From positions 37,881,194 to 37,945,193 of the forward strand of contig OV121086.1 in the NCBI GenBank assembly GCA_921293015.1: a stretch of DNA of 64,000 nt, written 5' to 3'. The notes beneath the pieces are model-generated. The model did not search any database. It had not been told where the DNA came from and saw only the letters and a list, made by a program, of their open reading frames with translations. This document shows, piece by piece, positions 1-64,000 of this stretch. The DNA comes from Phorcus lineatus (Eukaryota > Mollusca > Gastropoda > Trochida > Trochidae). A program made the position numbers and the translations under genes. The first letter of the stretch is position 1. Every line of letters begins with the position of its first letter.

Positions 1-77
1 CGTTATCTGTTATGACGAGACTCGGAACATTCCGAGCTGAAAAAACATTCGGCGTTTTGACTTAATCATTGTAACAT

Positions 78-166
78 CTTGTAAAAGTGTTATTTGAACC
101 TCGTTTAGGTAAAAACTAACTTAGTTTCGCAGCTGGTCATGTTTCTTGGGCGTATCACTCCTTAAT
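78..166 (-). pseudogene. decayed duplicate of sigma-GST exon 1 (3' half)
   Basis: About 90 bases that duplicate the block at about 199-286, which is the end of exon 1 of the neighbouring GST gene plus its intron start. Read on the minus strand, the fragment still resembles the exon 1 tail (KE-stop-YAQET-stop-PAAKL), but the Arg codon has become TGA, the Trp codon has become TGA, one codon is missing, and the splice donor reads GTTAG instead of GTAAG. The rest of the exon is not recognisable. It sits about 120 bases downstream of the intact exon 1, inside that gene's first intron, so it is a small tandem duplication that has decayed. Confidence 0.7.
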
Positions 167-241
167 CGTTGAATCGTTGCTTGTGTATCTTCGAATCTTT
201 GTAAAAAATATTTGTGAACGTTTAGGTATGAAATCACTTAC

Positions 242-374
242 TTGGTTTCGCTGCTGGCCATGATTCCTGTGTATATCGCTCCTCTTTGAAGTCTATACCT
301 TGACTTGCGAGTAACAGGCGAATGATCTCACCCCTGGCTCGGGCATCGAAATACTTGAGCGTGTAACTTGGCAT
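242..374 (-). CDS. sigma-class glutathione S-transferase, copy A (exon 1 only, gene leaves window)
   Basis: First coding exon of a cytosolic sigma-class GST, which conjugates glutathione to electrophiles or isomerises prostaglandin H-type substrates. The start at 374 begins MPSYTLKYFDARARGE. It contains the sigma/alpha-type catalytic Tyr (residue 8 of MPSYTLKY) and the RGE..R turn of the thioredoxin-like N-terminal domain, and it ends with WPAAKP. The donor is GTAAGT directly after position 242, leaving phase 1, as in all other copies here. Exons 2-5 would lie to the left of position 1. A TATA box sits about 50 bases upstream. A decayed half-copy of this exon lies just downstream at 78-166. 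Confidence 0.88.
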
Positions 375-423
375 GTTGAAGTGTAAATGCCCTGCAGGGA
401 ATGCGTACCCTGGAAGGTGGCAG

Positions 424-431
424 CCTTTATA
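424..431 (-). promoter_or_regulatory. TATA box of GST copy A
   Basis: The minus strand reads TATAAAGG about 50 bases upstream of the start codon of GST copy A. Spacing and sequence fit a core promoter; the transcription start is inferred, not seen. Confidence 0.5.
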
Positions 432-1385
432 TCTGTGTGAAATCTGCTGAATCATCCATTCTGGTGGGTCTTGTCGTTACCAGAGACTCTATCGACCTGA
501 AGCTGAAAAGCTCCTATTGAACATGGTAGAGGTATCTTTGACTAGTAACTGTGCTATTCGAAGTCAATGCAAACAAGTTTAAGTTCTATCGTGAATGGAA
601 AATCATAATTTGTCTTATTACTGAATGATTTATCGTCTTGCAAAGATATACTGTTTATACGATATCAATTTTATGAGAATATTTTAGGAAAAGCAGATCA
701 CAATGAATTTATGCATTAATTTTTTAAATAATGATTGAGATATTTGTGTAACGAACATATCCACACCAAAAGCATGCTCAATAAACCCTTCAGTATAACC
801 CTGGTCTAACCCGGCACGTTATAAAATTAAAAGGTATCAAATTATTTTGCAAGGTTGTTATCATCTGTCATTGATTATTATGCTTAAACGTTAAGGCTAC
901 CTTTTGCTGAGCAGGTATATATTGGTCTATCCATTATTGCATCATAATTGTCGAAAGTTTCAGCAAACAATTTGTATGTTAAGTGGCCCGTAAATGCTGA
1001 CGAATGTGTAACGTAAATCGGAAAAAAATTCTCTTTTCAGAAAACGATTCAATTGTCTGAAATGTTTATGGGTTTTTTTGTACGAGAAACTTTCGACAAA
1101 AATGTTAAACCTTGAATGGACAGGGGAAGATGATGTATTATCTGAAACTCTGAGACGTTGAAACAGGATCGCTTATTAGATTTCAGCTGAATCACGACAG
1201 GAGTACGACGAGGGCTGCGCTTTTGTTAGCATGACTTCGTATCGGATTAGCACGTATACATACAAACCATGATGACGGTGCTGATTTCTACTCACTGCGT
1301 ATACCATCTGTTATTCTAATAATAGCGTTAGGAAATATCTAAGTCAACGCAGTTATTTTTTCAGTAACTTGTATAATCATGAGAT

Positions 1386-1828
1386 CAGTCTGATTAAAAT
1401 CGACCGTGTTCCGAGGAATAAAAGTTTCAAAATATTGGGTCTATCGAGATTCGAACTCTATTTGTCTAGGCTATCCTCTCCACTAGGTCTGAAGGCAGCC
1501 TCACTGCTCGCACGTACCGACACCAGTTTAGCGCAGACAAAACCTAGTCAATGGCGAACCAATCACATCATCGCGTTTAAAATAATGATAGCGGCGATCA
1601 AGGTTAACGAATGGAAATGGGAGTTACTTGCCCCTAGCTACTGATACCGAATGCTTTTGCCGCACGCATTGTGATTGGTTAGCTTAGTTTACGCAAGAAC
1701 GTGCGCTACAGTAGGGTGCGGTCAGACCTAGTGGAGAGGATAGCCTAGACAAATAGAGTTCGAATCTCGATAGACCCAATATTTTGAAACTTTTATTCCT
1801 CGGAACACGGTCGATTTTAATCAGACTG
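1386..1828. mobile_element. MITE with perfect 107-bp terminal inverted repeats, Mutator-like features
   Basis: The arms at 1386-1492 and 1722-1828 are exact reverse complements over 107 bases, starting CAGTCTGATTAAAATCGACC. They flank a unique core of about 230 bases. The 10-mer ATCATGAGAT occurs directly on both sides (1376-1385 and 1829-1838), a target-site duplication. Long inverted repeats with a 9-11 bp duplication fit Mutator-like elements better than hAT elements. No transposase is encoded. Diverged relatives lie at 41770-41861 and 44903-45110. The arms include tRNA-like box-B words (GAGTTCGAATCTC). Confidence 0.85.
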
Positions 1829-2040
1829 ATCATGAGATTACCATATAATCAAGTTTATTAACATCAAGTTTTTCTTGTTGCTTAAGAATACACAGTCTTT
1901 AACTTCCTTTGAGTCAACGACTCAATATATACCGGACAAACAAAATACAGATACATTTTACAAGTATTTAAAAAATTTGAAATTTTGAAAAACAACATAT
2001 GGACGATATTATATGAATGTCCATGACGTACTGTGTGTAC

Positions 2041-2110
2041 GACGATAGTGTCTTTATTCGTATTTCCTGAGCGAGAGCGAGGGATATATTAATACTTAGG
2101 CACCAGTGTC
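2041..2110. repeat. hairpin repeat, copy 1
   Basis: An imperfect inverted repeat around the centre GAGCGAGAGCGAGGG. Sequence from about 2000 to 2115 recurs at 45480-45595, including the words TGTCCATGAC and GAGCGAGAGCGAGG. Probably a small foldback MITE. Confidence 0.55.
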
Positions 2111-2115
2111 GTTTA

Positions 2116-4896
2116 CATAATTATTATGTCATGAGCACGAATATAATATTCTGTTCATTACGTAAGTCGAAACAATCAAAAAAATAATCCAAATTTACAA
2201 ACAGGCATAGGTGGATAACTTGCCGTCTGCGAATTTTGAACGCAACGTAATAGGCGAACTGTAACGTCAAAGTATTGATTATTACGTGACGTCACAATTA
2301 AAAAGGGATATTTTGCCTTTGGGCATCTTTAGAAAAGTAATAATCCCAATATTATAACCATCGTAGGTAATATAATTGCATCTTTTTATTGCCCAAAATA
2401 TTAAACAAAGTCCAATATCCTTAAATTATTTTCTCCATTGAAAAATAATTTTGCACTATCATTAATGAAGTTTGGGCTTCTTAAAGGACACGAAGTTTAG
2501 AAATGACGCGAGCTTGTGTGTTTAGCCTACTTACATTCTATCGTACACTGCCTATGTTGATCAATTCAATATGGTAGAGTTCAGTTAGAGCGGTTTGTTG
2601 CTGAAAGAGACCGGTATACATTGATTCTGATTACCATTAGTAATATCAATACCACAGGTACTCGAGTATATGTGCCAGTCATTAAAGCTCGAGTTAACAT
2701 ATTCTAACCGTTGAAAATAATAACACGTCATGAAGTGTGCTTATTTTTTTAATTTGATGACTTCGAAATACAGTATTTTCACACAATGTTTTCAAAATTT
2801 TCATTCATGGCCAATAAATGATAGTACAGTATAAATTATAACTATAAATTTGCTGTTATAGATAGTCCAATACCTCCGTTTCCTTGATAATTTGTTTTCA
2901 CAGCCTTTTAAGATATAATTTATTTCTTGATCAACGACAAGGTTTTTCGTTTTCATTAATCTTATCGTTTTCGTGGGATATATTTATACAGTTATGTGTG
3001 ATATGTGAAAAAGAAAAGATAATCCTATCAATAGAAACTCCCTTAAAAATCTGCTTACAAAATAGTCTCGAACAAATTCCCATCCAGAGATAAGACCTAT
3101 CCAGCAAATAATGATTCACAACGAAAGGAAAGAGTATATTTTGTAAAAAAAAGTTTTATGCCCATGTCATGTCTATAGATAAATGCGAATATATACAATA
3201 CTTTTATGCTGTATATATGCTGTATATCATTCAGTAATATGTAATCATTACACAATTTAAATCATATCAGGCGAAACACAAAGGTCTCAACATCTCCTGC
3301 TAAGCAGAACTCGCGCAGGTGACAATCACTGGCTTTTAAGTTTTACTGAGTTTCGTCCCCTTTCCTGTGCCGACTCTAATTGAAAGAATATAGAACCTAT
3401 AGTTCGATTTATCATTAAGAGTTAAAATATCCACCTCGTTTCCTCAAAGGACCCGCTCCTGAAGATTTTAGTTTTCTAACGATTTTTCTTAATGTTACAA
3501 TTTGAATATATCTTTTCTTAGAGATTGTATGAGTCTTGAGGTTAAAATCTAAAAAATAATGGTAGAAAAACAGACGTCGTACTAAAGGCCTTCAGGCAAT
3601 GCTATAATCATCTTCGGTGAAACTCTGGACATGGTAAATCATCAAAAATTTTCAGCTGAGTCATGGTATACTACAGGGTTTACTCCTTGGCCATTGAGGA
3701 TTTCTACGAGATAAGCTCTGCAACGCTGATGACGCTGCCCGATAAAGAGGGTATGTCAACATGACACTGATTAGTGAGTGTGTACGTGTACGATTGTGTG
3801 TAGACAAACGTTTCCCTACGTTTTGATTAACAGTTGATGTTTAAATAACCTGTTCCAGTTTGAAGCTTATGTCAAGTTTCAATTAGTGTTTGCAAATGAT
3901 TTTAAATACATTTTCCGACATCATGTGACTTTGCTTAATCGGTAAACAATTTTGTACGAGATAACAGAAAATGACGATGCACAAATCTAACCATTAAACT
4001 AATGATCACCGGCTTCAGCAGTTCTCATACAATGGTCGGAGGTGAGGGACCTCACCAACATCTGTGGGGTTAAAATTTGAAATGGCAGGAAATAATTAGA
4101 ATGTTTAATATTTAGTAGCTCAAATGAAGCGCATATAGAATGTTGGATAGTTGGACTGTTTCTAATGTTATTAGAACCATGTCAGCAAGCTTCTCTAAAA
4201 CCGTAATATAAACGGTTTATTCAATGTGCAAACGATTGATACTGCATTGCTTTAAAGAGGTTTACCTATCGGCTATGGTCCGCCATGTTGCTTTGAAGGA
4301 ACATGACATAAAAAGGGGCGCTGTAATTTTACTAATTGCACAACATTATAATGATAAACTATTTGCATAGAGAGATTATCCACACGGTAACATATGATTT
4401 ATTAAAAGACGAATCAACATTAAATTGTATTGCCGTAGCCAGGCCTTACAAGCTAGTGGCGCCGATGAATCGGCTTCACTTTTCATTCAAGTTTTATTTT
4501 ACCGAGTGTGCGCTCTCATTTATCTACCTGCACGATCAACCAAAATGTTCTCTCCAGTATCATGATTCAACTGGGTTATGTTAAAATCATGAACTGATAT
4601 TAGACTTGTAAAAACGGGAATGTGCCCCTGAATTTGGTTTCCACAAAAAATGACCCGTTGGGACTATCCTTTTAATTGCACCTATTAGAATTTTTAGAAT
4701 AAGGTTTTAGAACATCTTACACCTTAACATCAGTAAGTAGTTGTGATGTTTTTCAATGTATCTCCACTTCGAATCAAGATGGAGTTTGAAAATTTGCAAA
4801 AATGGTAAACCAGAATACTTGGAATAGTAAGGTAACATTCTTTTCTGGTAACATGCTTGAAACATGAATACAAAAGCACTCAGCCTGCTGTTATTG
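2116..4896. other. intergenic spacer, nothing recognised
   Basis: AT-rich sequence between the hairpin repeat and a TTAA-ended MITE. The open frames are short, overlapping on both strands and without family resemblance. No GST exon, RNA gene or clear repeat was seen. Confidence 0.5.
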
Positions 4897-5370
4897 TTAA
4901 AGAGCCACTCCGTGAGTTGTTGGAGCCATAGATGCCAAACTTAATCAATGGTGTCATTTGATCGCGAAGTATCGACTGTTACCAAAAAGACACATTTTAA
5001 AGCTTATTGATTTTACAGTGACAAGAAGAAGGTAGAACGTCGCAATTATGATCGAAAACCGGACAGTGGCGCGCGTCAAATAGTCAAACGTAATTTTGGA
5101 ATCTTACCCAAAACATCAAGGAGGGCAGTTAGGAGTTGATAGCGTTTGTTAGGTTATATAATTAGTATCCATGTATATTGGACGTGATATCTACACTTCT
5201 GTGCATTTAAAAGGCTGTTTTTAGATTTTCATGGAAAATCAGTATTTGTCATATCTATGTCTTTTGGACATGAAAAGTTAAGATGTTTTGATTTTATAAG
5301 GCCACATATGACATTTAGGTTCGTATCAAAGGTAAATATTATGTTATGAAATCACGGAGTGGCTCTTTAA
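4897..5370. mobile_element. TTAA-ended MITE, family 1, copy 1
   Basis: A 474-base non-coding element with terminal inverted repeats TTAAAGAGCCACTCCGTGA at both ends. Near-identical copies lie at 30765-31242 and 48802-49229. TTAA at each end suggests insertion into TTAA, as for piggyBac-type elements. An internal word GATCGAAAACCGGACAGTGG (from 5050) is shared with a second MITE family at 8732. It lies just beyond the 3' end of GST copy B. Confidence 0.85.
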
Positions 5371-5596
5371 GGGTGGTTATGTTTAAAAAATAAAACTATT
5401 AACATCTGAAATACTTTTATTTTAAGATATATCACAACAGAGCACCTCGCTCAAATTCTTTGTATTGTTTATGAAAAGGAGAGCTGATGTCTCAACTAAT
5501 TCCTAACAACCCAAACAAGCAAGGAGCGGTATATATTTGCATAAAGCTATGAGCAATCTTCTTGATTTTTATGCACTGAAATTGTTCATTTTGTCT

Positions 5597-8500
5597 CTAA
5601 AGATCAGTCTGCTTCCTTCCAGCAAGGTACTTCTTGATGTTATCATTAGCCTTGACATTGTCAACTATGGCCTTGACATTGGGAAACTTGGCGAGAATCT
5701 CGTCGCTCACGTGACAATCAACGATATCAAAAAGAGCGAGGTCACCAAGACTCAACTGGAAATAAACAAGAGTGTCATTTTAGATGGAAAGAAAGTAATT
5801 CGCAAAATGATATCTAATACGAATAAATAGGAGTTATTGCTTTTTACTTTTGACTGAGCAGAAAATCCTAAATCATGAAATAAACATAAAATTGTTGTTA
5901 GGATACAGCTGTTGAAAGTATCTCTCGTAATATATCTTAAGTTGTTAGTATAGGTTTAGAACTTTACGATTCACAAATATCAGGTGTGGTATTAAACCTA
6001 TGTATCAATATGTATTTCTCATTTCAGTTCGATATACATTTACATGTAGATAGTCTACAATACATTTGAAACTGAAAAGCAATGAGCAATAAATGCAAAC
6101 CTCATATGAATTAAGGTTCATAATCAAATACATTTTGATATATTTTTACATTTAAGTTTTACAAAAAGAAGAAGTATTGAAAAAACCAACCTTGTTTCCG
6201 ACCGTATATCCGTTTGCTTTCACCGATACGATCTTCTCCAAGTTGCCAATAAATTTGGGAATGACTGTTTCGGTAAGTGCTTTCTTCAACTCGGCCTGTG
6301 CATAATAAAAGATAGATTTGAGTATTATATAATCGCATCGTTTTATACTGTCGTCATCATCTTGGTAAATTTGACACTGTCTTTAGTAAATAAACGTACT
6401 GCAAAGAATGTATGAACCATTGGAATATCAATGTAAACGGGTTCCTTCTAATAACAATAGTGTATGTCGCAGTTCATGATCAACTCATGACTAATGTTAT
6501 ACATTTCATTGTTGAATACCAAACCGACGAAGTCTGAAGTCTGCGGGTGTGGATGATTGTCATTTCTTTTTCCGGAGATCACCATTTTAGATTATTAAAG
6601 TGTAGCAATAAAGGTTAACCAAAGATAAGGGAACAAGAGGACTTGCATTCACTGACATATAAATCGCAATAAGGCGTATATCAACGCTTAAGAGTACTAG
6701 TGTTGATATATGCCTTACTATAATAATTCATTACCGTAAAATTGAGACTAGACTCCTAAGGTAGAAAACTACAGGCACTGTCATTTTGTTTACCCAATTC
6801 TTTATTTTTTCTTCATTTATAGGACACACTTTCACAAAGCTCTACTTAACGTAATTACAGTTGGTCATGTTAGTCACCCTTGGTCATCTACAAATCCCTA
6901 AGGTATATTGAGTTTACTAAGGTAGCCTTAGTGCAATGTTAAAGTATGCGCATAGGGTAAATATAGCGTTATGGATGTTTAGGGCAATGAGCCATTCGTA
7001 AGTTTTCGCAAAAGTGCCAATCTGGTTAAAACGAGCTGTAATTATCCGTGCGGGACGTACACAATTACATATAATTTTAATTAGATTACAAAAGTGCATC
7101 CTTTCCAAAAATAAAAGAATCAATTATGAAGACTACTAATCAATTTGGAAAAGGTGTAATCTATCAAACATACAGTCCTTACAGTTACAAATGAGATCAC
7201 CCATTCCTCGGTCAACCACGATAATCATTGCTGAACTTCATACAAGTGGTCAAAAGATACATCCAAGGATGATCATATAAAGGACTGAATAGAACCACTA
7301 CAATGACAGGAATGAAGCGTGAGTCATTACCTTTTTCTCCTCGTCTTTCTCGAAGAAAACTTTAACATATTCTTTGAAGAGATCCTGACAGATGTCGATG
7401 ACGCGGTCCACCTCGTATTTGTCCTGGTTGCTATCGCCGTAGATATCTGTGAAAATATAAAGGTATGTAACAATGTGTTCTAGAGTTAGATTTGATGTGT
7501 TTACTACGGCGATAATTCGCATGTTCGATTGTTATGATTTATGTGTCGTCGTTACAGCTTACTTGTGAGAGTTACGAGATTTGCTATGGCCTTTTACTAT
7601 TTGTGGAGGATCATAAATCGTATAAATGGGGTACATGCTCTTTCTTATATTTATGACCCAAGAAGTTTAAGGGTGTTATTAAAAACGGGGTACTAACAAT
7701 ACAAACAAAATCCAAATAAATAATACACGTTTGAAATTTTTAAATTTTTAAATCAACTTTTTAATTGGTAGTGACAGAACAATGACGAGTCTGAATCAAA
7801 TAAATCTAAAAACTACTCTAGAATTATCTTAAAACTTCTCTTTACGTAGGTGCTTCATATCCTTGTCGTATCTTTTTGAAATATGTATGTAATATTTTGA
7901 ATTTTGGAACGATTACATTTGTCATTTGTTTTGAAATTCCTCGGGTTTTTTTGCATTCAAATTTGAACAAAATTTCAATAATAATATCAATAAATGAAGT
8001 ACATGTATGCATCACAGATTTAAACATCATTTCGTACTTTTACCGCGACCACTCTCCATACATTGTATTAAAAATCTCCAGTAAGGATACTTGCATATAT
8101 AACTATTTTAGCACATCAAAAAGTGTTCATTAAAATAATTTAAACCAGAATATGATATGATAACAAAATTCGAAAAAAATCAGTTTCAATTGATATCAAG
8201 TAATCATCAACTTTACAGTAACAAAAATCGGTAACACGAGAACTGTTACGACATTATATTGTTGCACAAGCTCCCTTGGGCTAAGGTGATCGTAACTCAA
8301 TGGCATAGCTTTCGGTTAGAGCTGTCCTTCGCACTAAGGGAGCTACAATGTATGTGAAAATAGTCTGCTGTGAACATGTAAGTAAGAAATATGACTTACC
8401 AAACTCCCTTGCAAGATACCTTGCCATAGCCAGACTCTCTGTGTAATCCTTTCCATCTATCGTCAGCACAGGCATCTGGCCAAATGGCGTGTCTGTATCA

Positions 8501-9337
8501 TACAATATGTATACAGTTTTGCATCTTCCCTATTTACTTTGTAGAAGTTTCCGTTGATTATTCTAAACATAGACTTGTCTGATACGTTTGAGATTTGTCG
8601 TAAAAAATGGGGTCTTCACCGAATCTATCACGGCGACATTCAAACTCATATGGATACAGTTCTTGCACACCATTTGAAAATACTTCGACGGCAAATTAGT
8701 ATCTCTTTCTGGAATGTAGTGAAGTATCTATTTAAAGGGACACAGAGTATATTGTTAGAGTCAAATATGTCAGATATTATCAAAGGTGTTATCTTCTCGA
8801 GAAGTAGTGGTTGTTTCAGAAAATCCTTATCCAAATGCTTATCAGTTCAATATAACGACAATAAACAGGTTAAAGTAATGATTTGTGATCGAAAACCGGA
8901 CAGTGGAGCGCGTCAATAACCCAAAATGTCATTTCGGAAACTTATTAACAGCAGACACAAAGACAAATATTGTTTGATAGTGTTGAGTAGGTCATTTAAC
9001 TGAAATACACGTTAACCGGACACACGATTTCGAACTCTTTACATTCATAAAGCCATTTTCAGAGCATCATTGAAAACACGAAAGTATAATAATTTTGGCA
9101 TTTTAGAGATAGAAGTACATGTTTAAGGGGGCGATTTAAACTTAACTCAGGTCAAAGGGTATTTTGGATCTTACTAAAACCACATTAAAAATCATGAAAC
9201 ATACTCTGTGTCACTTTAATGTCTGAGTTTGTTTTTATTTTAGGTCAACGTAGTTCCGTGGTATGCCTAGTCAGGCCATTTCTGTATAAGCATACTAATA
9301 TGCAATTTCAGACAAGTGAAAGGTAAACAGAAAATCG

Positions 9338-9382
<45 letters not shown>

Positions 9383-10167
9383 ATCATGACTATACCATTC
9401 GCAACCATGCATAATAGAACTAGATAAAACATTCACATTTGAAAAACAAAATGAAAACTTGATAATTTCAATTGAATATGACCTACGAAATGAATTTATA
9501 GTTAAGACACCGACAGGAGTAGTAAATCCATAGTAATATTTATCAGTGTATCAGTTTCAGTAACAAAGGCATACGCTAATTGGGTTATCTCAACACAGTT
9601 CATCGTGACATTTAACCGCATTAGTCTGTACACGCCCACCATGTGACTAGTCTATTGTGTAGTTTAATAGAATGACTGCCCAATCCATTTGGATTGAATA
9701 TATTTGGTAAATCTTCCATTTTGATTGTTGATGATTTAGACATGTAACATGGTATGTTTAGATATGACGTTACATATAAAGGTAACTTGCATATCTCTGT
9801 TTAAGCAGCGTATTATGTTGGGTTGACAAGTTTCGTTTGGGCGATGAAGTAACTAGCCAAGTTTACATACAAAATGTTCTCTATCATTATTCAGCTTGTT
9901 CATAACACTTGTCAATCATGATTTTCATAGGCAAATCCTAGGCAAGTCAAATAGGAACAAGTGGATTACTAGTCATCAGGTCAAAATATAGAAAGAAACA
10001 CTTTAAAGAACAAACTCAATTTAATTCCACCTACTTGGTTTCTCTGCAGGCCATGTTTCGAAAGAGAATCTTTTGTCCTCAAAATCGACACCCTTTAGCG
10101 TCAGCACCAATCTGGTAAGTTCACCTCTTGCTCTGACATCGAAGTATCGGAGGACGTATTTGGGCAT
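5597..10167 (-). CDS. sigma-class glutathione S-transferase, copy B (complete, 5 exons)
   Basis: Cytosolic sigma-class GST of 201 aa. Coding exons, in transcription order: 10167-10035, 8492-8400, 7446-7331, 6295-6191, 5755-5597 (stop TAG). Intron phases are 1,1,0,0 and all sites are GT-AG (the intron 4 donor, GTTGGT, is weak). Exon 1 starts [16 protein letters not shown] with catalytic Tyr8. Exon 2 carries the glutathione-site loop TPFGQMPVL and the Glu-Ser pair in [10 protein letters not shown]. Exons 3-5 form the all-helical C-terminal domain, with [10 protein letters not shown] at the start of exon 5 holding the conserved N-capping Asp. A TATA box lies 88 bases upstream and AATAAA lies at 5416-5421 downstream. 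Intron 1 carries a MITE and a TCA microsatellite. Family and structure are clear; the substrate is unknown. Confidence 0.94.
6671..6716. repeat. short imperfect palindrome in GST-B intron 3
   Basis: The arms AAGGCGTATATCAAC and GTTGATATATGCCTT face each other across about 16 bases with one mismatch. They could form a hairpin in RNA or DNA. No second copy was seen. Confidence 0.55.
8732..9219. mobile_element. TTAA-ended MITE, family 2, copy 1 (in GST-B intron 1)
   Basis: A 488-base element whose ends read TTAAAGGGACACAGAGTAT and, inverted, ATACTCTGTGTCACTTTAA. A diverged copy lies at 28995-29434. It shares the core GATCGAAAACCGGACAGTGG (8887-8906) with family 1. No coding capacity. Confidence 0.8.
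9338..9382. repeat. (TCA)n microsatellite, 15 units
   Basis: An uninterrupted trinucleotide run inside intron 1 of GST copy B. Confidence 0.95.
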
Positions 10168-10254
10168 GATGGCTGAAAGTTCTGGAGACTGATGTGCTTC
10201 AACTGTACTCGTCGTCTGCTTCAGACAGAAGGGAAGGAGTGACCTGATTTTCCC

Positions 10255-10270
10255 TTATATAGGGCCAATG
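10255..10270 (-). promoter_or_regulatory. TATA box and adjacent CCAAT motif of GST copy B
   Basis: On the minus strand an inverted CCAAT (ATTGG) is followed immediately by CTATATAAGGG. The TATA core at 10255-10261 is about 88 bases upstream of the GST-B start codon, a usual distance for a short 5' leader. Confidence 0.6.
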
Positions 10271-11490
10271 GAGGTCATGGCATTATCAGTTGGCCCAGTA
10301 TGCTTGTTTAGGGTAATAAATCTCAATAACTGGAGTCAACGAGAGTATACGATGATAGTGATTGAGTAAAAGGACTTATAAAGTTTGCATGTCTGTGCGT
10401 GCCATATCAATGGATACTCTGAGGTTCTTGTGTAAATATTGGTCACTTTAAGTTTGAGACGATATTGTTAAGAGTGTGATGTAAAGAATATTGACGGGGC
10501 AGTCATACAAAGTTTGTTTGTTGTTTCATACTGTTTGAACTGTGTAAATACTTTAGAAGCCAATCATGACATCATAAGTGGGTGAAGTTAATGTAATGCA
10601 ATGTTATGTAATGTTAGTTAAACATTAATACTTAGTTTAACTTGTACGTTCAAGCACACAAAGAATCGATTGACACCTTAAACATTTTATGGACGCTGAA
10701 CTTGACTCAATAGATTGATAAAACCTGCATATAAATTATTAAGACCTTTCTTTCAGGTTGGTCAGCTCATATTATAAGTATTTTGAATTGAAATGGACAT
10801 TTGTCATTTGCACAAATTAATTATCAAATTGGATTATTGATATTCGAAAACCAATTATTGATTTTGTAATCAAATGATTTGAATCTTTTCTGGTAAAATT
10901 GTGAACCTGATTTTTTGTATTGATGAACGTTGGTGAAAGAGTTTGTGTGGTGAACAAATGAACATTTGTTTACTTTAAAAATATATAAGACATTGTTACA
11001 TAATTCTTAGTTGACGTCACTGAATTCATGACCCAAAGGCAATATCCTTATATGGCGAGTCTGAAATACTGCAGGCAACTATCGTTCAACCTTCGTCCAC
11101 AAACAAACTGCAGAATTCCTGCCACCAAGTGCTTTAGTCTACATGTTATGTGTCACTGCATTTCCTATGAATTACTACTTACTACAGACTTTTTAAACAA
11201 CTAAGATCATATCTCAATCAGATGAAGTATCGCGCGCTTAACATTTGTCCATCATCAATATGCGATTATAGCTTGTTAAACTGAAACGAAACGAAACGAA
11301 ACGGAAATAAAACGAAACGAAATTAAACAAGCGGAATTCCATCTGATTTTAATCAGATTGGATCATATCTAAACCTTTAAAAGTTGCATAAGTTGTTCAT
11401 AATCCTATTTACCTATATGATCTGTTATCATATGTGACAAATGGGACATTCAGACTTCACTTTGAATTGTCCATACTATTCAGTACAATT

Positions 11491-11496
<6 letters not shown>

Positions 11497-11564
<68 letters not shown>
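11497..11564. repeat. (TA)n microsatellite, insertion site of the Tc1-like element
   Basis: About 34 TA units directly abutting the left end of the Tc1-like transposon. A short TA run and an ACAC run continue after its right end at 13080. Confidence 0.95.
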
Positions 11565-11565
<1 letters not shown>

Positions 11566-13079
11566 TATCCAAAAAAAGAAACGCATAGCCAGATTTGTTA
11601 GGAGAAATTGTTGTATTTTCAAACGCATATAAATTGAAAGGAAATGAAGTTACAAGTGTGATTTTTTACATCAGATTTAAGGAAATATCAATTAACGAAA
11701 TTACGTAAAAACATTAGATATGGCTTTCACAATATTTCACAGACGTCCGTAGAAAGTTAGCATCTGTTGTAGCCACCTTGTGCGTTGATGACAGTTCTCA
11801 CCCGCCTTGGCATCGACTGGATTAGACGCTATATGGTTGGTTTTGGAATCGTCTGCCACTCCTGCTGCACAAATAGAGCCAGTTCTTGTAGAGTTTGAGG
11901 CTGTTGTTGACGCTGAAGAAGACGTCGATCAAGTTCATCCCAAAGATGTTCAATTGCATTCAAATCTTGATAGCCAGATCATTGGAACTTATTAATGTTG
12001 TTTCTGGCGAGGAAATCTCCAGTGACTCGTCCAGCATGTGGCCTGGCGTTGTCCTGCTGGAACAGTTCACATTGGACGGGCAGGGTGTGTGGCTGCAGGA
12101 TGTTGTCTCTGTAGCGTACGACCGTCAAATTTCCATGAACGTGGATTAAATTGGTGCGACCAGTGTACGATATCGCCGCCCACATCATAACGCTGCTGCC
12201 ACCAAATCTGTCCACCTCAAGAACACAGTAAGCGGCAAAACGTTCGTTCCGACGCCATTAAACACGGTTTCTGCCATCTCGCCTCCGCAATAGGAACCTG
12301 GATTCATCACCGAACCAAACTAGGCGCTAGTTGCGAAGATTCCAAACACCAACTGTGTTACACCAACGAAGTCGATTGGCACGGTGTTGACGACGTGGAA
12401 CGTTGACAACGTAGGGTCTCCTGGCTCTCAATCCATCCTCCCTCAAGCTGTTCCCTACAGTCTGGCTTAAAATTCTTCTCAGTTCTGGTATGTTGCCTGC
12501 AGTACTCTCGGCAGTAGTTGTGCGATAACACAAATGGATGCCCCGGATGTAGCGATCTTGAGCTGGTGTGGTGACACATGGCCTGCCTGAACGGGGACTG
12601 TCATTTGTCGTGTTGGTCTGAAAGAACCTGTCGAAAAGTCTTGAAATGGTGCTCTGGCTAACGTGGAGACGTCCTGTCACCGAACATTGGGACTCTCCAG
12701 CTTGAAGTCTTCCGATGGCGATGTTTCTTGTTATAGCGTCAAGACGTGCCACCATGGAGTGTCTTACAATCAATCTCCAAACAAGTGGCAAATCCGAATG
12801 CGGCATCCCTTTTTATAGCCACACACTGCATGCATTTTCCACAAAACTTTCACGTTCGTAATTGCACGTGTTGCGTTGTGGCGAAGCGTTTTTGATTTAC
12901 CCTTAAAATGTTCACCAAAGTCAACATTTCCATGTAAGATCCATTTTTGGAAAAGAAAACGAAAACAACTTGTCAGTATCATCAATATCATTACTTTTTT
13001 GGACAATAGAAATAATACAAATAAAAATATTTCGATTTCAATTATGAAAAATCACCTATGCGTTACTTTTTTGGGATAG
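11565..13079 (-). mobile_element. Tc1/mariner-type DNA transposon, inactive
   Basis: A 1515-base element flanked by TA dinucleotides (11563-11564 and 13080-13081) within a TA repeat. The terminal inverted repeats begin CTATCCAAAAAAAGAAACGC on the left and CTATCCCAAAAAAGTAACGC on the right, two mismatches over about 20 bases. It contains one transposase frame on the minus strand, closed by stops. Confidence 0.88.
11757..12806 (-). pseudogene. Tc1-like transposase pseudogene (three in-frame stops)
   Basis: A single 350-codon frame with no frameshift but three nonsense codons: TAG at 12327-12329, TAA at 12258-12260, and TGA replacing Trp at 11979-11981. Residues about 25-75 form the N-terminal helix-turn-helix DNA-binding part (GRLHVSQSTISRLFDRF), followed by a GRP linker. 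Catalytic acidic residues are visible in GDESRF, QQDNARPH and LNAIEHLWDEL, the DDE triad of Tc1 transposases. The spacing between the last two appears one residue shorter than the usual 34. Not functional as it stands. Confidence 0.88.
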
Positions 13080-13780
13080 TATATATATATACACACATAA
13101 TTTATACACCCGGACAAAAGTACAGCTACCCCCAATATTCAAACATGTGATGCTGGGAAAAGGTATGAATAGTTTGACTGACTTAATCGTTTTGCCATGT
13201 AAAACGTAGATTTTGTGGCTTATTTATTAAAAAAACCCTGTATCTTCATGTTCAAATCTAAGGAAACTTCGACGATATATCTATTGTTCTTGTGTCAAAA
13301 CTACAAGATTAACTTCTGGTTTCAGATGTCAAAAACGACATTGTTGTTACCAAGTTGACATTAACAGATCAAAACATCTTTTATCATGCCTTGCCGGTTG
13401 TTAAAATGTCATCCCTCTTTACAACACATTTGGACAAAACGGTTACAACCATTCGATTAATTATAAGGAATATTGGGATTTTTGGGGTTCAAATCGTTCA
13501 TTTAACGTGTCTTTGTGATTAAGGGGGATAATTAAAGTTAATATTGAACCATTTACGTTTAACTTTAAATGCATTGTTGTTTTCCAAAATTTGCGATTCT
13601 GAAGGTTCACACAGTGAACTAGTAACCAGTTACTTTTAGTAAAATGTAGTTACTAAAAGTATGATCAGTTCAATTGACAGAATAGATTTTTCCACATTAC
13701 GACAACTGATATTAACTTTCAATATAACTGAATTTGTTTTTGGCCACCAAAATACCAACAATTTATAATCCAAATATCCA

Positions 13781-13925
13781 GAAGCAGTGAAGCGTTATGT
13801 GGATGATTTTCTTCTTGTGAAACTGTTAGATGATGAATATCATGAGAGACAATTGCTTTTTCTTAAACATAGTCTTCTGTCTTGTCAGGTTAAACCTTTG
13901 TCCTGGTGTATATTTAATGTGTTGT
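13781..13925 (+). pseudogene. possible reverse-transcriptase fragment (YVDD motif)
   Basis: A frame of about 47 codons contains KRYVDDFLLV, which resembles the catalytic YVDD/YIDD region of retroelement reverse transcriptases such as Penelope-like or LTR types. It closes at TAG (13923-13925), and further matching sequence in 13.9-14.8 kb is too decayed to place. It could be chance. No LTRs or second domain were identified. Confidence 0.28.
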
Positions 13926-15195
13926 AGGTTTCTTAACAATTAGAAAATTCTACAATTCTTGCATAGAGGTCGAGTTTAAATCTTATTACAAGGCACACGT
14001 TGAAAGTATTCATTTTCATTTATTGATAAGTCTGAGCATAATTACAATTCATTTGAGATAATTAGGAATTAAGTCACTGCTAATGTGTTGATGTATTTTC
14101 AAAAACAAGCGCTTATTCTTGGGTCATGGAAGGAAACAATAAGAAATGTTAAACGCCTTTAACAGATAATGCTTTTACATCGTAATCTCACCGAACACTT
14201 TCGATTGAAGAATTTTATCTTCGAAAGTTATGACATAAAGTTGCTAAGGACATGATAAATATCACGTAAAAAAGACAATGCAATCGTTGACAGAATCAGT
14301 TTATTGTTAAAAGCATCATGTCATGTGTATATATACTGCACAACTTAATCTAGAACTATCAAATAAGAAAGTCATTAAAAAAATATTTTGATGAGATTCA
14401 GGGCGACAAAAAGGTCAGTGAAATATTTCTGAGAGATTTGGCGTCTAGTGTATTCATTTCTTTTAAATAAGACTTCCCGGGCAAACCTGACGCAATGATA
14501 ATACTCTCTCACAAGTTGATACAGATCAAAATATTTCTATTGTTATTCGACAACATAGGAAGAAGATTTACCTTGTCATAGGTGACCTAAAGTTATATGG
14601 CATCAGTTACATTGATCCTACCATGCACTAGATGGATAATCATATATGACCATTGACATGTTGTACATGGACCAATTTCCGTAAATAAGGAGAAATGGGT
14701 TCCTAAAGATGCTGTGACAAAATTGCACAATTGTCAAATGCTCCCAATGTAATTTAGATTGATAAAATTAAAGCTCACGCCACAGTTTTGTATTGATCGT
14801 ACGCAAGTAGGATAGTCAAAATACCACCATTTCCCGTCTCAAGATCAAATGAAACTATTATAGTATGACTGAAGGACATGATCTATGAAATGACAGCTTT
14901 CCTTTCCATAATGAAACTATTGTAGTTAAATTACATTTTACAGCAGTTACTTGGTTTACGTGATCAACACATTTATAAGTTGCTTTATAAAAGAAATTAC
15001 ACACAAAATATCTTTCAGCGTAGAAATAAAACCTGTTGTAGAATTTATGAAAAGTGAAAAGCACGATAGCATGACAATAGCATCACTGCTCAATGACAAC
15101 TGATATTTTGTCACAAGGCCCATGCAAAATCTTGTTCTCGCGGATCGTGGCCCATAAAAGAAATTATTCATCAATCCGTCACACAGAACCTTGAT
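13926..15195. other. intergenic spacer, possibly decayed retroelement
   Basis: AT-rich and without a usable open frame. It may be the remainder of the retroelement hinted at by the YVDD fragment at 13.8 kb. Nothing else was seen. Confidence 0.35.
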
Positions 15196-18100
15196 TTAAA
15201 ACATCGTTTCTGGTCTTTTCTTAAGATATTCTGCAATATTCTTGTTGGCCGCCACCTTGCCGACGTTTGCTTTCACGAGAGGGTATTGTTTCAATATGTC
15301 ATCGGGAATTTTGTTCATGTCCGCCATGTCAAAGACAGCTAGATCTGCTAGAGTTATCTGAAATAGACAATTTGTTTCTTGAAATATTATCGATATATGT
15401 TGAATAGTTTGTTATAAAATGATCTGTATTAAAGTGTAAGTTCACCTACAGTATTAAGTATTATATTCAAGGATGGTATGAATTTCTAACATAAAGTGAA
15501 ACGCCTTCATTAAAAACAAATCGAACAAACTTATTGTCCTGAACGGATTAAATTTAGAATAAACAAATTAGGAAAAAGTCAATTTACAAATATAAAAGAA
15601 CATGTCTTACAGATTTTCCAACGAAGAAATTGCCTCCATTCTTAGTGATGATTTTTTCAAGGGCGTCTAGGAACTTGGGTAAAGTTTGCTCATATACTTC
15701 CTTCTCCAGTTTTGTCTGAAAAAAGAAGATATTCATAACATATAATACATGCATATCTGTGACGTTTGCATTCATTTCGTATTCACAAAGCTCCAAATAA
15801 GAAAATAAATTGTAGCCTTTTCACATGAATAACTTGCCATGAAATCGTGTGTAATCAGTATATATGTATAGCATGGTTCTTTGTTTATCGTTGAAATTTT
15901 GGAATTTGTTATATAAATTGTATCTTCTTCTTTGGTGGGATTGCGAGAAATAATGATGATGTTGCCAAAGGCTCTCCGCGTAAAACTATCATTACAAATC
16001 GCAATTGTTTGCCATTTGAAAGGAACAAGAAAAATAAAACGGTGGTCGAATGCATTAACTTTAGAATTTTAGTATGTTTATGTTTTGACATACTTAAATG
16101 TTATGGCCTACTGTAGATTAGGCTGCTCGGTGGTCTGACAATGTCACTATTAAGTTATAAGGGTTGATATACATAAATCCCTTTTAAATGTGATCAGGTG
16201 AAATCAGTCCTAAGGGTCATTTAACTTTTATGTCATCCTTGATAGAAACGATAAACATGGTCAGTTTGTAAAAAGAGATTAGCTGGGAATATTTGTGTTG
16301 AGTATTGAAAGGGAAGAGTAAAAAATTACGTCATTACTCGCCTGAGTAAGATACTGCAGTGTAATATTCATACGGCGATGTTAAGTTAGTGTAATACCGC
16401 TGCACGTAAGACTTCAAGTGTATGGTTGTTACGTCACAATGTTCGCACCGCCGTTACAATGGCGGCCAAGTCGCGGACATGTTTCGTTCAGTACCCTTTC
16501 GGTTATCATGCTTGATTACTGAGGTCAAGTAATAAACAGAATACCAAACTTCCTTCCATTTAATACTATTTTTTATTAAACACGTTAGTTGGTATGAAAC
16601 TCGTTTTCGCTCGTTTTATACTTAATCGTTAACTCGTTAAATAAAAAAATGGAAGGTCGTTTAGTATCTACCATTAGGAACCTACCTTTTTGTCCTGGTC
16701 AGACTGAAACAGGATGTTGATGAGATGGGTGATGACGTCAGACACCATTCCAAGAACCATGTCTATCTGCAGCATCTCAAGGTTCGTCTTTCCTCCTAGA
16801 CCTGGCCATTAGAAAGAGGACTATTTTCTAATTAAATTGCTTTGTTGATGATGATAAGCTCCATCTTCGAATACTATAAATAATAAAATTTGGTTCCGAC
16901 TCCTTAAAGTAATAATCTGATTTAAATGAGATCTCTGCACTGCATGATGAACATCAAAGTCTATAATCTGTGCTACACATTAAAGAAATAAATTAACAAA
17001 TCTTGATGAGATTGCCAAATATGAAATATAATTTTCAGACGTTTATGAACTTATAGGAGTATCAGTTGGCAGGGCAAGCTTAAGACCACTTTTATCTAAA
17101 AAAGTTCAAAGTTCAAACATTTGTTGATATCTGAAATATTCATTATGTTTATGATAATCGTTTTAGTTTTCTTCTGCCACTTATCTACTTTATTCATTTT
17201 CTTACCAAACTCTCTCGCCACGTATCTAGCAATGCCCATACTATCGCAGAATTCCTCTTTGCCTACAGTCAGGATGGGCAGCCATCCAAACAGCCGCTCT
17301 GAAATGGGATTTTCATATTTTGACATAAACTTGGTTATGTAACAGTTGTTTTTCTCATAAAACGTGACCTACGATACGTTCTGAATTAGGTGTATTGAAA
17401 CGTTTAGCAATATACAAACCTCCTAACATCAAACTCGTAAGCAAAAGTTTTTTATGGTTTTATTTTTATAATAAATAATATTTTTTGTTATTATCTTAAA
17501 GGAGCCTCACTTTTACACTATACTTGAATGTTTTTATGCATTTCACATCCACTGGAAGGGATTGAGTGAATAAAATGATAATCGATTTATCGATCATTAA
17601 AGTACACACGTCAACCATGAACCCATCGAACAACCTTACCAAAGACATTTTTAGTAGCAAAAAAATGATAAAACCCTATATAACCTACATAATTTACAGC
17701 ATTAATCTCCTTTAGGAGTCCGTCCTATCGTTAATCGGCCGGCCATGTTTTTTTTTTCGGGTAAGACAAAATGCGCTGAACTTTTAATTATTAAAACTAT
17801 AACTAAATGAATGGATAGAATGCCCACGTAATCATAAATGAATTATGGATGTATATCGCACAAAGATAGGTGTATATTTCCTTGTTGAAAGTGCGCATGC
17901 ACCAATACTAGGGTATACGTACATGTATACGTACTAACACGATTCCTTGAAGCGTTACACAGTGTAACTTACAGTGTAGATGGATCATATTGCACGTGTG
18001 ACGAGGGTCTCTGGTATGTGGCTGTCTACACGTTAGACATAAGAAATGAAATCATATCATTGATAATTTACATTATAACACATTTCTGTCGACGCTGTCA

Positions 18101-18822
18101 GCTCATCATTACCATTCAGAAATGATAATCTGATTTGACATGGTTTTTCGATGACATGCATTACGAATATCCCATTGCGCAACCCTATTTTTCAAAAGCA
18201 TTCGCGCGTGACGCCTTGCCTGTGCATGAACTCGGGCTATACTGCTTTCAATTCTATCCACTAGAAAAGAATCTCGGATTCGTGGAAGTGTTCTGTGTTA
18301 GAATTTATTTTGAAAATTTAACTGAAAGTCATCAGATCAGAGCTAAGGTTGCGTGCACAGGGGCCGGGGTTGTATATTTGAACACGAAGGGATAAATCAG
18401 GAATATCTATGCAGTACGATCAATAATGCATACAGAAAGCTTGCAATTTCTCAACAAAGGCAACCGAAAGCGAAAGTACACAAAGTGCCAGTCCGAACTT
18501 GCCAGGCAGTGACAGATACACGGGGAGAATGTCCTCCCACCGTTTCAATATTTGCCCCCCCCCCCCCCTTCAAAATTCACGGAACTATCAGTCCAAGGAA
18601 ATACACGTATAAAGATATCATGACAACTTTGAGATCAAGGCCATTGGGATTTAAAATAAACTGATAACTGAGACGAGGAATCTTACTTGGCTTTTCTTCG
18701 GGCCAATTTGCTTGTGGAATTCTTTCATCCTCGAATGGCTTATCTGCATAGGCAAAGACCAATCTGGTAACTTCTCCTCTCCCTCTTCCATTGAAGTATG
18801 TCAGCTTTAACTTCTCTGCCAT
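15196..18822 (-). CDS. sigma-class glutathione S-transferase, copy C (complete, altered glutathione loop)
   Basis: A 203-aa sigma-type GST. Coding exons: 18822-18687, 17298-17206, 16801-16686, 15715-15611, 15357-15196 (stop TAA). Phases are 1,1,0,0. The start MAEKLKLTYFNGRGRGE was chosen because it restores the family N-terminus; an upstream in-frame ATG would add 15 unrelated residues. The catalytic Tyr is residue 9. Unlike all the others, exon 2 reads RLFGWLPIL where the family has TPFGQLPVL: the Thr-Pro is lost and the glutathione-contacting Gln is replaced by Trp. The cis-Pro and the acidic-Ser pair (CDSMGIARYV) remain. Exon 5 starts ITLADLAVFD and is intact. All splice sites are canonical, so the gene looks expressed, but glutathione binding may be changed. 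Intron 3 holds a foldback repeat and intron 1 a C14 run. Confidence 0.92.
16541..16667. repeat. foldback element in GST-C intron 3
   Basis: The ends ATACCAAACTTCCTTCCATT and, inverted, AATGGAAGGTCGTTTAGTAT form a long imperfect hairpin. The centre (ACTCGTTTTCGCTCGTTTT) forms a second small stem. Likely a short MITE. Confidence 0.6.
18555..18568. repeat. C14 homopolymer in GST-C intron 1
   Basis: A run of 14 cytosines on the plus strand. Confidence 0.95.
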
Positions 18823-18888
18823 ATCGAGTCTGCTTTCTACCTGTCTTCCCTTGCTATAGATTCTCACGGTAGTGTCCCGACGCAGGTG

Positions 18889-18895
18889 TTTTATA
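18889..18895 (-). promoter_or_regulatory. TATA box of GST copy C
   Basis: The minus strand reads AATATAAAACACC about 67 bases upstream of the start codon of GST copy C. Confidence 0.5.
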
Positions 18896-20296
18896 TTACC
18901 TGTAGTTTCCGCCTAGCTGCGCATGCGTATTGAGTTTCGAAAATGCCTTTGGAAGTATTGTATAACTTGATATTGTGTTTATTGTTACGTTTCAATCACA
19001 GTATTGTTTCGCGTAACATACCTGTTTATTATTTATTACGATTATGACGATTTTAAATATCCTACAATTCCTATTGTACACAGCCTTTCACATTTAATCC
19101 AAACGCCAATTCATATAATCTCATGCGAGAGGAAAAGTTTTGTTAGAGGTACTTAGTCTAGCTATGGAATGCTTATCCTGCTTAGGAATTATTTCATTAG
19201 AAAGTTTCCCCTCCAGATCCCCAATTTAGTCGGAATCGGACCTATTAGATTATAATGGGTATAACTCACCAAGGCAATGGTTGATTATTTCGCTTTGCTT
19301 TGTTTTATTTCATGTTGAATTCATGATACTACTCATTATTATTTGAGATGTCTGCTTATATATTATTCATGCGTTGTCATAGTGATGATATTTGGTTACA
19401 TATATCTTTTGTCGATCTTTAAATCGTATCATTACAATAAGGTAACAACTTTATTGTGAACTTCATACTTTGCAGTTGATTCATTCATGGTTTGCGTTGT
19501 TAAAAGTCGAGTAATAAAGTCCTGTCAACTTGGTCATCCTGTCGAAAACGTAACTTAAGTCCAACTTCAATTTGTGAAAGCTTGTCATCACTGCGCAAGC
19601 CGTACACTGGAAAGAGCGAGCTGTACTTGGAAGTGAAGTTTATAGCGAGGAACTCAGATCGAAATTTGGTTATATGTAACTTCTAATCTCTCAATGTATC
19701 AATAACAAGTTTTTTTCCAAACACTCAAGATAGGTAAAAACTAAATTTATATTGTCTCCTATGCCTTGAACAATGACCAAACAACTATTTTTACTGTAGT
19801 GTGAAATTATTCATTCACGTCTCCGTCGAAATCGTTGATATTCACGTGTAAGCATATGGAATGAACAAACCATTGCGTCGTTAAACGAGCAAAAAAGGGA
19901 TTAAACGCTTCAGGATGATCTCTTCGGTCTGAACTCCCTTCGCTGGAAACATTTCTCTCTTCTCACATTTCGCAATTTCCGTTCTACGGTTATACACAGT
20001 GTTCAAAGAAAATCATATTCTTGTCAGTATATATAGAACATGATACCTAAATATAATGCAACAACAGGCTATGTCGAATACTTTATTACAATACCAATAA
20101 AGGTTTCATCAATAAAATTAACATATACTTAAAGCGATCAAGAAGTATGGATTATATTTTGATGTAACTGGCTGACATTGCCGTTTTAAAAAATTGTTTT
20201 TGAATTATCCTTTACAATGAATCCAAGTATTGCAGAACGCGTAAACGATGAAAATACAATTGTCGATGTATATGATACAACTAGGATAGAGTGAAT
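18896..20296. other. intergenic spacer between GST-D and GST-C
   Basis: AT-rich spacer containing the upstream region of GST copy C and the 3' flank of copy D. No further exon, RNA gene or clear repeat was recognised. Confidence 0.5.
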
Positions 20297-22990
20297 CTAG
20301 AATGGTGTTTCCGGCCTTTGCTTGATATATTCGGCAATTCTAGGGTTAGATCCCACTTTCTTGACAAGAGCCTTGAGTTTAGGAAAGTCATTCAAAACGT
20401 TCGGTTCGTTCTTCAGAACTTGTTCAAGGACGTTGAACACCATCAGGTCTGCGATAGTCAGCTGTGGATAAAATAAAATTTTTTTTAGACTGAACCATCA
20501 GATTATTCATATCAGCTATACAGTACTACATTTCCCCAGATTGTTAAGTTAATGTTTGCCTTATGACGGCTACTGACTTAAGTAGGGTAGGTTCGAACCA
20601 ACTGAAAACATCTTCCCTCTAGATCCGCCACTCACTGGGTTAGACACCAAGGCACACATGATCATAAAAGTATGGGATCAATCAAGTGAATGCAATATAC
20701 AACACATCGCTAGCGCAGGAACGCAGCTTAGTTTTGAACAAGTTTTGTAATTTCATAACCAGCCCGATTACAGAATATTCGACAAGTAATTAGATAGTAG
20801 GCTAATGGTGTGAAGCGCAAATGGAATGCGCTATAAAGAACTCAATTTGGAAACTGTTTATGTAACTTCTATCTTTCTAATCGAGCCTCGATAATCCATG
20901 GTAAACATTCCGACAATTATCTAGAATTATCGGAAGATCTATCCTGGATTATCGAGGAAGCTCGCAACCAATTTGCGCTGCAATTCCCCCTGTGATTTCA
21001 GATTGATTATTTTCTACAAGAAGCTAGATAGGCGGACTCGAATGTATTGTTAAAGGCCCTTTATAAGTAAACACACAATCACGAATCAAGAATTGGATTT
21101 ACGTACCGAACTACCATTGAAGTACTCAGCCGACAGCCTTCCCTCCAGCCATTTCAGGGTCATTGGCATCATGTCCTCCTTGACTTTCTTAATGATTTCA
21201 GCCTGATGAATATTATGATGTTTATCATTATTTGACTTGACAGGTTAAACTGAAATAACCTTATATGCAAAGAAGTTATATTAATTTATTCACACTGGTG
21301 ACAGTGAATATGACGTTATTGAACTACAACTAGAATTTTTAATGTCTCTAAAGCTTATTTTTCAACGTCTATTGACGTTTATGACGTCAACTTGCTAAAC
21401 TTGAGACAGATGCTTTTGCATTGGAAATGACAGAATTCTAACAGATTCTTACAAAAGAGAGCAATTCTTTAAATTCTTTAACAAAAGCGATATTAATCTC
21501 AGTTAGATAAGTACATACAAATGTTTCTGTCTGTGACTTTACACTCTTAAAATTGGCCTTTTTTACGTATAGAGTTCGACAAACGTGTTATTTAGGGCAA
21601 TCAAATGTCTCACACGTCGAACAAATTGGGGATCAACTAATTTTTACTACATTCGTACAGTTGTTATTTATCTAATTGTATCTGTTTGGTAATTGAAAGG
21701 CGAAAAACACATACGAAATATAGTCTTATTCGGATCACGTATTTTTGTCTTACCTTTTTCGATTCATCCTTTTCATACCGAACCTTTGCCATCGTCTCAG
21801 CTAAATCAGCGACCGTTTCCACCACGATGTTAAGTTTAAGTTGCTCCAAGTTGTTTTTACCGTGTAAGCCTGGATAGAAAATAATACTTATAATGCCAAA
21901 CTGTTACGGTAAAATGTGGGGTATGATATGATTGCGTTAAGGTGCAATGGGATCTTCACTTCTGTATTGAAAATTCTACATTGTACGTTTCTTTTTCGCA
22001 TTGCAACGATGCCTCAAAGATATACTAAATTAAATGATTTTTGTACTAGGATACGCAGGTATGTGAACAAACTTTTTGTATGCAGCTTTACGTATGTATA
22101 GAATGTATGTAAACTTATCTAAATGGTATATTTTATTAGAGACCAACTGAACAAAGGGGTCCAACTGCTGGGACACAACTTAAGTACCGATCATGAATAA
22201 GGAGTGATTTTAAGGTACTTACCGAACTCATTAGCTAGATAGTTGGCCATTGGTTTACTTTGACCAAACATCTCCCCATCAATAGTTAGACATGGTAGTT
22301 GGCCCATGGGTGTTTCTGAAAGTATCACACACAAAAGAAGTAAATATTTGAGCAGAGAAATCACAATATTTCATATTTGAATAGACTAACTGATCCATGG
22401 CACAGATACAGTTATAAAAGAATGTAAGTATATAGTCCTACTTGGTAAGCAAAACACTATTAAGAAATGAGATGTGTATATTAACCAATTACATACTGGT
22501 ATCTCCGACTTAATATTCCTCGTAGGTTTGAAATTTTACTGTTGGATGTAAACGTCATTCAATAAGCTTAAAGTAGTACTTAGAGCACTATTCATGTCAC
22601 ACTAAATTACTGCATCTGGACTCTCAAAATTGAACGGACACTGAATTTTATAGCAATTAAACCCTCACCGTCTTTTCGTATCCGTTCATAGTTACTGTAC
22701 ATTTCAAAGATACATCTATGGTTATGGTTAGAACTTAACTCAAAGCCATAAAGAACTAACGTGATTAACTCGTCAAAATTCGCGATTCCACTCATTAGTG
22801 ATTACAATAACATTTGAGAATATAAGGAAAATCTAACACAAGAAAGTGAAAAGTTACTTGGTTTGAATGCAGGCCACGTTGTCTGGTCATATCGTTTATC
22901 TTCAAATTTCTGACCAGCTGCAACGAAGAGAAGGCGACATAGTTCAGCCCTCCCCCTTCCATTGAAGTAGTGCAGCGTGTAGGTTGGCAT
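20297..22990 (-). CDS. sigma-class glutathione S-transferase, copy D (complete, 5 exons)
   Basis: A 200-aa sigma GST. Coding exons: 22990-22858, 22315-22223, 21869-21754, 21202-21107, 20461-20297 (stop TAG). Phases are 1,1,0,0. The N-terminus [16 protein letters not shown] has catalytic Tyr8. The glutathione loop reads TPMGQLPCL and is followed by [11 protein letters not shown], so the Gln-Ser pair is present but Pro replaces the usual Ala before the helix, as in copies E and F. Exon 4 is 96 bases, three codons shorter than the 105 of copies B, C and E, shortening the loop near its end. Exon 5 begins [10 protein letters not shown], where Asn replaces Asp in the second acidic position. A TAAATA word lies about 55 bases upstream of the start, a weak TATA candidate. 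Confidence 0.93.
20886..20957. repeat. nested palindrome in GST-D intron 4
   Basis: The outer arms CCTCGATAATCCA and TGGATTATCGAGG are perfect complements. Inside them TTCCGA and TCGGAA bracket a near-palindromic AATTATCTAGAATTAT. The whole 72 bases could fold into one hairpin; probably a tiny foldback MITE. Confidence 0.7.
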
Positions 22991-25971
22991 GATGCAGGCA
23001 GGTCGGTTCCAGCGTCAGAATGATCTACAGAGAGAGGGTTAAGCTATTTATCGAGTAAAAAATGCTGTGTCATTTGTACACAAATCCTTGCGTTGTATAT
23101 ATATCTAGGTTAGGTATCCATTCATGTGCTAGAGTTTGAATGGAATACCTTTATTCTTCCGCAGCGGGTCGATGTACATCATTGGCGTTTGGTAACAGTG
23201 ACTAAGATATTTCCTTAATATGGCATAGCAATGATGAGTTGATACTTTTTCCATAGTTTGATAGGGAGAATTTTAAATGATTGTGTTAGTCCAAATGTAA
23301 ATATTGAATTTCGACCAATTCATGTTGTTCTCTAGTACACTATAGAAAGTTGATATCTACATTTATTAGTATATTTAATAATGGTTATAGTTAGGCTTTT
23401 ACAGGATTCAACTAGGTATTTTGATGTTTAGTTTACTTGATTGGTTGTTTAGTTTATCTATACATACTTGACAAAGTAAGTCATTTTATCATTATGTCAA
23501 TGAATAGATAGGCTGCATACATAATTATCATAATTTCAAAATTTACACCTGTTCAGATTAACATGAGTTGAACGTTTATCCATAACACTTTCATTATTAA
23601 CAAAATGCTGATCACAAAAGACTTTTACTGAAATACTTTACTTTTACAGGAAATTTTACTAATCGCTTGGAAAGGTATTCAAGTAATGGCATTGTCAAGC
23701 ATGCTGTCAAATTAGAGTAAATTTTTGTAAGCAGTAAACAGACAGATGTACTATTTTCTTTGAAAATATCTTAATGAGTATACTGCACAACCTGGCTTTG
23801 GTAATTACGACTCAGTATATAACAAATATTGAGAACAACTTTTTTCCAAGGTTAGGTGTTACAGGTTTTCTGACTTATGCTTATCTACCATTGAAGTTGG
23901 AAATGAGTTAAAACTTCAAATATTTTCAGTTATTTAATATATCAACTTATCTTTTGGAGATATTTTTCTCACAATTACACAATGTTTTGAGTGTATCATA
24001 CAGGGGCATTAGTACGTTTTTGAAAGATTTATTTTTTCAAATTTCTTCTGAGGGTCAGATTTCTCATCACTCGATCAACCACAGTCGTAAATGGAAAAAA
24101 TCATGTATCATGCAAAAAACACTTTTAAATCATTTGAGGTTGGAAAACGGATTTTCCTAGATGAGCAGACTATGGTTCTTTCGTTTAAAAACGGCTTCTT
24201 TGGACTAAATATAACAATATTGCAACTGAAATATTTAGTTTCGTTTTCATTAGATCACTATATTTATTATTATATTTATCTATAAAACGTGTTAACGTCC
24301 CTTTAATATATATGTTGTTGTGCTGTACAAGTTTTTTGCATCCATAATAAGCATATACAAACAATGACAATGGTGAAGTTGCGCAACTTTCTTTATGTAT
24401 ATCGATCTTCAATAACGTGAAATAGCGAGCATGAAGAATCTGCCAAGTCATCGGTGCCTGGAGATGACAGTGCAACTTTCCATTTTGTATTGATCTTACA
24501 AATCGACGCACCATGACAACTCTACAACAAGCTGTCACGGGCATTATGCAGATAGAGTAAATATTCATGTAATTTACACAGTGTAAGTAGCTATATCACC
24601 ATGACACATGCTGTATAAGAACGCGTCGAGGATCGACCTACGGCAAGAGTTATTGAAATCATCACCAAATTGGAATTTATCTTTATAATAAACCATTCTC
24701 ACTTTACAGTAAGAATTTTTAATTGTTATCAAGCCTGATATATGATGCTTGCTGTGACATGTAACATTTTAATTATAACTTTATACCTCGAGTAAAATTG
24801 CATGGCAGAATGTAACGTTTTTTCCAGATACGAATTTAAAAATGTTGCATTCTTGTCTTTTTTTATGTCTGTTTTAACCTTCCGGCACTTTAAGATATTT
24901 TGAATCAAATTAAAATACGTCTGTAAATTAACTATATATGACCCGAGAATGAAAGTATTTGTACAACAAATTACAATGAAATGGCATATTTTGTATATAA
25001 AATATGTTCATGGTTACAAGGACGTGTTTTTTATAATGTTCATTCGTCTAACTGACAGAGCAAGGATCCTTATAGGTTAATGAGCTAGTATTAGATGTAA
25101 CTCATGCCGTGAGAATGGACTCTACTGTAAGATACAGTACATAATGCCTCTCTACAACTGCAACCGATGAAAGACTACACTAAGGGTTTACATAAGTATA
25201 TTAATGAAAGCTGTTTTATGATCTATATACATGTAGTTGCTTTTCGACAAAATTTTGAATAATTTTACATGGCGTAGTAAGACCACGTCATCGACAAGAC
25301 AAAATTGTTTAGTTTTCAGAAAGACTCTTTAAGATCGACTGAAATGAAATATTAGCCACTTTAAGCTTCATAAATGGGGATAGCAATTTAACAATCATTC
25401 GAGCTTCAACTTCTCAAATTGCCCAATTGATTATTTATGTACGACTTTTCAAAACACCGCTCAATAACCACCGATAATGATGAAAAAGTCAACGTCGTCA
25501 CCAAAACGTATCTGTCTTGTCTGACTTCACCAAGGTTTCTTTGTTAATCCTACTGATCACAATTCAACGTGAATAATACCATTTAAACTGTTAATTTAAC
25601 AACAAATCTTCATCACGACAACTTTAATCTTCGATAAGCGTATACGTGTATGGTTAATTACACTACTACCATTTTTCAAGATTATCCAGTGAATAAAAAA
25701 AAAATAATAAAAATAAATTATGTCTGGTCAATTGTGTAAATGAAGAAAAACTAACCACTTTGGTTATATTTATGATATAGTATATGTCAGAATTGGATTC
25801 ATATGTTGATTTATTCAAATAAAACTATACGTTTTCGTAAAGGAATAAATGGCATGAACTAAAGAAAGTAAAATTCAATCAGGGTCTTGTTCAGCATAGT
25901 AAATAGTTGGTAACCCAATCACACATTAAGTCTTTTTTTATGGTTTGTAAAATATAGTACACTGTATCTCT
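22991..25971. other. 3-kb intergenic spacer between GST-E and GST-D
   Basis: Very AT-rich. The open frames (for example 24185-24568 minus) have no family features, no flanking splice signals and no matching neighbours. No GST exon relic or repeat was recognised here. Confidence 0.5.
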
Positions 25972-28053
25972 TTAAAACTGTGTTTCTGGTCTCTTTTCTA
26001 TCCACTGCTTTATCCTATTGTTACTTTGCACCTCCGCGTAGTTAGCCTTTAATTTTGGCGTGGAATCGAGTAGGTTTGGTGTTTCTTTAACCATTCCACT
26101 AAGGAGATCAAAAGCAACCACATCCGCTAGTGTCAGCTGAAACAGGAAAAACAGATTTGTCATGTGTCATATGTATCATGATGTAGTTTGTAGTAATTAA
26201 AAATGGTATTATACTACCAAATGTTCTATATTACGCTCCCAGCGTTTTCTTATAGGAGCTTAAGAAAGGTACAAAAATAGTCTATCAATCATATGCAGAC
26301 CTTTCCTGCAACGAAGAAGGCATCGGGAGTCTTGGCGAGGATTTTCTCTAGAATGGTGAGGAATTTAGGAACGGTTTCTCCCTTTAGCTTCTTCATTAGC
26401 TCAGTCTGAAAAAGAATTATCATCCTTGTTATAATAAATTCAATATGTATCTATAACATTCCTGAGCATTTAGTCATCTAAATATGTAGTTTTAACATCG
26501 TTATTCATCAATTATGAAGGGCTAAACTAGTTTCTATAATTCTAACCATAAACCTCCTTTCACAACAATCTTTGAAAAAGGTAACCGTCCATAAACTGAC
26601 ATTTAATATGTTTACGAATGCTGCAATCCTTTAAGTAGTAGCACGTGTTTTGATTTAAGATTTATTTCTTAAAAGGTTCCCAAATGAAGGTTTACATGTT
26701 TATGCCAAATTAGTTATCTTCAAAGGGTTAAAACGTCTCATCACACCTTTATTATTTGAGTCTCTTTCTTCATTTTCATTTTGTTGATGGCAATGAATCA
26801 GTTTTTCAAATTCTACCGGAACATATGAGCGCTCACCTTCTTTGAATCTTCCTTCTCAAAGAACGCTGCCACCATCTGTTCTCGCAAGTCGCCTACAATA
26901 CCCACCACCTCCAGGATTGCCAGGTTCTCAAGGGCGTTGCTGCCGTAATATCCTAGGTAATCACAAGAGAAAAGTTTTTGCTATATATATTTATCAAGTA
27001 AAAAACCCCAACGTTTTCATGCTTTGCAGAAATGGTTATTGAATTCCTAGATTTCTAAGGTCATTAGGGAAGTAATAATACTTGTAGGAGTGAAGATAAG
27101 TCGATCTTTTGATTTCATCAGATCTAAACAATAATAATTTCCAACTGATTTAGCAAGTTATCTAATAAAAACATTTGAAGAATTATTATGTCTGGTAACA
27201 TAGACAACAGATACAGAAGTAGGTCATTATCATAATTCTTCATTCTCTAAAACCAAACATGATGGTACAAGAGCAAGTTTGCAAAGATAATTTAAGTTCA
27301 GATTGCTCATCAGGGTATCACAGGACATATGATATTACACATGTGATATTATGAATTGTATTACACCTATCAATGTATCGGTAACACTCACCGAACTCCG
27401 TTGCTAAGTAGATTGCAATAGGCACGCTCTGTGAGAAGAGCTGACCATCAATCTCTAACACGGGGAGTTGGCCACTTGGAGTCTCTGTAAATCAATAATG
27501 TCAACTTCATAAGACCTAGGCATCTATTAAATTTAAATTAAATATCATCAGAAATAAATGTGAATTAAGCAGATCAGTTATTCATGAAAACGATTAGAAA
27601 TTGTTAAAAACACTCCAGGCCTTTCTTCAACAGAGTTCCACGCTTACTCATTGCAATTATTTCTGTATACAATCCAAGAAAGACCATATTATATGCATGT
27701 TATCATTTCGAATAACATAAAAGAATGCTATTTGAAAATTCATGATTCCATTCTTCACTTAGTTTAAATGGCAAAGATTAAGGCAAACATAATGTTTCTT
27801 CTAAGGATGAATCAGTATGAATCACTTGTGAACTTATAATGATCTTCCTGTCTATTTCGCATTTACGTAAATTTTCATTCCGCTTAATGTATTTGCCTAA
27901 ATTTCAATTTGTTTACTCACTTGGTTTGAATGGAGGCCATGTATCTTTGTCAAGTCGGACATCGTCATATTCAACACCACCGAGGGCAAATATATACCGA
28001 GCGAGTTCTGCTCTCCCTCTGGCGTTGAAATAAATTAGCCTATATTTTGGCAT
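25972..28053 (-). CDS. sigma-class glutathione S-transferase, copy E (complete, 5 exons)
   Basis: A 203-aa sigma GST. Coding exons: 28053-27921, 27484-27392, 26952-26837, 26405-26301, 26136-25972 (stop TAA). Phases are 1,1,0,0. It starts MPKYRLIYFNARGRAE with catalytic Tyr8. Exon 2 has TPSGQLPVL and FSQSVPIAIYL (glutathione Gln, cis-Pro, Gln-Ser). Exon 5 has LTLADVVAFD and ends IEKRPETQF, a typical C-terminus. It is the most compact copy (2.1 kb). The S-x-P variant of the S-x-A-I helix start groups it with copies D and F. A TATAAGA word lies about 60 bases upstream of the start. Confidence 0.94.
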
Positions 28054-28994
28054 CTTCCTTTACATGTAGTTATCACTTGATAATATGAAGTAACGGAGCC
28101 CTTATCCTTCTTATAATGATAGCCAAGAGGGTAGTCTGCAAGGTTGCGCGTTCTGTCCTATCTCATTCAGCTTAGCAGTTAAAGTATTCAGGTCATCACG
28201 GTTGGAAAACCAGGACACTCGGCTCTTTCTATTTTGCTTTTCTCAACCTCTTTGTGAATGGGTTGCCAATGCTTGTACAAGTAGTAGTTGTATACAACGG
28301 TTTGTATACAAAAGTGCTTAATATCTAAAGTGTGTCTCAGTCAGTGCGTTTATTTACATCATACTTTTCATGAAATGTGGTATGCATGATAACCCGTTGA
28401 ACGTTAGTATTGAGGGAAGGTAATCAGCACCTTTTACGATTGGATTATGACAAAACTCTTTCATTATCTATATATCAGATTAATTATTCATAAATCATAT
28501 GTATTTAACTATCATATTATGGAAATAAGTAGGAAAAGGTACCATGCATATGAATTGTAAAGGTTAGAAAAGTTAGAAATGTAAATATATATCACTGTAT
28601 ATAAGTTTACTGGCAAAACTATACACATAAACATTCTAAGGTATATACAGCATCAGATTTTACACAAATGATACATTTTACGAGAAAATATTTTGTAACA
28701 GGTGATTGTGTACGCTTGGTAAATGATGCAAATGCAGAGTCATCAAATCCGCCCTCATCTATGCCGTTAACACCCAAGGTACATGTAGATATAGCTTTGT
28801 ACGTGCCGGGGTGCACAGGTAGCGTGAGTCGGCAAGATTAATCAAACTGGATTACAGGTGGGTCAACAAGATGAAAAATGAGTTACAGATTGAATTGAGT
28901 GGGACATCAACTTTAATCATTGTCTAATGTCAAAACATGTGCTCAGGAAAAACAGGTTTCTATTTGAATAACAAAATAAGATTGAAATAATTAC

Positions 28995-29434
28995 TTAAGG
29001 ACAAAGAGTATATTATGAGAGTGAAATATGTCAAACTTTGTAAATGAAGTTATCTTATCGAGATTTTTTTGTGTTTTGAATATTACTATCCTTATGCTTA
29101 TCAGTATAGTATAGTGACAATAAACAGGTTGAAGTCGTGATTTGTAATAAAAAACGGAATTTGGCGAGCGACAATGACTGGAATTTTGGAAACGTATATT
29201 ACAGGATACACAAAGATGAATATGGCGTGTTGATTTTAAGCAAGTCATTGGACTTTGTAACATTCTATTGCTGTTTTTCGATTATCATTGAAAAGAAGAA
29301 AATATAAGAATTTTGGCATTTTCTTTATAAACATATGTTTAGGGAGGAGATTTGAACTTTACTCAGGACATATGGAAAATTAACTCTTTCCTAGCAACAT
29401 ACAACCTTATGAAACATTATCTATGTCACCTTAA
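28995..29434. mobile_element. TTAA-ended MITE, family 2, copy 2 (diverged)
   Basis: It starts TTAAGGACAAAGAGTATATT and ends with the inverse of a similar word at TTAA (29431-29434). It aligns along its length with 8732-9219, for example at AAATATGTCA, GTTATCTT, CTTATGCTTATCAGT and GACAATAAACAGGTT. The shared core is degenerate here. Confidence 0.7.
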
Positions 29435-30764
29435 ACACTTAAAGTCTTATAAACACGGACAAAAGCCCTTTCGTGCATCATACGTTTTATTAACTTAATT
29501 TATTGATATCATCTTTTAAAAAACTTTGAAATGCAAATAAAAAGATTCCCATAATTATATTAAATGTTGAAATGTCATTTTGTCATACATGTAATGAAAT
29601 CTAATTTACCGAAAAGTAATTTTAAGTATTTCTACGAGTAATCGTACACTAGGATTTAGCTCAGAATGAGGTCAGCTTACATGTATACACCGGGCTATGT
29701 CGCTTTAGTATGTGCAAACACCGGGTATATCACAACTTCATTCAGGAATGTTCGTCAATGTAAGCTTTTAGATCAAACACACTTCTCATCGTGACTCGTC
29801 GCAAAACCAATAGACAGTTAACAGAGGAAATTTCCCCTGAATTAATTCCCCACCGGCATGAGTCTCACTGGAAAATACCCAAAGGAGGTTTTAAGTTTTT
29901 AAAGCTACAGTGCTACATCGGTGTGTTTGGGAACAAACTTCGGAAGTATACATTCGGTTGCACATTCACAATCCATTGGAAAATTTGTTTACGACCTTTG
30001 TCCCACTTCAATAAAACCTTTGATAACCTTAAGTCACTAAGGTAGCCTTAGCTCAAAGTCAATTAATCAATTCATTGAACCTTAGGGTTCAAATTGCTAC
30101 TGCAATGAACCTGAGGTCAATAGTCAGAAATAATAACAAAGACACACATTAGATAATATCCACTTGAAAGCAATATCCATGATTTACAGCTTATGTACAG
30201 TTTATTTGAAAATACAACTAGTTTTTTTGTGTGCATAGATCAACGCTAATCTATGTGACATATATAGTTGTCATGATATGGGGAATACCTCTATGAAATT
30301 GATAGGCTGATGTTGAAGGAACTGTACTCGCATATTACGTTTTGACACGCTTTCTTATTCATTCAAAATGTAACTATTACAAAAATATATCTCATGGAGT
30401 TATTTCAATAGCCTTGGTACAATATGTCATGATTTTTTTTTATTTGAAACAGACATAACATAATGATATTCCTTGTAAAAGGCATTGATATGCAGTAGAC
30501 AATAGGACTTAAATATATAAAAATCACTACCTCGCCGTAGTATACGCGTGCCGTATTGTTGTGGTATGTTCGGCTGAATGAGACCTGGTCAGAGAAACTT
30601 TACTACTGTAGCTGTGTCCCGTATCCTGACCCACATAAACCGCGTAACCTTTTTGAATGAATATGGTTGAGTCATTTCGTGTCTACACGCAGTATGTGTA
30701 AGGTATCAGGCTATGCGGGTTTAAGCTAAATAGAGAGTACGATTATATTCAAGCTCCAGTGTTC
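29435..30764. other. intergenic spacer, no gene recognised
   Basis: AT-rich spacer. The word CTAAGGTAGCCTTAG, a 15-base palindrome with a central TAG, occurs near 30038 and also near 6918, both times beside AT-rich unique sequence. No exon was recognised. Confidence 0.45.
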
Positions 30765-31242
30765 TTAAAGAGCCACTCCGTGAGTTGTTGGAGTCATATA
30801 TGCCAAACTTAATGAATGGTGTAATCTGATCGCGAATTATCGACTGTTACCAAAAAGACACATTTTAAGCTTATTTGTTTTTTTTACAGTGACAATATGA
30901 AGGTAGAAAGTCGCAATTATGATCGATAACCGGACAGTGGCGCGCGTCAAGTAGTCAAACCTAAGTTGAGAGACTTTTCTAAAACAGCAAGGAGGGTAGT
31001 TAGGAGTTGATAGTGTTTGTTAGGTTATATAACTAGTATCCACGTATATTGGACGTGATATCTACACCTCTGTGCATTTATAAGGATGTTTTTATATTTT
31101 CATGGAAAACCAGTATTTGTCTTCTATATGTCTTTTGGACATTAAAACTTCACATGTTTTAATTCTATATCGCCACATATGACATTTAGGTTCGTATCAA
31201 AGGTAAATAATATGTTATGAAAATCACGGAGTGGCTCTTTAA
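30765..31242. mobile_element. TTAA-ended MITE, family 1, copy 2
   Basis: Same termini (TTAAAGAGCCACTCCGTGA) and the same internal order as the copy at 4897-5370, with few differences. The core word near 30921 reads GATCGATAACCGGACAGTGG. Confidence 0.85.
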
Positions 31243-32020
31243 ACTATGGAACATGTAGAATGCTTAAAGGAATTTAGCTGTCGATTTGCTTATACAGTCA
31301 GATAGGACAGAAATACATTTCAAATACTTCTTTTTAGTTGTTTCAATAGTCTATCAATTCACGATTGAAGTTGCTCTGTTAACCCGAAATCAGTTTACAA
31401 TGTATCAATACATACATTGACTTTCGACTATCCGACTGGTAACTTCAGAGTCGATATTCCGCTTGCAAGTGGGATTAATCTCTTTCCAAAAGGAATTAAT
31501 CGTATTTTTTTTCGTGTGTTTACACGGAGAGAGCAAATGTTTTTAATTTAATGTCGAATTTTGTACAAAATAAGAAGTTTGAGTGAAAAATCATCGTAAA
31601 CTAAGATTTCCGCTGCTGGGCATGCAGCAGCATTCCTTCGAATACGGCAACAAAACAATGACGTCATTTCGCGAGCGCTTCTGACGTCATAAACCCTATT
31701 ACGACGTCATAGTGGTCTACTGTTAGAGTCATCCATTTGCGTCATGAGGGGGTGTCGCGGTCTTTGTTTGCTATCAAAACAAGCTAAAAGGCTTTTTAAA
31801 CGATTCGATATTTACATTTGTACCGAATACTATTACAAAACTATTTCGTGAACACGCAGTATGAGGTTTAACTTTGTGTACGTTTTAATTTTAGTTCAAT
31901 ACTATGACGCAAAATCCCCGATGCTGACGAGTTCATGTTTGTCTCCAGAAGACGGAACATTTTATACTGTGCATTTCGCTATGAAAAAGAGTTCAGCATT
32001 AAAATCGTCATGGTAGAATT

Positions 32021-32132
32021 GAGATAAACCTAGTGTGTTTGAAAATCTGCGCGTACGGTTTCAATTTAAAATTTACTCGCTATCAATCCAGTATAACATG
32101 TCTCTGATTTTCAAACACACTAGGTTTATCTC
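32021..32132. repeat. 112-bp hairpin with perfect 27-bp arms
   Basis: The arms at 32021-32047 (starting GAGATAAACCTAGTGTGTTT) and 32106-32132 are exact reverse complements around a 58-base loop. Likely a very small MITE; no second copy was seen in the window. Confidence 0.85.
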
Positions 32133-32552
32133 CTAAATCTAGCCGACATCATTGTCCCCGAAAAACATTGAGACTTGAATGAATTCATCGTTCGGTCTTC
32201 AAATTAAATTTTTGGGGATAAATTATCACTGCATAAACTCTATCAATACCAAATTGCAAAGTAATCATAATAATCCTTTAATTTTGTCATATGGTGAGTA
32301 ATATAAAATGACGACTCCCCTTCAATATCAGAAGGGTTCTTTCTCATAGGCCTAAATACTGAACTTCAAGAAGTCACTTACTACTTAAAAACAATCATCT
32401 TTTTAATACGAAATGTTTATGACTTAAAAACTACAAATATGATATTAATTAGACTTATGAAAGACGAAGTAAAAGTCAAGAATATGTATCTCTGTTCCCG
32501 ATGAGACAATGGATCCATTGGGATTTCATTGAGTCCAACAAGACAAGCCATC

Positions 32553-35282
32553 TCAATGGTCAGTCTGAGGCCGTTTCTCCAGCCAGTTGCTGACTCCGGG
32601 GTTGGAGCGGACCTTGTCCATGTTCGCCTTCAGTCTTGGAGCTCTGAACAGGACATCTGGTTCCCCCCCTACTGCATTATCCAGTGTATCAAACACGATG
32701 ATGTCAGCAACAGAAAGCTGCAAGTGTTCATGAAGACATGAGTTAAAATTATAACATATGGACCACGAAGATAAATGTAACAAGGTAACGTGCGAAGAAA
32801 ATATTGAAAATTTCATGTTGGAGAAATCGGTAAAGTGTGGGAGAAATGATATTGAGAAACTTAATAGAAGGATAGATATGTCAAATTGATTTAAACATTA
32901 AATCTAAAATATCTGTGGGAAATAAGGCATGTGATCTATGTTCAATGAACTTAGGACGTGTCAACAATTTATAATGAAACTCGTAACTTATCTAAAACGG
33001 GAACTCTGATTTTATGCTGAGGGCAATTTAGGCTGCTGGCAAACAACATGGTAGATCAGTGTTCATTTCATATTAAAATGAAAAACATTGACGTCACGGG
33101 AGAAAAAGCCGCGGGAGCGAGAGCTAAGATTCTTGAAAATGAACTGTGTGCATTTTGTAATAAGGAATTGTGAAATATGGACTTAAAATGTTCATAATTT
33201 GAACAAAAAACAGGATAAACAGAAAACATTGAATTTGATTTTGTAAAATAATAACACCTTCTTTGAAAAGAATCCAGATTCAGATTTCACGAGAAACTTC
33301 TCAAATATATTCACATATTTGGGTATTTCCTCTTCGTTTAGCTGCTTCTTTATTTCGGCCTGAAAACCGAAACACAAACATGTTTGATATACATTGGAAC
33401 ACGATACTCAAACCAGTATTCCTTTAGAGCATGGGGAATAACATAACTCAAATTCAGCATTCTTAAAGGGTGTAATACAACAAGCATTTAATCATATAAT
33501 AATTGATATTCAAATATTTCTAGAATATTGTCTCATTTTATTTGTCAATTTGGTCGATTACCTTTTTAGTTTCGTCACTCTCGAAGAAAGGTTTGCCAAG
33601 TTTTCTCCTCAGATCAGCTGCTGTAGCTATTATCTCGTTGATCACCAGGCATTCCATGGTGGATGATCCATGCAATCCTGTATAGGAACATTAGGATAAC
33701 ACAGGAACTCTTCTATTCAATGTAAGGTCCTCAAGAACATAAACTCGTCATATAAGAACAACTTGTTATTCATTTGAGTAACATAAATAAATTACAAATA
33801 CCAGTCATCTAAAAAGTGAATATATATTATATTGGTATAATTGAAAATAATGTCCTGTGGACAAATGGGTAAGCTGTTTATTCTATGAGAACTCGTCAGG
33901 ATGAGAATATTATACTTGAAAATAGGGTCACTCCATTTATGATAATTCAACTACTCGTGAAGAAACTAATCTATCTCTTTAAACAATTTTTAAACAAAAT
34001 TATAACTTTATTTCCCTTTTGACTATCATACACATTGACTACGACATATAAGTTAAGTATTACTCGACTAAGCCCTTGCTTTGTGTGATTACATTACCGA
34101 AAACCTCAGCTAAGTAGACAGCTATAGGAATACTCTGGGAGAACATCTGACCATCTACCACTAGAACAGGCAGCTGACCACACGGTGTCTCTGGAACATC
34201 GGTTTCAGGTATAAATGTTTAGATATTGAAAACTACACCTATAATTATCTGGCATTTGAACATCCATTGACATGTTTTGTTACTTATTAACAAACATGTA
34301 GTTTTATATCCAATTAGAAAACCCATACGTATAAGCATTTCACAAAGTTATCAAGGTTTCGAATTATTTGGAACATCGGTCGGGCAGTACATATATATCA
34401 TATCTTGATCCTGTCACTGCCAGTCACATTTATATACAGTTTTTGGAATCATCATGACCCTTTTGCTCTTTTAACAAATCGACCAAATCGATATTTGAAT
34501 TTGTACCATATGTTCATGATTGGATTAGAAGTCACTATATGACTGAAATCTGTAAGTGATACAACAGACTCCTTGTAACTGTCGTTAGTCTGTAGATACA
34601 AGTATACTTACTTAAACATTATTCTCTGAAAATGACTTATTGGATTAAGTCAACTTTCACCGGTCAATGGTATGCTTTTTATTGTACTTTTGCATATACT
34701 GTTTCAATAAATAAAAAATTTATAAAGACACGGATAACTTTTAATAGATGGAAATTAAACGAGAGAAAGACTTTGGTTCAATCTTTGACCATTTGAAGAC
34801 AAACATGCGTAAGATAATATTTTTGCATTCTCATTCATAAACGTCTTCGAGATTATTTGAGGAAGACAGGACGTCTAATTAACGTGATCTCACCCATCTG
34901 TTTCCATTACCGATATTCAGTTATTGAATGAATTGTTGTACTGATTTTGCCATTTTCTGTCTCAAAATGCATTCAGTGCAGGTCATTCTCCATCCTCGGT
35001 CCCCCATGGCTTTTTTCCCGATACTCTTAATAAGAAACTTGTATTGGAACATTAAGTCATGTGTGACAAAGGATGGTCATTCTATGAAGAAAATCTTTTA
35101 CATGACCACTCATCATCGGATTGAGTGATGAACGGTAATCTGCCCTCACCTGGTTTCACCTTTGGCCAGGTTTCTCTGGTATACCTTTTGTCTTCATACT
35201 TAACACCTGCAGCAGCAAACAGCAATCTGGCTATCTCGGCCTGGCCCCGGGCCTCAAAGTACATGAGTTTGTAATCAGGCAT
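32553..35282 (-). CDS. sigma-class glutathione S-transferase, copy F (complete, 5 exons)
   Basis: A 202-aa sigma GST. Coding exons: 35282-35150, 34190-34098, 33677-33562, 33359-33258, 32717-32553 (stop TGA). Phases are 1,1,0,0. The start [16 protein letters not shown] has catalytic Tyr8. Exon 1 ends in G before a GTGAGG donor, so the junction codon is Glu rather than Lys, Asn or Thr. Exon 2 reads TPCGQLPVL and [11 protein letters not shown]. Exon 4 is 102 bases (34 codons). Exon 5 is [10 protein letters not shown] to RPQTDH, with an unusual His C-terminus. Sequences beyond both ends of this gene recur at 44.7-44.8 and 45.3-45.5 kb without the gene body, so this locus was once duplicated. Confidence 0.93.
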
Positions 35283-37423
35283 CTGATTCTCTTAACGTTA
35301 ACTCTGTGAGACAAGGCGGCAATATTACTATTCGAATATCTTGTACTTATGGCTTCATTTCTTATCTGTTCATTTATGTATATATGACCTACATGACCAG
35401 CGTTTTGACAGAAGTAGAAACGATATTTAGCCTAGTTTGTGAGAATTGAGCCTTGGTGATGATGAAATGTGTTGATTCAGTGTCAGGGGTATATTCGGTA
35501 TGTTGAAAAAAAGAAGGTAAAGTTTGGTAGAAGATAAGGGATAGTTTTAAAAATCATCGACAATACATAAATTAATTACTTATGTTGTTACGTGTTTCAA
35601 TCAATTTGGTCAATACAGATTTGAGCAATTTGAAAGTTATATGTGTTTCCGTAGACATTTTACAGACGTTTCATGCGAAAGCAGATCTGTTCAGGGGTAC
35701 CTTACTTCATTTACAAGCGTAAATTTTTTAATCTGTTCATGTTAATTTTCTAAACGACGAACCACTCAATGAAAAGTTAGATAATAAAGAGCTCATTTTG
35801 AAAACAAACACATTATTAACAACACATGATTTGGAAAACGATAAGGCTGATAAATGTCATTGTCATTAAAAAAACCAAAATCATTTTAAAAAAAAAAAAG
35901 AAAAAAAAAATGTTTGATATAAAGGTATGTAATCACTGATTTAGATGAATATTCACTGAACTATCCAAACAACGTCCATCTTTTCCGTAACTTTCAAATT
36001 TAAATGAGAAACCTCCTGTGAAAATCACGAGAAAAACAATTATACTTTATTTGATACTTTACGAAATACGATACAAACCTTTTCTTTTTTTATCCTAGAG
36101 AAAAATTCCAGTCGATAAGTGTTCAAAAGAAAAGTCCTTAATGATATTCATACCAGAAATATTTATCTTGAAAATGCTTTTAGACATCTGTTTCAATTAC
36201 CTTAAGCTTATATGTAACAAGTCTTGAATCTTTAAAAGATTCACCTTCTGGAAGAGACAAACTGCAATGGTATCTTTCCACCTGAATATGCGTTTGTAAA
36301 GATTACGATAGGCTTTATGGAGAAAAATCCTATGACTTTTGTTTCAAGCACTGACTCCTTATTCTATCAGGACCAGACACCTTTTAAGTATGTAAAGAGT
36401 TAATGGTACCCTGAATAAGAATAAATTTGCGCTGTACCTTGAGTGAAACCTGGAAAATATGAATTGGTATTATGATACTTTGATAATTATAACTAGATGA
36501 AATGACAAATCACTATTTTTTTTCAAAGAAATGCTAAGAATGTTTATTTGAACGATAATTCTGCATTCGTAATTTAAGCAGAGTTAACACAATGACATGC
36601 CTAGACGAGCTAACACAATAAGGAAAAGACTTAGTTATTGAAAAGGATTGTACAGAGTAAACACTATGCATACGTAGGCAAAGTGACGTCGTGTGTTTCT
36701 GATGGAAATGAGGTGTGAAAAATCACGTACTTCCCTCTATCACTTTCGAAAGTTTTTGTGTGAACATAAAGAACTCATTTAAACTTAACATGAACAGGCT
36801 GACTGGTATGAAATGGAACTCCTACATTTTCTTGAGGAAAGTATTTTTTAGAGATAATTTATTTTTCTGGTAAGTATCAATTCAAAATACAAAGAATCAA
36901 TTAATAGTGGTTTTTGAAACGGAGAACAATGAACACAGATATTAACATTTATATTTTTGCTTTAAAAACCCAAATATAAATTTACTCTTTTAACAGGGCA
37001 TTTGAAGCGGGTGTTTAAGGTTGATGAACGAATACTAAATAAATACACGAGTTGTGTCGGTTATTGTGTATAAATATTCCATGAGGTACATAAAGGAAGA
37101 CGTAAAGTGATTTGTACATCTTATATCAAGTACATGTAGGTCGCAATAGCGTCGCTAACAGTATAGAATAGCTTTCGTGCTCTCAATAGGCTAATTATAT
37201 ACATAATCGGTTCTCTACAGCTAATTATGAAAAGAACCGTCATGACCTCCCAATTGTTAGATAAGACAACACAATTTGGCGACGGGATTGCCTTGGTCAA
37301 CATCCTGGTTTAAGGATGAGATCCCTCCCCTTACGCTCGAGTAAACGTGTGACGGCTGTTTTCACGTCATTTATACATGTAAAGCCGATAGTGAGAAGTC
37401 ATAGTGTTATGAAAAGCTTGAAA
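35283..37423. other. spacer collinear with 45.3-47.0 kb (segmental duplication arm)
   Basis: No gene. Blocks at about 35355-35500, 36000-36480 and 36540-36830 match, in the same order and orientation, 45345-45480, 45850-46200 and 46340-46560. This is the region between GST-F and the first secreted-peptide gene and its duplicate before the third peptide gene. An A-rich run lies at 35870-35910. Confidence 0.65.
37219..37258 (+). promoter_or_regulatory. conserved upstream block of peptide gene copy 1
   Basis: A block CAGCTAATTATGAAAAGAAC followed by CGTCATGACCTCC and CAATTGTTAG is shared with 46839-46878 and, less well, 41361-41400, each upstream of a peptide gene. The minus strand reads GGAGGTCATGACGG, two AGGTCA-like half-sites placed head to head. 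Conservation above the neighbouring sequence suggests a promoter element; the factor is not known. Confidence 0.45.
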
Positions 37424-39318
37424 ATGAAATTCTTTGAACACTGGGTTATGGGGTTCTTCATACTAGCGATTCTTTCGACCACAAGGGCCGAAGTTATGCA
37501 AAGGGTTGATTTTGAAAATGCAGAACCTTATACGGAAGATTTGCGGGGTGAGTATACACGATTAATTAACATATTTTGATAAGTTGTTTTTATGAAATTC
37601 TCAAAGTTTTGATATAATAGGATAACAATATTCTTCATCTACAAACACAATGTCTGTCAGATGTAGTATGTTTCATTTTTTTGTTCACGTTCTTGTTATT
37701 AACTGAGTGTTGTCCTAATTGTTTTCAATCGAGATTAGTTTAGATATGTTTAGACTTCAACGTTTAAACTTTTTTCATCGTAATATGAAACGTTCTATAC
37801 ATTTAAAATATGTCTTGCAGTGGATTGTAAATATATCAATCTCTCTGAATTTTCAACCTTCCCTATATTCAAAATATAGCTTGCAGTTACATTGCTATCA
37901 CAATCGTTTCCTATTTCTAAAATATATCTTGCAGTTGCATTGTAGCCTCAATCCTTCCATACATTAAAATATCTTGCAGTCACATTGTCATGTCAATCCC
38001 TCCTTATATTCAAAACATATCTTGCAGTCACATTGTCATGTCAATCTTTCCTTATATTCAAAACATATCTTGCAGTCACATTGTCATGTCAATCTTTCCT
38101 TATATTCAAAATATATCTTGCAGTTACATTGTCATGTCAATCCTTCCATACATTCAAAATATATCTTGCAGATACATTGTCATGTCAATTCTTCCCTGTA
38201 TTCAAAATATCTTGCAGTTACATTGTAATTTCAATCCTTCCCTATATTCAAAATATATCTTGCAGTTACTTTGTTATTCCAAACCTTCCTTATATTCAAA
38301 ATATATCTTGCAGTTACATTGTCACGTCAATTCCATACATTGGAAATATATCTTTCAGTTATAATGTAAGGTCATATCTTGCAGTTACATACATTGTCAT
38401 GTCAATTCTTCCTTATATTCAAAATATATTTTGCAGTTACATTGTAATAACATTCTTCTAAAGCTCTCATCTCACATCTCAAGAACAGATTACCGTAATT
38501 GGTGGAATCTGAGTTTTCATTTTCAGCAATTTTTCATACTTTAAAGAATTTTATGAACGGATGTAATAGATACGTGAAAATGCACTTTTTTGACAAGGAA
38601 AGGTACTCATAAGTAGCATAAGGGTTAAATTAGTAAACAAAAAAACGAATGGCGGAGTACATCATCAAAACATTGCAATGAAACACACTCGCAAGTTTTC
38701 GAACTTTATATTTTTCGCATTCTGGTAGTTCAATATTAAGTTTTAAAACGGTGCATCAAGTTAAAAAAATATAACGGATGACCTTGACCATACATGTAGA
38801 TAGAATGATCCAGCGAAACCAAGTTTCCGAATGACAAATTACAATCATCAATATCAGTATTGAGATGTCAGTTGAAATACATGATCTTCATGTCTGTCTG
38901 TCTTTTTTTATTCTGATTTATGAGAACATAAAACCGGATTTGTTTATCCTGACCTTACCATTTGAAATTTGATAGTCAATTACAGAAATATGCAAGATGA
39001 GATTAATTTACCCTACATAAAGTGCTTGTGTGCTACTTTTGTTTTTTTATCATCAGAAAACGTCACTTAAGGTGCATGGAGTTCAAGGGTTCTATCATGT
39101 TTGTGCACTGTTCCTACTCGGTGAAATCAAAAGCACAATTTGGTAGAACTCTATTACATTTATAATATATTTTCCTGCTCTTGCAATAATCTATAGTATC
39201 GTTCCAGATTATCATCCCACCCCGATACCACCTGGTATCGGATCAGGCAACCACGACTGGTGCAGACTCTGTCGATTGTTGAGAATACAACAGTGCATCA
39301 ACAGATTCTGTCAAATAA
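37424..39318 (+). CDS. small secreted cysteine-rich peptide, copy 1 (exons 1-2; last exon unresolved)
   Basis: Not a family I recognise. Exon 1 is 37424-37547 (124 bases, phase 1, donor GTGAGT) and exon 2 is 39208-39318 (111 bases, donor GTAAGT). The start MKFFEHWVMGFFILAILSTT is the ATG aligned among the three paralogues; the in-frame ATG at 37316 is not conserved. Residues 1-22 form a signal peptide cut near RA/EV. After an acidic, Pro/Gly-rich linker, residues 60-78 read CRLCRLLRIQQCINRFCQI, with spacing C-X2-C-X7-C-X4-C. Exon 3 is uncertain: acceptors after 39894 (tail TNM-stop) or 39905 (long frame to 40255) both fit the phase. AATAAA lies at 40244-40249. The intron holds a 48-bp minisatellite. 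Probably a secreted disulfide-bonded peptide; role unknown. Confidence 0.72.
37805..38450 (+). repeat. 48-bp minisatellite in intron 1 of peptide gene copy 1
   Basis: About 12-13 units with a 48-base period, most regular at 37975-38210. Each unit contains ATATCTTGCAGTTACATTGT and TCCTTATATTCAAAA. Because 48 is divisible by three, several frames stay open, giving repetitive frames that are not genes. Each unit includes a splice-acceptor-like TCTTGCAG. A single diverged unit sits at the matching place in the copy 3 intron (47588-47650), the likely ancestral state. Confidence 0.88.
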
Positions 39319-39338
39319 GTAAGTATGTGTGTGTGTGT

Positions 39339-39368
<30 letters not shown>
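39339..39368 (+). repeat. G30 homopolymer next to a GT run, 20 bases after the exon 2 donor
   Basis: Thirty consecutive guanines preceded by (GT)n and followed by a TGTGTG/CGCG stretch. It lies 20 bases downstream of the exon 2 donor of peptide gene copy 1. It could form G-quadruplex RNA. Length may be affected by sequencing error. Confidence 0.9.
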
Positions 39369-39369
<1 letters not shown>

Positions 39370-39989
39370 GTATGTGTGTGCGCGCGTGTGTGTGAGGCAT
39401 GTTTTGCAGGATTCAAGTCCACATCTTCAGAGTGATTTAACTAACCATTCAACAAATACACCTTCACTAAAATCGGAGAAACTGATTGTCGAGGAAGCAC
39501 AGTATGTTTCCTTAGCAACAACTTATTTTATGTTTTAAATAATAAAGAGTCAACAGTATTGTTTCTTAAACTAACTAATGATGACATTAATATTTTCGTT
39601 ATCCTTCGGCACCTAACTAAATGACAATTATGTTTTCAACCAACCTCTTTGATCAGGTAAACAAAATTAACTTTTGAGTATCCCTAGCAACTATTTCTTT
39701 TATGTTTTAAATGATAAAGAGTCAAAATTCTTGTTTCTTAAAATATCTCATGCTGACATTAATATTTTCACTATTCCGCCCTCAATTAAATAAGAATTAT
39801 GTTTTCAACCAACCATCTTTGATAAATTTTTTAGTATCATTATATTTAGTATATACAATGTTATATGAGCTGATTTACTTTTGTTTTGCATCAGCGAACA
39901 TGTAGACGTTGCGGTTTGTCAACCATCTTTAGAGGGAAAATTACCACGCAGCGTTTCGGTAATTACTTGGTGCCACGTCAACTTAACCA

Positions 39990-40249
39990 GCAAAGATGGA
40001 GTCTCTGAATCCCTTGTTGCCAACCCTACCTTATATCTACAGCAAGAGTCTGTGAATCCCCTGTTGCCAACGCTTACCTTCCCACTTCAGAATGAGTCTC
40101 TGAATCTCTTGTTGTCAATCCTGCTATTGCCAACACTGTCACCTAACAGGAAGAACCTCCGTAATTCCTTGTTTTCAACTCTAACAACACAGCATAGTCT
40201 CTCTAATACGTTTTTAAAAAAAATTGTACACATGTTTGTAATGAATAAA
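39990..40249 (+). repeat. degenerate 3' repeats and polyadenylation signal, peptide gene copy 1
   Basis: At least four loosely repeated words of the form GAGTCTCTGAATCCCTTGTT followed by GCCAAC, ending at AATAAA (40244-40249). Similar repeats follow peptide copies 2 and 3 (43310-43560, 49490-49920) and recur at 55440-55620. Probably the 3' untranslated region, although one frame stays open through it. Confidence 0.55.
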
Positions 40250-40619
40250 TTTTAGATTCATTTTAACTTTACTCAACAGGGGTGTATTTTTAAACAGAAG
40301 TTTCAAAGATGGGCATAACATTGTGTTAAAAAATTGCAGCATATGGTTTTGATATGAACATATATGAGGAGTTTTTTCTGCCTATTTTTCGATTTGAAAA
40401 TATTTCTAAAATTTTCATATAAAAGAGACACAGATTATGTTTCATAAATTTGTATGTGGATAAATAAAGAGCCAATATATACATGATCTGATTTTAATTC
40501 AAATCGACTGAATATATTTGCATCTTTATCTCATAAGTGCCGACATCATGATATTTCCTTGTTTCAAATGTAATTGAAAAAACCCCCCGGCTTCTTAAGT
40601 GCCAAGAAGTCTTAATCCC

Positions 40620-40860
40620 GTTAAATGTTTAAAGTGCAATTACCTATTTAAACACTTCCAAAATATGCAACCATATTTTTCGTTGCATATGCTTTGAAAA
40701 GGTTCCAAAACCACGCTTGAGGCCTCTGTCCGGTTTTCGATCATAAAAGTCGACTTTTACTTCTATTTTGTTATTATACTGAACTGATAAGCACTGAGAG
40801 TGTTAATCTTTAGAAACGTCGATCTTTCGATCAAACAACACAATGTAAGAAGATTTACAT
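40620..40860 (-). mobile_element. degenerate fragment of a family 2-like MITE
   Basis: The reverse strand contains GATCGAAAACCGGACAG (40726-40742) and a TGCTTATCAGTTCAGTATAA word matching the MITE at 8732-9219. The ends could not be defined. Confidence 0.5.
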
Positions 40861-41360
40861 ATCTGACCCCAACAACATACCCTGTGCCCCAATAAAGGGT
40901 GAATCGGAGTACCGAATTATATCCTGTGTGGTCTGCTTTTTAATTTAATGTAGAACTCATTTGACCCAAAATACATTAGACAACAATTTCCGGAGTTAAC
41001 ATGGATAGAAAGAGTTTATTTATGATTACTTTGGTACATATGGATGCAATATTCCATGTAAGAGGATTTTTTTAAATGAGATTTTTGATGAGAGGTTAGT
41101 AGTGGCCAAATTCGGATTAGGATGACATGTGTTAATGTTCCAATGGAAGTAATTCAGTTTTTGTAAGCATCAACTGTGATAAACTGATTCTTGGTTGGTA
41201 TCCAGAGTTTGAAAGTTAAAAGTGTCATTGACTTTAGAAAATATGAGATATGTAACTGTACAACTCGTCTCAACAAAGGAAAAACCACGACACATACTCA
41301 AGAAATATAGTTAAAGAGATAACCTGACCTACAGAGGAGTATTATAGATAATTGGTTCAC

Positions 41361-41400
41361 TGTGAGTAATTATGAAATAAAGCGACCTGGCTTGACATTA
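41361..41400 (+). promoter_or_regulatory. conserved upstream block of peptide gene copy 2 (diverged)
   Basis: GTAATTATGAAATAAAGCGA followed by CCTGGCTTGACA aligns with the blocks at 37219 and 46839. It lies about 90 bases before the start codon. Confidence 0.35.
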
Positions 41401-41487
41401 TCTCTGTACGGAATGTTATTTGAGTCAACATTCTTGCCATCGAATGTTTTGATAGTGAGAAGACATTTTGGGAAGATTGGATTTAAA

Positions 41488-42825
41488 ATGACATACTTAG
41501 AATACGGTATCATTGGAATCGTTATGCTAACAATTATAACGCATACAAGCACCGAAGTTGCCAAGTGGACGGATTTGGAGATCGTTGAACCTTTCTGGAA
41601 TGATATACGACGTGAGTTATATATATGATTGTGATTATATTATATACATTTTTCTCAAATAGAAATCTAACAATTCAAACAGAGCAGTATGAATTCCTAT
41701 AGGACGCTTTGACATCGTTCTTCGATCGAGTTCTTTTGCATTAAATTTGATCTTCTATAATCTGACCCCAATCTGATCAAAATCGACCGTGTCCCGAGGA
41801 AGCTTATAAATATTGACTCTTTCGGGATACGAACGACTCTATCAGGATTTTAGTCAGACTGATTCAAACCTTTTTGTACAACCGTTATGAAGAGATTAAC
41901 GTATTTTCAATGAAATAATTTCGGACAATAACCTACCACAATACATGAACGTACGTAATAATCAATTGCAATTCGTTTATGTATAAACAGTATCCTAAAC
42001 CAATAGTTTAACATTCCAAAACTAGAAGAGTGAATTGCTGTACTGAATTAATCTGAATACTATTGAATCATGAATATAACATAAAGGTATTTGTCGTAAT
42101 GCTCCAAAACGGTTATACTGAACGTCCAAATGGTATTATTAATTGTAATGACATTATCTGCTATGGCAAACCTCCCATCTCCGAAAAATTAATACCGATC
42201 TTTCATAAATATGTCATCTGTAATGATGGTAAATAATATCTCATTATGATTATTCTTATCAAACTATTAAGCAAACAGTTTGATTGGCCTCCTCGTGGCG
42301 ATGGTTATATAGTACTCGATTTATAATTGATATACAAAATCAATACGTTATGACAGGTAATGTCATGTTCAGTTATCATTTTCCCCAATATCTAGTCTTT
42401 AATCCGCAATCATAAATAAGTGAATATTGAATCCCTAGTTCCTCTTGTTCAAAGGGTATTGAGAAAAGGAAATTAATGAAAAGAAAGTAATATGACATTT
42501 ATATAAATAGGGTGAATTAGTGTTATATTTATCAGAACTACACATGTGGAAATAAATGTAGTTTAAACTGATGAAATTCAGTTGTATTGTCATGATGGTT
42601 CGATTTTCCTTTAACCTGGCAAAGTTAATGGGAGAGACTGTAGTAAAAACTATTTCATTCAATATTTCATAAACTATTTCATTGGCCATGTACTATTCCC
42701 CTATGGTGTTTCAGTATCACATATCATCAAACATCCAACTGGTATCGGATCTGGCAACCACCATAGATGCAGACTTTGTCAAATGTTGCGAATACAAGAG
42801 TGCATCAACAGGTTTTGTGAAATTG
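41488..42825 (+). CDS. small secreted cysteine-rich peptide, copy 2 (exons 1-2; last exon tentative)
   Basis: Paralogue of the 37.4-kb gene with identical exon sizes: exon 1 is 41488-41611 (124 bases, donor GTGAGT, phase 1) and exon 2 is 42715-42825 (111 bases, donor GTAATG). The signal peptide begins MTYLEYGIIGIVMLTIITHT and is followed by an acidic stretch (DLEIVEPFWND). Residues 60-78 read CRLCQMLRIQECINRFCEI, again C-X2-C-X7-C-X4-C, preceded by the conserved GIGSGNH. A possible exon 3 starts at 43287 after TTTGCAG and would add about 23 residues before TAG. AATAAA lies at 43558-43563. Divergence outside the Cys core, with frame, phase and cysteines preserved, argues for a real, selected gene. 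Confidence 0.72.
41770..41861. mobile_element. 92-bp deletion derivative of the 107-bp-TIR MITE
   Basis: The left end ATCTGATCAAAATCGACCGT and right end TTTTAGTCAGACTG match the termini of the element at 1386-1828. The middle is deleted. It lies in intron 1 of peptide gene copy 2. Confidence 0.65.
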
Positions 42826-43309
42826 GTAATGCAAAATTTATCACTATTGACAATGATTATCATATATCAAAATATTTTCATGATTTTTTTGGACCAAAAA
42901 GGTCAGATTTAGAATCACACCATGTAAATAAATAAATCTGGTGCAATATTTTGCGACCATTTCATCATATTCACATTTTGCTTGTACCGAATTCCCAGAC
43001 ATCTGAACCACTCAGCTAGCTAAAATCGAAGCTAATAAAAATATAAGAAACTGATATTTAACACGTTTTAAAATATTTTCATTTGAATTATTGTTATTGT
43101 AAAGGAATTCTGCCTTTCTACCTTGGAAGCAAAAATAAAAAGAGTCCATTCCTCGTAGAATATTGTCAAACCACATGGCACTTTCGATTGCTCACGGCCA
43201 ACACCCCTCTTATTCAGAAAACATATATTTTGTTTCCTCGCTTGAAGTTTCATGTTCTATATATGTATTTAAACATTGTTTGCAGTAATCCTGGTTGCTT
43301 CTGAAGAAG

Positions 43310-43563
43310 ATAACTCGCCAGAAGATTCTCTCTACCGCTTGTTGTCCATTCCGTAGGAGCCTCTCAAATTATGTGTATCCATAACGCAGGGATTTCTGCC
43401 TTGATTCACAAACTATGTTGATCCTCGATACCAACCCCATTTTGTTTGTCCTACATCTAAAATTCCTAATTGCCAAATCTGTTTTGCAAACGCTGGAAGA
43501 GTATAGGTTGCATTCCTTGTACCAAGGCAAGAAGTCTTAACGTAAACTGAAAGAAGAAATAAA
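43310..43563 (+). repeat. 3' repeats and polyadenylation signal, peptide gene copy 2
   Basis: Words such as GATTCTCTCTACCGCTTGTT, TTCCTAATTGCCAAATCTGT and ACGCTGGAAGAG match the 3' repeats of the other copies. AATAAA at 43558-43563 likely ends the transcript. Confidence 0.5.
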
Positions 43564-43699
43564 GTTCGTGATATCAATTCTGTTTTGCAATGTGTCTGTA
43601 AATCGTTGTCTTAAAAACTTAAACTTTTAAAGGAGTATCATCAACATCGTGTAAAACGACTGGAGACTGGAGGAAACCACTATTAAAACCATTTAATCT

Positions 43700-44430
43700 A
43701 TTTCTCCCATGCTTGAATTAAATGTATTGTTATATAACTGATATGTAAACTTCAAAGGAGATTATCGGATACCAACTATAGTTGAAATACACCTTTCATA
43801 TAGTTCAGGTGTGTACAATTGAGGTTTTATTTACATCATCATTTATAGGACCGAACTTAATTGGTACCATAGGTAGCAAAATTATTTAAGCTTTTGCTTT
43901 TTGAAGCTTTTATTGTGGCCTTTGTTTAGAACCTTCTGTCTTAAAACGATGTATCCTCGCTTTTTTGTCACTGTATATGCAATTTGTCTGCTGTAATGAA
44001 TGTGCCAAAATTACGTTTCAGTGATTTTCGATTTTGGTTTAGATAGTCTCCTGTGTCTACTTCTGATGTTACTTCTACAACTTCTACGTGTAGAACTGCG
44101 ACTATCTTCTTTCTTACTTTTTTTATTACACATACTACTACAAATTTCTTTGACTGCTTTTCCGCTATGACTGCGTCTTCTATGGTTGTCTTAGGTAATT
44201 AATGTAGAAGTAGAAGTAGCATTTGTAGAAGTGACAAAAGTACATTTGTAGTACTAGTTGTAGGATATTTTGTTTGCGCAAAAAGGACTGGTTCAAGTGT
44301 ATTTATGTAAGTGTCATTCAATTGTCTGCTTATAGAAAAGAAGATAGGTGGATTAGTTGTGAAAAAACGATGCCATATACCTACGTAATGAATAATTAAG
44401 CATCAATTACATCGGCGTGTTATTGTCATG
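43700..44430 (+). repeat. segment duplicated at 56.2-56.45, 59.16-59.21 and 60.44-60.87 kb
   Basis: 43735-43990 matches 56205-56450 (for example GCAAAATTATTT, TTTTTGAAGC and ATCCTCGCTT). The GCCAAAATTACGTTT block at 44010 matches 59174. The CTTCTA-rich stretch 44045-44260 and the block 44290-44400 match 60440-60720 and 60725-60870, inside intron 1 of GST copy G. GST-G exon 1 has no counterpart here. Confidence 0.65.
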
Positions 44431-44678
44431 TTTAAGATTCTATAGAAAGAAAGAATCATCAAAAACAACATTGAGGTTTGAACGAATATAACATTCACTA
44501 ATGTGATAAATCCTATCATGACTTAATTGCAAATACCTCAAGCGTTCTTTGTAATCAAATCACATTATGAAGAAAACAAGATGGCGATTCTCCTACGGAA
44601 CCGGAAGATGTGCTCCTTGACCAGGTAGTTGTCATCGGCCTCGATAAACCTACAACTCTGCCACTTTACTACTGAATG

Positions 44679-44830
44679 TATTTAACAAGTAATGATTTAA
44701 AAACTACAAAGATAATATAACGGACTTATCAAAGACCAATTAAGAGTTAAGAAGAAGTATACCTGTTAACGATGAGACAATGGATTCAGCTGGATCTCGA
44801 TGGTCAATGGTCAATGGTCACTGAAACATT
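44679..44830 (-). pseudogene. remnant of duplicated GST-F 3' flank
   Basis: Matches 32415-32570, the sequence just beyond and at the stop codon of GST copy F (shared TTAAAAACTACAAA, ACTTAT and CGATGAGACAATGGAT). The similarity ends about where the coding exon would begin. No GST coding sequence follows; the 107-bp-TIR-type MITE at 44903 comes next. Confidence 0.65.
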
Positions 44831-44902
44831 CTTGTCAACTTTTCAATTCAAATTCAAAGGTCCAATTATGCAATAACTGATCATGTAAGAACAATTTGTA
44901 TT

Positions 44903-45110
44903 CAGTCTGATTAAAATTGACTGTGTCCCGAGAAATAAAAGTTTCAAAAACTGACTTTCGCGAGATTCGAACTCGTTCTGTCTAGGGCTTCCTATTTCAC
45001 ACTATCTGACCAAATCCAAATGAGTTTAGAAGAGGAAGAATTCGACTCTCGATAAAGTTAATGACTTTAAAATTTTATTCCTCGGAACACAATCGATTTT
45101 AAAAATCAAA
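44903..45110. mobile_element. diverged copy of the 107-bp-TIR MITE
   Basis: The left arm starts CAGTCTGATTAAAATTGACT and the right arm ends with an inverted relative (CTCGGAACACAATCGATTTT). The arms now differ at many positions, unlike the perfect arms at 1386-1828. It lies where a duplicated GST gene would have been. Confidence 0.75.
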
Positions 45111-45344
45111 CGTATATGTTACACTAATAAATCACAAAGTTGTTGTTGTTCATTTGTGCTGGCTGGAATTGCTTGACTGTGAGGTGTGGTTTCCAATCCA
45201 ACCGGTAACTCGCTCCAAAAAGACTATTCCAGATAGTGTGATCTCAGTTTGTATTCTGGCATTTCAGTTGATAAATGATTTGAGACAGTGTGACAGTATT
45301 GTAACAACATTCGAGAATGCTGTAGTTTTTTCGCTGCAGCGTAT

Positions 45345-45480
45345 TTCTTATCGGATCATTTATGTAGATATACTCTACGTGACCAGTGTCTTGGCAGGAT
45401 ATTGAAACGAAACTTAGATGTGGAGAATTTGGCCTATGTGATGATGAATTTGATGTTTCTAGTTGAGCGGAATATGCTAT
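45345..45480 (-). pseudogene. remnant of duplicated GST-F 5' flank
   Basis: Matches 35355-35500, upstream of GST copy F (shared ATCATTTATGTA/TTCATTTATGTA, GACCAG and GTGATGATGAA). With the remnant at 44679-44830 it brackets about 500 bases that contain no GST exon. Confidence 0.65.
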
Positions 45481-45519
45481 AGAGGATATTATATTCGTGT
45501 CCATGACATACTATGTTTA

Positions 45520-45590
45520 CGACACGAGTGCTTAATATTAGTATTTCCCGAGCGAGAGCGAGGGATATATTGATATTAAGGCACGAGTAA
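45520..45590. repeat. hairpin repeat, copy 2
   Basis: The arms CGAGTGCTTAATATTAGTAT and, inverted, ATATTGATATTAAGGCACGAG-like sequence surround CGAGCGAGAGCGAGGG. It matches the copy at 2041-2110. Confidence 0.6.
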
Positions 45591-46838
45591 AAAAAGGCAC
45601 AAACATGTGAGTGACCAATTGAACGATGCAACATTGTAACACAGTTTTACACATGTAACATAAATTCACTTTGACCTAAGTTATGAAACTAGCTAATTAA
45701 CTGTCCACCTTTGTCATAAATTTAAAGGTTTAAAGAGTTAACCTCTACGCCAAACACAAGCAAATACCATTATTTTGATACATAGCAAAATATAACACAA
45801 ACGTTTTCTTTTATACAGTGATTACATAACTAGTGAACATTTTCAATTCAGAATTGTTCAAAATACCAGAGTGATACAACTATTCATACAAGAAGCATTT
45901 AAATTCTTTCAGACATTTTCTTGGAGAATGGTTCAACTTCATGAATAGACACATTACTTTGGCAACATTTTACCTACAAATGTACATAGTCACAATTGCG
46001 TTTGTAAAGATTATGATTATCATTATTGAAAAAACAGACTTGTTTCTAAGTCGGTCGGAACCAGACGCTTTCACGCATTGAAAGAGTTAATTGAATCTTG
46101 CATTTGAAATTTGGAAATAATAAGTGTGTCAGAAATTGCACTGTGCCTTAACTGAAATCTTGGAAATATGAATTGTTATTATGATGATTTGATGTTGAAA
46201 TTTATTAAATAGTAATTGTTCAATAATTCTGTATTTTCAAAATCCTAAAACACCATGATAGACTATCATGATTTAAACTAGATTTAACAGAATAAGACAA
46301 ATAACACATCATAAGTCAGACAGAAAATGTTTTTGTCTATGCTGAGTTAACAAAGTGACATTCCGAAACGAGTTAATTCAAGCATATAACATAGTTAAAA
46401 GGGATTTTATAGAGGAAATAAAAATTATAGAAATAAAAATGAGGCACGGATATTCATGTACTTTCTTCTGTTTTGTTTAAAGAGTTTGTTGGTGAATATA
46501 AAGAATTAAGAATAACTGTCAGCAGACTGACCGGTTTAAAACAATTAGCACTGATTTTTTATGAACACAAAAGGACAATGAAAACACACATACATATGTT
46601 AATAATTCTTATTAACCAAAAATTAAATTTGCACTTATCCTACAGGGTACTTGAATCGGGTGGTTAAGATTGATGACGAATGCTAATACAAAAGTCGTAT
46701 AATTCAGCATTAACAATTTTCATGACATGCATAAATGCAGTAATGACAGTTGTACCACTTGGATCAAGTTCGTCGTCAACAGTATTCCACAGCCATACCA
46801 TGCTTTGATTAAGCCAAGCATAGATAGTAATTGTCGAC

Positions 46839-46878
46839 AGCTAATTATGATATGAACCGACCTGACCTCCTAATTGTT
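46839..46878 (+). promoter_or_regulatory. conserved upstream block of peptide gene copy 3
   Basis: CAGCTAATTATGATATGAAC followed by CGACCTGACCTCC and TAATTGTTT, aligned with 37219-37258. The minus strand reads GGAGGTCAGGTCGG, two AGGTC(A/G) half-sites in direct orientation. Confidence 0.45.
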
Positions 46879-47005
46879 TCACTTTGTGGTCAGGATAGTC
46901 TTATCCAACATCTTGGTTTAGCATGAAGTACAACGTTTGGAGGCTCATTTCACGCCATTTTTATGTGCAGATACTGAGAAGACATATTGTTAAGGAGGCT
47001 TAAAA

Positions 47006-47904
47006 ATGAAATCCTTTGAACATTGCATTGTGTTGATCATTATTACAACGATTGTCACATCAACGGCAAAAGTTCTCCAAAGGACTAGACCTTTTTATAC
47101 CAACTGGCGCTTTCGATGTGAGTAACGAGATGTGTCACGATGTTCGTGATAGCCTAATTAATAATCTTAAATTATGCAATTTAATCGATAATTGTTCAGT
47201 TGAAAAGAATAACTATTATAAATTCAATTCATATGTCTTTATTCATTGTTGATTTAACTCTTTGTCGTTGATCTTTAGATGTTACTAATCTATAATTCAT
47301 ACATTAATTGACATTTACAGTTTGTGAATTACCACCAATACTATATATCTACTAATATGTACTTTAAGAAGGGGAGTTAATTTGCAATTAGGCCATGTAA
47401 ACCTTTTATTTACGTTTAGATTGAACCCCTTATTTGATTTTAGGTGAAAATTACCAACGTTTACGTGTTCAAGAATTCATTATTCATTGGCTTAAGTGTT
47501 GTTGTGATGATTATTAATCTTAAAATGAATTGCAAGCAATATCTTAGACTATCGTGTGAACTTTATTCATTTCAATGTTAATTTTTTCTCACATTCAAAA
47601 TATAACTAGCAGCTACATTGTAATGACATACTTCTTTTGCTATCATATCTGGGAGTTAATTACCATCGTTTGATCATTATTTGATTTGACCATAATTAGT
47701 GGAATAACATTGTCATTATGTAGAAGTGATCTATGGTAGTGCAATGAAAAGAATGCACAGGAATATTCATAATAAAAGACAGAATGCAGAGTGGGAATGT
47801 GCATGCCCTACAAGGGAAAAACTCGAAGTAGCTAAGGGGTCAAAGCAGAGACCAAAAGTTTGCTTACAAAGATGATACATCATCAAATTGTTTTATTTTA
47901 TCTG

Positions 47905-47992
<88 letters not shown>

Positions 47993-48580
47993 GTTTCTTC
48001 TTTCAATTTTGTCATTTATTGAATTGTCAATCCGGATAGTTTGTGTTTTGGAATTGCGTTCCTTAGTATCGAAAGTAAAACTCCATATACCCCGTTAAAA
48101 TGTATCACAGCGTTGTTTTTATCATACACGGTATATGGCTTCATTTGTCGATTGTGCGTGAATTATAAACAATAACAGACTAAAGAGTAATGACTTCGTC
48201 CTATGGTGTTTCTGCTGCACCACATAAATGCACTATATTTAGGTATCTTATACAAGTAGTCTGTACATTCTTTCAAACGACAACTAAAATAACTAAAGTT
48301 TATGAAGTAACATCTTTACAAATATAACTTATGGCCATAATTAAGTAACATCTTCAGTTCTTGTGATAAGAGTTAGAACCTGAAATATTGACCAAAAGAA
48401 CAGAAAACTGAAAATATAAATTGGTACTGTTTTATTGCATTTAATAGATAAATATATGGCATTTATTAATCTCAAGTATTGTTCCAGATCCTCTAGGAGG
48501 TGGTTCTTTCAGTGTCTCTCGGTGCGAGCTCTGTCTCATGAGGGGAATACGAGAGTGCATCAACAGATTCTGTACAATAA
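47006..48580 (+). CDS. small secreted cysteine-rich peptide, copy 3 (exons 1-2; last exon tentative)
   Basis: Third paralogue. Exon 1 is 47006-47117 (112 bases, phase 1, donor GTGAGT) and exon 2 is 48488-48580 (93 bases, donor GTAAAT). The signal peptide is MKSFEHCIVLIIITTIVTST; the linker is shorter and basic rather than acidic (VLQRTRPFYTNWRFR). Residues 50-68 read CELCLMRGIRECINRFCTI, with the same C-X2-C-X7-C-X4-C spacing. An acceptor after 49424 (GTGTAG) would add TCGKISRRQLL before TGA, but this is weak. The position aligned with the copy 1 AATAAA is GAATTC here, so 3' processing may differ. The intron holds one 48-bp unit and a long TA run; a MITE lies 220 bases after exon 2. Confidence 0.66.
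47588..47650 (+). repeat. single diverged unit of the 48-bp minisatellite
   Basis: Contains ATTCAAAATATAACTAGCAG followed by CTACATTGTAATGACATACTTCT, aligning with one unit and the 3' flank of the array at 37805-38450. Confidence 0.6.
47910..47990. repeat. (TA)n microsatellite, about 40 units
   Basis: An uninterrupted TA run in intron 1 of peptide gene copy 3. Confidence 0.95.
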
Positions 48581-48801
48581 GTAAATACAATCATTTAAAT
48601 TTCCTAAGATGATAATGTTTCTTTGCTAGATTTGGATGACACATTCTGCAATAGTACACATTTTGTATAAACTGAAGGATCCTCAGAAGGATTGTTCGCT
48701 CCATTTATGTCCTGGCAGCCAAACCACTCAGCCAATTGACCTTCACTCAAAATCGAAGCACAGCAACAAATGTTTGAGATAGACACATGTACAAAAGTTT
48801 G

Positions 48802-49229
48802 TTAAAGAGCCACTCCGTGGGTTGTTGGAATCATATATGCCAAACTTATTCAATGGTATCATGTGATCGCGAAATATCGACTGTTACCAAAAAGACACAT
48901 TTAAAAGCTTATTGGTTTTTAACAGTGACAATATGAAGGTAGAACGTCGCAATTATGATCGAAAACCGGACAGTGGCGCGCGTCAAATAGTCAAACGTTA
49001 TTTTGGAGACTTATCTAAAACGTCCAGGAGGGCAATTGGGAGTTGATAGCGTTTGTTAGATTATATAACTCGTATCAATGTATATTGGACGTGAAGGCTG
49101 TATTTGTCATATATATGTCTTTTGGACATGAACAGATAACATGTTTTGATTTCATATCACCACATATTACATCTAGGTTCGTATCAAAGGTAAATGACAT
49201 ATTATGGAAATCACGGAGTGGCTCTTTAA
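48802..49229. mobile_element. TTAA-ended MITE, family 1, copy 3
   Basis: Same ends as 4897-5370 (TTAAAGAGCCACTCCGTGG here, one change) and the same core GATCGAAAACCGGACAGTGG at 48957. About 45 bases are missing near 49095 relative to the other two copies. Confidence 0.85.
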
Positions 49230-49489
49230 AGAACACATGATTGTGAAACAATAATTGAGATATTTCCAAACTTCTACATTAAGTATTGTACACAATTGAG
49301 GGAGCAAAGTTTATTTCCTTATAATCAATTTCTTTAAGTTTAGGGAGGATAAAGAGTCCGTATTAGCTTGAAGTGTCCAGAGACATATTTTTACTCTCAA
49401 TGATGATGACATCAATATTTGCCTGCCAAATCACGTAAACGTGTAGCCTGTGGAAAAATCTCAAGAAGACAATTACTATGAAGCGAGGT

Positions 49490-49920
49490 GGTACTTCCTT
49501 GTTGCAAACAAAACAGCAAGAGTCTCTGGATTTTTCTTGTAGTCAACATCTGCTTTTCCATCGCAATTTATTTTAGTAGAGTATTTGTTACTAACCTCTG
49601 TTTATGGCAATGAAAAGTCTCCGCAATGTTGTTTTCTCTATCACAATAAAGTGTCTTTATTGTAAACTCTGTTTTACCATCGCTGGAAGAGTCTCTGTAA
49701 TTCCTAGTTGCCAACTTTGATCATCTTCAAAGCATAATCTCTCCAGTTTTTTTGCCTTCTCGAGCTCCGTTCGATTTCATCACCAAAACAAAGGCTCTCT
49801 TGTTCCTTGTTGCCAATTCCGCTCGTCACCACCGTATAGGCTCTCTAGTTCGTTGTTGCCATCGCCGTTCAACAACTCATCACCACAAGGTAGTCTCTAG
49901 TTCCCTGTTGTGAACTTCGT
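49490..49920 (+). repeat. 3' repeats downstream of peptide gene copy 3
   Basis: Six or more loose repeats of AGAGTCTCTGTAATTCCTAG/TTGCCAAC type, more extensive than in copies 1 and 2. Further units at 55440-55620 suggest that this 3' region was split by the LINE insertion at 50.8-54.8 kb. Confidence 0.55.
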
Positions 49921-50799
49921 TTATCACCACAGCATTGTTTTTTCCTACTTTTATGTTTGCAATGAATTCAATCTCAAGTACATGTTACCCTTTCTGCAAG
50001 AATATTAGATATGTCTCTTTGAAAGAATTTTACAAAAACATCTTGTCAAACCAAGTACCTCTTACACGATATACGACCTGGATTCACGCCCCCTTTTAGG
50101 ACATGGATACGACCCCGTTGTGAAACGGTCGTAAGGCATGTCGTAAGAGGATCGTAAACAAGGTCGTATGCACTACGATCTCCTAAATTTAGGAGCCCTT
50201 TGCTCGGCGATAAATTCAAATTCTGAGAAGATCCAGATCTATCGCAGCTATCGAGATTTAACCAGACAAATTCGGGAAATGCTGAATTGTTAAAATTTCC
50301 AGTCATTAGGGCTGGCACATGTTATGCCATGCGGGGATATTTGGTTGGTTTGACTGTGAATAGTAAGAAGAATCATTGCAGTAGCATATGTGAGTTGACG
50401 ATTTCTTTGTGTACAGAAGTCAATGCAACATTAATCATCTAGGTTCTATAACACAAACATTATATGAGAATCAACACACATAATACCTCCCTGAAGTTTG
50501 TTTGGAGTATATTTTATATTTTCAAGGAGAGAAGATGTGACAAGGTATTGAAACATTTTGATTTTGAAAATTTCACACCTGAATATTTACAAAATCGTGG
50601 ACTCACTCAATATATCGATTAGTGTTCAATGGTGTTCTTCTGTTTCTTGTTATTTATTTTCACGAGTAATCAACGAATATTACTAACTTAAGAAGAAACG
50701 TTTATTCAACGTATCTGTTCCCGGAAATAGCATTTTAAAATTGGTACCGTCTAGATATGTGTTACGATGTGCAGAGATTACTTCGAGAAAGATAACTCT

Positions 50800-52434
50800 A
50801 TAACTTTCGAATAGATTTCGAAAAGGCATTTGACTCAGTTGATTGGGACGTGATTGGGAATGTTCTTGAATTTTTCAATTTTGGCCCAAATATCAGAAAA
50901 TGGATTAGTACTTTTTACACAAATATAAATTCAAGTGTGCTTGTGAATGGTTTCGCATCAGATTTTTTTGACATAACTCGCGGCTGTAGACAAGGCGATC
51001 CATTATCGGCATATCTTTTTATCCTATGTGCAGAAATTCTAAGTATTATGATCCGTAACAAAAAAAAGATAAAAGGAATAAAAATAGGTGATAGCGAATA
51101 TCTCATCTCGCAGTTTGCAGACGATACCTCTTTGACATTGGATGGAACAGAAGCATGCCTTCAAAGTACACTCCAAATACTAGAACAATATGCTTCATTT
51201 TCAAGTTTGAAAATAAATACTAGCAAAACACAAGTTATATGGATAGGTTCACTGAAAAACTAAAAACAAAACGTTCTGCAAAGAACATAAATTAGATTGG
51301 TCAAAAAAGGACTAATCCTTGGCATAACATTTACACACAACTTGGCAGAAATGGTAGAGAGAAATTACAGACATAAATTGAAGCAAATTAAAATTACAAT
51401 GAACCATTGGCTCAGAAGAGATATCACACCAATTGGAAGGACAACTGTCCTGAAAAGTCTTATTTTACCAAACTTAAACCATGTCTCTAATGTATTACCT
51501 AACCCGAACGAAAGTACCATCAAAGAAATCGAAAAACTCTGCTTTAACTTTGTTTGGAAAGGAAAGCCAGATAAAATAAAACGTAAAATAATAACCCAAA
51601 ATTACATTGAAGGAGGCTTCAGAGTACCGGATATACGAAATACATTGCTTTCACAAAAAATAAGCTGGGTGAAAAGACTTTATAATTCTGACGATAAATC
51701 AAAACTAAAGACATTGTTTCAATTAAATACATCTCCTTTACATAATGATTTCTATCAGTACAACGAAGAATCAATCATCAATGATGTATTAACTAAAAAA
51801 CTAATGAATTTTGGAAAGATGTCTTACATGCGTGGGGTCACTTCATAAAACAAAAAGGAAATAATGTTAAAACCCAATCCGCTCTCTTATCTCAGCCAAT
51901 ATGGAGAAATGATAACATAAAAATTAACAAGAAAACTTTAAACAACAAGAGCATGTCAACCGCGGGTATTTTCTTTATCAATGATGTTGTGGAAGATGAT
52001 GGTAAGTTTCTCGACTATGAAAAGATTATCCAAACCTACCAATGAAAGTTAAACTTTCTGGATTACGCGGGTATTGTTCAATCAATAAAGGGGTACTTTA
52101 AAAAATCAAATGTCTCTATAAATATAAAACTCAACACCCCGTTCATCCCGTATTTAATTGAAGATATTGTTACTAAGAGAAAGGGATGCAGAGCCTTCTA
52201 CGACATATTGCATAATGATGATGACTGTAAATCCTAACGGAAATGGGAAAAAGTTCTGAAATGCTCGATCAATGAAGAAGAATGGAAAATAATACACAAA
52301 GTACCTTTTACGTCTAACCTTAGCTCAAAATTAACATGGTTTCAATATTCCGTTCTACATAGAATTTTACCTACAAAGGATCTCTTACGTGAGATGAACA
52401 TGAAAGATACAAAAACATGTAATTTATGTAAATA
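50800..52434 (+). pseudogene. LINE ORF2 fragment: reverse transcriptase and C-terminal region
   Basis: The frame contains FEKAFDSVDW, the RQGDPLSAYLFILCAEIL block and the catalytic FADDTSLTLD. Then follow the thumb-like LKINTSKTQVIW and the conserved LKSLILPNLNH and FVWKGKPDKIKR blocks. Frameshifts near 51255 and 51835 and several stops (for example near 52045 and 52238) break it. It ends at CNLCK, the first half of a Cys/His motif whose second half (ETIIHLFYDC) resumes at 54381 after the insert. No endonuclease domain is present. Confidence 0.85.
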
Positions 52435-54380
52435 AAATAGAGCCATGGGCTCTGTAGCTCATCAGACTTTTGATAGAAATAGGTGTTGTGGTTTAGACCA
52501 TGGGGTCATGGGCAGTGTAGGAAAGATAGCCTGTCCCAACGTCCGAGTTATTCACAATCAAATAAAAAAGGCCCATTGCCCATTTGGGGTCAAGGGGTCA
52601 CCGAACCTACAATTCAGAATCCCCATTGTCCAAGGAGTCTACACACAACTATTAAGCTATCAAGCCCTTTTGGAACTGGAGAAGAAGATGAAATTAGGTT
52701 TTTTAGGTTTTGACCCCTGTGACCCCATTTGGCGTCATGGGGTCACCAAACCTACAATTTAGAATCCCCGTTGGCCAAGGAGTCTACACACACCTTTTCA
52801 GCTCTCTAGACCTTTTGGAACTGGAGAAGAAGATGAAATTAGGTTTTTCAGGTTTTGACCCCTGTGACCCCATTTGGGGTCATGGGGTCACCAAACCTAC
52901 AATTTAGAATCTCCAGTGCCCAAGGAGTCTACACACAACTTTTCTGCTCTCTGGACCTTTTGGAACTAGGGAAAAAGATGAAATTAGTTTTTTTAGGTTT
53001 TGACCCCTGTGACCCCATTTGGGGTCATGGGGTCACCAAACCTACAATTTAGAATCCCCGTTGGCCAAGGAGTCTACACACACCTTTTCAGCTCTCTAGA
53101 CCTTTTGGAACTGGAGAAGAAGATGAAATTAGGTTTTTCAGGTTTTGACCCCTGTGACCCCATTTGGGGTCATGGGGTCACCAAACCCACAATTTAGAAT
53201 CTCCAGTGCCCAAGGAGTCTACACACAACTTTTCAGCTCTCTGGACCTTTTTTGAACTAGGGAAAAAGATGAAATTAGTTTTTTTAGGTTTTGACCCCTG
53301 TGACCCCATTTGGCGTCATGGGGTCACCAAACCTACAATTTAGAATCTCCAGTGCCCAAGGAGTCTACACACACCTTTTCAGCTCTCTAGACCTTTTGGA
53401 ACTAGGGAAAAAGATGAAATTAGTTTTTTTAGGTTTTGACCCCTGTGACCCCATTTGGGGTCATGGGGTCACCAAACCTACAATTTAGAATCCCCGTTGG
53501 CCAAGGAGTCTACACACACCTTTTCAGCTCTCTAGACCTTTTGGAACTGGAGAAGAAGATGAAATTAGGTTTTTCAGGTTTTGACCCCTGTGACCCCATT
53601 TGGGGTCATGGGGTCACCAAACCCACAATTTAGAATCTCCAGTGCCCAAGGAGTCTACACACAACTTTTCAGCTCTCTGGACCTTTTGGAACTAGGGAAA
53701 AAGATTAAATTAGTTTTTTTAGGTTTTGACCCCTGTGACCCCATTTGGCGTCATGGGGTCACCAAACCTACAATTTAGAATCTCCAGTGCCCAAGGAGTC
53801 TACACACACCTTTTCAGCTCTCTAGACCTTTTGGAACTAGGGAAAAAGATGAAATTAGTTTTTTTTAGGTTTTGACCCCTGTGACCCCATTTGGCGTCAT
53901 GGGGTCACCAAACCTACGATTTAGAATCCCCGTTGGCCAAGGAGTCTACACCCACCTTTTCAGCTCTCTAGACCTTTTGGAACTGGAGAAGATGAAATTA
54001 GGTTTTTCAGGTTTTGACCCCTGTGACCCCATTTGGGGTCATGGGGTCACCAAACCTACAATTTAGAATCTCCAGTGCCCAAGGAGTCTACACACACCTT
54101 TTCAGCTCTCTGGACCTTTTGGAACTAGAGAAGAAGATTAAAATAGATTTTTAAGGTTTTGATCCCTTGTGACCCCATTTGGGGTCATGGGGTCACGAAA
54201 TCTACAATTTAGAATCCCCATTTGCCAAGGAGTATGCACATAAAATTTCAGCTCTCTAGAGTCATTGGTTCTGGAGAAGACGTCGAAAAGTTTACGGACG
54301 GATGGACGGATGGACGGACGCCGGACGCCTTGCCATGCCATAAGCCCATCGGGTCTTTCAGACCTGATGAGCTAAAAAGG
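52435..54380. mobile_element. Helitron/pearl-like non-autonomous element with 145-bp tandem core
   Basis: A non-coding insert in the LINE. The left flank carries TAGCTCATCAG (52455-52465), which is inverted at the right end as CTGATGAGCTA (54364-54374). Near the right end come a GGAC/GGAT tetranucleotide run (about 54292-54326) and a small hairpin GGTCT-TTC-AGACC (54352-54364). The centre is a 145-base tandem array. This order (subterminal inverted repeats, tandem core, tetranucleotide run, 3' hairpin) is that of the mollusc pearl elements, regarded as non-autonomous Helitron relatives. No replicase is encoded. The exact ends are uncertain by several bases. Confidence 0.75.
52593..54245 (+). 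repeat. 145-bp tandem array, about 11 units, with a higher-order pattern
   Basis: The unit contains TGACCCCATTTGGGGTCATG followed by GGGTCACCAAACCTACAATT; the period is 145-146 bases. Variant A has CCCCGTTGGCCAAGG and CTGGAGAAGAAGATG. Variant B has CTCCAGTGCCCAAGG and CTAGGGAAAAAGATG. From 52765 the order is A, B, A, B, B', A, B, B', A. Each unit has an open 65-codon frame (start MTPVTPFGVMGS), a by-product of the repeat rather than a gene. Confidence 0.92.
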
Positions 54381-54790
54381 GAAACTATAATCCATCTGTT
54401 TTACGATTGTCCATAAGTAGTTGAGTAGCATTAAACAAGACATCAAAAACGCATACAACATCGACAAATACAACACTAATCAACTTGTAATTATTCGAAA
54501 TTTATGAAATTCTGGTCGATTTGTCATCTACTCTTCCAAAATGATTAAAGATTTGTTTGTTTTTAATTTGTAATGACATCCTTTTTCCACTGCAGCTGAG
54601 GATTCGTTAACGTTTAGTTTCATTTGTAACCCACAAAGGCAATGCTGATACCTCCTTTATCATTTATATTATGTATCTATTTCTGTCAAAATGTACCCTC
54701 CACAACCATGTATCCCTTACCCAAGACTGTGTAAAAATTGATGTATGATTTCTTGTATATGTACCACAAAAATAAATAAATAAAAAAAAC

Positions 54791-55439
54791 CAAAAAACCA
54801 AACCCAAACAAACTCTATAGCTTACGATTTGACTTTTTTTAACAAACAACCAAGGCCAGGGCAAATTCAAAGCAACGTACAATACATTCATTCAATAGAA
54901 TTCGCCTGCACCTTGGAATATGGGGCGAACTGACTGGCTGATTTAAGGTATGTCACAGCCAAACCTGACGGTTCTCGTAACGGGGCTTGGTGAGTTCTAT
55001 ACGCGTAACGTAGTGGAGCATTTAAGATTTTATTTTTATCAGATTATATATCTGTCATACAAACTCTAAGTGTAAGATTAATTTCTCTTGTAATTTCCCC
55101 TATGTTCTGATAATTTATATGGACGCTTTAAAACCAAGTTGATTTACAATTCTTGATAAGAGCTTAAACCATCTTAACCAGACAATGCATCCATATTTAG
55201 AGAAGAAAAAACCTTCCTATGTTTTATGAGGCAAATTTTGGCGAACGTATAGCTCGGTGACAAATCTGAGAAACACTCAGGAACTCGATATGATTAGTAA
55301 AACTTAGGTAAAACCTCTCATCCGCTATAGAGTAGAGTGAAGAACAAAAGCAGCCATATAATGTCGTTTCGAGCACTGGTCGAGAGTTTCGCTAAGAATT
55401 CGGTGACATTCAAAATGAAACACGAAGAACGAAGGAGGA
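54791..55439. other. spacer after the first LINE, nothing recognised
   Basis: AT-rich sequence without a recognisable exon or repeat. Confidence 0.45.
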
Positions 55440-55620
55440 GTATCTGAAATACCTTATTGCCAACTCTGTTTTACCAAGGCGGAAATTGTACTGGCTATTC
55501 CTTGATGCAACTTACCAAGGCAGGAAGAGCCTTTGTCATTTCTTGTTGCAAGCTCAATTAATCAAGACAGAGAGAAACTTTGAAAATTCGTGTTACCAAT
55601 TCTGGTTGCAAAGAGTCTGT
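55440..55620 (+). repeat. displaced 3' repeats of the peptide-gene type
   Basis: CTTATTGCCAACTCTGTTTT, CCAAGGCGGAAATTGTACTG and AAGGCAGGAAGAGCCTTTG resemble the 3' repeats at 43310-43520 and 49490-49920. No peptide exon precedes them after the LINE, so they most simply belong to the 3' region of copy 3. Confidence 0.5.
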
Positions 55621-57128
55621 AGTTTTTATCTCTTAGAAGAAGTACCATAGAAAAAATAACTTTTGGAAATAATACATGTACGTTAATTTATTTCACCATT
55701 TAGAGTAAAAAACTAACAATTATGTGTTTCTCCATATCTCCCCACAGATTTAGCTACGGCAATAATTCCTAAACAACAGCTGTTCTAATTCAAGCCTTCT
55801 CGAGTTTCCTGGAGGTTCACCTAACGGCAACATATTGCAAAATAAACTACCTTGTAATATTACAGCCAATGTCATACAGTGCAATGCAATGATCAAGCCT
55901 CTAAATAGGGCTAAAGGGTAGAGAAGACTCAAAGTGCAAAGTTCATATTCGAAAAAAGTTTAACTTTCCGAAAATCCGGAAATATCTTATACGCTTTCAA
56001 TGACAACTTTTGATCCGGCGTCGCTGATTGCGCTACTTACTTTGAACTCATCCAATCGAAGCTCTACATTTCTTGACCGAGAAACGTTCGTATAAGGACA
56101 GAGGTTGTATAGGGATTCACGACAGAGCTACCTCTAGTTGGTTTCTATTGAAACTATTTCGTCTATTTCTGACATGCTATAAATAAGTGCATTGTTTTTG
56201 AAAATTTGTTTATGGTAACTTCAAAAGAGGTTATTGGATACAAAATTATATTTGAAATACAGTTCTTATATAGTTACAGATGTGGCTTTATGCATATCCT
56301 CACTTACACGACCATAATTAGTTGGGCAGCAAAATTATTTGAGTTTTTGCTTTTTGAAGCATTTATTGTCGCTTTTGTTTGGAACTCTCTGTCGTAAATA
56401 TCAGTTAACGCAGCATCCTCGCTTCTTTAACTGTATTGACAATACATCAAATGAAAAGAAAGATATCTAGACGAAAGGTTGGTGAAAAGGGAATGAATAA
56501 CTGACTTTATCTACTACTTATTTCTTTTTGAGATCCAACCAAAATAATGTGACATTAGCATAAAGTATCATTTGGCAATTCATACATCTATGTACATTTC
56601 AAACTTTCTCTTAAATATAATATCTAACAGTTTCAACAAAATTAAACAATGCATATATTCATCTTATTACATCTGAATGAATGTAATCGACATCCTTATC
56701 AAATCAATCCATCTGTTTATTGTAGTTTAAGGTTTAGTGTTCTTTTTAAAAGACGATTTGTAAAAAGTATTTCTTAGAATAAAACGACATTGCGACACTC
56801 GAGCTCATTAATAGTCAAATGAAGTTCTCTTTAAAATTTGATGTAGTTGATTAACAACGATTTACATATTCTTTTAAATTTGGTTATTAATATTTGCGTA
56901 CAATTAAACACATCAAGCATGTCAGAAAGCAACAGCTGTTTGCGTTTTTATGCAGTTAATAACATGAACATTTATTTATGAAGCGACAGACAAAATGTTT
57001 TATTAGAGATGACACATGTTATCACTGAAAGGCCACTGTCGTTATTACTTATTTAGGTGTAGATTTATATTTGTATATTTTGTTTGTGCACATAACAATA
57101 ATGAAACTGACAAAGGTTATTGAAAACA
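55621..57128. other. spacer, partly the arm of a segmental duplication
   Basis: 56205-56450 matches 43735-43990 in the same orientation. The rest shows no gene. The small frames here carry no family signature. Confidence 0.5.
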
Positions 57129-57143
57129 AATACACATGAAAAT

Positions 57144-58859
57144 AAAGGGTATTAAATTTTTTGACATAGAATATTTATTAACACAGTTCGCAGATGACGC
57201 TACGATAATCCTGGATGAAACGGAAAAGAGTTTTCAGGCAACATTAGAAATACTAGACAAATATGCTAAATTTTCTGGCCTTAAAATAAACATAGACAAA
57301 ACTAAAATTATATGGATTGGTTCAAGGATGTTCTCACATTTACAATATTGTAAGACTTTGAATCTAGACTGGTCTCAAAAACCCTTCACTTTACTTGGAA
57401 TTCAGTTCCAACATAATCAGGCCGAAATGGTCGAAAGAAACTATAAAGATAAACTAAAACAACTTGATAAAACAATGACAACGTGGTTGAGAAGAGATCT
57501 TACTCCATTTGGTAGAATTACTGTTCTTAAAAGTCTTATATTACCTTCACTTAACCATTTGTTCACTACTTTGCCAAATCCAGATAATAATACCATTCAA
57601 AATTTACAGAAAAAATGTTTCAAGTTTGTATGGAAAGAAAAGCCTGATAAGATCAAAAGATATACGATAATTCAATCTTATAAAGATGGAGGGCTAAAGG
57701 TACCTCTGATTCTTGAAACAATACAAGCTCAAAAGCTTTCATGGTTACGAAGAACATTTGTAAAACATTCAAATATTTCAAACCTTATCAGTTTTGCCGT
57801 TTCTACAAAAGGCCTTCACCCAACTGAGATGGGGACAAACTATCTTAGACAATCTGTTATTCCGCATATAAAAATGTATTTTGGAGAGATGTTTACGAAT
57901 CATGGGCAAGCATACAATCCTTACAAAAAAATGAAGATACTGAAAACGAAACTTCAAAAAATATATATGGGCGAACGATAATATAGTTGTAGGGAAAAAA
58001 CCTATTATCTATAAAAACTATTTGAAAAAAAATGTTAAATTCCTCAACGATCTACTAAATATAGATGGTAGTTTTCTCACATATGAGAATTTTATTTCAA
58101 TTTACAATATTAATACAAACTTTTTAAAATATCAAGGTATCATCAACTCCATTAAAGTATATCTTATTTCGAAGCAGCTTGAACTTTATAAAGTAGTAGA
58201 ACCTTTCATGCCTAATAATTTACGTATCCTCTTTAAAGAACGTAAAGGCTGCAAGATATTCTACTCAACCTTGCTTGAGAAACACACTTTAAAAACAAAA
58301 CTTAATAGCCAAGTGAAATGGGAAAGGGATATAGAAGCTGATATAGCAGATGAACTCTGGAAAACTTATAACTATATACCTTTCAGAGCAACAGTTACCA
58401 CACATCTGAGATGGTTACAATATAAAATAATACACAGATGTATTACAACGAACAAAGATCTGTATAACTACAATATGTTAGAATCTGCATCTTGTACATT
58501 CTGTAATGTTGAAACTGAATCAATTATTCATTTATTCTATAAATGTGTACATGTGAAAACATTGTGGCATAACTTAGTAGACTGGGTTGAGTACAAAACA
58601 GGTACTAAACTAAATCTGAGTGAAAAACATATCATTTTTGGATATCCAGAAAAAACGAAATGATGTTCTTAATCTGATTATCATTGCAACAAAAAACTAT
58701 ATATACGGTAAGAGATATTTAAAGACAATACCCAACTTTATTGGATTGAAAAAATATCTACATACCCTATATGCTATTGACAAATTCACTGCCTTTTCAA
58801 ACTGTAATTACGGTAAGTTCTTCACATTCTGGTCATCTTGCCACAATCTCTTCACATGA
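57144..58859 (+). pseudogene. LINE ORF2 fragment, three frames
   Basis: It begins just before the catalytic motif (QFADDATIILDET) and continues through LKINIDKTKIIWIG, LKSLILPSLNHL and FVWKEKPDKIKR. Two frameshifts, near 57960 and 58620-58660, split it into pieces of about 279, 213 and 79 codons. The second piece holds CTFCNVETESIIHLFYKC, a Cys/His zinc-knuckle-like motif (C-X2-C-X8-H-X4-C). Compared with the first LINE it has fewer stops, so it is younger. The endonuclease and most of the reverse transcriptase are missing through truncation. Confidence 0.88.
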
Positions 58860-59010
58860 TGATTGTAAGTCTTAAAACATGTTTACCATATGCATTGAAA
58901 TATAAAAATGTTAAAATGAGTTTTTACCCAAACTGTGAAAACGCAACTATTTCTGTGTGAACATGTATGTACTCAAAAAAAGAAATAAAGTGATAAAAAA
59001 AAAAAAAAAA
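57144..59010 (+). mobile_element. L1/Tx1-like LINE, 5'-truncated, with 15-bp target-site duplication
   Basis: The direct repeat AATACACATGAAAAT lies at 57129-57143 and again at 59011-59025, exactly after the poly(A) tail (about 58995-59010, preceded by AATAAAG). This defines a target-primed insertion truncated inside the reverse-transcriptase domain. It disrupts the segmental-duplication arm that resumes near 59160. Confidence 0.92.
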
Positions 59011-59860
59011 AATACACATGAAAATTATCCTTTTTAATGGTTTTCAATGATGATCGGAAAACGGCCAAATAAATGTAAAAAAGTTGAAATTTTGCGTCCC
59101 ATATACATGTTTATAAGTTAAATCGCCTACTTAACACTACTTAGCCATGTTCGTCTATGAGTCCTATTAAGTTGCCAAAATTACGTTTGAGTCATTTCAT
59201 ATTTTGGTTAGAAAAGTTAATAATTTAATTTAGAAAATGAAAATCTATTAGACTTCAACTGAGCATCATAATGTAACACCTAAATGATACAATCGTTTAA
59301 AATCCCTCTAATAATTTGAAAGATAGTTCTGTAGCAATAAACCATTTAACACTATTTTTCAGACTGTATGTCAGAAATGTCACGAAACTGTAACACCCTA
59401 ACATGTACTGTAAAAGTACCTCCATGTATTCCCGCACTCAAGCCATATAATGCTATTATCTTATGTCTGTCATACTTATAAACGCATAAATTATGGCATA
59501 TAAACATCATAAATGTATGCAAAAATCCTTCTTTCACTATGTAAAAAACATTTTCTTGGAAATTGAGCAATTGCTTGTAGACCAAATTCGTATGCCAATT
59601 ATAGTTTACTATCGTCGAGAAATGACAGCCATGCGCCTACCTTTTTGATGGTTAAACTATCATTTACTCTTGAGACATAGTCAGCTACATGAAATGACTG
59701 CATAGTTATCTGTGAGATTTGAAAATAATGAAATTACACAATTCACAACGGTCACACCTGAAGCTCCGCCCAAGCGATATACGATAGTTTACAATACACT
59801 AACAGTCGATCTCAGCCTCTGATGCTCCGGCTGTTGCGTGTAATGTGAAAACATCCCCTT

Positions 59861-59869
59861 TGACATTGC
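59861..59869 (+). promoter_or_regulatory. antioxidant-response-like motif upstream of GST copy G
   Basis: TGACATTGC matches the TGACNNNGC core of antioxidant response elements, about 100 bases before the GST-G start codon. An inverted TGACGC follows within 10 bases (GCGTCA). Short motifs occur by chance, so this is only a candidate for Nrf2/CncC-type control. Confidence 0.25.
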
Positions 59870-59970
59870 AGCGTCACGAGATAACCGTGCTGCATGGCCT
59901 AGCGTGGTCACATGACCAAGAGAGTTGCACGCCATTCATACAGTGTCTTCTGTAATTCTCGAGATCCGTG

Positions 59971-62900
59971 ATGCCGTCCTACAAACTGAAGTATTTCAAC
60001 GCCAGGGGTTTGGGAGAAACCACACGGCTACTGTTTGCACTTGCAGGGCAGGAGTACGAAGATATACGTGTAGCAAGGGACGATTGGCCAGCCACGAAAC
60101 CAAGTGAGTATTTTTAGCGTAGTAGGCGTTTTCGTGTCTGCAATCGTGTCGTAAATGTGTACGGGTTATATAACGTGTTTAGCGATAACGCCTAGTTGAC
60201 AGGTAGTGATCGACTAATCAGTGAAAACTTGCGACTTTAGAAGACAGTTAAAATTGTAAATAGACATGTATTAACGATCGAAGTACATATCCAGCTGTTA
60301 AAGTAAAACATGTAGCTCTTTGTAGTATCAGCAGTTCTTGAGAAGTACATTAGTAAAAGTAAAACTAATTGTGGTTGTAATATAAGAGGTAGCAGTAGCA
60401 CTAGTGAATCAAGATCTATCATTAGTAAAAGCCAACCTACGATTACTACCTCTGATGCTACTTCTACTGATGCTATTTCTACTACTGTACTACATGTACG
60501 ACTGAGGCTATCCTCTTTCTTCTGCTACTTTTGTTACTCCGATACGACTATTTTTTCTGTTAAGACTGCCTTTTCTACTAATTCAACTTCTACGATTGCT
60601 TTGAGTAGTTGATGTAGACAGTAGTCTGTAGAACGTACTAGTATTAATAGATATTGGAAGAAGAAGCACTAATAATAGTACGTTCTACTAGTATTAGTAG
60701 TAGGATAATTTGTTTGTTTAACTACTGGTCAACTGGTGGACATGTAATTCTGTAAGTGTAATTCAATTGTCTTTTTATAAAAACAGAAAAATTAAAAAAC
60801 ATTAGTGAGTTTTGATTGGTTTTCAAAAAGCGATCCCATATTCACATAGCGATGTTATCGATGCTTAATTATCACCAACATGTGAGTGTCAAATCCAAAG
60901 TCAATGTTTGTATGTGTCGGATAAGTGGTTTAATGTTCTTATTATCGTGTTTTCATTAACATCGATCCTCTTTATCTTCTGGACTCGGCAATGAAAGCTT
61001 TAATCACTTCCAAATATAGACTGTTATTTTCACGTCTATGTTTAGTTACCATGGCAACGTTGACAAGCTAATCAATGAATTTATAGGGACATAGTGTGCA
61101 GTTTTGTTTCAATTCCACTTGTTGTCCAACTAATCAGAACCAGAGAAAATAATCAATCGATTAATGTTAATCTAATCATTACTTTCGCCGGATTACAAAA
61201 CATGATCAGAAAAGAAATCTATTAAATTTGCTTTTTCAGAGTTGCATCTTCGACTATATCAATTACCCTACTTGTTATTTCTGCAATGTAGACGATAAAC
61301 AAAGAGCGTTTTAATGTCACATAGAAAATAAATAATCAAAATAAACCATTCCTGTTGAAGAAATTCCGATATAAATGATGCGGGTTTTATGATGATCGTT
61401 GTTTGCACAACCGGATGATAAATCGGGGATACCCTTATCCCACATTTTAATCAAACTCATCCTTAACGGAACCTTACGAAAAGAAAACTACGCTTTTGAC
61501 TGAAGATCACATACATCTGTAATCTTATTCTTCATATAGGCTCTTTTCCAGTTGTGATTTTAATATTTTTTAAAAAGCGCTGGGTGTTACTTGTGTTGGG
61601 GTAATATGCCACGACAAGGGTTTGGAAGCAGGTACTTGTACATAAAACCTTTGATATATTCTATAATAAGCTTGGTATGATTACAGATTTCCTGAAGTCA
61701 CTTTGGGTTTGAATTTGTTAATAACATACTGCAAAGCAAAATGGTGTGCATATGATTGACAACTTCGAAAACAAATATGTCAGATGTAAAGTAGATACTA
61801 TTTTTTGAAGTCACTCTTAACTGCTAATGGAGTGGCTGAAGATATTTTATGTATATCATGTATGTTCTTTTAAATGTAATGAAATTTTTGTACCATAATT
61901 GAGGTGAGACTAAAATAAAATAGTTGTATGTCTGTCTGTCTACTATTTCAGTTCGTATATGACCCAGTCTCAATGACCCAGTCGGTATGTTTGACATTTT
62001 CCGAAATAACCGGCTGATAATATCCCAAACGATGCATCCCATGCTTTTGTTCGGGCGTAAATATGCGTGATGAAGATAAGTCTGTGTCGGTGTATGTGTA
62101 CGCACATCAGAGTTATATTGACACGCATGTATACATAAAACCTTTCGCATTTGTGCGTATTACTCGTATATATGTGTACATTATTTTTTGCTTGCTTGAT
62201 TATGATGTTGACATATCATTATTTAATTTGATATATATACATACTTTTAAACACGTATATTTGCTTCTCAAAAACGAGAAAAATATACCAAATTCAATCT
62301 CTAGCTCTCTAATGTTCAATTGTCTTTTTTGGCATCTTTAGAAAAATTTACCATTTCATTGTTGATGTGAAGAAAGCGGATAAGGGGACGACGGAACACA
62401 CAGTTTCGGGGCTGCTCTGCTTTTGCGGTGTCCTGCAAACACTCATCTAATGTTTTATGAATGATTGTAATGAGCATCTGTAAAACAAAATCGAACACTG
62501 ACCAACAGAGAAACGTATCAAAGCAAAATATGTACAGCTTGCATTCGATTTAACACACATTTGAGTCAAGTTTCATTGACCATATTTTGGTAGACACTGT
62601 ATTTACTTCATTTCCAATGTGGAATTCAACTATAAGGTGTACATAGATGTTTAAATCAACCAGACATCGATTGTGTATTGACACCAGATCTTTCATCTGT
62701 CTAAATTATGTAAATGTACATGGCCTTGAAATTGATGCATCTTCATACAGTTGAAACACGTTAAGTCATAGCTCATGGTTCAAAGAGGGCGTAAATCTAT
62801 TGTAAGGGTAACACGAGAACACATTGTGAATTACTTAAAGTTTCAACAACATTCGGTTTATGAAGTCAAGCTAACTTTAACCACTCAAGATTAAACATGT

Positions 62901-63688
62901 TAGTATCTGAAGTGATAAATTTTTAGAAATATGATAAGCATTAGCAATTGCGTCATTCTATCGACAAATACTGTAAATTACTGCTGATTGATTTAGTTAA
63001 AAGTACTTATCTTTGATGGAAATGCACATTGACTTATCGTAAACAGTCAGAAGGACAGATATGGGTTGATGGTGTCGAGTCATGTTTTAATATGATAAAA
63101 TGTGAATGGTATAGGTTAACCAGTAGAATAGATCATTCACCCTTAATATTTCGTAAGTTATTTGACAAATAAATACCAAGCCGAGTTTGATCTTCGTTTT
63201 CATGAGTTCACTGTGCTGTTAAAATTTATAGCATAATGGATTCATCGTGTATTTCTAAATTTCATTGTCTTGGAGGAGGATGTCGGGAATGGCGAGGCAT
63301 GTTTTCTTTCATTCCTGCCATCGTAGATTATCTCATAACTATTCATATAGGTTAAGACTGTCTTTATATCTTGAATTCCAAGTCCTTATTATTTTCCCTC
63401 TCCTTGGTACGTAATGTCCTTCTTAAATACAACCATTAATACTGATTGAAGACGTCTTTTTCATTAGAAATCAATTATATATCCAATTATCGTCTATAAT
63501 CAACGTTAAATAAAACTTGTACAGTGACAATGTATTCATATTGAAAGAAAGATACCTTATATTTTCTCAATGGAGTGCTTCGTGTTTGTTTCCAGCGACT
63601 CCATTTGGACAAATGCCCATCCTGGAGATAGACGGCAAACAATACTGCCAGAGCAGCGCTATTGCAAGATACGTAGCCAGGACCTTCG
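59971..63688 (+). CDS. sigma-class glutathione S-transferase, copy G (exons 1-2, continues beyond window)
   Basis: The only plus-strand GST. Exon 1 is 59971-60103 (133 bases, donor GTGAGT, phase 1) and exon 2 is 63596-63688 (93 bases, donor GTATGT, phase 1), the same lengths and phases as the minus-strand copies. The N-terminus [16 protein letters not shown] has catalytic Tyr8. Exon 2 reads [13 protein letters not shown] and [15 protein letters not shown], so the glutathione Gln, cis-Pro and Gln-Ser are all present. Intron 1 is 3.5 kb, much longer than in copies B-F (0.4-1.5 kb), and contains the CTTCTA-rich block duplicated at 44.05 kb. No TATA box was seen. Exons 3-5 should lie beyond 64000. 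Confidence 0.9.
60430..60710. repeat. CTTCTA/TAGAAG-rich degenerate repeat in GST-G intron 1
   Basis: Irregular TTCTAC words in the left half and GTAGAA-like words in the right half form a loose inverted repeat. It matches 44045-44260. Confidence 0.6.
60880..63595. other. remainder of GST-G intron 1, nothing further recognised
   Basis: AT-rich intron sequence. The short open frames on both strands, such as 61824-62341, show no family features. Confidence 0.5.
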
Positions 63689-64000
63689 GTATGTATGATA
63701 TTAGATAATTATCTTATATATTTTTGATGAACAAGAGCATTAATATTTGTCACTGTGGCTCAGTTCATCTCAGCACCATCAGCGACATACTCTTCAAAGC
63801 GGTGTTAAACCTTAATCACCTCACATTAACTCAGTGTGAATACAGCAGATGTATGCATTATGCAAACACTATTTCTTCCAATATCACATAAACGCCCGTG
63901 TAAATGGTCTTATGACACCGTTTTGAAACTAATAATTGCAGTTTATCCGATAACCGTGCACCTTAAAAAATAATGATTTCCTACTTGTTCGATTAATCTC

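Follow-up and report, generated by a model that had tools for sequence, protein, structure and literature searches.

Three tandem predicted genes for small, apparently secreted four-cysteine peptides in Phorcus lineatus, with a probable distant relative elsewhere in the genome

The window, a stretch of 64,000 nucleotides placed on contig C11 of the 958 Mb genome of Phorcus lineatus, contains three predicted genes in tandem on the plus strand (g1, g2, and g3, starting at 37.4, 41.5, and 47.0 kb; 3' ends provisional), which would encode small secreted peptides with a shared four-cysteine core and whose exon 1–2 coding sequence is under purifying selection. In each gene, a phase-1 intron separates a signal-like first exon from a second one that carries C-X2-C-X7-C-X4-C with (Q/E)CINRFC, as an earlier note on this DNA had described, and the arrangement was borne out in 3/3 genes, with GTGAGT donors after exon 1 and CAG closing the acceptor of exon 2. 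Exon 1 opens with ATG, measures 124, 124, and 112 nt in g1, g2, and g3, respectively, and exits in phase 1 in each; exon 2 measures 111, 111, and 93 nt. All exon length differences are multiples of three (124/112, 111/93), and cysteines, frame, and splice sites are kept throughout, also as claimed. In g1, exon 1 (37424..37547, +) encodes the signal-like peptide and an acidic segment and ends in phase 1 before GTGAGT, and exon 2 (39208..39318, +) encodes GIGSGN and the core CRLCRLLRIQQCINRFC, ending in phase 1 before GTAAGT. A 30-base G run adjoins exon 2 of g1. The corresponding exons of g2 lie at 41488..41611 (+) and 42715..42825 (+), the latter encoding GIGSGN and the core CRLCQMLRIQECINRFC and ending in phase 1 before GTAATG. 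Exon 1 of g3 (47006..47117, +) encodes a signal followed by a basic segment, and its exon 2 (48488..48580, +) encodes the core CELCLMRGIRECINRFC and ends in phase 1 before GTAAAT. Exon 2 is thus a 1-1 exon in 3/3 genes, and because a phase-1 donor-like site closes it in each, it is probably not the terminal exon; the four-cysteine second exon of the earlier note is present in every copy but is probably followed by another.

A probable third exon of g2 (43286..43356, +) encodes an acidic tail, VILVASEEDNSPEDSLYRLLSIP, with a stop at its end and AATAAA downstream at 43558. For g1, a possible and provisional exon 3 (39933..40255, +) keeps its frame open through a degenerate 48-bp repeat (39999–40122, 2.6 copies by TRF), with several candidate acceptors, one of which (39895) would yield a three-residue tail; for g3, a third exon was not placed. 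Related repeat units were seen by eye in the 3' ends of g1–g3 and near 55.4 kb, and blastn backs part of this kinship (40149–40203 with 49685–49743, 43469–43502 with 49659–49692, and 43455–43534 with 55442–55527). A strict scan with one repeat unit returned close matches only to the g1 copies and none at the other places, so the wider 3' repeat family is degenerate and partly a by-eye reading. Open frames span the repeat units in g1 (39869–40255, 128 codons) and at a fourth place (55396–55650, 84 codons); by eye, both show a leucine-rich pattern in the frame of the g2 tail. The longer 3' stretches contain 3, 8, and 4 stops in the three forward frames for g2 and 7, 5, and 4 for g3. The region at 55396..56353 (+) may be what is left of the 3' end of a fourth copy, with segments at 55442–55527, 55583–55621, and 56145–56353 matching the g2 3' end and downstream flank. 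Since the g2 downstream flank at 43680–43900 matches 56145–56353 at 70%, the sequence suggests a decayed fourth copy with its 3' end near 55.4 kb. This match may instead reflect a dispersed repeat.

The exon 2 sequences of g1 and g2 share 83% identity across 95 bp (E 6e-24), and an alignment of 485 bp at 64% persists between the regions upstream of g1 and g3; in the introns of g1–g3 there is little or no alignment, except for a repeat unit of ∼50–75 bp in intron 1 of g1 and g3. The exon 1–2 coding sequence is under purifying selection, with dN/dS (NG86) of 0.38, 0.50, and 0.29 in the three pairs at dS of 0.92–1.65, and dS exceeding dN in 3/3 pairs (one-sided Fisher test on rounded counts; p 0.001, 0.024, and 0.0002). 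The earlier note had looked to dN/dS across the cysteine core for a decision. Values for the 17-residue core were 0.12, 1.06 (g1/g3), and 0.26, and because each pair offers 9–10 synonymous sites, the core alone decides little. In nonsynonymous change the two parts of the coding sequence differ: dN is 0.44–0.56 in exon 1 versus 0.08–0.26 in the core, and the core changed significantly less than exon 1 in g1/g2 (one-sided p 0.0003) and g2/g3 (p 0.018), although not in g1/g3 (one-sided p 0.15). A DNA pattern for CINRFC alone matched the genome 45 times as compared to 39 in a reversed control, a near-chance count that makes the motif uninformative by itself. One 9-mer, TAATTATGA, is common to the 600 bp upstream of the three genes (37222..37230, 41367..41375, and 46842..46850, all +, at −202, −121, and −164 from the ATG of g1, g2, and g3); counting both strands, 144 kb contain five occurrences, of which three are the upstream copies. 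Random triples of 600-bp stretches have some 9-mer in common 4.2% of the time, and only the similar position of TAATTATGA and the alignment of its surroundings therefore lend it weight.

The N termini of the predicted proteins are strongly hydrophobic (best nine-residue Kyte–Doolittle mean 2.9–3.2; cleavage points by eye), and exon 2 of each gene encodes four cysteines; we infer secreted peptides with disulfides. The exon-1 segment that follows the signal has a net charge of −4 in g1 and −3 in g2 and of +5 in g3, in agreement with the earlier description of a linker that is acidic in the first two copies and basic in the third. The core is cationic in g1, g2, and g3 (+4, +2, and +1), and the peptides are strongly amphipathic (helical moment 0.79–0.85). 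AlphaFold models the core with moderate confidence as a helix-turn-helix (helices 17–29 and 32–38, block pLDDT 85 and 81); the model was built on four sequences, has a mean pLDDT of 68 and a pTM of 0.37, and gave no significant fold match. No K/R pair, and hence no dibasic site, occurs in any of the three spliced sequences. Exon 1 closes with an arginine in 3/3 genes, which could be a monobasic cleavage site. In a study of nemertean, brachiopod, and phoronid neuropeptides, monobasic cuts are usually preceded by another basic residue at a distance of 3–6 positions (PMC8557429); by eye, a second arginine lies near the terminal one only in g3, which leaves this reading weak.

Whole-genome protein searches, which by the tool's own statement give lower bounds, returned g1, g2, and g3 with exon 2 of each gene as query, and one extra place, with the g1 exon 2 query only, on contig C37 (8637335–8637433, E 0.5). 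Exon 1 of g1 found only g1 and g2 (E 0.05) in the genome, and not g3. The sequence encoded by the C37 exon is EGFGTGNIDMCGVCHSINDPECKERHC; it shares the C-X2-C-X7-C-X4-C spacing of g1–g3 and has a lead resembling GIGSGN, a position at which g3 has GGGSFS. The exon is preceded by a good acceptor, CTCCCTTTTCAG, and ends at a donor or an in-frame stop. Its net charge is −3 and its helical moment 0.36, that is, acidic and not amphipathic. The expected number of occurrences per genome is ∼985 for the bare cysteine spacing, ∼0.1 with GxG[ST] before it, and ∼0.0002 with the full GxG[ST]GN lead, figures that were calculated from the amino acid composition of a six-frame translation of 224 kb of the genome and serve as a guide rather than a test, the pattern having been set after the C37 match was known. 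A reverse genome search with the C37 exon found only C37 itself, and a signal exon for it was looked for and not found. A consensus query, built partly from C37, returned g1, g2, and C37 and nothing else. Judged by spacing and lead, the C37 exon is probably a distant relative of g1–g3 on another chromosome, and the family probably extends beyond the array. The three tandem copies of the earlier note were all found, but as a count of the family they are probably incomplete, given this likely relative and perhaps the decayed fourth 3' end.

Comparison covered Pfam, the PDB, and the open-access literature. Pfam returned no families for the three proteins at E ≤ 10 (its filters drop most weak matches), and the PDB returned no chains at E ≤ 10 for a three-sequence exon-2 profile. 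Within that scope, the earlier designation of an unrecognized secreted cysteine-rich family finds support, also from intact splice sites and frame and from dS above dN in 3/3 pairs; a named animal family could still match g1–g3. The β-defensin-like domain of big defensins carries six cysteines, in contrast to the four in exon 2 of 3/3 genes here, whose core is predicted to be helical and matches no Pfam family at E ≤ 10; the dibasic site that ends the big defensin prodomain is also absent from 3/3 spliced sequences. Big defensins are likewise secreted, and their cysteine-rich region has a phase-1 intron at its 5' end (PMC7203481); an intron of this phase precedes the cysteine module in 3/3 genes here. 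Mussel CRP-I peptides likewise form a small family of secreted peptides that combine a pro-segment with a cysteine-rich module; they have six cysteines, a knottin fold, and a conserved signal and propeptide (PMC10138031). The four core cysteines do not form that knottin-like array, and constraint is reversed with respect to CRP-I, tending to fall on the core here and on the signal and propeptide there. Alpha-hairpinins, plant helix-loop-helix antimicrobial peptides, also have four cysteines, and a helix-turn-helix is predicted for the core here with moderate confidence and no significant fold match. Their defining array is C-X3-C-X(4–20)-C-X3-C (PMC11591084), as compared to C-X2-C-X7-C-X4-C in 3/3 genes and the C37 exon. 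The spacing CX2CX7CX4C itself is contained in the longer zinc-finger array of the plant SHI-related (SRS) proteins, and the literature found on it is, by title, all on these proteins. SRS proteins are plant transcription factors, and the product here is apparently a secreted peptide, so we take the shared spacing as coincidence.

Our preferred reading, held tentatively and at somewhat less than an even chance, is a family of secreted disulfide-stapled peptides that bind as ligands rather than act as membrane-lytic defense peptides. The signal would be removed, perhaps with a cut after the arginine closing exon 1, and the exon-2 peptide would take a helix-turn-helix fold, with two disulfides as staples, and act extracellularly; more speculatively, its role would be that of a binding ligand, acting either locally or between individuals. 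The tendency of the core to be the most constrained part, while signal and linker change, favors a ligand over a membrane-lytic peptide. Gene anatomy with intact frames, purifying selection, the exon-1 terminal arginine, the spacing and lead of C37, the predicted core helices, and the 9-mer in 3/3 upstream regions were counted in its favor. Counted against it were the lack of a dibasic site, the core dN/dS of 1.06 in g1/g3, the E of 0.5, self-only reverse search, and missing signal exon for C37, and a fold based on four sequences with a mean pLDDT of 68 and no significant fold match, together with a cationic core and strong amphipathicity of the peptides, which would fit a membrane-active peptide. 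We regard as rather doubtful the fuller version of this reading, in which a new secreted peptide-ligand family is defined by a phase 1-1 exon, C-X2-C-X7-C-X4-C, a GxG[ST]GN lead, and, ancestrally at least, a leucine-rich repeated tail, and is of sufficient age to have members on two chromosomes.

The core charge and helical moment in g1–g3 are also what would be expected of a cationic amphipathic, disulfide-stapled host-defense peptide that is secreted by blood cells or at epithelia and binds and disrupts microbial membranes, the acidic segments of g1 and g2 keeping the precursor quiet. This is a substantial possibility, perhaps one chance in three, and is favored as well by the acidic exon-1 segments of g1 and g2 and the acidic tail of g2, by the tandem array, and by the phase-1 intron before the cysteine module, which big defensins also have (PMC7203481). 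However, no kappa-B-like site occurs in the 600 bp upstream of any of the three genes, which was also counted for the ligand reading, and the core changed significantly less than exon 1 in 2/3 pairs. A ligand-like role is put slightly ahead of defense because the g3 segment is basic, the C37 exon is acidic and non-amphipathic, and the core, not the leader, bears the constraint.

A structural or matrix peptide of mucus, egg coat, or shell, in which disulfides would provide stability or cross-linking, appears improbable. Small size and apparent secretion are consistent with such a role, and the leucine-rich repeat in the open frames at the 3' end of g1 and at the fourth place would, if translated, suit a matrix protein; however, the core is a short, specific sequence and not a repetitive one, third exons are only predicted, and that of g2 is short. 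Salivary and venom peptides commonly combine signal, pro-segment, and cysteine core and occur in tandem copies. The same layout and tandem copies occur here, but that a predatory animal uses these peptides in saliva or venom is less probable still, as conservation does not lie in the signal exon (dN 0.44–0.56 in exon 1 versus 0.08–0.26 in the core). That these are decayed, functionless genes, alike only through duplication, is very improbable despite the degenerate 3' ends and the G run beside exon 2 of g1, with frames and splice sites kept and dN/dS at 0.29–0.50 over a dS of 0.92–1.65.

Lineage-restricted secreted cysteine-rich peptides are common, and the finding would therefore overturn nothing; in mussels such peptides are likewise common (PMC10138031). 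If the genes are expressed, an as yet unassigned disulfide-peptide framework would be gained, with a defined core open to synthesis and testing, and the probable relative on C37 would provide a handle for finding the family in other species.

A degenerate repeat of ~45–48 bp is found at the 3′ ends of genes 1, 2, and 3, the three tandem genes for four-cysteine secreted-type peptides (39999–40210, 43300–43540, and 49510–49930, respectively), and at the fourth place, a possible 3′-end remnant of a further copy (55400–55650), its extents being set partly by eye; a strict scan recovered only the gene 1 copies. In gene 1 and at the fourth place, a leucine-rich open frame runs over this repeat. In intron 1 of gene 1, a 48-bp unit that includes TATCTTGCAG, a sequence resembling a 3′ splice site, is repeated about 11 times (37853–38361), and a single similar unit is present in intron 1 of gene 3 (47575–47649).

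Elsewhere in the window, a 145-bp unit is repeated in tandem 11.6 times, with 91% matches, at 52579–54260. ORFs resembling LINE-type reverse transcriptases (50796–51848 and 57124–58663) and, in pieces on the minus strand, a Tc1/mariner-type transposase (11979–12812) were recognized by eye. Exons resembling sigma-class glutathione S-transferases lie on the minus strand at 237–374, 8398–8490, 17204–17272, 18685–18822, and 32556–32672 and on the plus strand at 59971–60105 and 63598–63690, with the class called by eye and, for 237–374 and 8398–8490, typed together, also by PDB match. Within the surroundings considered on contig C37 (L019–L026; 8588001–8667800), the exon of a probable relative of the peptide genes is flanked, as judged by eye, by two minus-strand ORFs, one exonuclease 1-like and the other soluble guanylate cyclase-like.
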